DNA from: an uncultured Alphaproteobacteria bacterium
GTDB lineage: Bacteria > Pseudomonadota > Alphaproteobacteria > Rs-D84 > CACZYB01
Assembly (NCBI GenBank): GCA_944390685.1
Contig: CALXQL010000003.1
Span: forward strand, 1-57,498
Direction: 5' to 3'
Length of the DNA: 57,498 bases
Positions 1-57,498 of this stretch are shown here, in pieces; position 1 is the first letter of the stretch; every line of letters begins with the position of its first letter. The translations under genes were made by a program, and so were the position numbers. The notes under the pieces are model-generated. The model ran no database searches and was not told the DNA's origin. It worked only from the letters and a program-made list of their open reading frames with translations.

Positions 1-129
1 GATAATAAATATTCTACCGAATGCAAATATCCAAAATGTCCGGTTGGAACTTATATAAAGGTAGAAAAAGGTGTTGAAAAATGTCCGGGCGGTTCATATC
101 AATTAAGCCCATCATCATGTGAAGAATAA
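1..129 (+). CDS. Cysteine-rich secreted protein, C-terminal fragment
   Basis: An open frame enters from the left edge and ends with TAA at 127-129, giving the last 42 residues of a protein. The fragment has regularly spaced cysteines in CPxG contexts (KCPVGTY, KCPGGSY), like the ephrin-receptor-like (GCC2/GCC3) repeats of the next gene and of the gene at 56987. It is probably the tail of a secreted or surface protein of the same family. The start, signal peptide and full length lie outside the window. A shared hairpin and a strong ribosome binding site separate it from the next gene. Confidence 0.7.
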   Translation, partial: DNKYSTECKYPKCPVGTYIKVEKGVEKCPGGSYQLSPSSCEE

Positions 130-136
130 AGTTTAT

Positions 137-177
137 GAGGGGAAGTTTATCTTTGTTCGTTGTCTTCGCTTCCTCTC
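137..177 (+). repeat. Intergenic hairpin repeat, copy 1
   Basis: The arms GAGGGGAAG (137-145) and CTTCCTCTC (169-177) pair over nine positions with one G-U, closing a 23-nt loop. The same element is at 57387-57427, where the arms are GGGAGGAAG/CTTCCTCCC. The stem therefore varies but still pairs, and most of the loop is identical. Both copies lie between a cysteine-rich gene and the next gene. No T-run follows, so it is not a typical intrinsic terminator; attenuation, RNA processing or mRNA stability are possible roles. Confidence 0.6.
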
Positions 178-211
178 TCCCTGAATTAACAAAGAAAAGA
201 AAGGAGATAAA

Positions 212-1432
212 ATGAAACTAAATAAAAAATTGGGATTTATTGCATCGTTAATTGTTGCAATGATGCCAAAGGGGAGTAAAGCCGATTTGTTTTTATGTGC
301 CGCTTGCCCAATAGGAACATACGGAAAAGGTGATAGTTTAAATTGCACCCCTTGTCCCGTTGGACAATATCAAGATATAGTTGGACAAGGCTCCTGTAAA
401 CCATGCCCAGCGGGTAAATATCAAGATAAAACAGGACAAAGTTCATGTAAAACTTGTAATGGTATTGTAAATTCATCTAGAACAGGTTGTGTGGATTTTA
501 ATAATTTAACATTAGATAATTTCACACAAATTGCAAATGTAAATCCCGAAATGTGTGCATATACCTGCTCAACTGGAACACTTCAACCAGGATGGTATTT
601 GATTAGATTGAGAGGTGGAAAAGGAAGACTAAGTTATAGGCATGTTGGCTTTACGGGAAAGGAAATATCGCAAGGTCAAAATGGAGCAAATTTTAATTAT
701 GTATTTTATCTTCCATCAAGTGCATCATATAAACTATGTCTAGGATGTTCTGGCACTATATTTAATGAAATTCCAAGAGAAGATAAAGTTGGAGGAGGAG
801 GTGGTGGTGGTTCTTGGTTAAAATTAAATTTTGGAGGTAAAGATTATTACTTTGTGGCTGGTGGGGGTGCTGGTGCGTATGCACCAGATGATTATCGATT
901 GGGTGGTCCTGGTGGTGGGGGTGGTATAGGTGCTGGAGGTGGTGGAGGGCTTGCAGATGGAGACCCTCAATCTGCATCTTCTCCAGGATTAGGGAGTGGA
1001 ACTTATAGGGGAGGAAATGGTGCACGCGTTACTTCGTATTTTTCAGCTCCTGCACATCCCGGTGAAGGATTAAATGTAGGTAATGATGGAGGTAAGATAA
1101 AGGATTCTTCGGATGGTAGTGCTGGTGCTTCTGGTGGAGGAGGTGGTGGTAGAGGTGGTGATGGATTTGCTAGTTATTATTATAATGGAGAGAATAATTG
1201 TTCTGAAAGCTTTTATGAAAATCGTTCAGCCTCACGTGGTGGTAGTTGTGCTCCTATTACAATAAATATTATAACTGGATTTCAAACTACTGGTGTAAAG
1301 ACCGCTACTTTTGGGGGAGGATATAAACCTTGTAGTAAAACACAAATACCTGCTTCAACTTCCCACACATCAAATGTTCCAAAAATTGGTGCTTGTGGGG
1401 ATAGTTGTGCAATATTGTATAAATTGAAGTAG
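212..1432 (+). CDS. Secreted protein with ephrin-receptor-like Cys repeats and Gly-rich domain
   Basis: The 406-residue protein starts at ATG 212 behind AAAGGAG. It has a signal peptide (about residues 1-24). Three repeats of the form CxxCPxGxY...GxxSC follow (about 28-82), as in ephrin-receptor-like GCC2/GCC3 modules. A long glycine-rich region (about 195-325) has runs such as GGGGGGG and AGGGAGAY, resembling the glycine-rich extracellular domain of ALK/LTK receptors (PF12810). More paired cysteines occur near the C-terminus. I infer a disulfide-bonded extracellular or surface protein with an unknown ligand. It lies in a run of similar genes at the window edge and ends at a strong terminator. 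The domain names are by pattern only. Confidence 0.75.
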   Translation: MKLNKKLGFIASLIVAMMPKGSKADLFLCAACPIGTYGKGDSLNCTPCPVGQYQDIVGQGSCKPCPAGKYQDKTGQSSCKTCNGIVNSSRTGCVDFNNLTLDNFTQIANVNPEMCAYTCSTGTLQPGWYLIRLRGGKGRLSYRHVGFTGKEISQGQNGANFNYVFYLPSSASYKLCLGCSGTIFNEIPREDKVGGGGGGGSWLKLNFGGKDYYFVAGGGAGAYAPDDYRLGGPGGGGGIGAGGGGGLADGDPQSASSPGLGSGTYRGGNGARVTSYFSAPAHPGEGLNVGNDGGKIKDSSDGSAGASGGGGGGRGGDGFASYYYNGENNCSESFYENRSASRGGSCAPITINIITGFQTTGVKTATFGGGYKPCSKTQIPASTSHTSNVPKIGACGDSCAILYKLK

Positions 1433-1461
1433 AAAAAAGCCCCCGGTGTCGGGGGTTTTTT
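1433..1461. terminator. Bidirectional intrinsic terminator
   Basis: The stem CCCCCG (1440-1445) and CGGGGG (1450-1455) closes a GTGT loop. It is flanked by six A on the left and six T on the right, so it can end both the plus-strand surface gene and the minus-strand cold-shock gene, whose stop codon it overlaps. Confidence 0.9.
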
Positions 1462-1660
1462 ATGCCTGTTTTAGGTTATGGGCGCATTCTTTCCCATTTG
1501 TATTTATTATATCGTATTCAAGTCTGGTTCCTTCCTTTAGATAAATGCCTGCATCTTTTACCGCACTTATATGCACGAATACGTCCTTTGTTCCTTCATC
1601 AGGTTCAATGAAACCATAGCCCTTTTTGGAATTAAACCATTTCACAGTTCCTTTATTCAT
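1460..1660 (-). CDS. Cold-shock domain protein (CspA family)
   Basis: The 66-residue protein is about the usual length of a single cold-shock domain. It carries both RNA-binding motifs: KGYGFIEP (RNP1) and DVFVHISAV (RNP2). Such proteins bind single-stranded RNA and DNA, melt mRNA structure and act as RNA chaperones in the cytoplasm. The start ATG at 1660 follows AAAGGATG. The leader upstream contains a long inverted repeat (1685-1756), which may matter because csp mRNAs are often controlled through structured leaders. It is transcribed convergently with the surface-protein gene and shares its terminator. Confidence 0.95.
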   Translation of the reverse strand: MNKGTVKWFNSKKGYGFIEPDEGTKDVFVHISAVKDAGIYLKEGTRLEYDIINTNGKECAHNLKQA

Positions 1661-1684
1661 ATTTTCATCCTTTCTTTTTTGGAA

Positions 1685-1756
1685 GTTAAAAGCGAATAGA
1701 GCAGAGTGTATATTTCTTATACATTTTTTAATATATACTCTTTCTTTGCTTTTAAC
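1685..1756. promoter_or_regulatory. Inverted repeat in the csp leader / divergent spacer
   Basis: The outer arms GTTAAAAGC (1685-1693) and GCTTTTAAC (1748-1756) are perfect complements. Inner arms at 1704-1713 and 1731-1740 also pair, with one G-U on the plus strand and one A-C mismatch on the minus strand. It sits between the cold-shock gene and the divergent methyltransferase gene. It could be an operator or a structured cold-shock mRNA leader. Confidence 0.45.
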
Positions 1757-1829
1757 AAGTTTTATTTAATTGAAGAAAATCCTATATTTTTTTATTGTTT
1801 ATCATTTCGTTTTTTTGTATCATATCTTT

Positions 1830-2873
1830 ATGGTAAATGAGGTTTGTAAATTTTTTAATCTTTGTGGCGGTTGTCAAATTCAAGGTGTGCCAGTGGAACA
1901 ATATCTTGATAGAAAAAGTTTCATGCTTTCTCAATTGTTTGAAAAAAATCATATTGTTGTTGGGGATATATTGCCCATCATATCTTTCAATGTAGGTATT
2001 AGAAGAAGAGCAAGTCTTAAAATTGATTTTGGAAATAATATAGGCTTTTATAAAAAGTCATCTAATGATGTGGTGGGTATTGATAGTTGTCAACTTTTAA
2101 ATCCTATCATCAATTCTCTTATTTCTCCGCTTAGAAAGTTATTCAATTCTTTTGTAAAGCGAAGTGATGGGGCTTTATTTATTACTTGTGTTGATAATGG
2201 TGTTTGTATTGATTTCATTGATATAAATATAACTCTTTTGGATTTGCCTAAAATTAAGGATTTTGCAACCAATCATAATATAATAAGGGTAAGTGATGGC
2301 AAAAATGTTTTGTTTCAATCTCTTGAACCGGTAATAAGTTTTAACTCTATTGCTGTGCCCTATCCTATCAATTCTTTTTTACAGCCTAGTATTGAAGGGC
2401 AAAATGCGATAGTGGAGTCTGTTTTGAAACTCATTGATACAAAACATAATGTGGCTGATTTGTTTTGTGGGCTTGGTTTATTTTCTTTTTATTTATATGA
2501 TATGGTGGAAAGTATTGCATCATTTGATTGTGATGTAAAAGCTATTCAAAATATAAATAAAGTGGCAAAAAAACTCAATCTCAATATTATCGCAAAAGAT
2601 GTGGATTTATTTAAAAAGCCTATTTCCAGTGATAAATTAAATCAATTTGATTTGGTTGTTATGGATCCTCCTAGAGAGGGGGCAAAAAATCAAGCTTTGC
2701 AAATTGCAAATTCTTCATTAAAACATATAATTTATGTTTCTTGCAATCCTAACTCTTTCATTAAAGATGTGCAAATTTTAATAAATGCTGGTTTTAAAAT
2801 TCGTTCAATACAACCAATTGACCAATTCTCATATACTAATCATTTAGAATTGGTCGCAGATATTTATAGGTAA
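1830..2873 (+). CDS. 23S rRNA (uracil-C5) methyltransferase, RumA/RlmCD family
   Basis: The protein transfers a methyl group from SAM to C5 of a uridine in rRNA. Near the N-terminus it has CX5CGGC (C6, C12, C15) and a fourth cysteine at about residue 87, the [4Fe-4S] ligands of the RumA family. The SAM-binding motif DLFCGLG is near residue 209, the DPPREG motif near 278 and the catalytic cysteine in VSCNP near 303. I chose ATG 1830 because the family's cysteine cluster begins right after it; a TTG at 1770 would add 20 hydrophobic residues. Neither start has a clear Shine-Dalgarno. There is no obvious TRAM domain, so RlmC and RlmD cannot be told apart here. Confidence 0.85.
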   Translation: MVNEVCKFFNLCGGCQIQGVPVEQYLDRKSFMLSQLFEKNHIVVGDILPIISFNVGIRRRASLKIDFGNNIGFYKKSSNDVVGIDSCQLLNPIINSLISPLRKLFNSFVKRSDGALFITCVDNGVCIDFIDINITLLDLPKIKDFATNHNIIRVSDGKNVLFQSLEPVISFNSIAVPYPINSFLQPSIEGQNAIVESVLKLIDTKHNVADLFCGLGLFSFYLYDMVESIASFDCDVKAIQNINKVAKKLNLNIIAKDVDLFKKPISSDKLNQFDLVVMDPPREGAKNQALQIANSSLKHIIYVSCNPNSFIKDVQILINAGFKIRSIQPIDQFSYTNHLELVADIYR

Positions 2874-4265
2874 TTATTGTTTGTGTATCTTTATTAGGCG
2901 ATTTATCCTTTTTATTTGATAATAAACCATAAAAATTGCCAATATTGTTGCAAGTAAATCCGCAACTGGTGTCGCAAATAATACTCCTTTCAATCCAAAA
3001 AATTTTGGTAAAAAGTATATTGATGGTATCAAAAAAATTGTAAATCTTGATAAGGCAGATATGGTTGCAAGCCATGGTTTTCCCATTGCACGGAAAAAAT
3101 TTGTGATGACTATTTGAACAGCAACAAATAAGGCACTGGAAAATATCGCCCTTAGTGAATAAGTTGCAAATTCCTTATAAAGTTGATTATCAACTCCCCC
3201 AAACATATTCACAAATATTTGTGGGAAAATTTCAACTATGCTACCCAAAATTATTCCCATGCTAAGTGCAATTATTACAGAATATGAAAATGCTTGTTTT
3301 ACTCTTTTATAATTACCGGCTCCGTAATTGAAACCTACTATTGGTTGCAAACCTATACTTATTCCAATTGCTATTGATAAAAATATTTGATTCATTTTTG
3401 CCGATATGCCATAAGCGGCAAGTGGAATATCAGATCCATAAATGGAAAGTGCACCATACTTTTTCAAACTATTATTATACAATATTATAACCAATGTGAT
3501 TGCTGATTGTATAACAAAGTTTGATACTCCGTAAGTTATAATTCGTTTTGCAACTTCGTTTTTAAATTTAATAATTTTTACTCTAAATTGAACATTTTTG
3601 AATTTAGGCAAATATGCAATTGTTATTAAAAATGATACTACTTCACCTATAACTGTTGCCCATGCTGCACCTTCTATTTCCCAATCAAATTTAAAAATGA
3701 AAATATAATCCAATATGATATTTATAAGGGCTCCTGTTATCATGGAAACCATTGCATATCTTGGACTTCCATCTGCTCGGATTATAGAATTTATACCCAT
3801 ACCTATCAATGCAAAAGGTAATCCAATCAACAATATTGCTGTATAACTTCTTGCATAAGGATAACTTGCATCAGTAGCACCCAAAAAATAAAGTAATGGT
3901 TTAAAGAATATGAATGATAATATTGTCATTGTTATTGATGATACTATCAACATGAAAATAACATTACCAACAATTTTTTCAGCATGTCTATTTTGCCCGG
4001 CTCCAAGTTTCAAACTGAGATATGCGGCACCTCCTTCAGCAATACAACTTGCAAAGGCCATACTGACAACTATTATTGGAAAGATAACAGATGTTGCAGC
4101 ATTACCAATCATTCCTATTTTTTGACCAATAAATATTTGATCAACTATATTATATAACGAATTTACCAATAATGCGATTATTGATGGTAAAGCAAATTTC
4201 AATATAAGTTTTGCTATGCCTTGACTACCAAGTATATTTTTTTTCTTCCATAAGATATTCTCCAA
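2874..4265 (-). CDS. MATE family multidrug/Na+ antiporter
   Basis: The 463-residue protein has about twelve hydrophobic segments and the N-terminal MATE pattern IAKLILKFALPSIIALLVNS followed by DQIFIGQKIG. In the second half it has the internal-repeat counterpart, including GLQPIVGFNYGAG. It resembles the MepA/NorM group, which exports cationic drugs or metabolites through the inner membrane using Na+ or H+ gradients. The likely start is TTG 4265, with no ATG close by in frame and no good ribosome site, so the exact start is uncertain. Its stop abuts the stop of the convergent methyltransferase gene with no spacer. Confidence 0.9.
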   Translation of the reverse strand: MENILWKKKNILGSQGIAKLILKFALPSIIALLVNSLYNIVDQIFIGQKIGMIGNAATSVIFPIIVVSMAFASCIAEGGAAYLSLKLGAGQNRHAEKIVGNVIFMLIVSSITMTILSFIFFKPLLYFLGATDASYPYARSYTAILLIGLPFALIGMGINSIIRADGSPRYAMVSMITGALINIILDYIFIFKFDWEIEGAAWATVIGEVVSFLITIAYLPKFKNVQFRVKIIKFKNEVAKRIITYGVSNFVIQSAITLVIILYNNSLKKYGALSIYGSDIPLAAYGISAKMNQIFLSIAIGISIGLQPIVGFNYGAGNYKRVKQAFSYSVIIALSMGIILGSIVEIFPQIFVNMFGGVDNQLYKEFATYSLRAIFSSALFVAVQIVITNFFRAMGKPWLATISALSRFTIFLIPSIYFLPKFFGLKGVLFATPVADLLATILAIFMVYYQIKRINRLIKIHKQ

Positions 4266-4330
4266 TATATGTATATTGATTATTTAGATATGCTTATTAT
4301 ATGTTTTTTTATTTATCTTGCAAGTGATTT

Positions 4331-6355
4331 TTATTTTTTACCTGCAAAGGAACCTTCCACCTTTACTCCATCACCGCTTTCAATTTCATAAATACCACCG
4401 AATTCAGTTGGATTATTTGCCTCAGGTCCATATAGGCTTCCATCAATTTTAGATGATGAAATATCATCTTGGATTTTTATATCATCATTTTCAAGTGAAT
4501 TTGTTATTTCAGGGTTATTTGTTGATGTGAAACCTTTACTTGAAAAATCAATATCGGAAAATTTGAAATTATACCAATCAGTAAAATCCAATGTTATATT
4601 TCCCTTTGCAGTTTGATTGTTAACTTCCAGCACGACAGAGCCGCTTAATTCCTTTCTTTTAGAAGAAGTAGAAGCAACACCAAATGTTTTTCCAGTGAAT
4701 TTTGTTTTGGCATTTACATCAGCTCCACTATCCTTTGTAAATGCAACAGCAAATTCATCTAAACCAGCGAAAAATGGATTATCAATATACCATGTTTCCT
4801 CATCCAATTCACTATCTTTCTTATTTGAAATCAAATCACTATCACCTGAGAAAGCATTATTTCCCTTTATAGTCCAAAGTCCAAAATCAACATAGGATAG
4901 ATTTAAACTTTTACCACCCAATTTTACAATATCTGTGAGATTTTTTATTTTTGTTATATCAAAATTTGACTCATTTTTATTTAAAATTTTTAATGCTAAA
5001 TCTATATCTGCTTTTACCTTTTGAACATCACTTGCAGTAAGTGGATAACTTAAAGATTGTCCAAACCAAGTATTGAATGTTGATACTTCATCAGCCGTGG
5101 CAGTAGTTTTTGTGATTTTTGAAATTAAATCCTTTGCTATTTGTTTTCTCAAATTTACATCAAATTGACCGCCAGCATAAATATATTTCTTTAAGTTTGG
5201 TAAATAAGTATAGGCAATTTCACTTTCTCCAACTTGTGAAATTTTGCTTGCTTGATAATAGGTTTTAAAAGATTCAAAATCACTTGATTTAAAAGAAATT
5301 GTTCTATCCTTTGTATGATTGCCACCTTCTTCTATATCCTTTAATGTAAGGATATAATCATCCTTTGTTGTATCATAATTGAATTTTGCTATTTGTTCAT
5401 CACTATCGGAAGAATCTTTATAACTTTTTGTTATATATTTAAAACCATTTTCCCCTTTTGATGGAGGCTTTATGTATGAAATGTCCTTTATGGCCTTTAA
5501 TATTTGTTCTTGTAAAGCATAATGTTCCATCAATTTATCCAAACTTAAAGGTAATTCAGTTATGTCGGAATCTATTGTTTTAATTTTTGTTAGAAGTTCT
5601 TGTGCTACTTGATTATATTCACTGGTGGCACTTGATGCCTTTTGATTCAATTCTTCATATATGGTTTGAAAACTTGATTCTATACTACTTAATGATGATG
5701 TATCCACAGGAGTAGAAATCCCAATATTTGCATTATTTATATATGTGCCCCATTGAGTTAATACTTTTTTAATATATTCTTCATCAGTCATGGCATCGGT
5801 TTTTATTATGCCAGTGTTATTTTCAATCATTAATGTATTTAAGCGTTTTGCGTAATCAGCATCACTTTCACTTGGTTTTCTTAACTCAAATTTTCCCAAA
5901 CCATATTGATATTTTTGTGTTTTTGTTAATTGTTCCTTTTTAGGGGTAAATGTGTCTTTATAATAACTAATCGCAGGGGTTAGTTTATCCAATTGTCCCT
6001 GTATATCACCTTTTTCCAATGCGGTTTTAGCTATATTTGTATTAGTAGTATTTATTGTTATACCTGCAGTTTTAAAGGCTGAATTTATTCTATTATTATT
6101 TTCGTTTGATAATTGGGTTAATAATTTATTTGTATCAATAAATTTATCCATATAAATTCCAGTTCCACCGGTGGAACTTCCTCCCGTGGAACCTCCACCT
6201 GTTGAGCCACCACCTGTTGAGCCACCACCTTGATTTGGATTATTAGGACGAGGACCATGTGAACCAGAAAGACTTCTATTATTTCCAGAATTTGATGCGC
6301 AATTAGATAGTAATATTGAAATCAATATCATATTAACAAATTTTATAATTTTCAT
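4331..6355 (-). CDS. Large lipoprotein with TbpB-like C-terminal barrel motif
   Basis: The 674-residue protein begins with a signal sequence ending in a cysteine (SILLSNC, about residue 19), suggesting lipidation, although N at -1 is not ideal. A repetitive Gly/Ser/Thr linker (GGGSTGGGSTGG type) spans about residues 44-62. A long helical, Lys/Thr-rich middle follows. The last 110 residues read like the C-terminal beta-barrel of TbpB/Slam-dependent surface lipoproteins: alternating strands, then GSLYGPEAN, FGGIYEI and a terminal GSFAGKK. I infer a surface-exposed lipoprotein; its ligand is unknown. The ribosome site AGGAGAGAG precedes ATG 6355. Confidence 0.65.
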   Translation of the reverse strand: MKIIKFVNMILISILLSNCASNSGNNRSLSGSHGPRPNNPNQGGGSTGGGSTGGGSTGGSSTGGTGIYMDKFIDTNKLLTQLSNENNNRINSAFKTAGITINTTNTNIAKTALEKGDIQGQLDKLTPAISYYKDTFTPKKEQLTKTQKYQYGLGKFELRKPSESDADYAKRLNTLMIENNTGIIKTDAMTDEEYIKKVLTQWGTYINNANIGISTPVDTSSLSSIESSFQTIYEELNQKASSATSEYNQVAQELLTKIKTIDSDITELPLSLDKLMEHYALQEQILKAIKDISYIKPPSKGENGFKYITKSYKDSSDSDEQIAKFNYDTTKDDYILTLKDIEEGGNHTKDRTISFKSSDFESFKTYYQASKISQVGESEIAYTYLPNLKKYIYAGGQFDVNLRKQIAKDLISKITKTTATADEVSTFNTWFGQSLSYPLTASDVQKVKADIDLALKILNKNESNFDITKIKNLTDIVKLGGKSLNLSYVDFGLWTIKGNNAFSGDSDLISNKKDSELDEETWYIDNPFFAGLDEFAVAFTKDSGADVNAKTKFTGKTFGVASTSSKRKELSGSVVLEVNNQTAKGNITLDFTDWYNFKFSDIDFSSKGFTSTNNPEITNSLENDDIKIQDDISSSKIDGSLYGPEANNPTEFGGIYEIESGDGVKVEGSFAGKK

Positions 6356-6509
6356 TTGTTGTCTCTCTCCTATGAATTTAATCTTAATTTCATCTTAGTG
6401 TTTTTATCAAAAAAGTCAACTTTTATTATGTAAAGATTTCCTAAATATATCCTATTTTTGAATATTGTATATAGAGAGTTAGCCTTTTTATATATAAATG
6501 GAGGATTTT

Positions 6510-6755
6510 ATGACTAAATCTATATTTACAGATAATTATCAATTTTTTTTAAAAAGGCTAATCGCCATTAGAAAAAGCGCTAATATTACTCAACAGGAGT
6601 TGGCTCAAAAACTTGGTAGACATCAATCATATGTTTCAAAATATGAAAATGCAGAAAGAAGAATTGATGTTATTGAATTGATTGAAATATTAAATGCTCT
6701 TGATTTTGATCCAACTCATTTAGTTAATATGATAAAACAAGAATGGAAAAATTAA
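6510..6755 (+). CDS. XRE/Cro-CI family transcriptional regulator
   Basis: The 81-residue protein is almost entirely one helix-turn-helix domain: RLIAIRKSANITQQELAQKLG, then the recognition helix RHQSYVSKYENAERRID and a third helix IIEILNALDFD. It should bind an operator as a dimer; no effector domain is present and the targets are unknown. I chose ATG 6510 because GGAGG lies six bases upstream; a start at 6498 would overlap that ribosome site. It is a single gene ending at an intrinsic terminator and is divergent from the lipoprotein gene at 4331. Confidence 0.9.
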   Translation: MTKSIFTDNYQFFLKRLIAIRKSANITQQELAQKLGRHQSYVSKYENAERRIDVIELIEILNALDFDPTHLVNMIKQEWKN

Positions 6756-6757
6756 AT

Positions 6758-6783
6758 AAAGGAGGGGTTATCCTCCTTTTTTA
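6758..6783 (+). terminator. Intrinsic terminator after the XRE regulator
   Basis: The stem AAAGGAGG (6758-6765) and CCTCCTTT (6772-6779) has a six-base loop and is followed by a T-run, three bases after the stop codon. Confidence 0.88.
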
Positions 6784-6786
6784 TTT

Positions 6787-6863
6787 TGGTGAGACCGGGC
6801 GGAATTGAACCGCCGACCTACAGCTTAGGAGGCTGTCGCTCTATCCTGCTGAGCTACGATCTC
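6787..6863 (-). tRNA. tRNA-Arg (anticodon CCT)
   Basis: The minus strand folds as a tRNA. The acceptor stem is GAGATCG/CGGTCTC with one G-U, and the D arm has GCTC/GAGC. The anticodon stem is ACAGC/GCTGT with loop CTCCTAA, giving anticodon CCT, which reads AGG. The T arm is GGCGG-TTCAATT-CCGCC. The 3' CCA is encoded (6789-6787). It stands alone between the regulator's terminator and the next lipoprotein gene. Confidence 0.97.
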
Positions 6864-6903
6864 AATATGCTATATGAAACTATATTTATTTAATTTTTTC
6901 AAT

Positions 6904-6928
6904 AAAAAAATCCGTTAAAACGGATTTT
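6904..6928 (-). terminator. Intrinsic terminator of the 6927-8267 lipoprotein gene
   Basis: AAAATCCGTT (6907-6916) and AACGGATTTT (6919-6928) form a ten-base stem. The A-run at 6904-6910 becomes a U-run in the minus-strand transcript. It overlaps the stop codon of the lipoprotein gene and separates it from the tRNA. Confidence 0.85.
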
Positions 6929-8267
6929 ATACATATTCTTTTGTTCTTTGTTGTAATAATAATTTAACTATATCTATATTGATATTTGCATCTTTTATTA
7001 TTAAAAGTTCCTTTAAAATATCATATGTTTGTTTATCTCCATCATAAAAGTTCAATATACCTTTTGATGTTGATGTGATATTTTCTTTATTTACCAAAGT
7101 TCCATTTATTTTTAAGCTATTTGCTATCATATTTGATATGTTAAGTCCACCTGTTATAGAACCATCGGCTTGTTCCGTATAATTAGATATTTTTGCATTA
7201 TCAAATATTATTTTATCTCCTGTAAAACCTTGCATATCACTTGGAAGAGTTCCTTGAAATATCAATGAGTTTTTTGAATTGACTTTATTAAATGAAACTT
7301 CACTTAAATCTGTATCATTTGTAAACACAACATTATCCAATATTGCATAATCAAAATTAAGAGGACTTGATTCATCTTGCATAAAACCATCTCCTTTAAT
7401 TGTAGCATTAGTAATATTGGTTAAAAAACCTCTTACATTACGTTCTTTTATTTGTGATAAAGTTAAGGTATCCATTGTGCCATCTTTTGCTTTGGAATAT
7501 GCAGTTTTATCAAATGTAATATTTCTTAATGCTCTTTCCTTTAAATATAGTTCTTCAACACCACTTATATTACCAGTGAGTTTAACCTTTCCAATTGTGG
7601 CGTTTGCAAAAAATGGATTGTTTAAAACATATTTCAATTTATTTATATCTGTTGTTAATATAGAATTAAGGTAATTATCATCTATACCTATGATTGTTTC
7701 TTCATCTGTTGGTTGAGATATAATGCCGGTTATGTTCAATTCATTATTTATGAAGCGATTATAAAATTTATTTATATCATAAACTTCATTATCACTACCA
7801 CTGGAAATTTTTATATATTCCAATGAACCAGTGGTTTGATTCTCATTTGTTATATTTATATGTGTAAATTTTTTATAAATATTTTCCAATGTTGATGGAG
7901 TAATTGCCTCATAATTGATTGGATTATTTACATCACTATTATCAATGCCATAAGTATCAAAGAAAATCTTTAAATTCTTTGTATCATATCTTTTATCATT
8001 ATTCTCAAAATAACTAGATGAGAAAAATTTTTCAATATCACTGTATAGTGCATAGCCTGAAAAACCTTTTATTTCATTAAAATTATCAATTATGGTTGTG
8101 AAATCTTTTCCAGCAATGGATTTAAAATTATTCCAATTTGCTATACCTTTTTCCTCCTCAACTATTATTGGTTGTTCAGGAGTTGGTGTTGTTGGTTGTT
8201 TACAACCTAAAATTACAGCACTTAATAACATAAATGATAATATTTTTGATTTTGTTTTATTTTTCAT
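6927..8267 (-). CDS. Putative lipoprotein, pentapeptide-like repeats
   Basis: The 446-residue protein has a type II signal peptide with a canonical lipobox (AVILGC, about residue 22). A short Pro/Thr-rich linker (TTPTPEQP) leads into the mature part. The C-terminal half has irregular short repeats with evenly spaced hydrophobic and polar residues (LTLSQI, NATIKGDG, FDYAILDNVVF, IFDNAKI, LNISNMIANSLKING). These suggest a right-handed beta-helix or degenerate pentapeptide fold. I recognise no enzyme motif. Location is the outer or inner membrane surface by lipid anchor. AAGGTG precedes ATG 8267, and the gene stands alone. Confidence 0.6.
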   Translation of the reverse strand: MKNKTKSKILSFMLLSAVILGCKQPTTPTPEQPIIVEEEKGIANWNNFKSIAGKDFTTIIDNFNEIKGFSGYALYSDIEKFFSSSYFENNDKRYDTKNLKIFFDTYGIDNSDVNNPINYEAITPSTLENIYKKFTHINITNENQTTGSLEYIKISSGSDNEVYDINKFYNRFINNELNITGIISQPTDEETIIGIDDNYLNSILTTDINKLKYVLNNPFFANATIGKVKLTGNISGVEELYLKERALRNITFDKTAYSKAKDGTMDTLTLSQIKERNVRGFLTNITNATIKGDGFMQDESSPLNFDYAILDNVVFTNDTDLSEVSFNKVNSKNSLIFQGTLPSDMQGFTGDKIIFDNAKISNYTEQADGSITGGLNISNMIANSLKINGTLVNKENITSTSKGILNFYDGDKQTYDILKELLIIKDANINIDIVKLLLQQRTKEYV

Positions 8268-8406
8268 TTTGGCACCTTTTATATTTATTTTACTTTATTT
8301 AAACAAATATTTTTATTTTTGTCAATAATTATTTTATAAAAATTGTGGCTTTTCTTTTTAAAATAGTATATTGTTTAATTTATAGTGAAAAATGAAAGGT
8401 GAATTT

Positions 8407-8802
8407 ATGATAAAATCTAATAAATTAAAGACTTTTATTGTTATATTTTTATTATCTTTGGTTGCTTTGTTCGTGTTTATGAATAAAAAAGCTCATGGAA
8501 ATGATAGCGTGGAGATGATTTTGTTTTATAGTCCTAGTTGTCCTCATTGTCATGATGCTATTGCTTTTTTGGATAAAATATCTCCTAAATATCCAGATTT
8601 AACAATTACAAAACATAATGTAGCAACTAAAACCGGTGTAAATTATTATATGTATTATAAAAATAAGTTGAATATTCCAGGTAATGGCGTGCCTGTTGCC
8701 GTATTTGGGGACAAATATGAATTGGGTTTTGGTGATGAGGCTACATCTGGAAAGGTGTATACCGATAATATTGAAGAATTAATCAATAATTCAAAAAAAT
8801 AG
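8407..8802 (+). CDS. Membrane-anchored thioredoxin-like protein (CPHC)
   Basis: The 131-residue protein has one N-terminal hydrophobic segment (about residues 9-25), then a small thioredoxin-like domain. This has the redox motif CPHC (C45, C48) after the strand EMILFYSPS and a conserved Pro in a GVPVAVF strand, the cis-Pro position of the fold. CPHC is the active site of DsbA-like oxidases. I infer a periplasmic, inner-membrane-anchored thiol oxidoreductase, perhaps for disulfide formation in the many cysteine-rich exported proteins of this region. I chose ATG 8407 behind AAAGGTG. It is convergent with the dipeptidase gene. Confidence 0.8.
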   Translation: MIKSNKLKTFIVIFLLSLVALFVFMNKKAHGNDSVEMILFYSPSCPHCHDAIAFLDKISPKYPDLTITKHNVATKTGVNYYMYYKNKLNIPGNGVPVAVFGDKYELGFGDEATSGKVYTDNIEELINNSKK

Positions 8803-8804
8803 TT

Positions 8805-9515
8805 TTAAGGAGTTGGATCTTCTAACTCCTCTTTTTTTACTTTACATTCAATTTTATCACATATAGTCAGTAATGGATAAGTTTTGGTATTACCTATTTT
8901 TTGATAATGCCACCATTCGTTTTTTATTCCTCTTAATCCGGCTTCTTGCATTATGGATTTTAGTAACTCTCTATTATCGCATTTATATTGCTCATGTTTT
9001 TCACATTTATAATTTTGTGAAGCCGATTGTGTAAATGCATCAACTGGGGTTGGAAATTCTAATTCTTCACCATTTGAATTGGTAAGAGCCACATCTATGG
9101 CAAGACCTTTTGAATGTAGAGAGCCATATTTATGTGGATTTGATAAAAACTTTGGCGTTGGAGATAAGTGCCACATATACATTTGTGCTTCATGGGGACG
9201 AAAACAATCATACATTTTCATCTTTAAGTTATGTTTTTTTAATAGTTTTTCTAATTTTTTTATATTTTCATATATATCAATATGGACATAGCAATCGTTA
9301 ATACCGAATTTATCATAAAATTTATGATGAAGAAAGTTATCTTCTCTATTATAAGTAAGGTGATTTATAAAATATGGCGAATCTATTTTTATAAGTGGAA
9401 AATGTTTTTCAATTATATCATTAGATGTTGTGATTTCAATTTCATTTTCTGCAAAAACTATTGTAGTTTTAAATATTAAAAAAACTAAGATATATATATA
9501 TTTTAATGCTTTCAT
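8805..9515 (-). CDS. D-alanyl-D-alanine dipeptidase (VanX/DdpX family, M15D)
   Basis: The 236-residue protein has a signal peptide (about 1-22), so it should act in the periplasm. The zinc-dipeptidase signature is complete: SLHSKGLAID gives H134 and D141, and NEWWH gives catalytic E200 and the third zinc ligand H203; R106 in DCFRP matches the conserved arginine near the active site. The family cleaves D-Ala-D-Ala. Here there are no vanH/vanA partners, so recycling of peptidoglycan-derived D-Ala-D-Ala is more likely than glycopeptide resistance. Four extra cysteines (C75, C104, C171, C179) may form disulfides. Confidence 0.9.
   Translation of the reverse strand: MKALKYIYILVFLIFKTTIVFAENEIEITTSNDIIEKHFPLIKIDSPYFINHLTYNREDNFLHHKFYDKFGINDCYVHIDIYENIKKLEKLLKKHNLKMKMYDCFRPHEAQMYMWHLSPTPKFLSNPHKYGSLHSKGLAIDVALTNSNGEELEFPTPVDAFTQSASQNYKCEKHEQYKCDNRELLKSIMQEAGLRGIKNEWWHYQKIGNTKTYPLLTICDKIECKVKKEELEDPTP
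8809..8838 (+). terminator. Intrinsic terminator between convergent genes
   Basis: GGAGTTGGA (8809-8817) and TCTAACTCC (8821-8829) form a nine-base stem with one G-U and a TCT loop, followed by seven T. It ends the thioredoxin-like gene and lies inside the last codons of the dipeptidase gene. Confidence 0.8.
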
Positions 9516-9531
9516 TTATTATTTTTTCCTA

Positions 9532-9560
9532 TTGTAAAAATTTATTTTTTGTAATATAAT
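9532..9560 (+). promoter_or_regulatory. Sigma70-type promoter of the 2-hydroxyacid dehydrogenase gene
   Basis: The -35 TTGTAA (9532-9537) and -10 TATAAT (9555-9560) are separated by 17 bases, about 35 bases before the ATG at 9595. Confidence 0.7.
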
Positions 9561-9594
9561 TTATTAGTTTTAAATTAAACTAATGGAGGTTAAA

Positions 9595-10608
9595 ATGCAA
9601 ATAGTTTTTTGTGATGTTGATAAAATGACTTCTGAGTTTTTAAATGGTGTTAAAAAACCTGATGGCGTTGAATTTATCACTTTTTCTAAAAGTTTAAATG
9701 AAATAAGTGATGCAGAGTTAAGTCCTTATTATAATGCTGAAATAATTTCAACTTTTGTATATTCAAGACTTTCTCGTGAACTTCTTTCCAAATTTAAAAA
9801 TTTGAAAATGATTTCTACTCGTTCTTCCGGATTTAATAATGTGGATTTGGATTATTGCCGTGAAATGGGTATAAAGGTTGTAAATGTTCTTGGATATGGG
9901 GAAATAACCGTTGCAGAGTTTGCCGTAGGTGTGCTTTTAAATCTTACCCGTAAAATTAGAACCGCTCAAAGAAAACTTAAACATGGTATAGTAAATGTGG
10001 CAGAAGATTTAGGTTATGATTTATATGGTAAAACCGTTGGTGTAATTGGAACCGGTGCAATTGGTAGACATTTTGCTCGTCTTGTAAAAGCTTTTGGATG
10101 TAAAGTCCTTGCATATGATTTATATCCTAATCAAATGCTTGTTGATGAAGAAACTTGTACTTATACCGATTTGGACACTATATTTGAACAAGCCGATATA
10201 ATAGGGCTTAATTGTCCTTCTACCAAAGAAAATTATCATATGATAAATTCCGATACTATCAATAAAATGAAAGATGGTGTATTCATCATCAATACCGCTC
10301 GTGGTGAATTGATTGATACTGCTGCTCTTTATGATGCATTAGTATCAGGAAAAGTTGGTGGCGCTGGATTAGATGTATTGGATTATGAAGATGTGCTTCT
10401 TAAAAATGATGTTAACCTTGTAAAAAATAAGGATAAGGATTTTGTTTTCTATTCACTTGTTAATCAAAAACTTGTTCAACTTGAAAATGCGATTATTACC
10501 CCTCATATTGCATTTAATTCTATTGAGGCAAATTTGCGCATTTTAAATACAAGTATGCAAAATGTATTTGATTTCATTGATGGAAAACCAGTTAAATCTG
10601 TCGTTTAA
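9595..10608 (+). CDS. D-isomer-specific 2-hydroxyacid dehydrogenase (D-lactate dehydrogenase-like)
   Basis: The 337-residue cytoplasmic NAD(P)-dependent enzyme interconverts a 2-oxoacid and a D-2-hydroxyacid. It has the Rossmann motif GVIGTGAIG near residue 147. The catalytic Arg is in NTARGELID. The catalytic His is in TPHIAFNS, with the family's VAEFAVGVLLNLTRKI helix before the dinucleotide domain. The order and the long loop before the final ITPH motif are like fermentative D-lactate dehydrogenases (LdhA), which would fit a fermentative gut lifestyle, but the substrate is not proven. I chose ATG 9595 because GGAGG lies just upstream. Confidence 0.88.
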   Translation: MQIVFCDVDKMTSEFLNGVKKPDGVEFITFSKSLNEISDAELSPYYNAEIISTFVYSRLSRELLSKFKNLKMISTRSSGFNNVDLDYCREMGIKVVNVLGYGEITVAEFAVGVLLNLTRKIRTAQRKLKHGIVNVAEDLGYDLYGKTVGVIGTGAIGRHFARLVKAFGCKVLAYDLYPNQMLVDEETCTYTDLDTIFEQADIIGLNCPSTKENYHMINSDTINKMKDGVFIINTARGELIDTAALYDALVSGKVGGAGLDVLDYEDVLLKNDVNLVKNKDKDFVFYSLVNQKLVQLENAIITPHIAFNSIEANLRILNTSMQNVFDFIDGKPVKSVV

Positions 10609-10627
10609 TATAATAATTTCATTATAA

Positions 10628-10660
10628 AAAAATTGAGGAAGTTTTTACTTCCTCTTTTTT
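10628..10660. terminator. Bidirectional intrinsic terminator
   Basis: GAGGAAGT (10635-10642) and ACTTCCTC (10647-10654) form an eight-base stem with a TTTT loop, with A6 on the left and T6 on the right. It serves the dehydrogenase gene and the end of the VirB6-like operon. Confidence 0.88.
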
Positions 10661-13056
10661 GTTTCTTCCTCAGCACGAGATGTTTGTGCACGAATATGAT
10701 TTCTTTTATAATCCTTTATTTCCTTTGTAATTAAACTTTCAAACATATCTTCATCGTATTCATCCATTTCATCAAATGTCTTTTGAAGTTTTTTCAAATC
10801 TCTTTTTAATTTTGAAACCTTTAAATATGATAAATCGTTTGGATCTTTTTTTAATTCCTCATCTATTTGATTTTGTAAAAATTTTAAACGTTCCCTTTTA
10901 AGTATAATGAATAAATCCTTTGCCGTTATGTCATTTCGTTTATATTTATTTAGGTTTTCCCTAAATAAAATATATTGTTTCATTTCCTCTAAACGTTTTT
11001 GTTCCTTATAATTATTTGATTTTACTTCCGCTTCAATTTTATCAAGAAGTTGACGAGTTTTTGGTGATGGTTGTTCTCCTTTGAAAATAACTCTATTTAA
11101 CTTTTGGCGTTGAGTTTTGGATATGGTTTTATCATTTCTTATATAATCTTCCAATTCCTTATTATATAAATCTTGTTTTATATCCGCAAATGGTGTTGAA
11201 TCCTCTTTTTTATTTGGAGTTGCAAGATTTATTTCATTTACAACATCATTGATTTTTGGATTTTTCTTTATAGTATTTAATACTTCTACATCATCACTTA
11301 AAATTGCATTATGAAGTAGGGATTGTTCCTCTTTATCCAGTTTATTATAATTTTCGTATTTTGATAAATTTTCATTTAAGAAACTATCTTGCTTTTGTCT
11401 TACAGCAGAATATTTTTTACTACGAACTTCATAATCTTTTTTTAATTCATCAAATGGTTGAACTTTATAATTAGTATTATTTGCAAATGATGTATTTGAT
11501 AAATCATTTCTATTTTCGTAAAGTTTTATTGCATCTTCAACTGGTATATCATAGATAGTTAATGGATCATCTTTATTTGGTTTTGCATTTTTCTTTTTAT
11601 CATCTTTATTGCTTGGTTGAGAAAGAGTTTGATATACTTCACGTTTTACTCCTCCTTTTATATATTTTATTGTTGAAATTGTTATTTTTTTAAGTCCATT
11701 TAACACAACATCTTCACTTATACCACTTTTCACAACGGAACTGAATTTATCCGCGGTTTTAACACTTTCCGCAATTAAAGTATAACAAATTAAACATACG
11801 AATAATGTGCTTATTATTATTGTTGGATTAAATAGTATTGTAAATAATACTTGGTTTTTTGTGCTTAATAAATTAAATCCATCTAAAAAAGTTGATGCTG
11901 TCAGTATTTTACCATTACCGGAAAGGCTACTTAATAAATCCGTCAATGTTATATCCATGTTTCCAGCATTAAAATTTATTGTTAACAATTCGTTTAATAA
12001 ATAGGTGGTTATAGTCATACTTACCGATAAAAAACCAACTCTAAATGTTGCCTTTACTACATTAAAAAATAGTGGCGTGGATAATTTACTTCTTGTATTT
12101 TTAAATGTCCAGGCCCCTATTGTAATAGGCATCATCACTCCAACCATAGCCAATTTTACTACTACATCTAATATAGTTATAAGATAAGTAAAAAGTATAT
12201 ATAAAAATCCTACTGAAATACATAAGCCTATAAAAAATGTTAAGACATTTGCAATGTATGTCAAAAATAACCATACCTTTAATAAAAACATCAATATATT
12301 ATATAATATTCCCCAGGAACCAAGTGCCGTTTGTAAGGCGGTTTCCAAACTTTGAACAAGTGTAGAATTATACACTAATTCACTTACCTTAAATTCACCC
12401 ATTGCTATTGCTGAACGAGCCATGATTTTCATACCTAAGTCGGTGCCCGCCATATAGGTATTGCCATATTCTCTTGTTATACAAAGTAGATTGATAAGTG
12501 TGTTTTCCTCTATATTCATTTCATCATTTGTAAGTGATGTTTTTTTGAAATTGTTAAGGGCTTGAACCGAATAATCTTTTAATTTTATATCATCACAAGA
12601 AAAATTTTTTATACGATTATTGGCTAATTTTAACATTTCCGTATCATTTCTTGCACTTTCCAATACCCATTTTGCAAATGATGGTCCGGCATTCATTATT
12701 GGTTCTATTGAATATTTGAAAATTTCCCTTGCTGGAAGTGATAAAAGTGAAATTACAAATGTATATGTAAATAATTTCACAAAAACATCTTTGAAAAGTG
12801 TATTCACATCTGTTTTTTGAGGCTTTATAATATTAGTCCATATATACCATATAAACCAAAATGCCATTGTTAACCATAATAAATTTAATACTATTGGCAC
12901 AAATACATCATAAAGTTTATATACAAAGTTAAATACATATATATATATTCCCTCCAATATATCACATTGCCAACATGATGGAAGGGGAGCATTTGAAGTT
13001 TGAGCAAATGATGGTGTGGATATTAACATAAATAATATAGCAAAAAATTTTATCAT
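10645..13056 (-). CDS. VirB6/TrbL-like T4SS membrane protein, paralogue 5 of 5 (long C-terminal tail)
   Basis: The 803-residue protein has a signal peptide (about 1-18) and a periplasmic CWQC motif (C28, C31). Several membrane segments follow up to about residue 430, including the VirB6/TrbL-like core near 235-340. The last 350 residues are highly charged (Lys/Glu-rich, predicted helical) and probably cytoplasmic. A later cysteine in a LLCI context matches the other four paralogues. VirB6 proteins form the inner-membrane channel of type IV secretion systems. It is last in the operon and overlaps the previous gene by ATGA. Rickettsial VirB6 paralogues also have large extra domains. Confidence 0.75.
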   Translation of the reverse strand: MIKFFAILFMLISTPSFAQTSNAPLPSCWQCDILEGIYIYVFNFVYKLYDVFVPIVLNLLWLTMAFWFIWYIWTNIIKPQKTDVNTLFKDVFVKLFTYTFVISLLSLPAREIFKYSIEPIMNAGPSFAKWVLESARNDTEMLKLANNRIKNFSCDDIKLKDYSVQALNNFKKTSLTNDEMNIEENTLINLLCITREYGNTYMAGTDLGMKIMARSAIAMGEFKVSELVYNSTLVQSLETALQTALGSWGILYNILMFLLKVWLFLTYIANVLTFFIGLCISVGFLYILFTYLITILDVVVKLAMVGVMMPITIGAWTFKNTRSKLSTPLFFNVVKATFRVGFLSVSMTITTYLLNELLTINFNAGNMDITLTDLLSSLSGNGKILTASTFLDGFNLLSTKNQVLFTILFNPTIIISTLFVCLICYTLIAESVKTADKFSSVVKSGISEDVVLNGLKKITISTIKYIKGGVKREVYQTLSQPSNKDDKKKNAKPNKDDPLTIYDIPVEDAIKLYENRNDLSNTSFANNTNYKVQPFDELKKDYEVRSKKYSAVRQKQDSFLNENLSKYENYNKLDKEEQSLLHNAILSDDVEVLNTIKKNPKINDVVNEINLATPNKKEDSTPFADIKQDLYNKELEDYIRNDKTISKTQRQKLNRVIFKGEQPSPKTRQLLDKIEAEVKSNNYKEQKRLEEMKQYILFRENLNKYKRNDITAKDLFIILKRERLKFLQNQIDEELKKDPNDLSYLKVSKLKRDLKKLQKTFDEMDEYDEDMFESLITKEIKDYKRNHIRAQTSRAEEETKKRK

Positions 13057-14564
13057 TGATTATCCTCCGCCATATCTTCATCAAGTGATTGCGCACTATT
13101 TTTTATATCTTCTAAACTTGCTTTTTTAGATGTGTTAATTGTATTTTTTAAAAGCCCCAATTCCTCCCTTGATACGGAAAATAACCATGCAAAACTTGTT
13201 TTAATTAAACTTAATATTGCCCCACCAACATCCATCATATAACCACCTACTAAACCGCTATATGTTTTTAAATTACCCATTATCATAAGGCTTAATAAAC
13301 CCAATGAAAATATTGGAAAGAAGCTTCCTCCCATATCTCCTATACTTGGAAGATTGAAATCTATTCCTATTTTTGATAAGCATGTTTTTATTTCATTCAC
13401 ATTTCCGTTTGCCATTTGGAAACACTCTGCGAATCCTTCGTTTTTCATGATATTTGCACTTTGACTGGACACCATATTTGAATATATAAAATCCGGAAAT
13501 AGATATGTAAAATTATCAAGCGGTGCCGGATAATACATATCTCCTATGAATATAAATGATGAATAGATTATTCCTAAAAATATGCAATACATTATTATAT
13601 AAAATGCCATATGAAATAATGATGTTAATCCGGTTGAGGAAAATGATTTTGTTTCATCGTATGCATAACCTGCAATCATAACCGGTGTAAGTGCTATCAA
13701 AATACCTATTGTAAATATTATATTTACCAATGTAAAAGGTATAAATATATACATTAAAAAGAATATGGTTGTGATTGCCATTCCACCTATTATATCCAAT
13801 AATGAAGTTGGATTTTTGTTATTGAAAAAGTTTTTAAGTGAAAAGTCTATCATATTTGCACCCGCCGTAGTTGCACTTAAAAATACAACATTTACTGAAT
13901 TAGTAAGGCATAGTAAATCCCTTTTTAATTGTGGAGAAAGTATACCATCAACTTCGCTTTCCGGATAGGTTAATTTTTCACATATTGGTGATTTGATTAT
14001 TTCGGTTCCAACCCCTACACCCATTTCTAATATAGGTATTGCTGTATTTTCAAATATCGTATTTGCCATTGATTTTAATCGTGATGGGGTGGAATAACCT
14101 ATGGCAACTCCTATAATTGCTATTATAAATAATTTTTTTGTTAGTTCGTATAATATTTCCTTAAAATCACTTTCTTGTTCATTTTTTATATAGCTATATA
14201 CCTTTGTTAATATCCATATAGCAAGTCCCATAACTACCAATGTCCATACTATATCTGATATGAAAACAAATATTTTCAATCCAACAACACTCATTAAATC
14301 AAAAAGACTTGCAAATGCACCACATACCCAACACCCTTTAAAATTAGTAGCGGAAAACATTCCGTTTGTTGCGGGAACTCCCGTCATATTACTATACCAC
14401 TCATCAAATGTTGTGCCAATTGTCCAATCTCCACGAATTGCAAAAATTGCCATTCCAACAAATATCACAAGTGAGAAAAATCCAGATAATAAAAATATTT
14501 TAAATGGAGCAAGAAAAAACTTTCTCATCGCGCTATCTTTTGATTTAAAAATACTACTTAACAT
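13053..14564 (-). CDS. VirB6/TrbL-like T4SS membrane protein, paralogue 4 of 5
   Basis: The 503-residue protein has an N-terminal membrane anchor (about 22-43), then a short periplasmic stretch ending in CWVCG (C78, C81), then more transmembrane segments. The segment after the CxxC aligns by eye with the other paralogues (hydrophobic helix, charged loop, hydrophobic helix, STPSR). A downstream LLCLTN cysteine is also shared. I chose ATG 14564, preceded by GAGGATAAT, rather than 14585, which would overlap the previous gene by 32 bases. The C-terminal 50 residues are charged. It should sit in the inner membrane as part of a T4SS channel. Confidence 0.72.
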   Translation of the reverse strand: MLSSIFKSKDSAMRKFFLAPFKIFLLSGFFSLVIFVGMAIFAIRGDWTIGTTFDEWYSNMTGVPATNGMFSATNFKGCWVCGAFASLFDLMSVVGLKIFVFISDIVWTLVVMGLAIWILTKVYSYIKNEQESDFKEILYELTKKLFIIAIIGVAIGYSTPSRLKSMANTIFENTAIPILEMGVGVGTEIIKSPICEKLTYPESEVDGILSPQLKRDLLCLTNSVNVVFLSATTAGANMIDFSLKNFFNNKNPTSLLDIIGGMAITTIFFLMYIFIPFTLVNIIFTIGILIALTPVMIAGYAYDETKSFSSTGLTSLFHMAFYIIMYCIFLGIIYSSFIFIGDMYYPAPLDNFTYLFPDFIYSNMVSSQSANIMKNEGFAECFQMANGNVNEIKTCLSKIGIDFNLPSIGDMGGSFFPIFSLGLLSLMIMGNLKTYSGLVGGYMMDVGGAILSLIKTSFAWLFSVSREELGLLKNTINTSKKASLEDIKNSAQSLDEDMAEDNQ

Positions 14565-16506
14565 CTTTATTATCCTCGTTTGCAAGTTTTGTAATTTTTG
14601 CGGATTTTAATTTTGCATCTTCTTCCTTTCTTTTCATTTTATCAGAAAGTAATTTTGATGTATATTTTAAATTTACAATTTCTCGTGTAATAGTTGTTGT
14701 ATAAGATACTATACTTTTTGTAAATGTCATAAATTTTCCAGCAATATTATAACTTCCTACTATTGGTTTATAGGAATTAGCTATACTTATTGCCTTACCC
14801 AATAAAAACCAACATATAAATCCAGTGTAGAATATTTCAAGTAATGTGTTAGGGGTGAAGGATAACATATATAATACCTCACCTATGATTTCTTGGTTAT
14901 CGCCAGTTGATAGAATTTCTTGAAATTTTGAAAATTCCAATCCAGATATATATCCCAATAATAATGAAATTACCGAACACATAAGTGTTAATGAAATTAT
15001 TTGGAATATAGCACTTAAAAAAGTATCAAAACTTTGTTTCACAAATTGTTTTTTATCCACTGCATATCCTACCAATATCAATGGGAATAAAAATACAACT
15101 ATTGATATCATGAAAAAACTTTCTATGAAATAAAATGGAACCATTATGTTTATATAGAAAAATATACCCATAATTAGTATGCCTATTATAATTTTTATTA
15201 CCCCTTCAAAATTAAGATTTAATAATTGATTCCAGCCATTGATAACACTATATTTACCTATATTATAATTCATATTATTAAAAGCTGAAATGCGTTCAAT
15301 TGTGCATACAATATTTTCCCTTATATCTTTTGAAAAGATAACATTGCTATCACCTATATCCTTTGATTTATATGTGCATTGAAAATTATATCCGCTTTTT
15401 TCAATATCACGTGTGGCATATTCATTATAATCAACCATGAAATCCGTAAGTGGGCGTATGGTATAATTTAAAACATTATATTTATCCCCTATGGATATAG
15501 TTAATAAAAATCCAACTATGAATACAAATACAACCTTATTGAAAAATGTTTTGATAAATCCCATGGCATCTTGTTTTTTTATCACATTATCAAAAAATAC
15601 AAATAACATCCAAAATAAAAATAATCCAACCATCAAACTTATTGAATAATATGAAAGACTATCGTAAATTGCATAACCTACTCTTGATATTGTATTAAAT
15701 GTTATTTCAAATATATGACATGAAATACAACTTTGCCCATTTTTTAAATCATATTTAAAATTTGTAAGAGGACAAGTGGAACTATTCCATGAGGCAATTT
15801 TGTCGCCATTTGATAATAAAATATTTTTGTAGCCTCCATTTATAAATGGTTTTATATCATCATTTAAAACGCCATCATCTATTGTTGATAAAACTTCTCC
15901 AAACATATTTATTATATTATTACCTAAAACACCAATTGGTCGTAATGCCTTTGGATAAGTATTTACATAGCGTTGAAAATTATTTGTGAAATTTGGGGTT
16001 AAAGTAAAACAATCAGCCAATGCAAAATATTTGAAAACTGATTTATAGGCTGTGATACCTTCCAATAAATTTAATGTAAATTTTCTACCTATCTTATAAG
16101 TAGTTAATTTTTGCATGTGGTTTTCCGCTTCATTTAAGGCAGTTTCAATTATACTTTTATCACTTTTACTATTATCTATTGGTAAATCTATAAAGTATTT
16201 GAGTAAGTATTCCGCCTTTTCCGGAGTTATGCCATATTCCCTTAATATATTTATATCTCTTACAAATAAAGGGGTTGGATAATATGATAAATATGTATTT
16301 ATATCAGTTGAAAGTAAATCCTTATATTCCTTTAAATATTTAATTTCCCAACAATAAAACTCTTTATTAGATATATTAACTTCATCATTTGTAAGTCCAT
16401 AATAGTTTGGATTTGTGCAAAGGTGTTCAGGTGTTGCAGCATATATAGAAGATGTAAATATGCCAAATAAAATCAAAAATATAATAAATATTTTACTTTG
16501 TTTCAT
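14554..16506 (-). CDS. VirB6/TrbL-like T4SS membrane protein, paralogue 3 of 5
   Basis: The 650-residue protein has a signal peptide (about 1-23), then a 230-residue periplasmic domain. The shared motif CISCHIFE follows near residue 260 and leads into the transmembrane region. The NIVCTIER cysteine is present. The C-terminus is a short charged cytoplasmic tail. The N-terminal periplasmic domain is related by eye to that of paralogue 2: both have PTPxxx, REYGITPE/RSLGITPD, and RPIGVLGNNIINMFGEV/RPIAIKGNNLINIFGDI. It overlaps the preceding gene by 14 bases. It probably forms part of the same inner-membrane complex, with an enlarged periplasmic part. Confidence 0.72.
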   Translation of the reverse strand: MKQSKIFIIFLILFGIFTSSIYAATPEHLCTNPNYYGLTNDEVNISNKEFYCWEIKYLKEYKDLLSTDINTYLSYYPTPLFVRDINILREYGITPEKAEYLLKYFIDLPIDNSKSDKSIIETALNEAENHMQKLTTYKIGRKFTLNLLEGITAYKSVFKYFALADCFTLTPNFTNNFQRYVNTYPKALRPIGVLGNNIINMFGEVLSTIDDGVLNDDIKPFINGGYKNILLSNGDKIASWNSSTCPLTNFKYDLKNGQSCISCHIFEITFNTISRVGYAIYDSLSYYSISLMVGLFLFWMLFVFFDNVIKKQDAMGFIKTFFNKVVFVFIVGFLLTISIGDKYNVLNYTIRPLTDFMVDYNEYATRDIEKSGYNFQCTYKSKDIGDSNVIFSKDIRENIVCTIERISAFNNMNYNIGKYSVINGWNQLLNLNFEGVIKIIIGILIMGIFFYINIMVPFYFIESFFMISIVVFLFPLILVGYAVDKKQFVKQSFDTFLSAIFQIISLTLMCSVISLLLGYISGLEFSKFQEILSTGDNQEIIGEVLYMLSFTPNTLLEIFYTGFICWFLLGKAISIANSYKPIVGSYNIAGKFMTFTKSIVSYTTTITREIVNLKYTSKLLSDKMKRKEEDAKLKSAKITKLANEDNKDVK

Positions 16507-18583
16507 TTGACACCTCTATTGTTTGTTCAGCTGTTTCTTCCTTTTGTTCATTTTCAGTTTCATCTTTTTTATTGGATGAGGCTTTTTTATCTTCCTTTTG
16601 TAAGGCATAATCTTTTTCTTCCCTTACAACTTTTAATTTTAATATGGATTCAAATGTTTTCTTTATATTTTTTCCCAATGTAATTGAGCCAACCGAACCG
16701 CCATAAGAACTTGCAAATCTTGATAAATTAGAATAAATATATGCCATTGCATATAGTATGAATAAAAATTGGGAAACGCTTATTATATCAGTTGGAATTG
16801 CATTTATTATTAAATCAGCATTATTTGTTGCAATTGCCTTATCCAAAATGGATAAAACACTTTGATTGCTATTGGTGAAATAAAAACTATATATTAAAAC
16901 TCTATTAAATAATGAAAATATTGCTAAACATACCATTGTTAAACCAAAACTTTTGGCCGTAGAAATTATTGAGGTAATATTAAAACCTATCCAATTAAAT
17001 GCATACCCAAATACCATAAATGGCCATAGTATTGCTATCTTTAATATATCAAGTAAGCCGTCCAATATATAAAATGATATCATAAAGTTTATTATAAAAA
17101 ATATTCCCCATATAAATAAACCAATAAAAAATCCAAGTATTTTATTTGATGATGTGAAGTTAAATAAGTTTTTCATTAATACTTTTCCCATCATCATTTG
17201 TTTTGCATTACTATTCAATGTATCGGTTAAAAAGCATACTATTGATCCCATGGTGGATTTTGAAAGGATATATCCATCTTCTATATCATTTAATTTTGTT
17301 TTATGTTGTTCCTTTACAATTGGTGGAATTATTGTTTCATCAAGTTGTTGTTGTTTTGTCATATTTATTTCATCAATCACACTTGATAAATTACATGTAG
17401 AGGGCGTATTTTCCGTTGATATAATACGACTTGATAATCCTGTAGTTAAATCAATGATTGGTTCAAATGTAAAAGAAAATAATACTCTTGGTGGTAAAAG
17501 TAATACTGCACTAACTATAAAAATAAGTCTTAATTTTTCCGCTATATCACTATAATAATTATTAAAATTAAAATCAAATGGTATTCCCTTAAAACCTTTT
17601 AAAAATGTGGTAGCAAAATAAAAACAACCAAAAAGGACAAGAAAACTTATTATTATTACACGAAAACTTTCATACATATAATTTAATAAGTATGATATTT
17701 GATTGAAAATCATGACTATATAAGGACACATAAAACATACTGAACTTTTTGCGACTTCACTTGATAAGGTTTTTGTTTTGCATTTATCCTCATTCCAATT
17801 AACATTTACGCTTTGTGATGTGGAAAAGGCTTGATTATTAAATGTAATTTTTCTTATACTTGATTTATCAAGTCCAGTTGAAATTATTGGTCCACCTATT
17901 GATGTATTATAATCAATTGTGCCTACTATATCACCAAAAATATTTATTAAATTATTACCCTTTATCGCAATTGGGCGAAGTATTACTGGCATTGATGCGA
18001 TTATTTCAAAATATGTTGGCGTTTTGGAGGTATATAAATCACTACCACTTGTAATAGGAAGTCTTTTATCCTTTATACAATTATTTCCTTTTTGATTTAA
18101 GATATTTCCCGCTTGTTCATTATAATTTTTAAAAATTGAAGTTGAAATATTAAATGAACTGGCCGGAATGATTGTAAAATCACTTCCAATTTGTGCGATG
18201 GGTATCATGGCCTTGATATAATTATCTATATCATTTTTGGTTTGTAGGGTTTTAATTGCATTTTCATCCACTGAAAAATGTTTATCAATTATATCCGGAG
18301 TTATACCCAAACTTCTTAAATAATTAAAATTTGATGATGCTTCACCATACATTTGTTGATATTGAGATAAACTAATATTTCCCAAGTTAGTTTTTTCAAG
18401 ATAGGAAATATCACTACAAAAATATTCACTGGAATATTTATTTAAAATTGGTGTGGGATTGGCAAAATATATTGATGCGGTTTTATAATCACAATTTCTT
18501 TTTGTTTGTGATAATGCCATATCCCCGTTAATTACATAAAAAAGAGGTAGTAATATCATTAAACATTTTTTTAAAAATCTCAT
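16493..18583 (-). CDS. VirB6/TrbL-like T4SS membrane protein, paralogue 2 of 5
   Basis: The 696-residue protein has a signal peptide (about 1-25) and a 250-residue periplasmic domain similar to that of paralogue 3. The motif CFMCPYIV lies near residue 280, followed by several transmembrane helices and the SIVCFLTD cysteine. The C-terminal tail is Lys/Glu-rich. ATG 18583 is preceded by GAGGATAAT and overlaps the stop of paralogue 1 by four bases, so translation is probably coupled. The shared N-terminal domain suggests that paralogues 2 and 3 arose from one duplication inside the array. Confidence 0.72.
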   Translation of the reverse strand: MRFLKKCLMILLPLFYVINGDMALSQTKRNCDYKTASIYFANPTPILNKYSSEYFCSDISYLEKTNLGNISLSQYQQMYGEASSNFNYLRSLGITPDIIDKHFSVDENAIKTLQTKNDIDNYIKAMIPIAQIGSDFTIIPASSFNISTSIFKNYNEQAGNILNQKGNNCIKDKRLPITSGSDLYTSKTPTYFEIIASMPVILRPIAIKGNNLINIFGDIVGTIDYNTSIGGPIISTGLDKSSIRKITFNNQAFSTSQSVNVNWNEDKCKTKTLSSEVAKSSVCFMCPYIVMIFNQISYLLNYMYESFRVIIISFLVLFGCFYFATTFLKGFKGIPFDFNFNNYYSDIAEKLRLIFIVSAVLLLPPRVLFSFTFEPIIDLTTGLSSRIISTENTPSTCNLSSVIDEINMTKQQQLDETIIPPIVKEQHKTKLNDIEDGYILSKSTMGSIVCFLTDTLNSNAKQMMMGKVLMKNLFNFTSSNKILGFFIGLFIWGIFFIINFMISFYILDGLLDILKIAILWPFMVFGYAFNWIGFNITSIISTAKSFGLTMVCLAIFSLFNRVLIYSFYFTNSNQSVLSILDKAIATNNADLIINAIPTDIISVSQFLFILYAMAYIYSNLSRFASSYGGSVGSITLGKNIKKTFESILKLKVVREEKDYALQKEDKKASSNKKDETENEQKEETAEQTIEVSNETK

Positions 18584-20211
18584 TTATTATCCTCTTTTTT
18601 ATTAAAAGTTTTATTAAATTTATCGGTTATGCCATGGGTTGCAGATTTTAATTTATCAAGATTGGTGGCTTTATCCGTTCTTTTTGCATAAGCAATATTT
18701 TCGCGATATAAAGATTGGCTCCATGAAATGACGGATTTTGAAAATTTCCATACACTACTTCCAAGTCCGCTTTCACTTATATTTCCCATAAACCATGATG
18801 CAAAATTATAACTTTCTTGTACTATTTTAAAGTTCAAAAGCAATGCAAAAATTATATAAAAAAAGTAAAATGGACTTGCCACTTCATTAAATGTTTCAAT
18901 ATCTCCTTCTTGCAATAATTTTAGCATATAGTTTGTAGTGGTTATATTATTTGTGCTTTCGGCGGATAGCATGCCACCCAAAACCCAATCATTTATTTCC
19001 GCACATATTATCATACCTACACACATAAATATTAAACCTATGGCAAAACCAAATAAATCACTTAGCCCCTTTTTAGCATAACTTCTTGTTTCATCAAATA
19101 CATAACATATCGCTAAAAATGGAAAGATAAGTAAAGACACGCCCATAAATAATAAATTTTCAACTATTATAAATGCAAATAACATATTAACCATAAATAA
19201 TCCAATCACCAATGCAATACCACTTAGCCCCATACGAATATCTTGATTTGTGATGAACGCTGCTATGGAAGAAATATTTGCAATTCGCCCAGCATTATTA
19301 GAAATAAATTCACCGGTTTTTTGTGTGCGTTTTGTATTTTTTGATTTATTATCCTTAATATCCTTTAAAACTTCATCTAATTTTTGTTTTAATTGTTCAG
19401 CCTTTTTACCCTTTAATTTTTTATTTTGAATAGCCTTTTGTATTTTTTCAAGCCATTTATCGGTTCCGTATTGTTCAAGATTTCTTCCTAGGAAAAAGCC
19501 ACCTACCCTTATTCCTATATTAGTAATAATCGCAAGTGATATTGGAAATATTCCATGTTCAAATAAGTTAATACCTATATCCATATAACTTTGTCTTAAA
19601 ACATTTATTTCTTTTATTAAGCAAACCATATTATTTTTTGTATTTTCGGATAGAGCATTACCTTCTTTATAAATTAAATTTGTTGATTGATTTTGACATT
19701 CAGGAGGAATTGAAAGTTGCATTTCATTTATTTTCTTTTGAATAACGGAACGACCAACCCCGCTTCCAAAATCAAGGACTATTTCATAAGTATTTGCGAA
19801 AATGTTTCTTGGCGAATTGATTATAAACAATCCTATTACAACTGTTGCAAGAAACATTTTTTTATAGATTTTTTTTAAATATCCTGGATCAAGTTTCACT
19901 TGAACCGATGGATCCAATCCAACACTTTTTATAAAAATTTTATATGTTTCGTATGCAATCCATAATGCCAAACATACCGATAATATCACAAGCGAATCAT
20001 TTTGAAATATATAAAATGTTTGATTGGCAACACGGGAAAAGGTATCATATATACTTTCAAATACACCACATACCCAACAATCCTTTAATAAAGTATATGC
20101 CCCACTTGTTATGTTATATATCATATATACAAGTATAAGCAAAGAAACTATCAATAAAGTCCATTTGCTTATCTTTGAAAATAATGGTTTATTTAAGGCA
20201 TTATCCGCCAC
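18580..20211 (-). CDS. VirB6/TrbL-like T4SS membrane protein, paralogue 1 of 5
   Basis: The 543-residue protein starts at GTG 20211 behind GAGGG. It has an N-terminal membrane segment (about 17-35), then CWVCG (C45, C48) and FESIYDTFSRV, which closely match paralogues 3 and 4. A basic, helical insert (about 245-305) interrupts the membrane region; it could be a cytoplasmic loop. The NMVCLIKE cysteine is present. The C-terminus is a charged tail. It follows the small membrane protein gene at 20225 by 13 bases and begins the run of five paralogues. Confidence 0.72.
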   Translation of the reverse strand: MADNALNKPLFSKISKWTLLIVSLLILVYMIYNITSGAYTLLKDCWVCGVFESIYDTFSRVANQTFYIFQNDSLVILSVCLALWIAYETYKIFIKSVGLDPSVQVKLDPGYLKKIYKKMFLATVVIGLFIINSPRNIFANTYEIVLDFGSGVGRSVIQKKINEMQLSIPPECQNQSTNLIYKEGNALSENTKNNMVCLIKEINVLRQSYMDIGINLFEHGIFPISLAIITNIGIRVGGFFLGRNLEQYGTDKWLEKIQKAIQNKKLKGKKAEQLKQKLDEVLKDIKDNKSKNTKRTQKTGEFISNNAGRIANISSIAAFITNQDIRMGLSGIALVIGLFMVNMLFAFIIVENLLFMGVSLLIFPFLAICYVFDETRSYAKKGLSDLFGFAIGLIFMCVGMIICAEINDWVLGGMLSAESTNNITTTNYMLKLLQEGDIETFNEVASPFYFFYIIFALLLNFKIVQESYNFASWFMGNISESGLGSSVWKFSKSVISWSQSLYRENIAYAKRTDKATNLDKLKSATHGITDKFNKTFNKKEDNK

Positions 20212-20224
20212 TTAACCGACCCTC

Positions 20225-20479
20225 TTATTTAAAAAATTTTTCTTTCATTTTTAGTATATATTTATATACCTTTAAATTTAATATTTTTGTGATAAGGTTA
20301 TTTAACATTCTATTAAACTTTATATTTTCCGGATGGGATTTTGCATATAAAATACACAAACATATTATTATTATTGCCCAAGATATTATCAAAATTAATA
20401 TTTTCAATTTTGATATTATGAAAAGCCCCAATAAAATACCTAAAACACTTAATAATAATTTCATGTTTCCAGAAAACAC
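20225..20479 (-). CDS. Small membrane protein, first gene of the VirB6-like operon
   Basis: The 84-residue protein has two adjacent hydrophobic segments (about 7-25 and 27-46) followed by a basic C-terminal half. I chose GTG 20479 because GGAGG lies six bases upstream; an internal ATG at 20464 is an alternative. The position in front of five VirB6-like genes and the two-helix topology resemble small T4SS subunits such as VirB3 or VirB2, but I see no family motif, so this is only a guess from context. Confidence 0.55.
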   Translation of the reverse strand: MFSGNMKLLLSVLGILLGLFIISKLKILILIISWAIIIICLCILYAKSHPENIKFNRMLNNLITKILNLKVYKYILKMKEKFFK

Positions 20480-20554
20480 TTCTTGCCTCCTTATCTTTTT
20501 TGTTATATAATATATTATATTATAACAAATATTCAAATAAAATAAAGGATTTTT
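20480..20554. promoter_or_regulatory. Divergent promoter region with a 29-bp inverted repeat
   Basis: The spacer between the VirB6-like operon and the divergent operon carries an imperfect palindrome at 20500-20528. Its arms TTGTTATA (20500-20507) and TATAACAA (20521-20528) are perfect complements. TATAAT-like -10 hexamers occur on both strands within it, so one regulator bound here could control both operons. Confidence 0.5.
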
Positions 20555-22078
20555 ATGGCTGAAAATAATTATAATAATGAAAATCAAGATTTTATTGAGG
20601 CTTCTCATTCTTCACAAGAATGGATGCATGAATTTTTGAAATATACTTTGGTTTTTTATGATCATATTTATTCAATTTTATCTCAAAACATTGATTATTA
20701 CAAAAAAAAGGAAATGATTGGTGAAATATTTTCTTCAATAAATCAAGGACATTATTTTGATGAATTACAAAATCTTGTTAATAATTATTTAGATGGCAAG
20801 ATAAATGAAGATGATTTTCAAAAGAAATTTGAACTTTTTAGAGAACAAAATATTAATGATGCAAAATCAAGATTACAAGCTTACTTTGCTGCATTACATA
20901 AAAATGAAGAAGTAGAAAATACAAAAAAATCTTTAATGGAAATAATGCCTCATGATGATCCTAAGTCAAAGGATTTTTTTGAAAATTTTGATAATCTCAA
21001 TTCCGCTCAATTAGAAGAGGTGGTTTTGGATTTTAATAATCCTTTTAATGCTTCTTTATCCGAAGAAACTATGGAAGATTTAAAATTAGATAGAAAAACT
21101 GGGGATAAAATTAAAACCCAATATAAATACAAAGTTGAGGGTAAAATATCTTCTGGAATTAGTGAATTAGATGAATTCTTAGGTATAATTCAACCAGGGT
21201 TAAATCTTCTTCTTATAGGAGTTGGAAGAATTTTTTATGAGGGTGTGGTGGATAATGTGGAAAAATTATTTTTTAGTAATCCCGATAAAGGTATTGTTAG
21301 TTATTATGAAAACTGGGCTAAATCAAGTGAAAATATTAAAAAGGCTTTTGATTTCCTTCATAATAATAACTATTTAGATGAAAACGATAAATTTCATTAT
21401 AGGGTCAATCTTGAAAATAATGAAAATCATATCGCAACTGCATTTAATAATATGGTGGTGGATAAAATAAATCTTAATAGACAATCTCAATTAAAAAATC
21501 TCAATGATACTATTAAAAATGATTTACTTAGCAATAATCAAAATTTAACCGATGAACAAAAAAGGGCTATTATTGAAAGTAGTGACATAACTCAATCTAA
21601 AGAATTTAATTTATTGAGTGAAGACGAAAAAAATGAATATCTTGCTTTAAAAGAACAATATCAACCTTTTAAAGGTAATGCCTTTAATAAATTAAAAGAT
21701 ATGACGGAAACTACTCATGCAGTTCAAGAAATTATTAAGGATACAATTAGAAAAACTCGTGATGTAGATGATAAGGGAAATCCTATTCCAAAGGCAACTG
21801 ATAAGGGGAAAAGCGCCCTAAATTCCATTATGTATTTAGTGGATTTGTTTAATAAGGATAATGATAGTGCTTTTTATAATAAGTTTTCATCAATGATTAA
21901 TTATTATAAAAGTGAATATACTTCAACATCTTTTGGTAATTTCATTGAAGATGATTCAAATGATTATTTTGTTAAACAACAAGAAAGTGAGGAACAAGAA
22001 AAAGCAATAAAAAATTTTATTAACGCTATGGGTGGGGAAGAAAAAGTTAAAGCTATGATGGGAGGAGAATCACGATAA
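20555..22078 (+). CDS. Unrecognised soluble acidic protein, first gene of the divergent operon
   Basis: The 507-residue protein has no signal peptide and no clear membrane segment. It is rich in Asn, Asp, Glu and Lys and looks mostly helical. One more hydrophobic stretch (LDEFLGIIQPGLNLLLIGVG, about 205-225) breaks the pattern. The C-terminus has Gly/Met-rich motifs (MGGEEKVKAMMGGES). I know no family for it. It is divergent from the VirB6-like array and heads a compact five-gene unit (spacing 2, -1, 1 and 5 bases). A T4SS-linked cytoplasmic component or effector is one possibility, from context only. ATG 20555 follows AAAGGA. Confidence 0.6.
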   Translation: MAENNYNNENQDFIEASHSSQEWMHEFLKYTLVFYDHIYSILSQNIDYYKKKEMIGEIFSSINQGHYFDELQNLVNNYLDGKINEDDFQKKFELFREQNINDAKSRLQAYFAALHKNEEVENTKKSLMEIMPHDDPKSKDFFENFDNLNSAQLEEVVLDFNNPFNASLSEETMEDLKLDRKTGDKIKTQYKYKVEGKISSGISELDEFLGIIQPGLNLLLIGVGRIFYEGVVDNVEKLFFSNPDKGIVSYYENWAKSSENIKKAFDFLHNNNYLDENDKFHYRVNLENNENHIATAFNNMVVDKINLNRQSQLKNLNDTIKNDLLSNNQNLTDEQKRAIIESSDITQSKEFNLLSEDEKNEYLALKEQYQPFKGNAFNKLKDMTETTHAVQEIIKDTIRKTRDVDDKGNPIPKATDKGKSALNSIMYLVDLFNKDNDSAFYNKFSSMINYYKSEYTSTSFGNFIEDDSNDYFVKQQESEEQEKAIKNFINAMGGEEKVKAMMGGESR

Positions 22079-22080
22079 TT

Positions 22081-23109
22081 ATGAAAAGACTTGCCTATAT
22101 ATCTATAATTACATCTATATTGATTTTACCAATTATTTTTTGGTTGGATTTTAATTGGAATATTTCCATTTTCTCAATTGATATAAAAAAACTTCGTTTT
22201 GCTTTTATTAAGGATAAATTTTTATTATTTGCTACATTATTTAATTTAACATTATATATATATTCTATTATCACAATTATGAAAATGAAGAATAAAAATA
22301 CAAAAAATATAACTGCAAATAATATTAAAAATACTAATAATCAATTACAAAATACTACTTCTTCATGGCATAATTTATATGATGGAAAAAGAAACAATAA
22401 TAATTTGACGACAAATAATATTCAAAAAGAAGAAGTAAATACTGAACCAATCAATAATAATAATAATAATAATAAACTTAATGTTGATATAAAACAAAAT
22501 ACAAATCAAATACAAAATCAAACCAATATAATAAATATGCCAAATATGACAAATAGTGTGTATGCAAATCAAATTGAAAATTTACTTACATCTATGGGCT
22601 ATGATGTGCTTGGGGATTTATTCATTGAAGATAATTATATAGATATCATTGCAATTGGTGAAAGTGATAGTCTTCTTCTTATTAAAATAAATTCTCAATA
22701 TGGTGAGGTGGTAGCAAATGAGGAAGAGACTCAAAAAGATCAACCTCCTATGTGGTTTTCAAATGAAAATAAATATATATCTCCTGTATTTGAAGTTAAA
22801 AATGCACATACTCAATTCGTTAAAATGATAAATGAAACTTTACCGGAAGATAATGGCGTTATGGTAAAGCCTATTGTAGTGATGACAACTTCCAATATTT
22901 CAAATAGTGATGATATGCTTAATAAATGGAAAGAATTAGGCGTGGATGTAGTGAAATTTTTTGTTAATGCCAATCTTAAAAACATCAATGATATCATTGA
23001 AAATAAAAGTGGTAAGGAGATTATGGCTAGTTATAAAAAGTATGTTAATACCTTAATTAAGTATTTCACCCAAAAGTATAAAAAAAATAGAATGAAAAAG
23101 GCGGGATAA
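22081..23109 (+). CDS. Membrane-anchored protein with a possible restriction-endonuclease-like domain
   Basis: The 342-residue protein has two N-terminal transmembrane segments (about 6-22 and 47-66). An Asn-rich linker (about 71-155) has runs such as NNNNNN. The C-terminal domain (about 160-340) begins with a helix (IENLLTSMGYDV), then strands with a conserved-looking Asp (NYIDIIAIG) and a strand ending in Lys (LLLIKIN). That order recalls the D...(D/E)xK core of Mrr/NERD-type nuclease folds, but the E before the K is missing. I call the fold possible and activity doubtful. It should be cytoplasm-facing on the inner membrane and is tightly coupled to its neighbours. Confidence 0.5.
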   Translation: MKRLAYISIITSILILPIIFWLDFNWNISIFSIDIKKLRFAFIKDKFLLFATLFNLTLYIYSIITIMKMKNKNTKNITANNIKNTNNQLQNTTSSWHNLYDGKRNNNNLTTNNIQKEEVNTEPINNNNNNNKLNVDIKQNTNQIQNQTNIINMPNMTNSVYANQIENLLTSMGYDVLGDLFIEDNYIDIIAIGESDSLLLIKINSQYGEVVANEEETQKDQPPMWFSNENKYISPVFEVKNAHTQFVKMINETLPEDNGVMVKPIVVMTTSNISNSDDMLNKWKELGVDVVKFFVNANLKNINDIIENKSGKEIMASYKKYVNTLIKYFTQKYKKNRMKKAG

Positions 23110-23669
23110 TGTTATTAGATGAAAATTATTATCGTGATTTAATATCTAAATTGGGGCTTCCAGAAATGCCTATTGTCAAAGTGGAAAAACAAGATATGCC
23201 CCAAACAACATTACAAAAATTTTACAATGATTTTAATTATATCACTAAAAAACTTCTTCAATTTGTTTTTTATAATAATATTCAAGATTTAATCAGTGCC
23301 GATTTTTCAAATGATGCTATCATGAAAATGAAAAATGGAATACTTCCCGAAAATATTGACATTTGCTTGAAAAAACCTTTTGAATATGGTGGCGAATTGG
23401 ATTTTTCTAATCTCTTTTTAATAAAAAAACGTCCTTTTAAAACTATCATTGATCAATTCATTGATGAACAAGTTTTAAATTTCAATCGTGAAAAAATTTC
23501 ATCTTTTTCAAATGGATATGAACTTCCAAATGTGTTATTTGTCCCCTCTCCAAAGGGAATAGTTTTTTTACCGGCTTTGAAGGGTTTTGTCGGTCCAGGG
23601 GGAAATACATCCGCCGATATTATGACCGAAATTGGAAGTAGTATGTTTGTAAAATCCGGAGGATTTTAG
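23109..23669 (+). CDS. Unrecognised protein with a degenerate HNH-like segment
   Basis: The 186-residue soluble protein overlaps the previous stop by one base (TAATG). Residues about 82-121 (ICLKKPFEYGGELDFSNLFL, then an F..IIDQFIDEQ helix) follow the spacing of the HNH/WHH nuclease core, in which H-x-x-P-L-x-x-GG-x-x-D-x-x-N-L is typical. The catalytic histidines are absent here, so if related it is an inactive or remodelled domain. The C-terminus is Gly-rich (FVGPGGNTSADIM). It directly precedes a SUKH-like gene, the family of many nuclease-toxin immunity proteins. The function is unknown. Confidence 0.5.
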   Translation: MLLDENYYRDLISKLGLPEMPIVKVEKQDMPQTTLQKFYNDFNYITKKLLQFVFYNNIQDLISADFSNDAIMKMKNGILPENIDICLKKPFEYGGELDFSNLFLIKKRPFKTIIDQFIDEQVLNFNREKISSFSNGYELPNVLFVPSPKGIVFLPALKGFVGPGGNTSADIMTEIGSSMFVKSGGF

Positions 23670-23670
23670 T

Positions 23671-24114
23671 ATGAATGAGTTTATTTTAAATTTAAAAAAA
23701 TCATTTGATGATGTGTGTTTATTTCCTCATGCATCCATTGATAAAATTGATTTCATTTCCACAATGTTAAAAAATGATTCATTTGCAAGTATACCTAATG
23801 ATTATTATGAATTTTTAATTATATCCGATGGTATCATTTTACATAGTCTTGAATTATATGGTGTGGAAAAACATAATAGGGAAAGTGAAAACTATCATTT
23901 CCCAAATTTAGTTGATGCAAATGATATTTTTAAAAAAGAAAAAAATCCTTTCATGCTTAATATGATATTACTTGGATATTGGGGCTTATTTGCCATCATT
24001 TATGATAATAATAATAAACTATATAAATTAGTAGATAGAAAGTTTTTTAAGACTTTTATTTCCTTTAAATCTTTATATGAGATTTTTAATCATATTTTAA
24101 ACAATATAAGGTAG
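23671..24114 (+). CDS. SMI1/KNR4 (SUKH/YrhA)-like protein
   Basis: The 147-residue cytoplasmic protein has the SUKH pattern. There is an N-terminal helix, then IPNDYYEFLIISDGIILHSLELYG (about 41-64), where a Pro-x-x-Y-x-x-F-L helix is followed by a G and a strand. Next come the DIFKKE helix, the strands LGYWGLFAIIYD and KLYKLVDR, and a final SFKSLYEIFNHIL helix. SUKH proteins are often immunity proteins that bind nuclease toxins, but many are housekeeping partners. The start is one base after the previous stop. The neighbour at 23109 has an HNH-like segment, which makes a binding pair plausible. Confidence 0.6.
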   Translation: MNEFILNLKKSFDDVCLFPHASIDKIDFISTMLKNDSFASIPNDYYEFLIISDGIILHSLELYGVEKHNRESENYHFPNLVDANDIFKKEKNPFMLNMILLGYWGLFAIIYDNNNKLYKLVDRKFFKTFISFKSLYEIFNHILNNIR

Positions 24115-24119
24115 TAAAT

Positions 24120-24326
24120 ATGCTTGAAAAACATTCTATTACTTTGATGGGGCATAGGACAAGCATTTCAATTGAAAAAGAATTTTGGATTGAACTTAAA
24201 CATATTGCTATCATTCAAAATAAATCCATAAATCAAATCGTTTCTTCAATTGATATTGAAGGACATGATAATCTTTCCAGTGCAATAAGGGTTTTTATCC
24301 TTAATTATTTGAAAGAAGTTCATTGA
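24120..24326 (+). CDS. Ribbon-helix-helix domain protein (RHH_4 type)
   Basis: The 68-residue protein matches the small alphaproteobacterial RHH family (PF13467). It has a beta strand with HRTSISIEKEFWIELKHIA, then a helix-turn-helix stretch ending in SSAIRVFILNYLKE. These are DNA-binding dimers that usually act as repressors. It is the last gene of the divergent operon and might regulate it, perhaps at the palindrome at 20500-20528; that is inference. Its 3' end overlaps the end of the convergent AsmA-like gene by 26 bases. Confidence 0.8.
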   Translation: MLEKHSITLMGHRTSISIEKEFWIELKHIAIIQNKSINQIVSSIDIEGHDNLSSAIRVFILNYLKEVH

Positions 24327-27300
24327 TTTCCTTTACCTTTTTATGTATGTAGGAAGTATTGATTTTTGATGTCAAGGTTGATGTATTTAAATCCCCCTTT
24401 AAATTATTTATAAAACCATTTAGATTATAAAGCAAACTCAATGTATCAATTGATAAATTGGATATATCAAAAACACTTTCTATATTAAGAGATTTTTGTA
24501 TCAAATTTCCCGATATAAAACCATTTACAATCATATTATTTGCATTTAAATTAAACGCTGATTTTTCAACATTAGAATTGTTTATATTGCCTTTGATTGA
24601 TAAATTGGAAAAGGCCATATTACCACTTTTGAAACTATTTTCTAATATATAAATAACATTATTTGTCGTTATATTGGCAAGTTGGGAAAGGTTTAATAAT
24701 ATTGTATCGTAATCACTTATACCCTTAATAGTTCCATTTTGAATATTTGCATCAAAATCACCACTTAAATTTGAAGTTAAATCATAAAATGTCATACCAT
24801 TTGTTTTAAAGTTCAATATTATATTTAATATTCCAGAGGTTAAATTCATCAATTCATTATTCATTATATTATTTGGTAATTGATAATTGTTTACATCAAG
24901 TGTGCCATTAAAAATCTTATTATTTAAAATTTCACTTGTGATAGAAACTTTGGTATTATTTTTTTCCAATAAGAAATTAAATCTTCCTGGATTTTTTGCA
25001 TTTTTTAAATCAATATTTATATTTTTATAAATATTTCCATCGTATTCAATTATATTTTCGCCTGAAAATGTCATATTAAATGGCATAGTACGAATCACCT
25101 TTAATAAAAAATCTATATATAAATCCGTAGTTTTTAAACGTTTAAAAATATCTTTCACATCAAGATTATCAATATTAAATGATGCTGTGATTTCGTATTG
25201 AGGTTCTCTTTTATTTCGTGAAACATTTGTTTTTATAATATCTCCGGTAATTGTATTCTTTTTTACTTTTAATGTTATTTTATTTATATTGTTTCCATCT
25301 ATTTGAGCAGTTAATGAAAATGGTATATCATCATAAAAATAATTCATCAAACTTGTATCAATTATACCCCATGAAAATAAAAATCCTTTTAATTCATTAT
25401 GGGATAAATTAAGAGTGTATTTTTCACTTCCTTCTAATAATTTACCATTCACTTCTACATTTATATTATTTAATTCAGCATAGACATTAGAATTTGGATT
25501 TGTGGCATCTCCATTTAATCTTATATTTAATTTTTTAACTCCATTTGATATTAACCTATCTATAAATGTATTCTTTACAAATGGAAGTGTTAATCCCTTT
25601 AAATTATCCGCTGTGATTATATAATTAAAGTCCTTAAATTCCCCATTGGATCCGGTAATGCCTACTAAATCGCCCTTGATATTTGAAGAAAAGCCATCAT
25701 TTATGAAAGTTAAACGTTTTACCGATAATGTATCATTAGAAAATGTTGTATTTAATTTAAATAAATCATATTTATCAGTTCCAAGTGTCATACTTTTTAT
25801 CAATGCAGTCAATGTAAAGTTTATATCCTTTAATACAAATAATTTTGATATGATATATGGTAAATCAATCTTATCCTTTGTAAAAAAAGAACTATTTATA
25901 TTACTTGATTTTATTAAGACTTTATAATTAGGTTTATTATTGTTTAATGTGCGTTCAATATTACCTTCTATTGTATTATTTCCTATTTTCAACATTAAAT
26001 TAGTTATATTGAATATATCTTTATTATAAAGAATATTGCCCCTAAACTCATTTATTTTTGTTTGATTAAATAATTTATTTTTATATATGAAAGGAATATT
26101 TGTATCAACTGAGACATTATATCCTATATTATTTAAAAGATTATTTATTTTACCTTTTAATGAAAACTTATTTTTTGAAATGAAATATTCAAACTTTTTT
26201 ATATCAATATTATCTACATTACCATTTTCAAATATTGGAGAAGTGTCCAATTGAAAATTAGTAATAGTAGTATTATTTTTTGTAAAAATATTTTTGGCTG
26301 TGATTTTAAAATTTGCCTTTGATAATAATTTAATTAACTCTTTAACCCCATTTATTTGTGTGATAGATTGTGAGAAAATATCCTTTGGCAAAGACAATAT
26401 TTTTTCCAATTTTAAATTTTTAAAATCAAGATTAAATGTCATATTTTCTCTTTGTATATGAATTTTATTATTTTCATCACGGGTAAATGGAATTATTCCC
26501 GAAAATGTAGCAAAACTTTCGTTTGATGTAAAAGAGCCATTTGATAAAACAATTGCATCAGGTGTGGTTTGTATTGTAGTTTTTATATTTAATTTTTCAT
26601 TAAATATTGGCAAATTTGGAATGGTTAATGAACCATCAATAAGTGGAATAAACTTATATAAATTATCACTTGATAACTCACTTGTGCCATTTAATATATA
26701 TTCACCATTTTTAACGACCAAGTTTATATTATTATCTATTTTATTATTTTCATTTATATAATCAAAATCTATTTTTAAATCATAATTATCTTTATCCAAA
26801 AAATTTAATGAAAAATCAATATCATCTATTGTATTTGATAAATATTTAAAATCACCATTACCTATAATATTTCCATCACTTATAGTTTGAAAGTTCATAT
26901 TGATATCATAGATACGTCTTATCTTACTATCTTTAGTATCATCAGTTTGTGTTAAAACACCATCTTTTATTATAAGAGATTTAAAATTTTCGCCCTTTAA
27001 AAATAATGGAAGATTAACGAATCCTAAACTTTGATAAATAGAATAATTAAGATAACCTCCATCAATTACAATTTTATCTACTTTAAAATCTCCTTTGATT
27101 ATATCCATCAAACTCATACTTATGAAAATTTGTTTTGCATTTAGAAAAGTTTGTTTTTGCTTATCATTTGTAGATGATAATTCCCTAAAATCAACATTTT
27201 TTAAAACTATTGCAGGATATGGAAGAATTGAAAAAACCACTTTCCCTTTTATATTTATATCAAATTTGATTAGGTTTTCAATTTCTTGTTCAATATAGGC

Positions 27301-27399
27301 TTTTTTATTTTCATCAATATTTATAAAGTTTGGAAGTATGTATAAGCCCAATAATAATGCGATTATAACACCAAATGTTATTGAAACTTTTTTTATCAT
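24301..27399 (-). CDS. AsmA family protein
   Basis: The 1032-residue protein has an N-terminal signal anchor (about 5-24), then the AsmA-type opening (INIKGKVVFSILPYPAIVLKNVDF). A very long region of repeating beta strands follows. The C-terminus carries the AsmA-like motif around DFDANIQNGTIKGISDYDTILLNL (about 915-940). AsmA-like proteins (TamB, YhdP, AsmA) are thought to form long beta-groove bridges that carry phospholipids between the inner and outer membranes. It is a single gene, convergent with the RHH gene and divergent from uvrB. Confidence 0.85.
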   Translation of the reverse strand: MIKKVSITFGVIIALLLGLYILPNFINIDENKKAYIEQEIENLIKFDINIKGKVVFSILPYPAIVLKNVDFRELSSTNDKQKQTFLNAKQIFISMSLMDIIKGDFKVDKIVIDGGYLNYSIYQSLGFVNLPLFLKGENFKSLIIKDGVLTQTDDTKDSKIRRIYDINMNFQTISDGNIIGNGDFKYLSNTIDDIDFSLNFLDKDNYDLKIDFDYINENNKIDNNINLVVKNGEYILNGTSELSSDNLYKFIPLIDGSLTIPNLPIFNEKLNIKTTIQTTPDAIVLSNGSFTSNESFATFSGIIPFTRDENNKIHIQRENMTFNLDFKNLKLEKILSLPKDIFSQSITQINGVKELIKLLSKANFKITAKNIFTKNNTTITNFQLDTSPIFENGNVDNIDIKKFEYFISKNKFSLKGKINNLLNNIGYNVSVDTNIPFIYKNKLFNQTKINEFRGNILYNKDIFNITNLMLKIGNNTIEGNIERTLNNNKPNYKVLIKSSNINSSFFTKDKIDLPYIISKLFVLKDINFTLTALIKSMTLGTDKYDLFKLNTTFSNDTLSVKRLTFINDGFSSNIKGDLVGITGSNGEFKDFNYIITADNLKGLTLPFVKNTFIDRLISNGVKKLNIRLNGDATNPNSNVYAELNNINVEVNGKLLEGSEKYTLNLSHNELKGFLFSWGIIDTSLMNYFYDDIPFSLTAQIDGNNINKITLKVKKNTITGDIIKTNVSRNKREPQYEITASFNIDNLDVKDIFKRLKTTDLYIDFLLKVIRTMPFNMTFSGENIIEYDGNIYKNINIDLKNAKNPGRFNFLLEKNNTKVSITSEILNNKIFNGTLDVNNYQLPNNIMNNELMNLTSGILNIILNFKTNGMTFYDLTSNLSGDFDANIQNGTIKGISDYDTILLNLSQLANITTNNVIYILENSFKSGNMAFSNLSIKGNINNSNVEKSAFNLNANNMIVNGFISGNLIQKSLNIESVFDISNLSIDTLSLLYNLNGFINNLKGDLNTSTLTSKINTSYIHKKVKEINELLSNN

Positions 27400-27418
27400 T
27401 TTCCCCTCTTTATTTCCT

Positions 27419-27448
27419 TTGACTTTTCCTCATTTAGTTATATATTAT
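27419..27448 (+). promoter_or_regulatory. Probable uvrB promoter
   Basis: The -35 is TTGACT (27419-27424) and -10-like hexamers TATATT/TATTAT lie at 27441-27448, giving spacing of 16-18 bases. It lies about 50 bases before the uvrB start. Confidence 0.55.
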
Positions 27449-27497
27449 AGTTTATACTTTTATATGACAAGAAAAAAATATCCTTTAGGAACATTAT

Positions 27498-29552
27498 ATG
27501 ATTAAAAATCCTATATTATCATCTAAATTTAATAAACTTCCCAGCGGACAAAGGGCTGGGTTTCAAATGGTTTCAAAATTTAAACCTAGTGGCGATCAGC
27601 CTAAGGCTATTAAAGAATTAGTTGATGGGGTAAATAAAGGAAAAAGAGATCAAGTTCTTCTTGGCATTACGGGAAGTGGTAAAACTTTTACCATGGCTAA
27701 TGTAATTCAAGAATGTCAAGTCCCTACTATTATTATGGCTCCTAATAAAATTTTGGCTGCTCAATTATATCAAGAAATGTTGGAGTTATTTCCAAATAAT
27801 CATGTTGAATATTTTGTATCTTATTATGATTATTATCAGCCGGAAGCTTATATACCAAAAACCGATACTTATATTGAAAAAGATAGTGCCATTAACGAAC
27901 AAATTGATAGATTAAGACATTCAGCAACTAGATCTTTATTGGAATTCCGTGATGTAATCATTGTGGCATCCGTATCTTGCATTTATGGATTGGGATCTCC
28001 GGAATCTTATTCTTCTATGAAACTCACTTTGGAAGAAGGGCAAGAAATTTCAATTGATGAAGTTATAAAGCATTTAACTTCTATGCAATATGAACGTAAT
28101 GATTTGGCTTTGGATAGAGGGACTTTTCGTGTAAGAGGTGATAGTTTGGAAGTTTTTCCAGTCCATTTAGAAGATAGGGCTTGGCGTTATTCCTTTTTTG
28201 GTGATGAAATTGAAACCATTTCCGAATTTGATACTTTAACAGGTAAAAGGACGCTCGGACTTTTATCCACATCAATTTATCCATCAAGCCATTATGTAAC
28301 CCCTGGACCTGCCCTTTCAAATGCAATAGAAGGAATAAAACAAGAATTAACGGAAAGGCTTGCTTTCTTTAAAGCAAACAATAAATTATTAGAAGAGCAA
28401 AGACTTCGTGAAAAAACTAATTTTGATATTGAAATGCTTGAAACAACCGGTCATTGTAAAAGCATTGAAAATTATTCTAGGTATTTAACCGGACGTGCAC
28501 CGGGAATGCCTCCACCTACTTTGTTTGAATATTTACCCGACGATGCTCTTGTATTCATTGATGAATCTCATGTATCAGTTCCTCAAATAGGTGGTATGTA
28601 TAATGGTGATAGAGCGAGAAAAACTAATCTTTCTCAATATGGGTTTAGGCTACCTTCTTGTTTGGATAATAGACCTTTGAAATTTGAAGAATGGAATAAT
28701 TTTCGTGGAAGAACTATATATATTTCCGCCACTCCCGGTGAATGGGAGCTTAATCAAACCGGTGGAAAATTCACCGAACAAGTAATAAGACCTACTGGAC
28801 TTTTGGATCCAATTGTGGAGGTAAGACCTCTTAATACTCAAGTAGATGATTTAATGCATGAATGTAAAAAAGTCGCTCAAAATAGTGGTAGAGTTTTATG
28901 CACTACTTTAACAAAAAAAATGGCTGAACAATTAACCGATTATTTAGCCGAATATGGTATTAAAGTCCGTTATCTTCATTCCGATATTGATACGGTGGAA
29001 CGTATTGAAATCATTCGTGATTTGCGACTTGGAAAATTTGATGTATTGGTGGGTATAAACCTTCTTCGTGAAGGTCTTGATATTCCAGAGTGTCAATTGG
29101 TGGCAATACTTGATGCCGATAAGGAAGGTTTCCTTCGTTCCGAAAGGTCTCTAATTCAAACAATTGGTAGGGCTGCAAGAAATGAAAATGGTAGGGTAAT
29201 TCTTTATGCCGATAAAATTACTAAATCTATGCAATTTGCTATTTCCGAAACACAACGTAGACGTGCAAAACAAATTCAATATAATAAGGAAAATAATATA
29301 ACTCCAAAAACCGTATCCAAAAAAATCGCCGATAATATTGTCATGGCGGATATGGATTATGTTGATGTTGCAAAAGTTTCAAATGTCAATAAAAAGAAGT
29401 TCTCATTTAAATCAAAAGATGAACTTAATAAAATTATGAAAGCAAAAGAAAAAGAAATGCTTAATCTTGCAAATAATCTTGAATTTGAAAAGGCTTCCAA
29501 AATTCGTGATGAACTTAAAAATTTGGAAAAAATTTATCTTGAATTAGAGTGA
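27498..29552 (+). CDS. uvrB: Excinuclease ABC subunit B
   Basis: The 684-residue protein is the damage-verifying helicase of nucleotide excision repair and works with UvrA and UvrC in the cytoplasm. It has the Walker A motif GITGSGKT (about 53-60). The beta-hairpin with [12 protein letters not shown] is used to probe the strands. Walker B is DESHV, and the helicase motifs include LREGLDIPE and [11 protein letters not shown]-terminal UVR domain (about 645-684) binds UvrC. Length is normal for the family. ATG 27498 gives a short N-terminal extension before the conserved [11 protein letters not shown] start. Confidence 0.98.
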
Positions 29553-29590
29553 TTTTTATAATATCATTATAAGTATTGGAGGTTAGTATT

Positions 29591-30109
29591 ATGAGAAAAT
29601 TTCTTTATGTGTTGGGCGCTTTGGCTCTTTTAATAATTGCTTATTTCGTTATTAAACATTTTAATGTAGAAAAAGTTGATACATTCAAATTGGAATTTGT
29701 GCAAACTGATCCTTCCGTTAATTTGCGTCGTGTGAAACAAAATGGTAAATGGGGTTTGCTTGATGAAACAAATGTGCCGGTTACAAATTTTGATTATGAT
29801 TCAATTGCTGTATTTTCCGAAAAGAAAAGTGTGGTGGAAAAAGATGGTAAATTCGGTTTCATTGATGGTAATGTTAATGATGTAACTCCTATCAAATATG
29901 ATTTGGCTTATGATTTCAAAGATGGCATTGCAAGGGTATCTATCAATGGTAAATGGGGTTTGATAAATGAAAAAGGTGAAGAAATTTTAAAACCTAATTT
30001 TTATGATAGAATTTCCCCTTTTGATTATAATGGTATTGCAAAAGCTGAAAATTTTGAACAAAAGATAGTTCATTATATAAATAAATCAGGACAAGTAGTA
30101 AAAAAATAA
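29591..30109 (+). CDS. WG-repeat protein, membrane anchored
   Basis: The 172-residue protein has one N-terminal hydrophobic segment (about 4-20) and then three WG-type repeats: NGKWGLLDE, DGKFGFIDG and NGKWGLINEKGEEI. WG repeats form small beta units found in exported or cytoplasmic proteins of unclear role. It probably faces the periplasm. ATG 29591 is preceded by GGAGG. It follows uvrB by 38 bases without a clear terminator, so the two may be co-transcribed. The function is unknown. Confidence 0.8.
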   Translation: MRKFLYVLGALALLIIAYFVIKHFNVEKVDTFKLEFVQTDPSVNLRRVKQNGKWGLLDETNVPVTNFDYDSIAVFSEKKSVVEKDGKFGFIDGNVNDVTPIKYDLAYDFKDGIARVSINGKWGLINEKGEEILKPNFYDRISPFDYNGIAKAENFEQKIVHYINKSGQVVKK

Positions 30110-30119
30110 AAATATTTTT

Positions 30120-30147
30120 GGGGGTTTCAATTCCCCCTTATTTTTTT
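30120..30147 (+). terminator. Intrinsic terminator after the WG-repeat gene
   Basis: GGGGG (30120-30124) and CCCCC (30133-30137) form a stem with an eight-base loop, then a T-rich run to 30147. Confidence 0.75.
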
Positions 30148-30197
30148 CTTTTAAAATATCCGCTTATATGATATATTTCTTTATTAGAGGTTTAATA

Positions 30198-30578
30198 ATG
30201 TATAATAAAATTTCTTATTTAATGATTATGGTATTAGGGGCTTGTTCAATTCCTACAAGAGGGGAAATTGAAAATGCAACCGTTTATCATTGGGAAAATA
30301 ATAATGTTGTTATGGCAAAGTTCATTCAAGATCATAAGGCTTGTTTAGGTGTTAAATATACTCAACCAAAATCAAGAATTCAAAGTCTTATGGATCCTAT
30401 GACCCCTTATACTATTCCTAGGTGGGACGGATTATGGGCTACTTTTGAATCAAGAGGTTATAGAGAAGTAGGACAAAGAATTGCCTTTTCCATACCTTCA
30501 AACACCTCAATTGGTTTGGAAAGTAGTTATAAAAAATGTATGTTAAATCTTGGTTATAGGTTAACATATAAAAGATAA
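30198..30578 (+). CDS. Small putative lipoprotein
   Basis: The 126-residue protein has a short signal peptide with a good lipobox (MVLGAC, cysteine near residue 16). The mature part contains WDGLWATFESRGY and a C-terminal KKCMLNLGYRL. It should be anchored in the cell envelope. Two more cysteines (near HKAC and KKCM) might form a disulfide. I do not recognise the family. I chose ATG 30198, preceded by AGAGG; the longer frame from 30168 would cover that ribosome site. Confidence 0.65.
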   Translation: MYNKISYLMIMVLGACSIPTRGEIENATVYHWENNNVVMAKFIQDHKACLGVKYTQPKSRIQSLMDPMTPYTIPRWDGLWATFESRGYREVGQRIAFSIPSNTSIGLESSYKKCMLNLGYRLTYKR

Positions 30579-30589
30579 TGTTCTTATTT

Positions 30590-30605
30590 TGTTTCACATG
30601 AAACA
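30590..30605. promoter_or_regulatory. parS-like site (ParB binding)
   Basis: TGTTTCACATGAAACA differs from the conserved parS sequence TGTTTCACGTGAAACA at one central base. It lies in a short spacer, not in a gene. ParB spreads from such sites to organise the replication-origin region, so this part of the chromosome may be near oriC. A near match in an AT-rich genome could still be chance. Confidence 0.55.
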
Positions 30606-30613
30606 TTTTATTC

Positions 30614-30641
30614 TTGACAAATATTATTTTATGTTTATCAT
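30614..30641 (+). promoter_or_regulatory. Probable promoter of the GNAT gene
   Basis: A perfect -35 TTGACA (30614-30619) is followed after 16 bases by TATCAT (30636-30641). The gene starts 28 bases downstream. Confidence 0.6.
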
Positions 30642-30669
30642 ATACCTATAAAAAATATAGGAGTATGAT

Positions 30670-31215
30670 ATGAAAAAATTTAATAAAATGTGGGTTCCGG
30701 AAAATGGTTTTCCCGATTTCATTTATGGTGATAGGATTTATTTAACTTTGCATGATGATTCCGATACCCATATAAATGAAGTGTTAAGTATGGTTAAAAG
30801 AAATTTTGATAATTTTAATGTTTATTTAGAAATGGGTCATTTTACCAATAGGGAAAAGGCAATTAAATATATAAATCAAAGAAATGAATTAACAAGCAAG
30901 GGTATGTTCGTTGAATATGCAATTTATTTATTAACTGGACAATATATTGGTTCAATTTCCTTTACAAATATAGATTATAAAACTTTGGGTGTTATTTATT
31001 ATATTGATAAAAGATATAGTTGTTTTGGTTATATGAGTGAAGCATTAAAAATTGCGGAAAAGCAAATGCAAAAAATTGGTTTTGAAAAGATTATATTAGA
31101 AATAAATAGAGAAAATACTGCTTCTTTAAACCTTGCAAAAGCGAATAATTATCAATATCAAAAAGACGAAGAATATATAACTATGTTAAATTATGTAAAA
31201 CAATTAGGAAGGTAA
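30670..31215 (+). CDS. GNAT family N-acetyltransferase
   Basis: The 181-residue protein has the GNAT core of the RimJ/RimL type. The acceptor-side strands are YAIYLLTGQYIGSISF. The acetyl-CoA strand and loop region includes VIYYIDKRYSCFGYMSEALKIAEKQM, with the P-loop-like segment degenerate (RYSCFGYMSEAL in place of Q/RxxGxG/A). The final motif is EINRENTASLNLAKANNYQY. It should acetylate an amino group using acetyl-CoA; the substrate is unknown. ATG 30670 follows TAGGAG. It is a single gene behind its own promoter and ahead of a terminator. Confidence 0.85.
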   Translation: MKKFNKMWVPENGFPDFIYGDRIYLTLHDDSDTHINEVLSMVKRNFDNFNVYLEMGHFTNREKAIKYINQRNELTSKGMFVEYAIYLLTGQYIGSISFTNIDYKTLGVIYYIDKRYSCFGYMSEALKIAEKQMQKIGFEKIILEINRENTASLNLAKANNYQYQKDEEYITMLNYVKQLGR

Positions 31216-31216
31216 A

Positions 31217-31247
31217 AAAAATCCCTCAAAAAAAGAGGGATTTATTT
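31217..31247. terminator. Bidirectional intrinsic terminator
   Basis: AAATCCCTC (31219-31227) and GAGGGATTT (31235-31243) form a nine-base stem with an A7 loop, flanked by A and T runs. It separates the GNAT gene from the convergent ferredoxin gene. Confidence 0.85.
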
Positions 31248-31265
31248 TTATATAAAATAGATGTG

Positions 31266-31442
31266 TTATTCATCTTTTGATATTGCTTGAACTGGGCAGT
31301 TTTCAGCACATGTTGCACAATCAACACATTTTTCAGGATCAATTTCGTATCCACCATCTTTGAATGAAACTGCACCATTTGGACAAATCGCTTCACATTG
31401 TCCGCATGATATACACATATTTTTATCTATTTTATAAGCCAT
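31266..31442 (-). CDS. 2x[4Fe-4S] ferredoxin
   Basis: The 58-residue protein starts at ATG 31442 behind AAGGAG. It has two CxxCxxCxxxCP clusters, one around CISCGQCEAICP and one around CVDCATCAENCP. This is the classical bacterial (clostridial-type) ferredoxin, a small cytoplasmic electron carrier of low potential. It is typical of anaerobic metabolism, for example with pyruvate:ferredoxin oxidoreductase or hydrogenase, neither of which is in this window. It is a single gene in front of the BI-1 family gene's 3' end. Confidence 0.95.
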   Translation of the reverse strand: MAYKIDKNMCISCGQCEAICPNGAVSFKDGGYEIDPEKCVDCATCAENCPVQAISKDE

Positions 31443-31512
31443 TTTTTGCTCCTTTATTTATTGTTATACTTTTTCATTTTAGCATTATGATTATTTTCTT
31501 TCAAGGATTTTC

Positions 31513-34096
<2,584 letters not shown>

Positions 34097-34157
34097 TTGA
34101 CACTTTCCTTTTTATATAATATTCTATTTAGTATATTTTAATAAAGGAACTTTTTCC

Positions 34158-35225
34158 ATGAAAAAATTATTTTTATTTTTATGTTTGATTTCTTCACCTG
34201 TTTTTGCAAATGATTTTAGTATTTATCAAGATGAAACCACTTCTCTTTTAATTGATGGATATTTGGCTGGATATGGCGTTTATAATGATAAGGCTGGCAT
34301 TGGCTCAAATAAATTTGATTTAGTTGGTTATGGTGAAATTCATTTTAATGCAGAAAAAAAACTTGATGAAAATAACTCATTTGGTGCATATATTGAATTA
34401 GAAACTAATCCTTATCATACAAATAAAACTAGAGTTTTTGAAGAAACATATATTTATGGTGAAGGTAATTATGGTAGGTTTGAAATAGGTAGAGCAAAAA
34501 ATATATCAAGAAAAATTCATATTTTTGCTCCTGATGTAGGATTATTGGATATTGATGATTCTTATTGTCTTGATTATATTTTTACACCAGATAATTTTAT
34601 GTTTATTGGTTCTACTGCTATAAATACAGATAGAGAAGCTAACAAAATTAACTATATTTCCCCTAAAATTTATGGATTTCAAATTGCTGGAAGTTATATA
34701 CCTGGAGCAAGTGATTTAAATGGTGATAACACATTGGATTATGATAAATTCAAAAATGGTTATACTTTATCATTAAAATATTCTTATGATGGATTTGCAT
34801 TAAGTGCAGGTATGGCAAATTTCTTTGATACAAATATGCCAAATTCTCAAGCTGATAAAAGAAAAGAATTTTCCATAGGTGCTAAATATTATTTTAATGG
34901 TATACAGTTATCTGCATCATATAAAAATATTGATGATGAAAATGCTTTAAATCAATTACAACAAAGTGGTTATGCTCTTAATTATGGTATAGCTTATGAA
35001 TTTGGTCCAATAGAGGCTTCTTTGTCTCATCATAAATCAAATGTAGAAGGTAATATTTTAAATCCAATAAAAGATTTACTAAATTTAAGCATATTTTCTG
35101 TTAGTTATAATTTGTTTAAGGGAGTGGATTTTGCAACCTCATTTGGAAGAATTCAATATGATACTGAAAATAATGAATCTTCGGTTGGAATGTTAATTGC
35201 AACTGGTTTTATGATTAATTTTTAA
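34158..35225 (+). CDS. Gram-negative porin
   Basis: The 355-residue protein has a clear signal peptide (cut after VFA, about residue 17). It then has alternating amphipathic strands with Gly and aromatic residues typical of a 16-strand trimeric outer-membrane porin. Features include FGAYIELETNPY and YGRFEIGRAKNISRKI, where the basic stretch may line the eyelet. The GATMINF-type end is here ATGFMINF, finishing in a terminal Phe, the usual signal for the BAM complex. It is a general diffusion channel; specificity is unknown. It sits alone, upstream of the pilus cluster. Confidence 0.85.
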   Translation: MKKLFLFLCLISSPVFANDFSIYQDETTSLLIDGYLAGYGVYNDKAGIGSNKFDLVGYGEIHFNAEKKLDENNSFGAYIELETNPYHTNKTRVFEETYIYGEGNYGRFEIGRAKNISRKIHIFAPDVGLLDIDDSYCLDYIFTPDNFMFIGSTAINTDREANKINYISPKIYGFQIAGSYIPGASDLNGDNTLDYDKFKNGYTLSLKYSYDGFALSAGMANFFDTNMPNSQADKRKEFSIGAKYYFNGIQLSASYKNIDDENALNQLQQSGYALNYGIAYEFGPIEASLSHHKSNVEGNILNPIKDLLNLSIFSVSYNLFKGVDFATSFGRIQYDTENNESSVGMLIATGFMINF

Positions 35226-35253
35226 TTTTTTATACATTTAATCATTATTTTTC

Positions 35254-35280
35254 TTGCAAATTCATATTTTTAAATATAAT
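35254..35280 (+). promoter_or_regulatory. Possible promoter of the type IVb pilus operon
   Basis: TTGCAA (35254-35259) and TATAAT (35275-35280) lie about 70 bases before the first pilus gene. The spacer is 15 bases, shorter than ideal, so this is a modest candidate. Confidence 0.4.
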
Positions 35281-35327
35281 CTTTATAAGTAGGAAAGAAA
35301 TTTTTATAAAAAAAGGTGGAGAGTTTA

Positions 35328-36161
35328 ATGAAAATATCTCGTTTTTCTGTAGCAATTTTTACAGGTATTGCTTTATTATTTGCCAATAATTCCTTTGCTG
35401 ATTGGGATGTTGAGGCTTATCAAGATGATGTAATAGTTCAAGATAATCCCGCTTGGCCTATGCCTTATAATGATAATTATGCTGAAGAATCTGTTGATGA
35501 TGGAAGTGATTATTATCAAGATGAGTATGTTGAGGAAGAAGAAAATGTATGGCCTATGCCTTATACTGATACTTATACAGATATTGATACATTAGCTGAA
35601 AATCCTGATTATTCTTCACAAAAAGAACAAACAACTAATGTAATGCAATCAAAAGAACCTGATACAGGTTGGACAGGTGGTCCAAGTTATACTCCACCTT
35701 ATGGTAATCCTCCTGTAACAGAAGGTATAATTCCACCTGCAGATTCAAATATGCCTCTTGCAAATAAAGAATTAGTTGTTGATGATGGAGTTAGAGTATT
35801 ATCCGCATCTATGCCTCCTGGATATCCTTTGATTGAAGAAGAAGTTCAAGTAAAAGAAGTTGTTATGGAAACAGAAGAAACTCAAATACTTCAAGATTCT
35901 GTTCGTGATTGGATTGCAAAAGAAGGTCAAACACTTCGTGAAGTATTACAACAATGGGCTGATATAGAAGGTTGGGAATTAGTTTGGAACACAAAACGTG
36001 AATATCCTTTAAAGGCTTCTGCTATATTTAGAGGTAGATTTAAAGATGTTTCAGCTGCAATCATTAGATCTTTCTCACGTGCAACTCCACAACCTTTGGC
36101 TAAATATTATTTAGGTAATAGGGTATTGCTCATTAAAACTTTGGAGGAAAATGATGGTTAG
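35328..36161 (+). CDS. Type IVb pilus protein with TcpQ domain (PilL-like)
   Basis: The 277-residue protein has a signal peptide (about 1-24). An acidic, Tyr/Pro-rich middle carries two WPMPY repeats. The C-terminal TcpQ-type domain (about 195-277) has GQTLREVLQQWADIEGWELVW, YPLKASAIFRG and LGNRVLLIKT. This domain binds the secretin in type IVb pilus systems (TcpQ, PilL N-part), so it should be periplasmic. It is the first gene of the cluster and overlaps pilN by 8 bases. I chose ATG 35328; a GTG at 35316 is in frame. Confidence 0.8.
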   Translation: MKISRFSVAIFTGIALLFANNSFADWDVEAYQDDVIVQDNPAWPMPYNDNYAEESVDDGSDYYQDEYVEEEENVWPMPYTDTYTDIDTLAENPDYSSQKEQTTNVMQSKEPDTGWTGGPSYTPPYGNPPVTEGIIPPADSNMPLANKELVVDDGVRVLSASMPPGYPLIEEEVQVKEVVMETEETQILQDSVRDWIAKEGQTLREVLQQWADIEGWELVWNTKREYPLKASAIFRGRFKDVSAAIIRSFSRATPQPLAKYYLGNRVLLIKTLEENDG

Positions 36162-37674
36162 TAAAAAAGTATTACTTACTTCTGTTATGCTTTCTTATGG
36201 ATTAACAGGATGTTTATTATATAATCAAGATATGGTTGATGTTGTAAGAAATCAAGTTTCCACTGATTTTGATGAAACTCAAGATGCTCTTGATAGAGCA
36301 AAGGTACCAGGAAGACCTATAACAAAAGATATTATTTCTATAAGTGATGATATTTGGCTTGGGGATTCTAGTATAGTTGCAGAACATAATGAACCATTAC
36401 CTAAAAGATTTGAAACAGATGAAGGTATTACCTTAATGACAGATGCAGAGGTAACCTTTGATGAAATAGTAAATCAAATTTATTATTTAACAGGTATTTC
36501 AATCCAAGTAGAAGATAGTATTAAAAAAGATGATTTGAAAAATTTAACAATTTCTTATACTGGTCCATTATCTGGATTACTTAACATGTTGGCATTGAAA
36601 ATTAATGTTAATTGGAGTTATGATCAAGGAAAAATTTTGTTTTATAAATTTAAAACAAGAACTTTCATACTTCATACCTTGGCAACAGAATCTACATTCG
36701 CTACAAATATAACTTCTGGTAGTGATGGTATTGCAACATTGCAAACCACATCAACTTTGAAGGAATGGGAAGAAATTGGTGAAGTGTTAAAAAGTATTGT
36801 AAAAGATGGGGAAGTGAAATTGTCTCCTTCTACAAACTCAATAACTGTTACATCTACTCCAAAAACTTTACAAAAAGTAGAAGCTTATATTAAAGAACAA
36901 AATAGACGATTTGCAAAACAAGTTGCTGTAACGGTTAAAGTTATGCAAGTTTCTCTTTCAAAAACAAATAATTTCGGTCTTAACTTAACTGCTTTATTTA
37001 ATAATACTTTCAGTTTAGTCACAAATTCTTCTAATGCAACAGAAGGTGGTTTATCTTTCGCAATATTAGATGATTCTGGTGATAAAATGGCTGGAACCAA
37101 TGCAGCAATAAAAGCTTTGTCAACACAAGGAAAGACATCTTTGTTAACTTCCGCAGTTGTAACAGCAAGAAATAATAGAGTTGTTCCAATAAACAACATT
37201 CAAACTTTCAAATATGTTAGTTCTATTTCTACATTAACTGAAAATACTAACTCAACAACAGAGGTAACTCCTGAAGAAGAATCTGTTGGTTTCAGTATGC
37301 AAATTATGCCTAATATTTTGGAAAATGGTAAGTTGATTCTTTTATTTAATATGTCTGTAAAAGAATTGATTACAATTGATACTATGCAAGTAGGTTCAAC
37401 TGTTGTTCAACTTCCAAAAATTGAACAAAGAAACTTCATGCAAGAATTAGTCATGGAATCAGGTCAAACCGCAGTTTTAACTGGTTTCGAAAAAATTAGA
37501 AATGATAATTCAAGTGAAGGTTTGGGTAAACATGAATTTACAGCCGTGGGTGGTTCTCAATCTACAGAAACAACTCGTGATGTATTAGTGGTTATGTTAA
37601 CTCCACAAGTTATAACATCACCTCTTGAAATTGAAGATAATGCAAATAGTGATTGGGGTATGCCTACGTACTAA
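36154..37674 (+). CDS. pilN: Type IVb pilus outer-membrane secretin lipoprotein PilN
   Basis: The 506-residue protein has a lipoprotein signal (YGLTGC, cysteine near residue 19). Periplasmic N-domains follow, then a secretin core with conserved strands near the C-terminus (VGFSMQIMPNILENGKLILLF, VVQLPKIEQRNFMQELVMESGQTAVLTGF). PilN forms the ring in the outer membrane through which the R64-type thin pilus passes. ATG 36154 is six bases after GGAGG; ATG 36151 is an equally legal start. It is second in the pilus operon, translationally coupled to the gene before. Confidence 0.9.
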   Translation: MVSKKVLLTSVMLSYGLTGCLLYNQDMVDVVRNQVSTDFDETQDALDRAKVPGRPITKDIISISDDIWLGDSSIVAEHNEPLPKRFETDEGITLMTDAEVTFDEIVNQIYYLTGISIQVEDSIKKDDLKNLTISYTGPLSGLLNMLALKINVNWSYDQGKILFYKFKTRTFILHTLATESTFATNITSGSDGIATLQTTSTLKEWEEIGEVLKSIVKDGEVKLSPSTNSITVTSTPKTLQKVEAYIKEQNRRFAKQVAVTVKVMQVSLSKTNNFGLNLTALFNNTFSLVTNSSNATEGGLSFAILDDSGDKMAGTNAAIKALSTQGKTSLLTSAVVTARNNRVVPINNIQTFKYVSSISTLTENTNSTTEVTPEEESVGFSMQIMPNILENGKLILLFNMSVKELITIDTMQVGSTVVQLPKIEQRNFMQELVMESGQTAVLTGFEKIRNDNSSEGLGKHEFTAVGGSQSTETTRDVLVVMLTPQVITSPLEIEDNANSDWGMPTY

Positions 37675-37697
37675 TTATTTTTTAATGAGGGGGTAAA

Positions 37698-39173
37698 TTG
37701 GTAGCAACAAAAGATGTAAAAGTCATATCCGTAAATGGAAAGTCCTATGCTGTAGGGCTTTTCTGGCAACCAGTGCAAGTTGAACAAGAATATTTAAAAG
37801 AAATAAATGTTGCTGTTCAAACGGTTGTTATTGGTGCAAATCTTTATTGTTTGAAAAAGGGAACTGCATCTCAATATGGTTTGGGTTATACATCTTATGG
37901 GCAAAAAGTTGGTATGCTTGCCGGTGCATCCGGAATTGCAAGCGCTTTAAGAGATAAATCATCTGCTGTTTGTGTTTTCAAAATTCCAGAAGGTTATTGG
38001 TTCATTACAATAAGAAATAATCTTATTCTTTCTGAAGAAGATACTGTTTATACAAGTGAAGATGAAGCAAAGGAAGCCTTTAATTCTATGCTTTCCATCC
38101 CTGATTGGGGATATAAGATTGCTCCTAGTGAATGGAATATTGAAGATACAAAGGAAATTCCAGTCACAGAATTATTATCAAAAGGTCAAGCAGTTGAATT
38201 AAAATCTATTGAAAAAGGTGGCCTTAGAAAAATTATCATATTTTTAATTTTGGGTGTTTTAGGTGCTTATTATTATTATGATATGCAACAAAAAAAATTA
38301 GAAGAAGAAAGACTTGCAAGAGAAAGGAGAATGGCTGCTGCAAAAAAGAAATTAGAAGAAGCAGCAAAACCACCACCTCCACCTCCTCCTGCTCCTTGGG
38401 AAAGTTTAACAGATATTACGGATATGGCTAAAAAGTGTACCATATTGATAGTTAATTCCACATCAACAATACCTGGTTGGGATTTGAAAGATTCTGTTTG
38501 TATGGAGAAAAATTTGAAATCTAATTGGAGGCGTGGTTATGGAACTGCCGGTTGGATTTTTGATGCTCAACGTTTTGGTAGCATTCCAGAAAAAATGGTA
38601 TTAACTCCTGATAATACCGCTTATAATTCAGTATCTGGAATTTTGGATATTCCTTTTATGAAGCATATAAATCAAGAACCTACCCTTCAAAAACAGGAAA
38701 TACAACAAAAATTAAATGATTTATTTCAAGGATTAAAATTAAATAATTTCAGATTAAGTGATGAAAAAACTCAAGTAAAAGATCCTAATAACCCTGAATA
38801 TATTAAAGATTATGCCTATACTGCTTTTAATTTTACTGATGATGGGTATAGATTGCCAATTGATTGGGTTAAAATGTTTAAGGATATTACTGCAATTGAA
38901 TTTACTTCCATATCTTGGAATAACACTTCTAGAAAATGGTCCTATGTTGGTAAAATTTATGAACTCACTCCTCAAATGATTGCTGAAAAACAAAAACAAG
39001 CTGAGCAAAAAGCAAAAGAGGAAGAACAAAAACGTTTGCAAGAAGAAAAAAAGAGATTAGAAGAAGCTCAAAAGGAAATTGAAAGTAAATTAAGTGGAGA
39101 TGCAACTTCTACAACAAAACAAATTGAACAAAATAAAGAGGATAGTAAAAATGAAACTTCTAAACAAAAATAG
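37698..39173 (+). CDS. pilO: Type IVb pilus assembly protein PilO (pilin accessory)
   Basis: The 491-residue protein starts at TTG 37698 behind GAGGGGG, an unusual start. The N-terminal half (about 1-170) is cytoplasmic and matches the PAP_PilO pattern (KSYAVGLFWQPV, YWFITIRNNLIL). One transmembrane helix (about 175-193) leads to a periplasmic part with a Pro-rich stretch (PPPPPPPAP) and a Lys/Glu-rich C-terminal helix. In R64 systems PilO links the inner-membrane and outer-membrane parts of the machine. It lies between pilN and pilP, as in R64. Confidence 0.85.
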   Translation: MVATKDVKVISVNGKSYAVGLFWQPVQVEQEYLKEINVAVQTVVIGANLYCLKKGTASQYGLGYTSYGQKVGMLAGASGIASALRDKSSAVCVFKIPEGYWFITIRNNLILSEEDTVYTSEDEAKEAFNSMLSIPDWGYKIAPSEWNIEDTKEIPVTELLSKGQAVELKSIEKGGLRKIIIFLILGVLGAYYYYDMQQKKLEEERLARERRMAAAKKKLEEAAKPPPPPPPAPWESLTDITDMAKKCTILIVNSTSTIPGWDLKDSVCMEKNLKSNWRRGYGTAGWIFDAQRFGSIPEKMVLTPDNTAYNSVSGILDIPFMKHINQEPTLQKQEIQQKLNDLFQGLKLNNFRLSDEKTQVKDPNNPEYIKDYAYTAFNFTDDGYRLPIDWVKMFKDITAIEFTSISWNNTSRKWSYVGKIYELTPQMIAEKQKQAEQKAKEEEQKRLQEEKKRLEEAQKEIESKLSGDATSTTKQIEQNKEDSKNETSKQK

Positions 39174-40023
39174 TTATATATTCTTATCTTTATTATTAAC
39201 CCTTATTTCCTTTAATAGTAATCATTTAAAGGCTCAAGAACAAAATCAAGATGTTTATACTGATGAAGAATTTTATGATGATGGTGAATTTTATGAAGAT
39301 GAGGAATTTTATGAAGATGATCCTCAATATCAAGAAGGTTCTGATCTTTATGAAAATACAGAAGGTATTGATAATACCGATGGTTTATATACTCTTGATG
39401 AAGAAACTGCAAATACATTCAAGCAAATTATTTCTATGGAAAGAGATAATGCAATCATGAAATTGAAACTAGAACAAGAAAAATTAAAGTTGGATCTTCA
39501 AAAACAAGAAGCAGAAAAGAAAAAATTGGAACTAAATCTTGCCGATGAAGAAAGAACAAGAAAACTTAAAATGGAAGAACAAGAAAGAAAAGCTGAAGAA
39601 GCTAGAAAAAAAGCACAAGCTGAACAAGAAAAATTAGAAGCTGAGCAATTAAAAAAACAACAAGAAGAAGAATTAAGTAGAAAAATCATGGAAAAAATTA
39701 ATTCTGCTGACTTTTCTAATCCAGAAGATATTCAAGCCTTAAATCAATTATTAGTACTTTCCGGTGGAGATGCTTCTTTATTGAAAAATAATAAATCTTC
39801 ACAAAAAGAAGAAAATCAAGAAGTGGATAATAAATATGCTATAAAATCTATTGTAGGGGCTGGCGGTAATTTAATTGCAAATGTTGAAAATGTTGAAAAG
39901 AAATCTACTATGAAAGTTAGAAAAGGTTCAATTATTGATGGCTGGTTTGTTGAAAGTATCAATAGTTCAAGCATATTACTTAAAAAAGATGGTATAGCAA
40001 AAGTTATGTATCTTAACCAATAA
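39151..40023 (+). CDS. pilP: Type IVb pilus biogenesis protein PilP
   Basis: The 290-residue protein has a signal peptide (about 1-28). An acidic, Tyr/Phe-rich repeat region (EEFYDDGEFYEDEEFYEDD, about 37-56) comes next, then a long coiled coil rich in Glu, Lys and Gln (about 85-185). A C-terminal PilP domain (about 230-290) has VGAGGNLIANVEN, MKVRKGSIIDGWFVESI and SSILLKKDG. PilP is a periplasmic adaptor. I chose ATG 39151 after GAGGATAG; the start overlaps the end of pilO by 23 bases. The acidic repeats are unusual and may bind a basic partner. Confidence 0.85.
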   Translation: MKLLNKNSYIFLSLLLTLISFNSNHLKAQEQNQDVYTDEEFYDDGEFYEDEEFYEDDPQYQEGSDLYENTEGIDNTDGLYTLDEETANTFKQIISMERDNAIMKLKLEQEKLKLDLQKQEAEKKKLELNLADEERTRKLKMEEQERKAEEARKKAQAEQEKLEAEQLKKQQEEELSRKIMEKINSADFSNPEDIQALNQLLVLSGGDASLLKNNKSSQKEENQEVDNKYAIKSIVGAGGNLIANVENVEKKSTMKVRKGSIIDGWFVESINSSSILLKKDGIAKVMYLNQ

Positions 40024-40034
40024 GGACAAAATAA

Positions 40035-41666
40035 ATGGATGATACCAATTTAGATATGGCTGTGGAGGGTCAAAGTAATAACCCTTATGAAAATATGTCT
40101 CCAAGAGATGCGGCAAATAAATTATTTGCCAATGGTAATAAATTGGAATCTGGGGCAAAAGGAAAATTCCCCGTTGGTGCAGATACTCAAAGTTTATTGG
40201 CTTTGTTCACTGATGGTACATTTTTAGTTTCAAATACTCATAAATTTGATGGTAGGGTTTTAAGTTTTCAATCTCTTGTAAGAAAAAAAGGCGGTGAAAT
40301 AAATAGACCTATTTATGTATCTATGAGTCTTTTGAATTCTATTTATTCCATTGGGGAAAAAAATGCTTCAAAATCTGCTTCATCAGATGATGAAACTTCA
40401 AATAACCAGATGCAGAAAAATTTTGTGGATTTGATTTATCGTGCAGCGGATTTAAAAGTGTCAGATATTCATGTTATAGTTTCAGATCATACGACAATTT
40501 ATTTCCGTATTTCTGGAAGTATGCAGACAATAGTTGAATATGATAAAAATTGGGGTGAAGCTTTTGTTAGATCTATTTTCGCATCTGCTGATATTTCTGA
40601 TTCAAACTATGCTCAAAATGAATTCCAAGTAGGTCAAAAATTAGGGTCTACGCCTCTTCGTGGGGAAAAGGATTTATATTTGCCTGAAAATGTATTGTCT
40701 ATACGTTTGCAATTTAACCCTATTGCCTTTGGAACAAGGTATTTGGTTATGCGTTTATTGTATGCTAACTCTTCGGCATCAAATGATGATAATTTGAAAG
40801 AATTAGGTTTTTCAGATTATGAAGATGATAAACTTTATAAAATGAGATCTTTCCCAACAGGGCTTTGTATTATCGCGGGTCCAACAGGTTCCGGAAAATC
40901 TACTACTTTACAAAGAAATATGATTAAAATGTTAAAGGAAAAAAATTATGAACTTAACCTAATTACGGTTGAGGATCCTCCGGAATATCCTATACCTGGC
41001 GCAAGACAATTACCTGTTACCAATGCAACAACAGAAGAGGAAAAAGAAGAAGCGTTTAACCTTGCTTTGGCTGCAGCACTTCGTTCAGATCCTGATGCTA
41101 TGATGGTAGGAGAAATAAGAACTTTGTCATCTGCAGAATTGACTTTCAAAGCTGCATTATCAGGTCACAATGTTTGGTCAACTCTACATGCTAATTCGGC
41201 TCCTGCTATTATAAATAGACTTCTTGATATGGGAATTGATGCTTTTAAATTGAAAGATGCTGAACTTATTCGTGGTCTTTTATCTCAAAGATTATTTAAA
41301 AAACTTTGTCCTAAATGTAGGGAACCAATCAAAAATCATCCAGATCATCCATCTTATCAAAGAATTTTGAATGCTCTTGGTAAATATGGAATTGAACAAA
41401 CTTTTATAAAAGGTGCCGGATGTCAATTTTGTGGCGGTAAGGGAATTACCGGTAGAATAGTAGCTTCAGAAGTTGTCATGCCTGATTCAACATTCCTTGA
41501 AAAATTAACAAGTGGTAAAAAAGCTGAAGCTGTTCATTACTGGACAAATGAATTAAGTGGTAGAACCCTAAAAGAAGATGCAATTGAAAAAATGCTTCGT
41601 GGTATAATATCTGTTGATGAAGTGGAAAGATGGTGTGGTATGATTGATACAGAAGCTGTTTATTAA
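40035..41666 (+). CDS. pilQ: Type IVb pilus assembly ATPase PilQ (GspE/PilT family)
   Basis: The 543-residue cytoplasmic ATPase has Walker A GPTGSGKSTT (about 282-291), Asp-box-like and Walker B segments (DPDAMMVGEIR) and the His-box STLHAN. The C-terminal four-cysteine zinc site, CPKC ... CQFC (about 430-475), is typical of pilus-assembly ATPases. It should power pilus extension through PilR. The upstream spacing of 11 bases and the shared order with R64 support operon membership. Confidence 0.93.
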   Translation: MDDTNLDMAVEGQSNNPYENMSPRDAANKLFANGNKLESGAKGKFPVGADTQSLLALFTDGTFLVSNTHKFDGRVLSFQSLVRKKGGEINRPIYVSMSLLNSIYSIGEKNASKSASSDDETSNNQMQKNFVDLIYRAADLKVSDIHVIVSDHTTIYFRISGSMQTIVEYDKNWGEAFVRSIFASADISDSNYAQNEFQVGQKLGSTPLRGEKDLYLPENVLSIRLQFNPIAFGTRYLVMRLLYANSSASNDDNLKELGFSDYEDDKLYKMRSFPTGLCIIAGPTGSGKSTTLQRNMIKMLKEKNYELNLITVEDPPEYPIPGARQLPVTNATTEEEKEEAFNLALAAALRSDPDAMMVGEIRTLSSAELTFKAALSGHNVWSTLHANSAPAIINRLLDMGIDAFKLKDAELIRGLLSQRLFKKLCPKCREPIKNHPDHPSYQRILNALGKYGIEQTFIKGAGCQFCGGKGITGRIVASEVVMPDSTFLEKLTSGKKAEAVHYWTNELSGRTLKEDAIEKMLRGIISVDEVERWCGMIDTEAVY

Positions 41667-41677
41667 GGAGGTTTTAA

Positions 41678-42766
41678 ATGCCTATACAAAAAAAGATACC
41701 AAAAAACGCTACTATATTAAAATTATCTCAATATATGGTATTGTTTCAAAATCAAGCAAGATTGAAAATTTATTATAAATTAGCCGCCCTACTTCGTAAT
41801 AAATTTACACTTATGGATGCTCTTGATAGAATTTGGATGATAGAATCAAAAGATGGGCAAAATCCAGATGAACCTATGGCTATTGCTGTTGCTTCTTGGT
41901 TAAAAGAATTGGAAAAAGGTTTGCCTTTTTCAACTGCAATTTATGGTTGGGCTCCAGTAAGAGAAAGATTGATGCTTTCCGTAGGTGATGTTTCAAAATT
42001 GGAAAAAGCTTTACTCAATGTTATAAAAGTTTCAGAAGGTTCAAATAAAATCATTCAACCTTTAATAGGGGCAGTAACATATCCTTTGATGATGGTATGT
42101 TTGAGTTTGTTAATCATTGTAGGTGTGGGTGTTTATATGGTGCCTCCTTTAATGGAATTTGCAAAAAATGCTCAATGGAGTGGAAGTGCAAAAACATTGG
42201 TTGCTCTTTCTAATTTTGTTAAGGTTTATTGGTGGACTTTCCCACTTGGCTTGGGAAGTATAATAGCCATTATTTATTTTTCTTTTGCAAATCTTACCGG
42301 TCCTTTGCGTGTAAGTATTGATAAAATGCCTCCTTGGTCATTATATAGAATGTTTACTGGTGTTTCTTGGCTTATGAGTTTGGCCGCATTGGTGGAATCG
42401 GGAACTCCTATTGCAAAAGCAATGCAATCATTAAGGCAAAATGCCTCACCATATTTAAGAGAGAGAATTGATAAATCTTTGATGTTTATGAAAAATGGTG
42501 ATAACTTAGGAACAGCTCTTAAAAAAACTGGTATGCATTTCCCAGAAGATGAATTAATTGGAGATTTGGAAATATATTCCGAACTTGATGGTTTCCAAGA
42601 TTCACTTAATACGGTTGCTACAGATTATCTTAATAATAGTATTGAAAATATTAAAAAAGAAGCATCTATGCTTAATTCCTTTGCTTTATTACTTGTTTCT
42701 GGTATTATTGCTTGGGTGCTTTTAGGGGTATTTGATATGCAAAATCAAGTCCAAAATGCAATGTAA
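41678..42766 (+). CDS. pilR: Type IVb pilus inner-membrane platform protein PilR (GspF family)
   Basis: The 362-residue protein has the two T2SSF domains. The first is near 40-165, with VGDVSKLEKALLNV and a transmembrane segment. The second has FTGVSWLMSLAALVESGTPIAKAM and a final transmembrane helix near the C-terminus. It forms the inner-membrane platform on which PilQ acts. It starts at ATG 41678 behind AAGGAGG and is the last gene of the cluster. A prepilin gene (PilS) would be expected next in R64 but ihfB follows, so the pilin must be elsewhere. Confidence 0.9.
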   Translation: MPIQKKIPKNATILKLSQYMVLFQNQARLKIYYKLAALLRNKFTLMDALDRIWMIESKDGQNPDEPMAIAVASWLKELEKGLPFSTAIYGWAPVRERLMLSVGDVSKLEKALLNVIKVSEGSNKIIQPLIGAVTYPLMMVCLSLLIIVGVGVYMVPPLMEFAKNAQWSGSAKTLVALSNFVKVYWWTFPLGLGSIIAIIYFSFANLTGPLRVSIDKMPPWSLYRMFTGVSWLMSLAALVESGTPIAKAMQSLRQNASPYLRERIDKSLMFMKNGDNLGTALKKTGMHFPEDELIGDLEIYSELDGFQDSLNTVATDYLNNSIENIKKEASMLNSFALLLVSGIIAWVLLGVFDMQNQVQNAM

Positions 42767-42833
42767 GAAAAGACTTGAAAAATTTTTATTTTATTGCTTT
42801 AATATACCTAACCAATTATTAAAAGAGGAAAAA

Positions 42834-43118
42834 ATGACAAGAAGTGATATCATAAAAAAAATTTATCAACACAAAAGTAATTTATTACTTCGTGATATTG
42901 AAAAAATTGTTGATATTATAAGCGAAACCATTTCTTCATCACTTGCTGATGGTCATAGAATTGAACTTCGTGGCTTTGGAGTATTTGCTCCAAAACAATT
43001 GGCATCAAAACTCGCTTCTAATCCAAAAGGAGGCGCAAAAATAAATCTTCCTGAAAGAGTGTCTGTTAAATTTAAAGCTGGAAAACTTCTTTCAAATAAA
43101 ATTAACCATAAAATATAA
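42834..43118 (+). CDS. ihfB: Integration host factor beta / HU family DNA-bending protein
   Basis: The 94-residue protein has the HU/IHF fold with IELRGFGVF and the arm region NPKGGAKINLPERVSVKFKAGKLL, including the Pro used for DNA intercalation and a length typical of IhfB. Its N-terminus, MTRSDIIKKI, also matches IhfB. It bends DNA and supports replication, transcription and recombination. ATG 42834 follows AGAGG; the longer frame from 42732 runs back into pilR and is not needed. The following lapA gene is its usual neighbour in alphaproteobacteria. Confidence 0.9.
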   Translation: MTRSDIIKKIYQHKSNLLLRDIEKIVDIISETISSSLADGHRIELRGFGVFAPKQLASKLASNPKGGAKINLPERVSVKFKAGKLLSNKINHKI

Positions 43119-43127
43119 GATTAAAAT

Positions 43128-43349
43128 ATGTTAAAAAACATTTTAAATTGGATAGTTTTTCTCATTTTGTTTTTTGTAATAGTGTTATTTTCTATTGAAA
43201 ATGACAATCTTATGATTTTAAATTTATTCCCTTTTAAAATGGGTATTGAAATGCCTGTATATTTATATACTATCTCTTTGGCTTTTATCGCATTTTTAAC
43301 AGGTGTGATTTTCGCCAAAATTTTTCATAAATCAAAAAAATCTAAATAA
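43128..43349 (+). CDS. lapA: LapA family (DUF1049) inner-membrane protein
   Basis: The 73-residue protein has two transmembrane helices (about 8-25 and 42-63), the LapA-type strand FSIENDNLMILNLFPF between them and a basic C-terminus. In E. coli, LapA/LapB tune lipopolysaccharide synthesis, and LapA sits next to LapB; here only the LapA-like part is present. It lies 9 bases after ihfB and 12 before accD, probably in one operon. Confidence 0.85.
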   Translation: MLKNILNWIVFLILFFVIVLFSIENDNLMILNLFPFKMGIEMPVYLYTISLAFIAFLTGVIFAKIFHKSKKSK

Positions 43350-43361
43350 AGGAGTATTAAA

Positions 43362-44219
43362 TTGGTAAATTGGATTAAAGATATTATTCGCCCTAAAATA
43401 AAGACTATTTTCACAAAAATAAAAGATGTACCTGAAAATATGTGGGTCCCTTGTCCTAAATGTTCAACTTTGATGTATAGAAAAGATATGCATAATCATC
43501 TCAATGTATGTCCAAAATGTGATTTCCATCTTTTCCTTCAAACAGGAGATAGGTTTGATTCTCTTTTTGATGATGCTAAATATCAACTTATTGATCTTCC
43601 AAAAGTAAAAGAAGATCCTATCAATTTTAAGGATTTGAAAAAGTATAAAGATAGATTAGATGAATATAGAAATAAAACAAAACAACAAGATGCTATCGCC
43701 GTTGCATATGGTAAAATTGGAACAAAAGATGCTGTTGTGTGTGTTATGAATTTTGAATTCATGGGTGGAAGTATGGGAACCTTTGTAGGTGAAGCCATAT
43801 TAAAAGGTGCAGAATATGCAGTCAAAAAAAATGCTGCTTTCATAATTGTTTCCGCATCAGGTGGTGCTAGAATGCAAGAATCTATGCTTTCTTTAATGCA
43901 AATGGCAAGAACAACTATTGCTATAAATAAAGTAAGAGATGCTTCTCTTCCTTATATAGTTGTATTTGCTAATCCTACTATGGGTGGAGTTTCCGCTTCT
44001 TTTGCTATGTTAGGAGATATTCATATCGCTGAAAAAGGCGCTTTAATAGGTTTCGCAGGTAAAAGAGTTATTGAACAAACAATTAAGGAAAAACTTCCTC
44101 CTGAATTCCAAACCGCTGAGTATTTAAAAGATCAAGGTATGGTGGATATTGTCGTTCATAGAAAGGATTTAAAACAAACTCTTTCAAACTTACTTAAAAT
44201 GCTTATGCATAACAAATAA
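43362..44219 (+). CDS. accD: Acetyl-CoA carboxylase carboxyltransferase subunit beta
   Basis: The 285-residue subunit starts at TTG 43362 behind AAGGAG. It has the N-terminal zinc ribbon (CPKC at about 31-34 and CPKC at about 50-53), then the carboxyltransferase core with GGSMGTFVGE, SASGGARMQE and NPTMGGVSASF. It moves the carboxyl group from biotin to acetyl-CoA in the first step of fatty-acid synthesis, together with AccA encoded right downstream. Length is normal. Confidence 0.97.
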   Translation: MVNWIKDIIRPKIKTIFTKIKDVPENMWVPCPKCSTLMYRKDMHNHLNVCPKCDFHLFLQTGDRFDSLFDDAKYQLIDLPKVKEDPINFKDLKKYKDRLDEYRNKTKQQDAIAVAYGKIGTKDAVVCVMNFEFMGGSMGTFVGEAILKGAEYAVKKNAAFIIVSASGGARMQESMLSLMQMARTTIAINKVRDASLPYIVVFANPTMGGVSASFAMLGDIHIAEKGALIGFAGKRVIEQTIKEKLPPEFQTAEYLKDQGMVDIVVHRKDLKQTLSNLLKMLMHNK

Positions 44220-44237
44220 TAATATAAGGATCTTAAA

Positions 44238-45176
44238 ATGATATATTTAGATTTTGAAAAAAATATTAAAGAGTTAGATGTTAAAATTAAAGAACTTCAA
44301 GAAGGAAAACAAACTGCATCTATTAAATCAAAAATACAAAAATTAATTGATAAACGTGATGAAGAATTGGAAAAAGTTTATTCAAATCTTTCTTCTTGGA
44401 ATAGAGTACAAGTGGCTCGTCATTCAAAACGCCCTCATGCAATTGATTATATAAATGGCATGATTGTTGATTTTATTGAACTTTGTGGTGATAGAAGTTT
44501 CGCAAATGATGATGCTATCATTGGTGGTATGGGATATTTAAATGATATGCCTGTTATGGTAATTGGACAAGAAAAAGGATGTGATACTGAAACTCGTATC
44601 AAACATAATTTCGGTATGCCAAAACCTGAAGGTTATAGAAAAGCTATAAGATTAATGAAACTTGCAAGCAAGTTCAATCTTCCTGTTATTTTTTTGGTTG
44701 ATACAGCTGGTGCTTTCCCTGGTGCAGATGCTGAAGCAAGAGGACAAGCAGAAGCAATCGCTAGATCAATTCAAGAATGTTTGGATATTGAAGTGCCTTC
44801 TGTTTGTGTCGTTATAGGTGAAGGTGGTAGTGGCGGTGCTATTGCTATTGCTGTTGCTAATTCTGTATTTATGCTTGAAAATTCAGTATATTCAGTTATA
44901 TCTCCTGAAGGTTGTGCTTCAATACTTTGGAGAAGTCAAGAACATAAGGAAGAAGCTACAAAAGCATTAAAAATGACTGCTGATGATTTATTGGAACTTG
45001 GTATCATTGATAATATCATTAAGGAACCTATTGGTGGGGCTCATAGAAATAAGGAAGAAACTATTCTTAATGTAAAAAATGCAATTTTCAATGAACTTAA
45101 AAAACTTTCTAAACTTTCCAAAAAACAATGCAGAGAAAAAAGAATTGCAAAGTTTGAGGAAATGACTCGTAAATAA
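44238..45176 (+). CDS. accA: Acetyl-CoA carboxylase carboxyltransferase subunit alpha
   Basis: The 312-residue subunit begins with the coiled N-terminus typical of AccA (FEKNIKELDVKIKELQ). The core has RPHAIDYI, FGDRSFANDDAI-like (LCGDRSFAND), GQEKG, FGMPKPEGYRKA, PVIFLVDTAGAFPG and GEGGSGGAIAIAVAN. With AccD it forms the carboxyltransferase tetramer. Direct accD-accA adjacency is convenient for stoichiometry; in many alphaproteobacteria accD is instead followed by folC. Confidence 0.97.
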   Translation: MIYLDFEKNIKELDVKIKELQEGKQTASIKSKIQKLIDKRDEELEKVYSNLSSWNRVQVARHSKRPHAIDYINGMIVDFIELCGDRSFANDDAIIGGMGYLNDMPVMVIGQEKGCDTETRIKHNFGMPKPEGYRKAIRLMKLASKFNLPVIFLVDTAGAFPGADAEARGQAEAIARSIQECLDIEVPSVCVVIGEGGSGGAIAIAVANSVFMLENSVYSVISPEGCASILWRSQEHKEEATKALKMTADDLLELGIIDNIIKEPIGGAHRNKEETILNVKNAIFNELKKLSKLSKKQCREKRIAKFEEMTRK

Positions 45177-45177
45177 A

Positions 45178-45837
45178 ATGCGAAATCTTTTCATAGTAAG
45201 ACATGGGGAAACAGAACTTAATGGTAAAGGTATCATTCAATGTCAGAGTGATACTTATTCCCTAAATCAAAATGGAAGAGAAGATGCAAAATATCTTGCC
45301 AATATAATTCAAAATTATGACATTGATATTATTATATCTTCTCCTCTTAAACGAGCTGTGGCTACTGCATGTATTATAGCTTCAAAAATACAAAAGCCTA
45401 TCATTCTTATAAATGATTTACAGGAAATGTGTGGTGGAAATGTAAACTCTATGAAAATTACCGAATTTGAAGCTATGAAATTCAATCCTCCTTTAATATT
45501 TAAAGGTGCTGTATCTGGAAGTGATATATTGGTTAGTGATGGTAAGACTATCAGGTCTTCTATGTTATTAAATGATTTAGAATATCAAAATTTTTCATAT
45601 CCAAATGGTGAAACAAAGGCTATTGTGAAAAATAGATTTGAAAATGCAATAAAAAATTTTGCCAATAAAAATAAAAATTATAAAAATATTCTTATTGTTT
45701 CTCATGGTTTAACCATAAAATCTTTTATTGCTGGAATTGATGAACTTTCTGATTTCAAAATGATGCATCATAGGGATATTTTACATTTCTCCCTTGATAA
45801 TGATATATTTTCATTTATAGATTATCAAAAAGCTTAA
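45178..45837 (+). CDS. Histidine phosphatase family protein (phosphoglycerate mutase-like)
   Basis: The 219-residue protein has the RHGE motif (LFIVRHGETELN, catalytic His near 9), SSPLKRAVATACII with the second Arg, and SHGLTIKSF with the late catalytic His. It belongs to the large family that includes cobalamin phosphatases and phosphoglycerate mutases. The substrate is not clear: the middle is shorter on mutase-specific residues. It starts one base after the accA stop and so is part of the acc operon. It ends right against the 3' end of xth. Confidence 0.85.
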   Translation: MRNLFIVRHGETELNGKGIIQCQSDTYSLNQNGREDAKYLANIIQNYDIDIIISSPLKRAVATACIIASKIQKPIILINDLQEMCGGNVNSMKITEFEAMKFNPPLIFKGAVSGSDILVSDGKTIRSSMLLNDLEYQNFSYPNGETKAIVKNRFENAIKNFANKNKNYKNILIVSHGLTIKSFIAGIDELSDFKMMHHRDILHFSLDNDIFSFIDYQKA

Positions 45838-46611
45838 TTATTTTATTTCAATCCATAATGGAGTGTGGTCGGATGGTTTATCCTCACCCCTTGGAAATGT
45901 AGTAATTCCAATATCCTTTAATAAGTTTTTTGCCTCATCATTTATTAGAAAATAGTCAAGAAGTATACCATATCCTTTTTGATAGCACCCTCCCCTATAA
46001 CCATAATAAGTATATGATTTTTCCTTATTAGGATATAAAAGTCTATATGTATTATGTAGTCCTGTTGCAAATAGGGAATTCATAGCATTACGGGATTCAG
46101 GTTGCGCAATTGCATCATCAACAAATGCCTTTGGATTATAAATATCCATATCGGTTAATGCAACATTGAAATCCCCACCTATTATTAAAGGTTCTTTATT
46201 TAAAAGTAATGTTTTTACATATTCTTCGAATTTTTGCATCCATAATAATTTATAGTCAAATTTCATAGATGGAACCGGATTTCCATTAGGGGCATAGACA
46301 CTTGCTATTCTTATTCTTCCATCAATTAAAGCCTCTATATATCTAGCTGAGGTATCTTCTTTATAAGTAGGAAGTCCAGTTATAACATCTTCAATTGAAT
46401 AACGAGAAAGTATTGCAACACCATTATAACTTTTTTGACCATAAATCTTTATATTATATCCTTTATCTTCAAAATATTCGTATGGAAATTGTTCATTTTG
46501 ACATTTAATTTCTTGCATCAATATGACGTCAGGTTGTTCCTTATCAATCCAATTTAGTATATTTTCAAGATGAGCTCTTACAGAATTTACATTAAATGTT
46601 GCAATTATCAT
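45838..46611 (-). CDS. xth: Exodeoxyribonuclease III (AP endonuclease)
   Basis: The 257-residue protein is an exonuclease/endonuclease/phosphatase-fold enzyme of base-excision repair. Motifs seen are IATFNVNSVRAHL, MQEIKC (metal-binding Glu), VYAPNGNP, GGDFNVA (Asp/Asn), and the final SDHTPLWIEI with the catalytic Asp-His. It lies at the end of a minus-strand run with two HD proteins and two unrecognised genes. Its stop abuts the stop of the convergent phosphatase gene. Confidence 0.95.
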   Translation of the reverse strand: MIIATFNVNSVRAHLENILNWIDKEQPDVILMQEIKCQNEQFPYEYFEDKGYNIKIYGQKSYNGVAILSRYSIEDVITGLPTYKEDTSARYIEALIDGRIRIASVYAPNGNPVPSMKFDYKLLWMQKFEEYVKTLLLNKEPLIIGGDFNVALTDMDIYNPKAFVDDAIAQPESRNAMNSLFATGLHNTYRLLYPNKEKSYTYYGYRGGCYQKGYGILLDYFLINDEAKNLLKDIGITTFPRGEDKPSDHTPLWIEIK

Positions 46612-46617
46612 TTATAA

Positions 46618-47253
46618 TTATCTCCAATTTTGTGGGTATATATAATTTAAGGATTTTCCCATGCGTGTTTCAAAACTTTGTTTTAAAATTTCATATTTTT
46701 CAAAAACTGGCATTAAAGAATTAACCAATTCCATAGAATATTTTTGTTTTTTTTCTTCTATTTTTGATTGTAATGAAAAGTATTGATAAGTAGCAGAAAC
46801 AGCATCTGAAAGTTGAACTAATTCATCATAGCTATCATATTCTATATTTGAAATATAATCTCTTATATATTGAGTTGCATTATCATCATTTAAACACTCA
46901 AAATCCTTATCTTTTTTTAAATCTTCCTTTAATGTAAAAGCATGAGTTAAACAATAACGAGCAACATCAGGATAACCTTTTTCTATTAAAAATTTGTATC
47001 CATACCATGCATGTAATAATCTTGGTTGAGATGGATGAAATTGTTTTCCTATATCATGAAGAAGACCTATTTTATAAGCAAAATCCTCATCTAAATTCAT
47101 ATATTTTGCAATTTTTTTTGATAATTTTGCGACCAAGACACTATGAGAAACCCAATATAAATCCCTTCCTTCTTTCAATGATAGTTTTACGCCATCGTTT
47201 AACCATTCATCAATCAAATCAAGACTAGGTATCTTTTTTATTATTTTATTCAT
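46618..47253 (-). CDS. HD-domain phosphohydrolase, paralogue A
   Basis: The 211-residue protein has the HD signature: HSVLVAKLSKKIAKYM, then LLHDIGKQFHP (HD pair), LTHAFTL and QLSDAVSA with the final Asp. HD enzymes are metal-dependent phosphohydrolases acting on nucleotides or phosphoesters. The substrate is unknown. It lies 15 bases downstream of paralogue B and is similar to it by eye over its whole length, so the pair arose by tandem duplication. Confidence 0.85.
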   Translation of the reverse strand: MNKIIKKIPSLDLIDEWLNDGVKLSLKEGRDLYWVSHSVLVAKLSKKIAKYMNLDEDFAYKIGLLHDIGKQFHPSQPRLLHAWYGYKFLIEKGYPDVARYCLTHAFTLKEDLKKDKDFECLNDDNATQYIRDYISNIEYDSYDELVQLSDAVSATYQYFSLQSKIEEKKQKYSMELVNSLMPVFEKYEILKQSFETRMGKSLNYIYPQNWR

Positions 47254-47268
47254 AGCATCATCCCTATA

Positions 47269-47898
47269 CTATATTTCACCATTATAATCAAATAATATTG
47301 CTTTGTCAATAAAATCTGGTATCACTTTATACACTGATTTATTGATTTTTTCTTCTATTTCTTTTTTCAATTTATATATATCTTTAAAATAATTGCTCCA
47401 ATATGATGGGTTGCCTCGTCTTCTTATTAAATCTAGGATTCTTTGTTCCAAAATAACATATCCTTCCTTTACCGCCATACAATCTGCTAACTGTATAATC
47501 TTATCGTAGTCATTATATTCAATTGATTTTAAAAACTCTATACATAATTTTTTATCATCATTTGATAAATCTGTATTAGGGTCTTCTAAATAACTTATTT
47601 TATCAGTTTTAATCAATGCACCATGGGTAATACAAAAACGACCAATATCAGAAAATCCCATTTCGGTTAGAAGTTTATATCCCTCAACCTCATGAAATGT
47701 ACCACTTTTGCATGTTTGTGGAGTTAGACGCCCTATATCATGAAAAAGTCCAGCGGTATAGGCAAAATCACCATCTAAGCCCATTTCATTTGCCAAATTT
47801 TTTGCAATATCAGCTACATAAAAGGAATGGGTAAGCCAACCGGTGTTGCTTACCTCATTTTTTACTTTATTTATTAAATTTTCTAATTCTTTTTTCAT
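47269..47898 (-). CDS. HD-domain phosphohydrolase, paralogue B
   Basis: The 209-residue protein is the sister of the next gene. It has HSFYVADIAKNLANEMGL, GLFHDIGRLTP with the HD pair, ITHGAL and QLADCMAVKEG with the last metal Asp. Both copies keep all HD residues, so both may be active. The substrate is unknown. It starts within one base of the neighbouring gene's stop and belongs to the same minus-strand operon. Confidence 0.85.
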   Translation of the reverse strand: MKKELENLINKVKNEVSNTGWLTHSFYVADIAKNLANEMGLDGDFAYTAGLFHDIGRLTPQTCKSGTFHEVEGYKLLTEMGFSDIGRFCITHGALIKTDKISYLEDPNTDLSNDDKKLCIEFLKSIEYNDYDKIIQLADCMAVKEGYVILEQRILDLIRRRGNPSYWSNYFKDIYKLKKEIEEKINKSVYKVIPDFIDKAILFDYNGEI

Positions 47899-47899
47899 T

Positions 47900-48481
47900 T
47901 TATTCTATACAGCAATTTACAGCTTTCCTAATACTTTCTTTTAATTTTGACATAGTACCTTTTGATTGTGTTTTTTTTGTATCTTCCGGAACTATATTTT
48001 TTATATTGGCGATATGTTTTTCAATATCTTTTACATTTACACCAACATCTTTTACCCATTTCACATCATTTAAATTTATTGCATTCATATTCAATCCCCA
48101 AAATAGGCAATATAATTCATAAGATTTATCAAAGAGGTCATAGGATTCCTTTGTGTTATTCATTGATAATTGTTTTGTGCCAACTTCCATTAAGCGCATT
48201 GATGTTGCCAATAAATGTTTTGATATGCACCATACCTCTCCTTCATAGGCTTTTATTATTTTTTGAAGAAGAGATTTTCTCATCTCTCTTATTTCATTTA
48301 TTAAATCATAAAATGATGTTTTTCCTGTTTTGGCGCCCGAAAAAACTAAATGTTCCTCAATAGATATTAAATTCATAATTGCAATTGATAAATCTTGATC
48401 GCTTGATAAATCCTTTGGATTAACCTTTTTCATATTATCTATTTTTTCAACAAATTCCTTTAATGTTTCTTTTTTTGCCAT
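47900..48481 (-). CDS. Conserved hypothetical protein (helical, cytoplasmic)
   Basis: The 193-residue protein has no signal peptide and appears all helical. A distinctive region runs QDLSIAIMNLISIEEHLVFSGAKTGK (about 28-53) and GEVWCISKHLLATSMRLMEVGTKQL (about 80-105), then a tetratricopeptide-like helix pair (ESYDLFDKSYELYCLFWGLN). I do not know its function or its named family. It is in an operon between the small membrane protein and the HD phosphohydrolases. Confidence 0.6.
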   Translation of the reverse strand: MAKKETLKEFVEKIDNMKKVNPKDLSSDQDLSIAIMNLISIEEHLVFSGAKTGKTSFYDLINEIREMRKSLLQKIIKAYEGEVWCISKHLLATSMRLMEVGTKQLSMNNTKESYDLFDKSYELYCLFWGLNMNAINLNDVKWVKDVGVNVKDIEKHIANIKNIVPEDTKKTQSKGTMSKLKESIRKAVNCCIE

Positions 48482-48490
48482 GGAAACCTC

Positions 48491-48976
48491 TTATATATAA
48501 TTAAATATTAATGATACTATTAAAAGTGATATTATTGCAAAGACAACCTTTTCAAATGGAAAGTGTGCATGTCCGTTATTTTTTGCTTTTAATTTTTGAT
48601 AAAATCTTTGTGATAAATCAAATGTTATTGCACCACAAATCATACTTATTAAAAAACTATCTATTCCAAAGTAAGTATTTAGTTTATATGGAACTAAAGT
48701 ATACATAGCAGGAACCAAAAGTAATGTTAATAATCCCCAAAATATATGATAGTATTTGAAAGTCCATTTTTTACTTTCCACAAATTTTATCGTGAAATAA
48801 TAAGTCATTAAAATTAAAGCTCCTATCCAGACACCAGTTGCTTGATCCGATACCCCAAGTTTTCTTGAAATACCTAAAAAAGCACCCATTGCGACAGTGC
48901 ATACTGCACATGCTGGATTTGCAAAAACAGCCTGTGGCAATAATAGTGTAAATAAAAATGTAAGTGTTTTTTTCAT
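48491..48976 (-). CDS. Small membrane protein with N-terminal CxxC
   Basis: The 161-residue protein has a signal-like N-terminus (cut near VFAN) followed at once by CAVC (about C23, C26) and TVAMGAFLGISRKLGVSD. Four hydrophobic segments come next. The CxxC at the membrane face suggests a redox or metal role, but the rest is unlike any family I can name. It is the first gene of the operon that also holds the HD phosphohydrolases and xth. ATG 48976 follows GGAGGAA. Confidence 0.6.
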   Translation of the reverse strand: MKKTLTFLFTLLLPQAVFANPACAVCTVAMGAFLGISRKLGVSDQATGVWIGALILMTYYFTIKFVESKKWTFKYYHIFWGLLTLLLVPAMYTLVPYKLNTYFGIDSFLISMICGAITFDLSQRFYQKLKAKNNGHAHFPFEKVVFAIISLLIVSLIFNYI

Positions 48977-49102
48977 AGTTTTCCTCCGTAGTATTATTAT
49001 ATATTATTTTTTTTATAAATCAATACTTAATATATAACAAAAACAATATATATCATTTATTATATATAATCAAGTTTTTTTTAATTTATTTTAAAAAAAT
49101 CC

Positions 49103-49131
49103 TTGCAAGTAGTTATTTTTAGGTGTATTTT
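49103..49131 (+). promoter_or_regulatory. Probable typA promoter
   Basis: TTGCAA (49103-49108) and TATTTT (49126-49131) are separated by 17 bases, about 50 bases before the typA start. Confidence 0.5.
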
Positions 49132-49179
49132 ATCAAGACATTTAATCAATTTATCAATTTTTAATATAAAGGTTTTATT

Positions 49180-51012
49180 ATGGAATTTAGAAATATTGCT
49201 ATTATTGCCCATGTTGACCATGGAAAAACTACTCTTGTTGATGCTATGTTAAGACAAAGTGGAACTTTTCGCGATAATGAAAAAGTCGCTGAAAGAGTAA
49301 TGGATTCAGGGGATATTGAAAGAGAACGCGGTATCACTATACTTGCAAAATGTACTTCCCTTGAATATAACAATTACAGAATCAATATTGTTGATACTCC
49401 AGGGCATGCCGACTTTGGCGGTGAGGTGGAACGTATTTTAAATATGGTTGATGGTGTTGTTTTATTAGTAGATAGTTCAGAAGGTCCTCTTCCTCAAACA
49501 AAATTTGTTCTTGGTAAGGCTTTAGGGCTTGGTCTCAGACCTATAGTTGTTATTAACAAAATTGATAGAAATGATGCAAGACCAGATGAAGTTTTAAATG
49601 AAATATTTGATCTTTTTGATAAAATGGGTGCTACAGATGAACAACTTGATTTCCCTGTGCTTTATGCAGTAGGACGTGAAGGTTGGGCTGTGGAAAATCT
49701 TGATGATATAAATAAAGAAAATAAAGATTTGAAACCTTTATTTGATTTAATAATTAAACATGTTCCTGCCCCTATGCTTGAAAAAGATGCTCCATTTAAA
49801 ATGCTTGCAACTACACTTTCCGGTGATAATTTCTTAGGTAGAATATTAACCGGTAAAATTATGGCTGGTAAGGCAAAAATGAATATGCCTGTTAAGGCTA
49901 TATCCCTTGATGGAAAAGTCATTGAACAAGCAAAAATCACCAAAATACTTGCTTTCCGTGGTATAAATAGAGTGCCTTTAGAAGAAGCAGAAGCAGGTGA
50001 TATTGTTTCAATTGCTGGATTTTCTAAAGCTACTGTGGGTGAAACTCTTTGTGATTTAAGTGTGAGTGAACCTATTGAGGCTCAACCTATTGATCCACCT
50101 ACCCTAACCATGACTTTTTCTGTTAATACTTCACCTCTTGCCGGACGCGATGGGGATAGAGCGAAACTTACTTCTCGTGTTATTTGGGATAGACTTCAAA
50201 AAGAAGCTGAATCCAATATAGCTCTTCGCATTTCTCGTTCAGAATCAAATGAATCTTTTGAAGTATCTGGTCGTGGTGAACTTCAACTTGGTATTTTGAT
50301 TGAACAAATGCGTCGTGAAGGTTTTGAATTTTCTGTTTCTCGTCCTAGGGTAGTATTTAAAGAAGAAAATGGGCAAAAATTTGAACCTTTTGAAGAAGTC
50401 ATTGTTGATGTTGATGAAGAATTTTCCGGTGTCGTTGTGGAAAAAATTTCTAAACGTAAAGGAACTATGACTGAAATGAAACCTAGTGGTGCAAATAAAG
50501 TAAGATTAGTTTTCAAAGTGCCTTCTCGTGGTATGATTGGGTATCTTTCCGAATTTAGAACAGATACTCGTGGAACAGGTATTTTAAATAGAGTTTTTGC
50601 TGATTATGAACCTTATGCAGGTCCAATTGAAAGATATAGAAATGGTGTATTGGTTTCAATGGAAAATGGTCCTACTACCGCTTATTCCCTTTATGCTTTG
50701 GAAGCAAGAGGTCAATTATTTGTTGGAGCCGGAGTGGAAGTATATTCTGGTATGATTATTGGAGAACATTCAAAAGATAATGATTTGGAAGTAAATCCTG
50801 TGAAAGGTAAGGCTTTAACCAATATGCGTGCCGCAGGTCATGATGAAGCCACTGTACTTTCTCCTGCAAGATATATGACTTTGGAAGAAATGTTATCATA
50901 TATTGCTGATGATGAATTACTTGAAATAACACCTAAAAATATTCGTATGAGGAAAAAGGAACTTGATGCTTCAATCAGGCATAAAAATTTAGGTAGAAAA
51001 AAAGAAATGTAA
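49180..51012 (+). CDS. typA: Ribosome-associated GTPase TypA/BipA
   Basis: The 610-residue translational GTPase has G1 AHVDHGKTT (about 10-18), G2 and G3 ([17 protein letters not shown]), G4 NKID and a G5-like segment. EF-G-like domains follow, then the BipA-specific C-terminal domain (about 480-610, with GIMG-like [16 protein letters not shown] and MRAAGHDEA). It helps 50S assembly at low temperature and under stress. Length is normal. The spacer before it is AT-rich and holds its promoter; a terminator follows the stop. Confidence 0.98.
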
Positions 51013-51043
51013 AAAAGCCTCCCTTTTGGGAGGTTTTAATTTA
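51012..51043. terminator. Bidirectional intrinsic terminator between typA and dnaQ
   Basis: CCTCCC (51018-51023) and GGGAGG (51028-51033) form a six-base stem with a TTTT loop, extended by A- and T-rich flanks. It serves the typA end and the convergent dnaQ end. Confidence 0.85.
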
Positions 51044-51046
51044 ATG

Positions 51047-51772
51047 TTAATTTTGTATTTCTTCAATTTTTGGATTCCATATAGTATTTTCACCCAAAGA
51101 AGCAATAAATTCATTATGTCGTTTAAGTTCCTCTTCATTAACAGTCCAATTACGAGATGGTCTTAATTCCTTTTTTTTCATTTGAATTGTATTTGATGCA
51201 GTTTTGATTTCAGTTTCCCCTTCATTCATTTTGAAAAAGTCAACTTCTTTACCACCCAATAATTCAATATAGACTTCTGCTAATAATCTTGCATCTAATA
51301 ATGCCCCGTGTAATTCCCTATGTGAATTATCAATTCCATATCTTTGGCAAAGACTATCCAAATTATGTTTTGCAAGATGCGGATTTTTCTTTCTTGATAT
51401 TGCAAGGGTATCAATCATTCTATCAAATGATATTTCTTCCATATTGATACGTTTAAATTCCGCATTTATAAAGTTCATATCAAACATTGCGTTATGAGCA
51501 ACTAGGTTTGCATCTCCTATAAACTCACGAAATTCCTTTGATATTTCCTTAAATGTTGGTTTATCCTTTAAAAATTCAGTTGTTAATCCATGAACTCTAA
51601 CAACTTCTTCTGGGACTTCTCGTTCTGGATTTATATATACATGATAGGTCTTTCCTGTTGGTGTATGATTTATCATTTCAACACAACCAATTTCAACAAT
51701 CCTATCATCTCCGGAAAAATTAAATCCCGTTGTTTCGGTATCAAATACTATTTCTCTTAATTGTTCAGTCAT
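51047..51772 (-). CDS. dnaQ: DNA polymerase III epsilon subunit (3'-5' proofreading)
   Basis: The 241-residue exonuclease has the DEDDh motifs: FDTETTG (metal Asp and Glu), EFREFIGDANLVAHNAMFDM, and HRELHGALLDARLLAEVY with the late His and Asp. The C-terminal tail probably binds the polymerase alpha subunit. It proofreads replication errors. I chose ATG 51772, which gives the family's usual start before REIVFDTETTG; ATG 51802 would add ten residues. Neither has a strong Shine-Dalgarno. Confidence 0.92.
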   Translation of the reverse strand: MTEQLREIVFDTETTGFNFSGDDRIVEIGCVEMINHTPTGKTYHVYINPEREVPEEVVRVHGLTTEFLKDKPTFKEISKEFREFIGDANLVAHNAMFDMNFINAEFKRINMEEISFDRMIDTLAISRKKNPHLAKHNLDSLCQRYGIDNSHRELHGALLDARLLAEVYIELLGGKEVDFFKMNEGETEIKTASNTIQMKKKELRPSRNWTVNEEELKRHNEFIASLGENTIWNPKIEEIQN

Positions 51773-51831
51773 AGAGGGTATTTTAATACTTTTTAATATC
51801 ATATTGCAAGGAATATATTTTTTTTAAAATC

Positions 51832-51860
51832 TTGTCATTTTTTCTTATTTATTTTATAAT
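51832..51860 (+). promoter_or_regulatory. Probable ndk promoter
   Basis: TTGTCA (51832-51837) and TATAAT (51855-51860) are separated by 17 bases, about 32 bases before ATG 51892. Confidence 0.65.
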
Positions 51861-51891
51861 ATATTTAATGTTAATAAAAAAGGAGAAAAGT

Positions 51892-52434
51892 ATGATTGAA
51901 AAAACTCTTATCATTTTAAAACCTGATGCAGTTAAAAGAAAACTTTGTGGAAAAATCATTTCTATGTTTGAAGATGCTGGTTTCAATATTGTTGATGCAA
52001 AGATGATCATTCCTTCAAAAGAACTTGTTGAAAGACATTATCCAAATAATAATAAATGGTATGTCGCTGTTGGTAATAAATCTATTAACAATTTTGCAGA
52101 ACAAGGTTTAGATATTGTATCCGTTATGGGAACAGATGATGCCTTAACAATTGGTAAAAAAATTAAAGAATGGTTGGTGGAATATATGACTTCTGGTTAT
52201 GTTCTTGCAATGGTATTAGAAGGTAATAATGCAATTAAAAATGTTCGTAAAATGTGTGGAAATACCATACCTTCCGTTGCAGATCCTTCAACAATTCGTG
52301 GAAAATTTTCTCTTGATTCTTCCGATGTTGCAAATGCAGAACATAGACCTGTTCACAATCTTATACACGCAAGTGGCGAACCTGATGAGGCAAAATATGA
52401 AATTTCTCTTTGGTTCGGTGGGGAGAATAAATAA
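51892..52434 (+). CDS. ndk: Nucleoside diphosphate kinase, extended form
   Basis: The 180-residue enzyme passes phosphate between nucleoside tri- and diphosphates through a catalytic His. IEKTLIILKPDAVKRKL starts the family pattern, and PVHNLIHASG contains the phospho-accepting His region. It is about 40 residues longer than the usual 140-residue bacterial NDK because of extra sequence around residues 50-75 and before the His motif. The extended shape recalls archaeal or CPR-type NDKs, which may mean transfer. ATG 51892 follows AAGGAG; it overlaps xseB by one base. Confidence 0.88.
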   Translation: MIEKTLIILKPDAVKRKLCGKIISMFEDAGFNIVDAKMIIPSKELVERHYPNNNKWYVAVGNKSINNFAEQGLDIVSVMGTDDALTIGKKIKEWLVEYMTSGYVLAMVLEGNNAIKNVRKMCGNTIPSVADPSTIRGKFSLDSSDVANAEHRPVHNLIHASGEPDEAKYEISLWFGGENK

Positions 52435-52679
52435 TGCCTGATGATATTAAAAATCTATCCTTTGAAGATGCTTTATCAGAGTTAGAAAATATCATAAGAA
52501 AAATGGAAATGGGAGATGTGAAACTTTCTGAATCTGTTTTATTTTATGAAAGAGGAATGGCTCTTAAAAATCATTGCGAAAAGATTTTAAAAGATGCCCA
52601 ACTTAAAATTGAAAAAATTCAATTAACACCAATTGGTGATAATGAAGTGAAAGTTGAAACATCTCCATTTGAAGTTTAA
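52434..52679 (+). CDS. xseB: Exodeoxyribonuclease VII small subunit
   Basis: The 81-residue helical protein has the XseB pattern: LSFEDALSELENIIRKMEMGDVKLSESVLFYERGMALKNHCEKIL. It pairs with XseA to degrade single-stranded DNA. The start overlaps the ndk stop as TAATG, so the two are co-translated. XseA is not in the window. Confidence 0.92.
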   Translation: MPDDIKNLSFEDALSELENIIRKMEMGDVKLSESVLFYERGMALKNHCEKILKDAQLKIEKIQLTPIGDNEVKVETSPFEV

Positions 52680-52685
52680 ATATTT

Positions 52686-52713
52686 TAAAAGCCCTTTCAT
52701 AAGGGCTTTTTTT
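52686..52713. terminator. Bidirectional intrinsic terminator between xseB and kdsA
   Basis: AAAAGCCCTT (52687-52696) and AAGGGCTTTT (52701-52710) form a ten-base stem with a TCAT loop, then more T. It ends both convergent transcripts. Confidence 0.92.
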
Positions 52714-53599
52714 ATATTGCTTGACCTTCTTGATTCCAATCTTCAAGTCTTGCCGGATTTTGTTTTGAAATCTCATCTATTGCTTTTAACATTTTCAATG
52801 TTTCTTCCATATACATTAATGGTATAGCGTTATAGATATCTGAACCTCCCTTTAATGGTTCAGGATGAGTTTCTATAAATACTCCACCTACAACACCTGT
52901 TGAAAGAGCAGAACGTGCAATTATTGGTGCAAGTCTACCTTCTCCACCTGATGCTTCACCCATTGCTGCAGGTTTTTGAACAGAGTGTGTGGCATCAATT
53001 ACAACAGGATAACCAGTTTCTGCCATAGTTATTAGACCAGTTGTATCAACAACCAATGCACCATAACCAAAAGAAGTTCCTCTTTCTGTTAAACATAAAT
53101 TAGTATTACCAGCACTTTCATATTTTTTGATTATGTTTTTCATATCTTTTGGTGCCATAAATTGTGCTTTTTTCAAATTGCATGATTTACCTGTTTTTGC
53201 AATTGCCAATGACAAATCAGTTTGACGAATTAAAAATGCAGGTTGTTGTATCATATCAACATGAGGAGCAATGATATCTGCTTGTTCATTAGTGTGAACA
53301 TCAGTTATCACAGGCACTTTAAATGTAGAACGAAGTTCATCAAATATTTTTATACCTTCATCAATTCCAATGCCACGATCACTATTAATAGAATTTCTAT
53401 TAGCTTTATCAAATGAAGCTTTAAATATATAATTGATTCCCAATTTAGTTGTGATTTCCACCATTTTTTCACAAATTTTCATTGCTAAATCCCTATTCTG
53501 TAATTGACAAGGACCAGCCAAAAGAGTAAATGGCAAATCATTTCCAATTGTGATTTCTTTTGTTATACCACCACCAACTTTTATATGTTTAAATTCCAT
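52712..53599 (-). CDS. kdsA: 3-deoxy-8-phosphooctulonate synthase
   Basis: The 295-residue enzyme joins phosphoenolpyruvate and arabinose-5-phosphate to make KDO-8-phosphate, a step of lipopolysaccharide core synthesis. Motifs include LAGPCQLQN, FKASFDKANR, RGIGIDEGI, DVHTNEQ and QKPAA, and VFIETHPEPLKGGSDIYNAI. The C..N versus metal-binding C residue (LLAGPCQ) suggests the metallo-type. Its presence shows that the organism makes LPS. Confidence 0.97.
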   Translation of the reverse strand: MEFKHIKVGGGITKEITIGNDLPFTLLAGPCQLQNRDLAMKICEKMVEITTKLGINYIFKASFDKANRNSINSDRGIGIDEGIKIFDELRSTFKVPVITDVHTNEQADIIAPHVDMIQQPAFLIRQTDLSLAIAKTGKSCNLKKAQFMAPKDMKNIIKKYESAGNTNLCLTERGTSFGYGALVVDTTGLITMAETGYPVVIDATHSVQKPAAMGEASGGEGRLAPIIARSALSTGVVGGVFIETHPEPLKGGSDIYNAIPLMYMEETLKMLKAIDEISKQNPARLEDWNQEGQAI

Positions 53600-53663
53600 T
53601 TTGTACCTTTCATTATTTTTGTTTAATTTTATAATTTATAACACAAAAATCAATGAAAATATA

Positions 53664-54779
53664 TTATTTTTTTAATTCGCCTATATAAATTCCCAAACTT
53701 TTCGCAGTTTTGACAATTGGAGATTTTAAATCTAAACCACGAGTTTCCTTCTTACATACATTTTTAAGAGGTATTTTTGTTGGTTTACCGTCTTTCATAC
53801 CTGCTATAACTGCACTTTCACCATTTGCCATTAAATCAACTGCCATTGTTCCAAGTTCAGCTGCAAGCATTCTATCGTATCCATTTGCTTGACCTCCCCT
53901 TTGTAAATAACCTAAAACATCAGCTCTTATTTCAATAGAATATTTTTTTAGTTCGTTTGCAATATATTCAGCAACACTATTATAATTTTTTGGTAAATTT
54001 TTACCATTTTCTGCGCCGGCACCTTCGGCAACAACTATGATGAAATAATCTCTTTCTTCTTCTTTCATTATATTTTTTAAATGTTTGGCTATATTTGCAA
54101 TTTTATATGGGATTTCAGGTACCAATATTACATCTGCACATGAAGCTAATCCAGAATGCATTGCAAGATGCCCTGTATTTCGTCCCATAACTTCTACACA
54201 AATAGCACGATGATGACTTTTTGCAGTCCAATAAATATTATCCATTGCAGAAATACAAGCATCAACCGCAGAAGAAAATCCAATTGAAATTTCAGTCCCT
54301 GGTGTATCATTATCTATAGTTTTTGGAATACCTACAAATGGTATTTTAGCTTTTTCACACAAATAATTTACCATAAACATGGTGCCATCACCACCTGTTG
54401 CAATTATTCCATCTATATTCAATTCTTTAATATTCTTTTTGAATTTTGGAAGCATAACTGCGACCAATTCTTCATCAGTTTTGACATTTTCGTATGCTTT
54501 GGTGCGCATTTTTCTATATGCGCCTAGAAATGTTCCACCTTGTCTTACAAATGAATCAAATGGGAAATCAGGTTTTAGTTCAATTAATTCACTATTTTTA
54601 GTAATAATTGTGGTATCTCCCAATATTCCATTTAGTGCATTTTTCACACCTATTACTTCCCAGCCATAATGAAACATTGCATATTGTGAAACAGTCTTTA
54701 TCACCATATTCAATCCAGGACAATCACCACCGCCGGTAAAAATTGCAATACGTTTTTTTTGTAGATTTTTTGATTTCAT
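53664..54779 (-). CDS. pfkA: 6-phosphofructokinase (group with G/K signature)
   Basis: The 371-residue enzyme phosphorylates fructose-6-phosphate. The GGGDCPGLN opening (about 14-22), ATGGDGTMF and PKTIDNDTPG motifs are clear. The GGDG glycine (E. coli position 104) fits an ATP-dependent enzyme, since pyrophosphate-dependent ones have Asp there. The GIPKTIDND lysine (position 124) is shared with pyrophosphate enzymes and with the PFP-like ATP enzymes. ATP use is therefore more likely, but the donor is not certain. ATG 54779 follows GAGGGG; the longer frame from 54791 covers that site. Confidence 0.92.
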   Translation of the reverse strand: MKSKNLQKKRIAIFTGGGDCPGLNMVIKTVSQYAMFHYGWEVIGVKNALNGILGDTTIITKNSELIELKPDFPFDSFVRQGGTFLGAYRKMRTKAYENVKTDEELVAVMLPKFKKNIKELNIDGIIATGGDGTMFMVNYLCEKAKIPFVGIPKTIDNDTPGTEISIGFSSAVDACISAMDNIYWTAKSHHRAICVEVMGRNTGHLAMHSGLASCADVILVPEIPYKIANIAKHLKNIMKEEERDYFIIVVAEGAGAENGKNLPKNYNSVAEYIANELKKYSIEIRADVLGYLQRGGQANGYDRMLAAELGTMAVDLMANGESAVIAGMKDGKPTKIPLKNVCKKETRGLDLKSPIVKTAKSLGIYIGELKK

Positions 54780-54813
54780 TTGACCCCTCATTTCGTTTTT
54801 CTCTCAATTTTCA

Positions 54814-54842
54814 ATTATATCAAATTTACATATGCAAGTCAA
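54814..54842 (-). promoter_or_regulatory. Promoter of the phosphofructokinase gene
   Basis: On the minus strand TTGACT (54842-54837) and TATAAT (54819-54814) are separated by 17 bases, about 35 bases before ATG 54779. It is the best minus-strand promoter I see in the window. Confidence 0.72.
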
Positions 54843-54900
54843 AATATTTATCTTTATTTTTTTATATTTTCATTTATAATGTGTTTAAGTGAGGTTTTAA

Positions 54901-55683
54901 ATGAAGTTATATGACAAAAATGATTTTGCTAAATTAAGAAAAGTTGGTGCATTGGCTGCTGATACTTTGGATTATATTACTGATTATGTTGTGGCAGGAG
55001 TATCAACTTATGATTTGGATAAACTTATTTACGAATTTACAAAAAAAAATGGTGGCATTTGTGCTCCATTTAATTATATGGGGTTTCCTAAACATTGTTG
55101 CATTTCAATAAATGATGTAATTTGTCATGGCATACCAAATAAACATGAATTTTTAAATGATGGCGATATTGTAAATATTGATGTAACAACAATTCTTGAT
55201 GGATATTATGGCGATACAAGTAGAATGTTTAATATTGGTAATGTATCTGATGAAGCAAAGGAACTTGTTGATATTACATATAATGCAATGATGAATTCAA
55301 TTTCAATTTGCAAACCTGGTGTCAAACTTTCCGAAATTGGAAAGGTCATTCAAACTATGTGTGAAGATGCTGGTTTTTCTGTTGTTAGGGATTTTTGTGG
55401 ACATGGAACAGGAACAATATTTCATGATGCTCCTCAAGTCCTTCATTACTATGCCCCTGAAAATGATAAAATAATTTTAAAGGAAGGTATGGTATTTACA
55501 ATTGAACCTATGATAAACACTGGCGATTGGCAAATGTATGTGGAAGATAATGATTGGACTGCAAGAACTATTGATGGTGGATTGTCCGCTCAATTTGAAC
55601 ATACAATTGGTATTACTAAAAATGGTGTGGAAATTTTTACTAAATCTCAAAGAGGGCTTTATAAACCTCCTTATAAAAAATAA
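54901..55683 (+). CDS. map: Methionine aminopeptidase, type I
   Basis: The 260-residue metalloenzyme removes the initiator Met from new proteins. The five metal ligands are seen in DVTTILDGYYGDTSRMF (two Asp), CGHGTGTIFH (His), EPMINTG (Glu) and FEHTIGI (Glu). NDVICHGIPN holds the substrate-side His. Length is normal. It is followed, 26 bases on, by the pyrophosphatase gene, probably in one transcript. Confidence 0.97.
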   Translation: MKLYDKNDFAKLRKVGALAADTLDYITDYVVAGVSTYDLDKLIYEFTKKNGGICAPFNYMGFPKHCCISINDVICHGIPNKHEFLNDGDIVNIDVTTILDGYYGDTSRMFNIGNVSDEAKELVDITYNAMMNSISICKPGVKLSEIGKVIQTMCEDAGFSVVRDFCGHGTGTIFHDAPQVLHYYAPENDKIILKEGMVFTIEPMINTGDWQMYVEDNDWTARTIDGGLSAQFEHTIGITKNGVEIFTKSQRGLYKPPYKK

Positions 55684-55709
55684 ATATAAATCAGATGAAA
55701 GGAAATATT

Positions 55710-56630
55710 ATGACTATTTATGTTATGGGACATAAAAATCCAGATACCGATACGGTTATGGCAAGTATTGCTTGTAGTGAACTTTTAAGACTTCGTGGGT
55801 TAGATGCAAAACCTGTTGTTCAAGGCGAAATCAATCCCGAATCCAAATTCGTTCTTGAAAAATTCAATATTGATATTCCAGAAATAATAAATTCTGTGGA
55901 AGGAAAAAATATTGCAATTGTTGATACAACGAATCCTGCTCATCTTCCTCATGACATTGATAAAGCAAATATTTTATTCATTGCTGATCATCATAATTTA
56001 GGTGGACTTAAAACTGCATCTCCATTGGAAATTTATGCTCAACCAGTTGGATCAAGTTGCACTATACTTTATAACATATTTAAAAATGAAAATCGTGAAA
56101 TTCCTAAAAATGTTGCAGGTATTATGATGTGTGCAATTATGTCCGATACTATTTTATTTAAATCTCCTACGACAACAGAATTTGATAAAATGGCTGTTGA
56201 AAACCTTGCAAAAATTACAGGGATAAATAAAACCTTGGAATTAGGTTTGGAAATGTTGAAAGTTAAATCATCAATTGAAAATGAAACTCCAATTGATTTA
56301 ATTAATAGAGATTTAAAAGTCTTTGATATAAAAGATAAAAAATTTGCAATTGGGCAAATTGAATTAATTGATGCTTCCATGGCTGAAAGTAAGAAACCTG
56401 AAATACTTAAAGAAATGGAAAAATTGAAAAATGAAAATTCTTATCATAGTGTGATTTTACTTATCACAGACATCATGAAAGAAGGTTCTGAAATGCTTAT
56501 AGTTGCAGATGATGTAAGTGAAATTGAAAATGTTTTCAATGTTAAATGTGATGAAAATCATTGTGTGTGGGTTGATGGGTTAATGAGTAGAAAAAAACAA
56601 GTTGTCCCACCTTTGGAAACAAAAATTTAA
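55710..56630 (+). CDS. ppaC: Manganese-dependent inorganic pyrophosphatase (family II)
   Basis: The 306-residue DHH-family enzyme hydrolyses pyrophosphate to phosphate. GHKNPDTD (about 6-13) and ADHHNLGG hold the metal ligands, with DTTNP and DTILFKSPTTT between them. The DHHA2 domain (about 190-306) ends with WVDGLMSRKKQVVPPL. Family II enzymes are common in Firmicutes and less so in Proteobacteria, so this may be an acquired gene. I chose ATG 55710 because AAAGGA lies upstream; the longer frame from 55695 would cover that site. Confidence 0.95.
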   Translation: MTIYVMGHKNPDTDTVMASIACSELLRLRGLDAKPVVQGEINPESKFVLEKFNIDIPEIINSVEGKNIAIVDTTNPAHLPHDIDKANILFIADHHNLGGLKTASPLEIYAQPVGSSCTILYNIFKNENREIPKNVAGIMMCAIMSDTILFKSPTTTEFDKMAVENLAKITGINKTLELGLEMLKVKSSIENETPIDLINRDLKVFDIKDKKFAIGQIELIDASMAESKKPEILKEMEKLKNENSYHSVILLITDIMKEGSEMLIVADDVSEIENVFNVKCDENHCVWVDGLMSRKKQVVPPLETKI

Positions 56631-56644
56631 TAATCGATTTTTTT

Positions 56645-56672
56645 AAGAGGGCTTTTTTATAAGCCCTTTTTT
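56645..56672 (+). terminator. Intrinsic terminator after the pyrophosphatase gene
   Basis: AGGGCTT (56648-56654) and AAGCCCT (56661-56667) form a seven-base stem with a six-base loop, followed by a T-run. Confidence 0.9.
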
Positions 56673-56742
56673 CTTAAAAACTCCTTGATAAATATCAAAA
56701 AAGATTATATCATATTTTTAGATTTAAGTTTTCTTAAATTTA

Positions 56743-56950
56743 GCGTTCATAGGTGAATGCGGACTTTCGTAGGTCTTTTATACAAGCGTAAGTGCGATTT
56801 GGCACTTCTTATTCTGGCGTATCCCCGCGTTGGGGAGCTCTTGACGTATGTCCAGAGAATTTCACCATTGGTGAAAATTCTTAAAGGTCATGAGAATCAT
56901 CCGCTTGTATATGATTTACGAACTCCCCGTCATTTATGAAGGCATAAATG
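56743..56950 (+). ncRNA. Candidate structured RNA (multi-branched, unassigned family)
   Basis: The 356-base gap between the pyrophosphatase gene and the next gene holds a segment richer in G and C than its surroundings, with nested helices. Long-range pairs are TATACAAGCG (56779-56788) with CGCTTGTATA (56902-56911), and TTCGTA (56766-56771) with TACGAA (56917-56922). Inside are three hairpins: AAGTGC/GCACTT (56790-56807), a stem with TCCCC/GGGGA (56814-56855), and TTTCACC/GGTGAAA (56860-56876). Two outer hairpins are GCGTTCA/TGAATGC (56743-56760) and CATTTATG/CATAAATG (56931-56950). I cannot match it to RNase P, tmRNA, SRP or a riboswitch; 6S RNA is a weak alternative. A 60-codon frame across it looks like a shadow. 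Confidence 0.55.
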
Positions 56951-56986
56951 AACAAAAGAGGTTTGTCCTTTGATTAAGGGGGTATA

Positions 56987-57379
56987 ATGAAAAATAAATT
57001 TATCTTATCTATTTTTGTTATGAGTTTGTTTCCTCATAATGGGAAAAGTGCAACCACAACTCAACTCCAATCAGTGCTGCAAAAATATGGGGTGCCTATG
57101 ATTAGCGATTGCGGAACAAAAAATGAGGCTCACTATAATGGCTCGGCTCCAGAATGTCAAGAATGGGGTATGTATTACGATAAGCCAAACAGAAGGTGTG
57201 ATGTATGTCCCATTGGAACTGCCACTGATTCAAAAACTGATACTGCCTGTAAAACTATTGTCTGTCCTAATGGTAATGTTGGAACAATCATAAATGATGG
57301 TAAATGTCCCGCAGGTTATATTTTGCAACAAATAACTGGGGGAAGTTGTCCAGTGGGAAGTGTATTAACAAAAATGTAA
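56987..57379 (+). CDS. Small cysteine-rich secreted protein
   Basis: The 130-residue protein has a signal peptide (about 1-21). The mature part has at least eight cysteines in patterns like those of the left-end proteins (CDVCPIGTATD, CPNGNVGT, CPAGYIL, CPVGSVL). This is the CPxG spacing of ephrin-receptor-like repeats, but without a glycine-rich domain. It should be disulfide-bonded outside the cell. The start ATG 56987 follows AAGGGGG. It stands just after the structured RNA and just before the second hairpin repeat. Confidence 0.7.
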   Translation: MKNKFILSIFVMSLFPHNGKSATTTQLQSVLQKYGVPMISDCGTKNEAHYNGSAPECQEWGMYYDKPNRRCDVCPIGTATDSKTDTACKTIVCPNGNVGTIINDGKCPAGYILQQITGGSCPVGSVLTKM

Positions 57380-57386
57380 AGTTTAT

Positions 57387-57427
57387 GGGAGGAAGTTTTT
57401 CTTTGTTCGTTGTCTTCGCTTCCTCCC
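57387..57427 (+). repeat. Intergenic hairpin repeat, copy 2
   Basis: GGGAGGAAG (57387-57395) and CTTCCTCCC (57419-57427) are perfect complements around a 23-base loop. The loop is nearly identical to that of copy 1 at 137-177; 57401-57425 is identical to 151-175. It lies between the cysteine-rich gene and the next gene, the same context as copy 1. Confidence 0.65.
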
Positions 57428-57467
57428 TCCCTATTATATAACAAGAAAAAAGAAAGGAGAAATAAAA

Positions 57468-57498
57468 ATGAAGATAAATAAGAGATTAGTTATGTTGG
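57468..57498 (+). CDS. Start of another gene (probably secreted protein), partial
   Basis: ATG 57468 follows AAAGGAG and opens MKINKRLVML before the window ends. The N-terminus and the leader resemble those of the gene at 212 (MKLNKKLGFI), so this is probably another member of the cysteine-rich secreted family. Nothing downstream is visible. Confidence 0.55.
   Translation, partial: MKINKRLVML

What the first reader, a model, noticed from the sequence alone, without database searches (positions are those of the whole stretch)
10645..20211. Five tandem VirB6-like T4SS proteins sharing a CxxC signature
Five consecutive minus-strand genes encode large polytopic proteins. Each has a CxxC (CWQC, CWVC, CISC, CFMC, CWVC) just before a hydrophobic helix that aligns across all five by eye, and each has a later single cysteine (LLCIT, LLCLT, IVCTI, IVCFL, MVCLI). 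Rickettsiales carry several tandem VirB6 genes (rvhB6a-e), so the number fits an alphaproteobacterial pattern. The shared cysteine signature suggests a conserved disulfide or metal site in the channel. No virB8-B10 genes are in the window.
Basis: partly seen in the sequence, partly recalled or inferred. Interest (0 to 1): 0.7.

Follow-up and report, generated by a model that had tools for sequence, protein, structure and literature searches.

The report
Five disulfide-braced VirB6 channel genes
A small gut bacterium carries five neighbouring, diverged copies of the protein that forms the base of a type IV secretion channel, and all five keep the same two cysteine pairs, which are probably disulfide braces facing the periplasm; the array is a variant of one already known from Rickettsia.

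Summary
Five overlapping minus-strand genes (10645-20211) encode diverged paralogues of VirB6. Sequence matches are weak (Pfam TrbL below its cut-off). Predicted models of two of them match R388 TrwI/VirB6 above everything else in the PDB (probability 1.00). VirB2, B3, B4, B8, B9, B10, B11 and VirD4 lie on other contigs of the same 0.93-Mb genome, in scattered islets, as Rickettsia's rvh system is arranged.

The cysteine signature has four positions, not three: CxxC, then two later cysteines. Across 147 homologues the four are lost as two pairs, C1-C2 and C3-C4 (C3-C4: 9 of 10 independent tree contrasts agree, p = 0.004). This fits two periplasmic disulfides and not one four-cysteine metal site. 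The signature occurs in at least ten other alphaproteobacterial families, but not in the canonical VirB6 of R388 or R46.

The five copies of this order form one clade apart from the arrays of other families, so the amplification looks independent. M23 peptidoglycan hydrolase domains are fused into some relatives. A ring of five different VirB6 subunits (R388 VirB6 is a pentamer) is attractive but unproven. Named Rickettsia or Anaplasma sequences were not tested.

The parts
20225..20479 (-). Small membrane protein (84 aa, GTG start behind AGGAGG), first gene of the operon; role unknown
   Evidence: Sequence; orthologues of 87-144 aa just upstream of B6_1 in seven genomes of the same family
18580..20211 (-). 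B6_1: VirB6-like protein, 543 aa; CWVC at residues 45-48, C172, C197
   Evidence: TrbL 18.7 bits, NCBIfam PRK13852 (type IV secretion system protein) E 5.5e-6; alignment; residues
16493..18583 (-). B6_2: VirB6-like protein, 696 aa, N-terminal extension of about 250 aa; CFMC at 283-286, C397, C450
14554..16506 (-). B6_3: VirB6-like protein, 650 aa, N-terminal extension of about 230 aa; CISC at 260-263, C377, C401
   Evidence: Model mc4735a656425; top PDB fold match R388 VirB6 8rt9_F, E 8.4e-4, probability 1.00
13053..14585 (-). B6_4: VirB6-like protein, 510 aa from the TTG (a later start is possible); CWVC at 85-88, C202, C226, and a further near-invariant pair C388, C402
   Evidence: Model ma0d5277e8e86; top PDB fold match 8rt9_F, E 1.6e-3, probability 1.00; TrbL 19.5 bits; A2 alignment
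10645..13056 (-). B6_5: VirB6-like protein, 803 aa, charged C-terminal extension of about 370 aa; CWQC at 28-31 just behind a signal peptide-like N terminus, C154, C192
   Evidence: orthologues in two genomes of the same family carry an M23 domain
20555..22078 (+). Divergent neighbour, 507 aa, unknown; conserved beside the array in six genomes of the family
   Evidence: no Pfam or NCBIfam family
22081..23109 (+). Divergent neighbour, 342 aa, N-terminal hydrophobic helices plus a conserved C-terminal domain; kept beside VirB6 arrays in other families too (f2, f8, f78)

Best explanation
The five genes encode extended VirB6 paralogues of a chromosomal VirB/D4-type (P-type) type IV secretion system whose other genes lie in separate islets of the same genome. 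Each protein enters the membrane as a helical hairpin and builds part of the periplasmic base of the central stalk or channel (inferred from the R388 fold match). On the periplasmic side each is held by two intramolecular disulfides. One is C1-C2, the CxxC at the mouth of the first hairpin helix. The other is C3-C4, in the loop after the second helix. These bonds would stabilise a membrane-proximal region that in R388 recruits the VirB2 pilin. The five copies have been kept as distinct genes since early in this order, so they probably do different jobs in one machine, most simply as different subunits of one VirB6 ring. Shown here: VirB6 fold, genomic system, four conserved cysteines and their pairwise loss. 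Inferred: disulfide chemistry, ring composition, substrates and target cell.
For: Fold: R388 TrwI/VirB6 chains hold the top places for two separate models, with probability 0.97-1.00 for the best-ranked ones against 0.38 or less for any other protein in the lists shown. Sequence: TrbL and PRK13852; profile A4 against TrwI E 2.9e-4 over the central TM region. System: VirB10 and VirB4; VirB2, B3 (weak), B8, B9 with SPOR, B11; VirD4 in own genome and in 109 of 114 genomes of the order. Conservation: arrays in 39 of 41 relatives; CCCC in 62 of 89 homologues of the order and in 38 of 54 homologues from other families. Pairing: of 147 homologues, 101 keep all four, 17 keep only C1-C2, 16 only C3-C4, 6 none, 6 break a pair, 1 too short to score; C3-C4 contrasts on the tree 9 agree, 0 oppose, p = 0.004; C1-C2 3.3 of 4 agree, 0 oppose; cross pairs show no clear link. 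Topology: M23 domains with HxxxD and HxH kept are fused N-terminally before the CxxC, and in the TM6-TM7 loop; M23 enzymes work on peptidoglycan, so these regions, and by the hairpin the C3-C4 loop, should be periplasmic. DsbA in 19 of 21 relatives.
Against: All single-sequence family matches lie below curated cut-offs. The AlphaFold models have mean pLDDT of only 70 and 74, their fold-match E-values are modest (8e-4 to 2e-3), and no coordinates were at hand to measure Cys-Cys distances. No DsbB of the Pfam family in 21 relatives, so the electron path from DsbA is unknown. One paralogue group of family f53 keeps C1 without C2 in all three genomes sampled, which a simple CxxC disulfide does not predict. 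C1-C2 has too few independent contrasts for significance.
Confidence: 0.8

Rival explanations
1. The four cysteines form one structural or redox metal site (for example zinc) in each VirB6 subunit.
For: Four invariant cysteines in all five window proteins; the CxxC...C...C layout resembles zinc sites.
Against: The cysteines are lost as two separate pairs: 17 homologues keep only C1-C2 and 16 only C3-C4, and cross-pair contrasts are not linked. They lie on the predicted periplasmic side.
Confidence: 0.08
2. The CxxC is a redox-active site (a thiol switch or oxidoreductase) that gates the channel, rather than a structural bond.
For: CxxC is the classic thiol-redox spacing, and the middle residues vary. 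A thioredoxin-like CPHC protein is encoded at window 8392-8802 and lies near the array in two close relatives.
Against: No thioredoxin fold around the CxxC; it precedes a transmembrane helix. It is lost repeatedly while the protein persists. The CPHC gene was found near the array in only two of the relatives' loci.
Confidence: 0.12
3. The array is the direct orthologue of RvhB6a-e of Rickettsia, inherited from a common ancestor, rather than a separate amplification.
For: Same copy number and same islet style of T4SS as described for Rickettsia (PMC2653234); one relative's record is labelled 'Rickettsiales bacterium'.
Against: All 89 copies of this order form one side of a split from 58 copies of eleven other families, SH-aLRT 97 with LG+G4 and 96 with C20, where one short fragment strays. 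True Rickettsia sequences were not in the tree. The Tlc ATP/ADP translocase was not found in this genome.
Confidence: 0.15
4. The genes are not VirB6 but unrelated polytopic membrane proteins.
For: Three of the five give no Pfam match at all.
Against: Fold matches, shared motif G...P..I..[WY].F..T aligning with TrwI, and a companion T4SS in the genome.
Confidence: 0.03

Closest known systems
RvhB6a-e of Rickettsia (tandem extended VirB6 paralogues of the rvh T4SS)
   Same: Five large, highly diverged tandem VirB6-type genes; T4SS genes scattered in islets; extended termini (PMC2653234).
   Different: Here the array stands apart from virB3-virB4, which are on another contig. The essential Trp that the paper reports in all Rickettsia copies is not kept in the five window proteins. 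A search of the paper's text found no mention of CxxC. Orthology was not testable here.
VirB6-1 to -4 of Anaplasma and Ehrlichia
   Same: Co-transcribed tandem paralogues with N- or C-terminal extensions (PMC7648143). A paper title cited in PMC12857230 states that the four Ehrlichia VirB6 paralogues and VirB9 interact.
   Different: Four copies, adjoining virB3-virB4; two predicted lipoproteins; these are tick-borne intracellular bacteria. Cysteine pairs not compared.
TrwI/VirB6 of plasmid R388
   Same: Fold, by the top PDB matches; base of the stalk, pentameric (PMC9259494).
   Different: 342 aa, single gene, one cysteine and no CxxC; no long extensions.

Membership tests
VirB6/TrbL (PF04610) | Sequence match over the curated cut-off | tested here: not met
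   Best 23.2 bits in the genome search and 19.5 in the protein scan against a cut-off of 25.9; three of five no match
VirB6/TrbL (PF04610) | VirB6 fold (R388 TrwI) | tested here: met
   Top matches for two models, probability 1.00, TM-score by target 0.51-0.58 among the best-ranked chains
VirB6/TrbL (PF04610) | Conserved central transmembrane region with P..I....T motif | tested here: met
   hhalign of A4 with TrwI, E 2.9e-4 over 92 columns, though probability only 41%
VirB6/TrbL (PF04610) | Trp of the F..W motif after the central helices (reported essential) | tested here: not met
   Gly/Leu, Ser/Ile, Ser/Phe or Pro/Leu at that place in the five window proteins; W one residue later in some other families. 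The alignment there is uncertain by one residue
P-type (VirB/D4) T4SS | VirB4, VirB8, VirB9, VirB10, VirB11 and VirD4 in the genome | tested here: met
P-type (VirB/D4) T4SS | VirB5 | tested here: inconclusive
   No PF07996 match in 21 genomes, but the controls did not ring either
Rickettsiales rvh T4SS | Tandem VirB6 copies, genome islets | tested here: met
Rickettsiales rvh T4SS | VirB6 array adjoining virB3-virB4 | tested here: not met
   virB3-virB4 on contig C8, array on C3
Rickettsiales rvh T4SS | One-to-one orthology with RvhB6a-e | not tested
   No named Rickettsia or Anaplasmataceae VirB6 was reached; a guess at such a genome gave an order of four genomes with no match

The most novel reading that the evidence does not exclude
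The VirB6 ring of this lineage is a fixed hetero-pentamer: each of the five paralogues takes one of the five places that identical subunits fill in R388, and amplification to about five copies has happened more than once in Alphaproteobacteria. Disulfide-braced, asymmetric rings, some carrying their own peptidoglycan hydrolase, would be a new architecture for a T4SS stalk.
Probability: 0.3. Interest if true: 0.75.

Novelty: new variant of a known kind. Interest (0 to 1): 0.5.

Why it matters
Why reduced alphaproteobacteria keep four or five diverged VirB6 genes has been open since the rvh system was described. The cysteine pairs give a testable handle on topology and assembly that works across many families, in species that are not tick- or louse-borne pathogens. 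The apparent independent amplification to five copies in this order and in family f27, with R388 VirB6 a pentamer, makes the hetero-pentamer idea directly testable. M23 fusions suggest that some VirB6 copies also open the cell wall, the job of VirB1 elsewhere.

Tried and rejected
A sequence-only profile search of the PDB found nothing. Plasmids: tblastn with two window copies and with one f27 copy found nothing; an f25 copy found one weak Roseibium match. An attempt to locate Anaplasmataceae through Surface_Ag_2 failed, because that profile matches genomes all across the class, and the order guessed from it holds four genomes with no match. A four-cysteine metal site was considered and set aside on the pairwise loss. 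The idea of one ancestral array shared with the other families sampled was set aside on the tree. No paper held in the library was found, by six searches, that describes paired cysteines or M23 fusions in VirB6; most subscription papers are not held.

Full report
What is there. The window is contig C3 of a 929-kb, 25-contig genome that is 97.6% complete. Five minus-strand ORFs with overlapping ends run from 20211 down to 10645. They are named here in order of transcription: B6_1 (18580-20211) to B6_5 (10645-13056). A small membrane-protein gene (about 20225-20479) precedes them and is conserved in the same place in seven genomes of the family. The nearest named records are metagenome bins: isolates Mgla_MAG_18-bin_5 and Mgla_MAG_30-bin_7, E20__bin364, RUI239, RGIG8969 from a water deer rectum, and one labelled 'Rickettsiales bacterium isolate Roe453_bin7'; the titles point to animal guts, which is inference for most of them.

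Identity. Pfam TrbL/VirB6 matches B6_4 and B6_1 below its cut-off (19.5 and 18.7 bits against 25.9). NCBIfam PRK13852 (type IV secretion system protein) matches B6_1 at E 5.5e-6, also far below its cut-off. The profile of 68 class-wide homologues aligns with R388 TrwI over 92 central columns at E 2.9e-4. The strongest evidence is fold: models of B6_4 and B6_3 (mean pLDDT 70 and 74) find R388 TrwI/VirB6 chains as the best PDB matches, with probability 1.00 for the top ones and 0.38 or less for any other protein in the lists shown.

The rest of the system. VirB10 is on contig C20 and VirB4 on C8. Around them lie VirB8, VirB9 with a C-terminal SPOR domain, VirB11, VirB2, and a weak VirB3 match next to VirB4. 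VirD4 is on C13, and 109 of 114 genomes of the order have it. So this is a chromosomal VirB/D4-type system in scattered islets, much as described for Rickettsia (PMC2653234), except that the VirB6 array does not adjoin virB3-virB4. The Tlc ATP/ADP translocase, expected in energy parasites such as Rickettsia (general knowledge), was not found in this genome.

Conservation of the array. 39 of 41 relatives hold matches, usually about five; orthologues of each copy stand in the same order in family f1, five copies also stand together in f2 and f6, while in f5 four run together and one is divergent. In an even draw of 289 genomes of the class, 26 match (22 of them outside the order), many with arrays of three to five. 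Of 19 such outside genomes whose loci were read, 18 (ten families) have VirB6-like proteins with the CxxC; the nineteenth is cut short at the contig end. A caution: the search profile itself contains the CxxC, so this sample favours genomes that have it.

The cysteines. Across 89 homologues of the order 62 keep all four, and across 54 from other families 38 do. Taking 147 homologues together, with C3 and C4 scored within six residues of the aligned place: 101 keep all four, 17 keep only C1-C2, 16 only C3-C4, 6 none, six break a pair and one is too short to score. On the tree, independent contrasts for C3-C4 agree in 9 of 10 and oppose in none (p = 0.004). For C1-C2, 3.3 of 4 agree and none oppose, too few for significance. 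The four cross combinations show no clear link. That is what two separate disulfides predict, and not what one four-cysteine metal site predicts. Three orthologous proteins of family f53 keep C1 without C2 and remain unexplained. Neither R388 TrwI nor R46 TraD has a CxxC.

Side of the membrane. Hydropathy places the CxxC before the first hairpin helix and C3-C4 in the loop after the second. M23 peptidase domains, with the HxxxD and HxH motifs kept, are fused into homologues in two regions: between the N terminus and the CxxC (families f53 and f25), and in the loop between the sixth and seventh hydrophobic helices of B6_4 (f2) and B6_5 (two genomes of the window's own family). Since M23 enzymes act on peptidoglycan, these regions should be periplasmic, and a hairpin returns C3-C4 to the same side. 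This agrees with R388, where only two helices enter the membrane and the bulk of VirB6 stands in the periplasm (PMC9259494 and PMC12857230). DsbA is present in 19 of 21 relatives; a Pfam DsbB is not, so what re-oxidises DsbA is open.

History of the copies. In the tree all 89 copies of this order lie on one side of a split from 58 copies of other families: SH-aLRT 97 under LG+G4, and 96 under the C20 mixture with one short fragment misplaced. In the window's own family each of the five copies is a clade with support 99-100. So five distinct copies were fixed early in this lineage, apart from the arrays of, for example, family f27, which also has five. The alignment is remote (mean column identity 9% in A4) and the genomes are AT-rich, so this is good but not final evidence.

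Mechanism. In R388, VirB6 forms a pentamer at the base of the stalk, carries VirB5, and is proposed to recruit and assemble VirB2 (PMC9259494). The most likely reading here is that the five paralogues build this base, braced by the two disulfides near the membrane. Whether one ring holds all five is inference. In favour: five copies in this order and in f27, early fixation, and the reported interaction of Ehrlichia VirB6 paralogues and VirB9 (title only, cited in PMC12857230). Against: family f53 and Anaplasma (PMC7648143) have four copies, and no complex was modelled. Substrate and target cell are unknown.

Verdict. It is a variant of a known kind, the tandem extended VirB6 array, with two coupled cysteine pairs that no held paper was found to describe, an apparently separate origin, and relatives that carry fused cell-wall hydrolases.

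Noticed in passing
L045:10000-12711, L044:2543-5500, L050:1938-3896, L090:6729-9818, L105:1234-5121: M23 (LytM) peptidase domains fused into tandem VirB6 proteins at two kinds of site, with catalytic motifs kept; a VirB1-like cell-wall-opening role is likely. No held paper describing such fusions was found.
   Followed up: partly
L005:7793-9328: VirB9 of this genome carries a C-terminal SPOR domain, which binds denuded peptidoglycan in other proteins.
   Followed up: no
window 22081-23109 and 20555-22078: Two genes of unknown family, divergent from the VirB6 array, stay beside it in relatives; the first also in other families of the class, so they may belong to the T4SS.
   Followed up: partly
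window 35316-42766: Type IVb pilus cluster: TcpQ-like protein, secretin, PilO, PilQ-type ATPase and T2SSF inner membrane protein, resembling the R64 thin pilus set.
   Followed up: no
window 48491-48976: 161-aa polytopic protein with an N-terminal CxxC (CAVC) and no Pfam family; a possible stand-in for the missing DsbB, untested.
   Followed up: no
window 8392-8802: Periplasmic thioredoxin-like protein with CPHC, near the array here and in two close relatives only.
   Followed up: partly
window 8805-10608: Secreted M15 D-Ala-D-Ala peptidase next to a D-2-hydroxyacid dehydrogenase, conserved downstream of the array in the genus.
   Followed up: no
window 212-1432 and 56987-57379: Cysteine-rich secreted proteins with ephrin-receptor-like repeats and a Gly-rich stretch at the contig ends; a similar protein also near the T4SS islet on C20.
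   Followed up: no

What the first reader, a model, noticed from the sequence alone, without database searches (positions are those of the whole stretch)
56743..56950. Candidate new structured RNA upstream of a cysteine-rich secreted gene
A roughly 210-base G+C-richer segment has nested long-range helices (10 and 6 perfect base pairs) enclosing three local hairpins, with hairpins on each side. An alternative local hairpin AATCAT/ATGATT (56895-56900 and 56911-56916) competes with the long-range helix, which would allow a switch. It fits none of the common RNAs I know well (RNase P, tmRNA, SRP).
Basis: seen in the sequence. Interest (0 to 1): 0.65.

Follow-up and report, generated by a model that had tools for sequence, protein, structure and literature searches.

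The report
Self-targeting antisense leader RNA family
The flagged stretch is a real folded RNA in front of a secreted-protein gene, a distant and much enlarged branch of the bacterial RNA called sRNA-Xcc1, in which each copy carries two short words that pair only with its own leader, so each gene probably has its own private RNA switch.

Summary
The RNA (56717-56933) has about 13 copies in this 0.93 Mb genome and occurs in 151 of 201 genomes of its order. Four core helices are supported by covariation (26 of 28 pairs changed on both sides, 0/500 shuffles). The nearest known family is sRNA-Xcc1 (Rfam RF02221): same core and register, linked through intermediate copies, although the window copy itself scores nothing against it. 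The two long-range helices are two short antisense words, a' (linker) and b' (hairpin loop), pairing with a1-b1 upstream. Each copy has its own words; cross-pairing within a genome is at background. In RF02221 loci the same words also match the ribosome-binding site of the next gene (symE toxin, phage antirepressors), in 32 loci and again in 38 others. That is the logic of phage P4 CI RNA and P1 C4 RNA. The window's clade keeps only a1-b1 and precedes surface and secreted genes. Best explanation: a self-targeting antisense leader; direction of control is inferred, and no transcript or ligand could be tested.

The parts
56717..56933 (+). whole RNA as matched by model R1 (211 positions)
   Evidence: the window copy is in the training set, so the score itself is by construction
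56719..56742 (+). 5' hairpin (10 bp)
   Evidence: same hairpin with different sequence in relatives
56743..56760 (+). hairpin 1 (GCGTTCA..TGAATGC)
   Evidence: covarying pairs in A1
56761..56776 (+). hairpin 2; its loop region carries word a1 (56766-56771, TTCGTA)
56779..56788 (+). word b1 (strand U), 10 bp complementary to b'
56790..56807 (+). hairpin AAGTGC/GCACTT followed by TCTTATT, weakly terminator-like
   Evidence: only with the relaxed U-tract rule
56823..56826 (+). strand S1 (CCCC), alternative partner of S2
56832..56837 (+). strand S2 (GGGGAG)
56838..56894 (+). core hairpin with conserved internal loop GTATGTCCAGAG / CTTAAAG
56895..56916 (+). hairpin K; stem 56895-56900/56911-56916, loop holds antisense word b' (56902-56911)
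56917..56922 (+). linker with antisense word a' (TACGAA)
56923..56928 (+). strand S3 (CTCCCC), pairs with S2
56931..56950 (+). 3' hairpin CATTTATG/CATAAATG, without U-tract in this copy (terminator-like in 61 of 91 copies of the other group)
56976..56982 (+). ribosome-binding site AAGGGGG
   Evidence: GGGG enriched at these genes
56987..57379 (+). regulated gene (inferred): 130-aa Cys-rich protein, member of a 21-sequence family found downstream of the RNA in related loci

Best explanation
The RNA is the leader of the secreted-protein gene and works as a self-targeting antisense switch, like the CI RNA of phage P4 and the C4 RNA of phages P1/P7. Two target words (a1 in the loop of hairpin 2, b1 just after it) are followed by a compact core that carries the complementary words b' (loop of hairpin K) and a' (linker). 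Shown here: the words are complementary, differ from copy to copy, co-vary, and do not cross-pair between copies of a genome; the core is that of the sRNA-Xcc1 family, where the same words also match the ribosome-binding site of the next gene. Inferred: the core is cut out or accumulates, pairs with a1-b1 of newly made leaders in trans (or folds onto them in cis), shifts the S1:S2 versus S2:S3 choice and so decides between termination or blocked translation and expression of the gene. Because every locus has private words, each surface or secreted gene is set independently.
For: Copies: 13 at E<=0.0021 in own genome, 10 of 11 family genomes, 151 of 201 order genomes. Covariation of the core 0/500 (59). 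b' versus upstream 7.93 against 4.76 permuted in the window's group (n 43) and 7.18 against 4.69 in the other (n 76); a' versus upstream 5.79/4.35 and 5.87/5.18, all 0/200 (117). 97 of 121 parsed copies have >=7 bp, in 89 distinct words. Own 8.4-8.8 versus cross 4.9 in G000, G003, G005; cross pairs >=8 bp: 0 of 42, 1 of 56, 0 of 72 (G006: own 6.5, cross 4.3, 0 of 90). RF02221 loci: a' and b' match both upstream and the RBS region, 0/200 in 32 loci and 0/500 in 38 further loci. U-tracted hairpin between b1 and the core in 20 of 32 RF02221 loci against 1 in shuffles. Fixed distance to the gene start, median 55 nt, IQR 51-65, 140 of 172 copies. -10-like box at one position in 21 of 60 copies. P4 scheme: passage in PMC4825925; C4 and ant: passages in PMC8201110.
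Against: No transcript, processing or regulation was tested. In the window's clade the second target a2-b2 at the RBS is absent (b' 4.79 against 4.90, a' 4.53 against 4.53), so the best-supported step of the RF02221 loci cannot be transferred. The window copy has no intrinsic terminator after S3 and only a weak one after b1. RF02221 does not match the window or any copy in its genome. S3 pairing with the RBS is not copy-specific in this clade (86/500 and 250/500).
Confidence: 0.6

Rival explanations
1. A riboswitch or other ligand-sensing leader: the conserved internal loop is the pocket, the b1:b' pseudoknot closes the aptamer, and S1/S2/S3 with terminator or RBS are the expression platform.
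For: Conserved internal loop GTATGTYCAGAG/CTTAAAG, S1:S2 and S2:S3 alternatives both beyond permuted, terminator after S3 in 61 of 91 copies of the other group, 55-nt spacing to the gene, GGGG at 56 of 137 RBSs against 86 of 609 controls. A GGDEF protein exists in the genome, so a c-di-GMP signal is not ruled out.
Against: Downstream genes share no pathway. RF02221 loci show the same words again at the RBS, which a ligand aptamer does not need. Words differ in nearly every copy and are private within genomes.
Confidence: 0.2
2. A discrete trans-acting sRNA on other mRNAs, as sRNA-Xcc1 is described; the neighbouring gene is incidental.
For: sRNA-Xcc1 was found as an 88-nt RNA by Northern and RACE (PMC2996969 passages) and is called trans-acting in the title of Chen 2011 (reference lists only).
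Against: Fixed distance to the next gene start, terminator directly before that gene in many copies, and complementarity to the leader and, in RF02221 loci, to the adjacent RBS.
Confidence: 0.1
3. A DNA-level element (recombination site or mobile repeat) whose palindromes act as DNA, explaining the many copies and assembly breaks downstream.
For: 7 of 13 own copies have a contig end within 1.7 kb downstream, 0.59 expected; two pairs of contigs share exactly 127 terminal bases. sRNA-Xcc1 sits in integron cassettes (PMC12444791 passages).
Against: G-U pairs and terminators are strand-specific RNA features; copies are diverged and the breaks lie in or beyond the coding region after the RNA.
Confidence: 0.07

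Closest known systems
sRNA-Xcc1 (Rfam RF02221)
   Same: Same core: outer helix, hairpin with AUACAA/AUGUCCA-type internal loop and UAAA, second hairpin, linker, outer strand; same register. Same upstream words a1-b1 at a similar distance, median 74 against 70 nt (108).
   Different: The window copy is invisible to the Rfam model. The window clade has other downstream genes and lacks the RBS target a2-b2 (117). Rfam models only the 87-nt core.
Phage P4 CI RNA (seqA, CI, seqC)
   Same: An antisense RNA between an upstream and a downstream complementary sequence in one leader (scheme from passages of PMC4825925).
   Different: No sequence or Rfam relation found; two words; in the window clade the downstream target is missing; termination by the RNA is not shown.
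Phage P1/P7 C4 antisense RNA (RF01695)
   Same: Cis-encoded antisense RNA controlling an antirepressor gene (PMC8201110 passages); RF02221 loci here precede Bro-N, KilA-N, P22_AR_N and Rha genes. That C4 uses two antisense words is recalled, not looked up.
   Different: No RF01695 match in the window or in 20 loci that hold RF02221 copies.

Membership tests
sRNA-Xcc1 (RF02221) | score over Rfam gathering cut-off 53 bits | tested here: not met
   no match for 56600-57050 at E<=10; own genome no match at E<=0.01; best alphaproteobacterial relatives 30.8-39.7 bits among the window's order and L305/L306
sRNA-Xcc1 (RF02221) | core fold: outer helix, internal-loop hairpin, second hairpin, linker | tested here: met
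sRNA-Xcc1 (RF02221) | reciprocal detection in the same register | tested here: met
   R2 finds 7 of 32 RF02221 places, best E 8e-8 (104); RF02221 finds L240, L257, L236, L250 (106). R2 includes intermediate alphaproteobacterial copies, so the link to the window is by steps
sRNA-Xcc1 (RF02221) | discrete RNA of about 88 nt | not testable with these tools
   no transcript data
P4 CI / P1 C4 type antisense switch | antisense word complementary to an upstream target in its own leader | tested here: met
   window 10 bp (b1:b') and 6 bp (a1:a'); groups 0/200 (117)
P4 CI / P1 C4 type antisense switch | second target downstream, near the RBS | tested here: not met
   absent in the window clade (87, 90, 117); present in RF02221 loci
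P4 CI / P1 C4 type antisense switch | RNA-dependent termination or translation block | not testable with these tools
   needs experiment
C4 antisense RNA (RF01695) | Rfam match | tested here: not met
riboswitch | ligand-dependent structure | not testable with these tools
   none
riboswitch | mutually exclusive helices linked to terminator or RBS | tested here: inconclusive
   S1:S2 and S2:S3 both beyond permuted; terminator in the other group (94); S3:RBS not copy-specific

The most novel reading that the evidence does not exclude
sRNA-Xcc1 and its alphaproteobacterial branch form one superfamily of cis-encoded, self-targeting antisense RNAs spread across Pseudomonadota on mobile genes. In small gut Alphaproteobacteria it has multiplied into sets of ten to thirty switches, each with a private address, that set surface and secreted proteins on or off one by one, a route to surface diversity without DNA rearrangement.
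Probability: 0.35. Interest if true: 0.85.

Novelty: new variant of a known kind. Interest (0 to 1): 0.72.

Why it matters
It gives sRNA-Xcc1, a widespread RNA with an unsettled role, a concrete and testable mechanism: it targets its own leader and the ribosome-binding site of the gene beside it. A 2025 paper notes that sRNA-Xcc1 lies upstream of symE and suggests a divergent mechanism (passages of PMC12444791); the RBS words found here would be that mechanism. It also uncovers a branch that Rfam does not see, with many copies in reduced genomes and orthogonal addresses, natural material for orthogonal RNA switches.

Tried and rejected
Rfam on the window, permissive on 56600-57050 (5) and on 15 loci: nothing credible but tRNAs. 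A protein-coding reading of the 60-aa ORF 56757-56939 (3) was set aside because loop lengths vary freely and base pairs are kept; no formal codon test was run. S3 pairing with the RBS as a copy-specific switch: weak in large-genome copies (4/500, 29 of 33 copies with a gene) and absent in the window clade; the GGGG enrichment at RBSs stays unexplained. Pairing of the K loop with anything in 1.5 kb downstream in the window clade: none. Scan of 14-nt segments against the gene start: the stretch at S3 stood out (z 4.8 and 8.3), which I put down to the stem of the hairpin after S3; a few others reached z 2-3 in the other group. Phage and plasmid collections: no BLASTN match. Five viral contigs matched the 18-mer but none the model, so I take them as chance. 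A tentative limit to one order was wrong: 30 of 385 class genomes and 26 of 398 phylum genomes have copies.

Limits: 121 of 176 copies could be parsed for the pairing tests; the split into window family and others goes by locus number, and some window-family copies with public contig ids fell into 'others'. RF02221 loci tested were 32 (one further, L370, left out) and then 38 of 40 (two with short flanks), taken mainly from the better-scoring matches. Permutation keeps no phylogeny, so z values overstate independence; the second set of loci is the better guard, though it shares some genomes with the first. For 'not in print' I searched; of 18 papers naming sRNA-Xcc1 I read passages of seven. 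Chen 2011 is not held and known only by title.

Full report
What is there. The window ends with a 0.35 kb spacer before a 130-aa Cys-rich secreted-type gene (56987-57379). Rfam names nothing there.

Relatives. BLAST found copies in the window's own genome and others, 7 of 59 genomes in all. An 18-mer from the core gave 97 stretches in public genomes, mostly gut Alphaproteobacteria. A covariance model R1 built from 14 copies found 13 copies at E<=0.0021 (14 at E<=1) in the window's own genome, copies in 10 of 11 family genomes with up to 31 in one, in 151 of 201 order genomes, and in 30 of 385 genomes sampled from the class. Seven genomes of four other families of the order, scored fully, gave one hit (G020). 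A core model R2 (89 sequences) found 26 of 398 genomes of the phylum. Sequences used for a model match it by construction.

Structure. On the core alignment the four helices hold 87.8% of cells, 26 of 28 pairs show changes on both sides, and covariation is 0.434 against 0.203 shuffled, 0/500. S2 can pair with S1 upstream or S3 downstream, both beyond permuted partners. Without pseudoknots the window copy prefers the b1:b' fold (-92.1) over the S2:S3 plus K fold (-80.7); both may coexist as a pseudoknot, which this program cannot judge.

Private words. The loop of hairpin K (b') pairs with an upstream strand (b1), and the linker after it (a') with a1 in the loop of hairpin 2: 7.93 against 4.76 and 5.79 against 4.35 in the window's group, 7.18/4.69 and 5.87/5.18 in the other, 0/200 each. 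97 of 121 parsed copies have at least 7 bp, in 89 different words. Inside a genome own pairs average 8.4-8.8 and cross pairs 4.9 in G000, G003 and G005.

Identity. Permissive Rfam search of intermediate homologues gave RF02221 sRNA-Xcc1 below its cut-off in exactly the core, also in copies from the window's order (L240 37.6 bits, L257, L236, L250; G014 39.7 bits). R2 finds 7 of 32 RF02221 places. RF02221 itself is over its cut-off in 39 of 398 genomes and has matches at E<=0.01 in 61, none in the window's genome. So the window RNA is a divergent relative, not a member by Rfam's threshold.

What the relatives show about function. In RF02221 loci a' and b' match not only a1-b1 upstream but a second pair a2-b2 at the ribosome-binding site of the next gene: 5.00 against 4.05 and 5.72 against 4.52 in 32 loci, 0/200; in 38 further loci 5.53/4.25 and 6.26/4.45, 0/500. 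The ten next genes scanned are SymE toxin, Bro-N (4, one below cut-off), KilA-N, P22_AR_N and Rha. A U-tracted hairpin between b1 and the core occurs in 20 of 32 (1 in shuffles). This is the layout of P4 CI RNA, which ends transcription by pairing with seqA and seqC up- and downstream (passages of PMC4825925), and resembles C4 RNA acting on ant (passages of PMC8201110).

The window clade differs. a2-b2 is absent. Instead 61 of 91 copies of the other group, and 11 of 85 of the window's, have a terminator-like hairpin after S3, and the gene starts a median 55 nt after S3. The window copy has no terminator after S3 and only a weak one after b1. Genes behind the RNA: Ephrin_rec_like Cys repeats in 11 of 105, BspA LRR 6, glycosyltransferases 5, HTH 5, outer-membrane barrels 4, Stealth 2, LicD 1. 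The window's own protein matches Ephrin_rec_like only below cut-off.

Verdict. Structured cis leader: very likely. Relative of sRNA-Xcc1: very likely. Self-targeting antisense switch: likely (0.6); which state is on, and whether the core acts in cis or in trans, is inferred.

Noticed in passing
57387-57431: A second conserved hairpin, GGGAGGAAG...CTTCCTCCCTCCC, between the Cys-rich gene and a second secreted gene; similar elements follow other copies in this and related genomes. Function unknown.
   Followed up: partly
window end 57498; L154, L158, L160: 7 of 13 copies of the RNA in this genome have a contig end within 1.7 kb downstream (0.59 expected), and two pairs of contigs end in the same 127 bases (C3 with C8, C20 with C22), as if different leader-gene units run into one shared second gene.
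   Followed up: partly
L227, L234, L250: tRNA genes lie within about 80-220 bases upstream of the RNA in three loci of the other group, perhaps integration sites.
   Followed up: no
L287: Two copies of the RNA in tandem, about 30 bases apart.
   Followed up: no
L310:2889-2953: Type II hammerhead ribozyme (66.4 bits) about 1.3 kb from a copy of the RNA in a phage-like neighbourhood.
   Followed up: no
L171, L178: Repeats such as GTCAGCACAATGGGAGTGAAACGACCGTGGGCGCCC between genes downstream of the RNA in G005.
   Followed up: no
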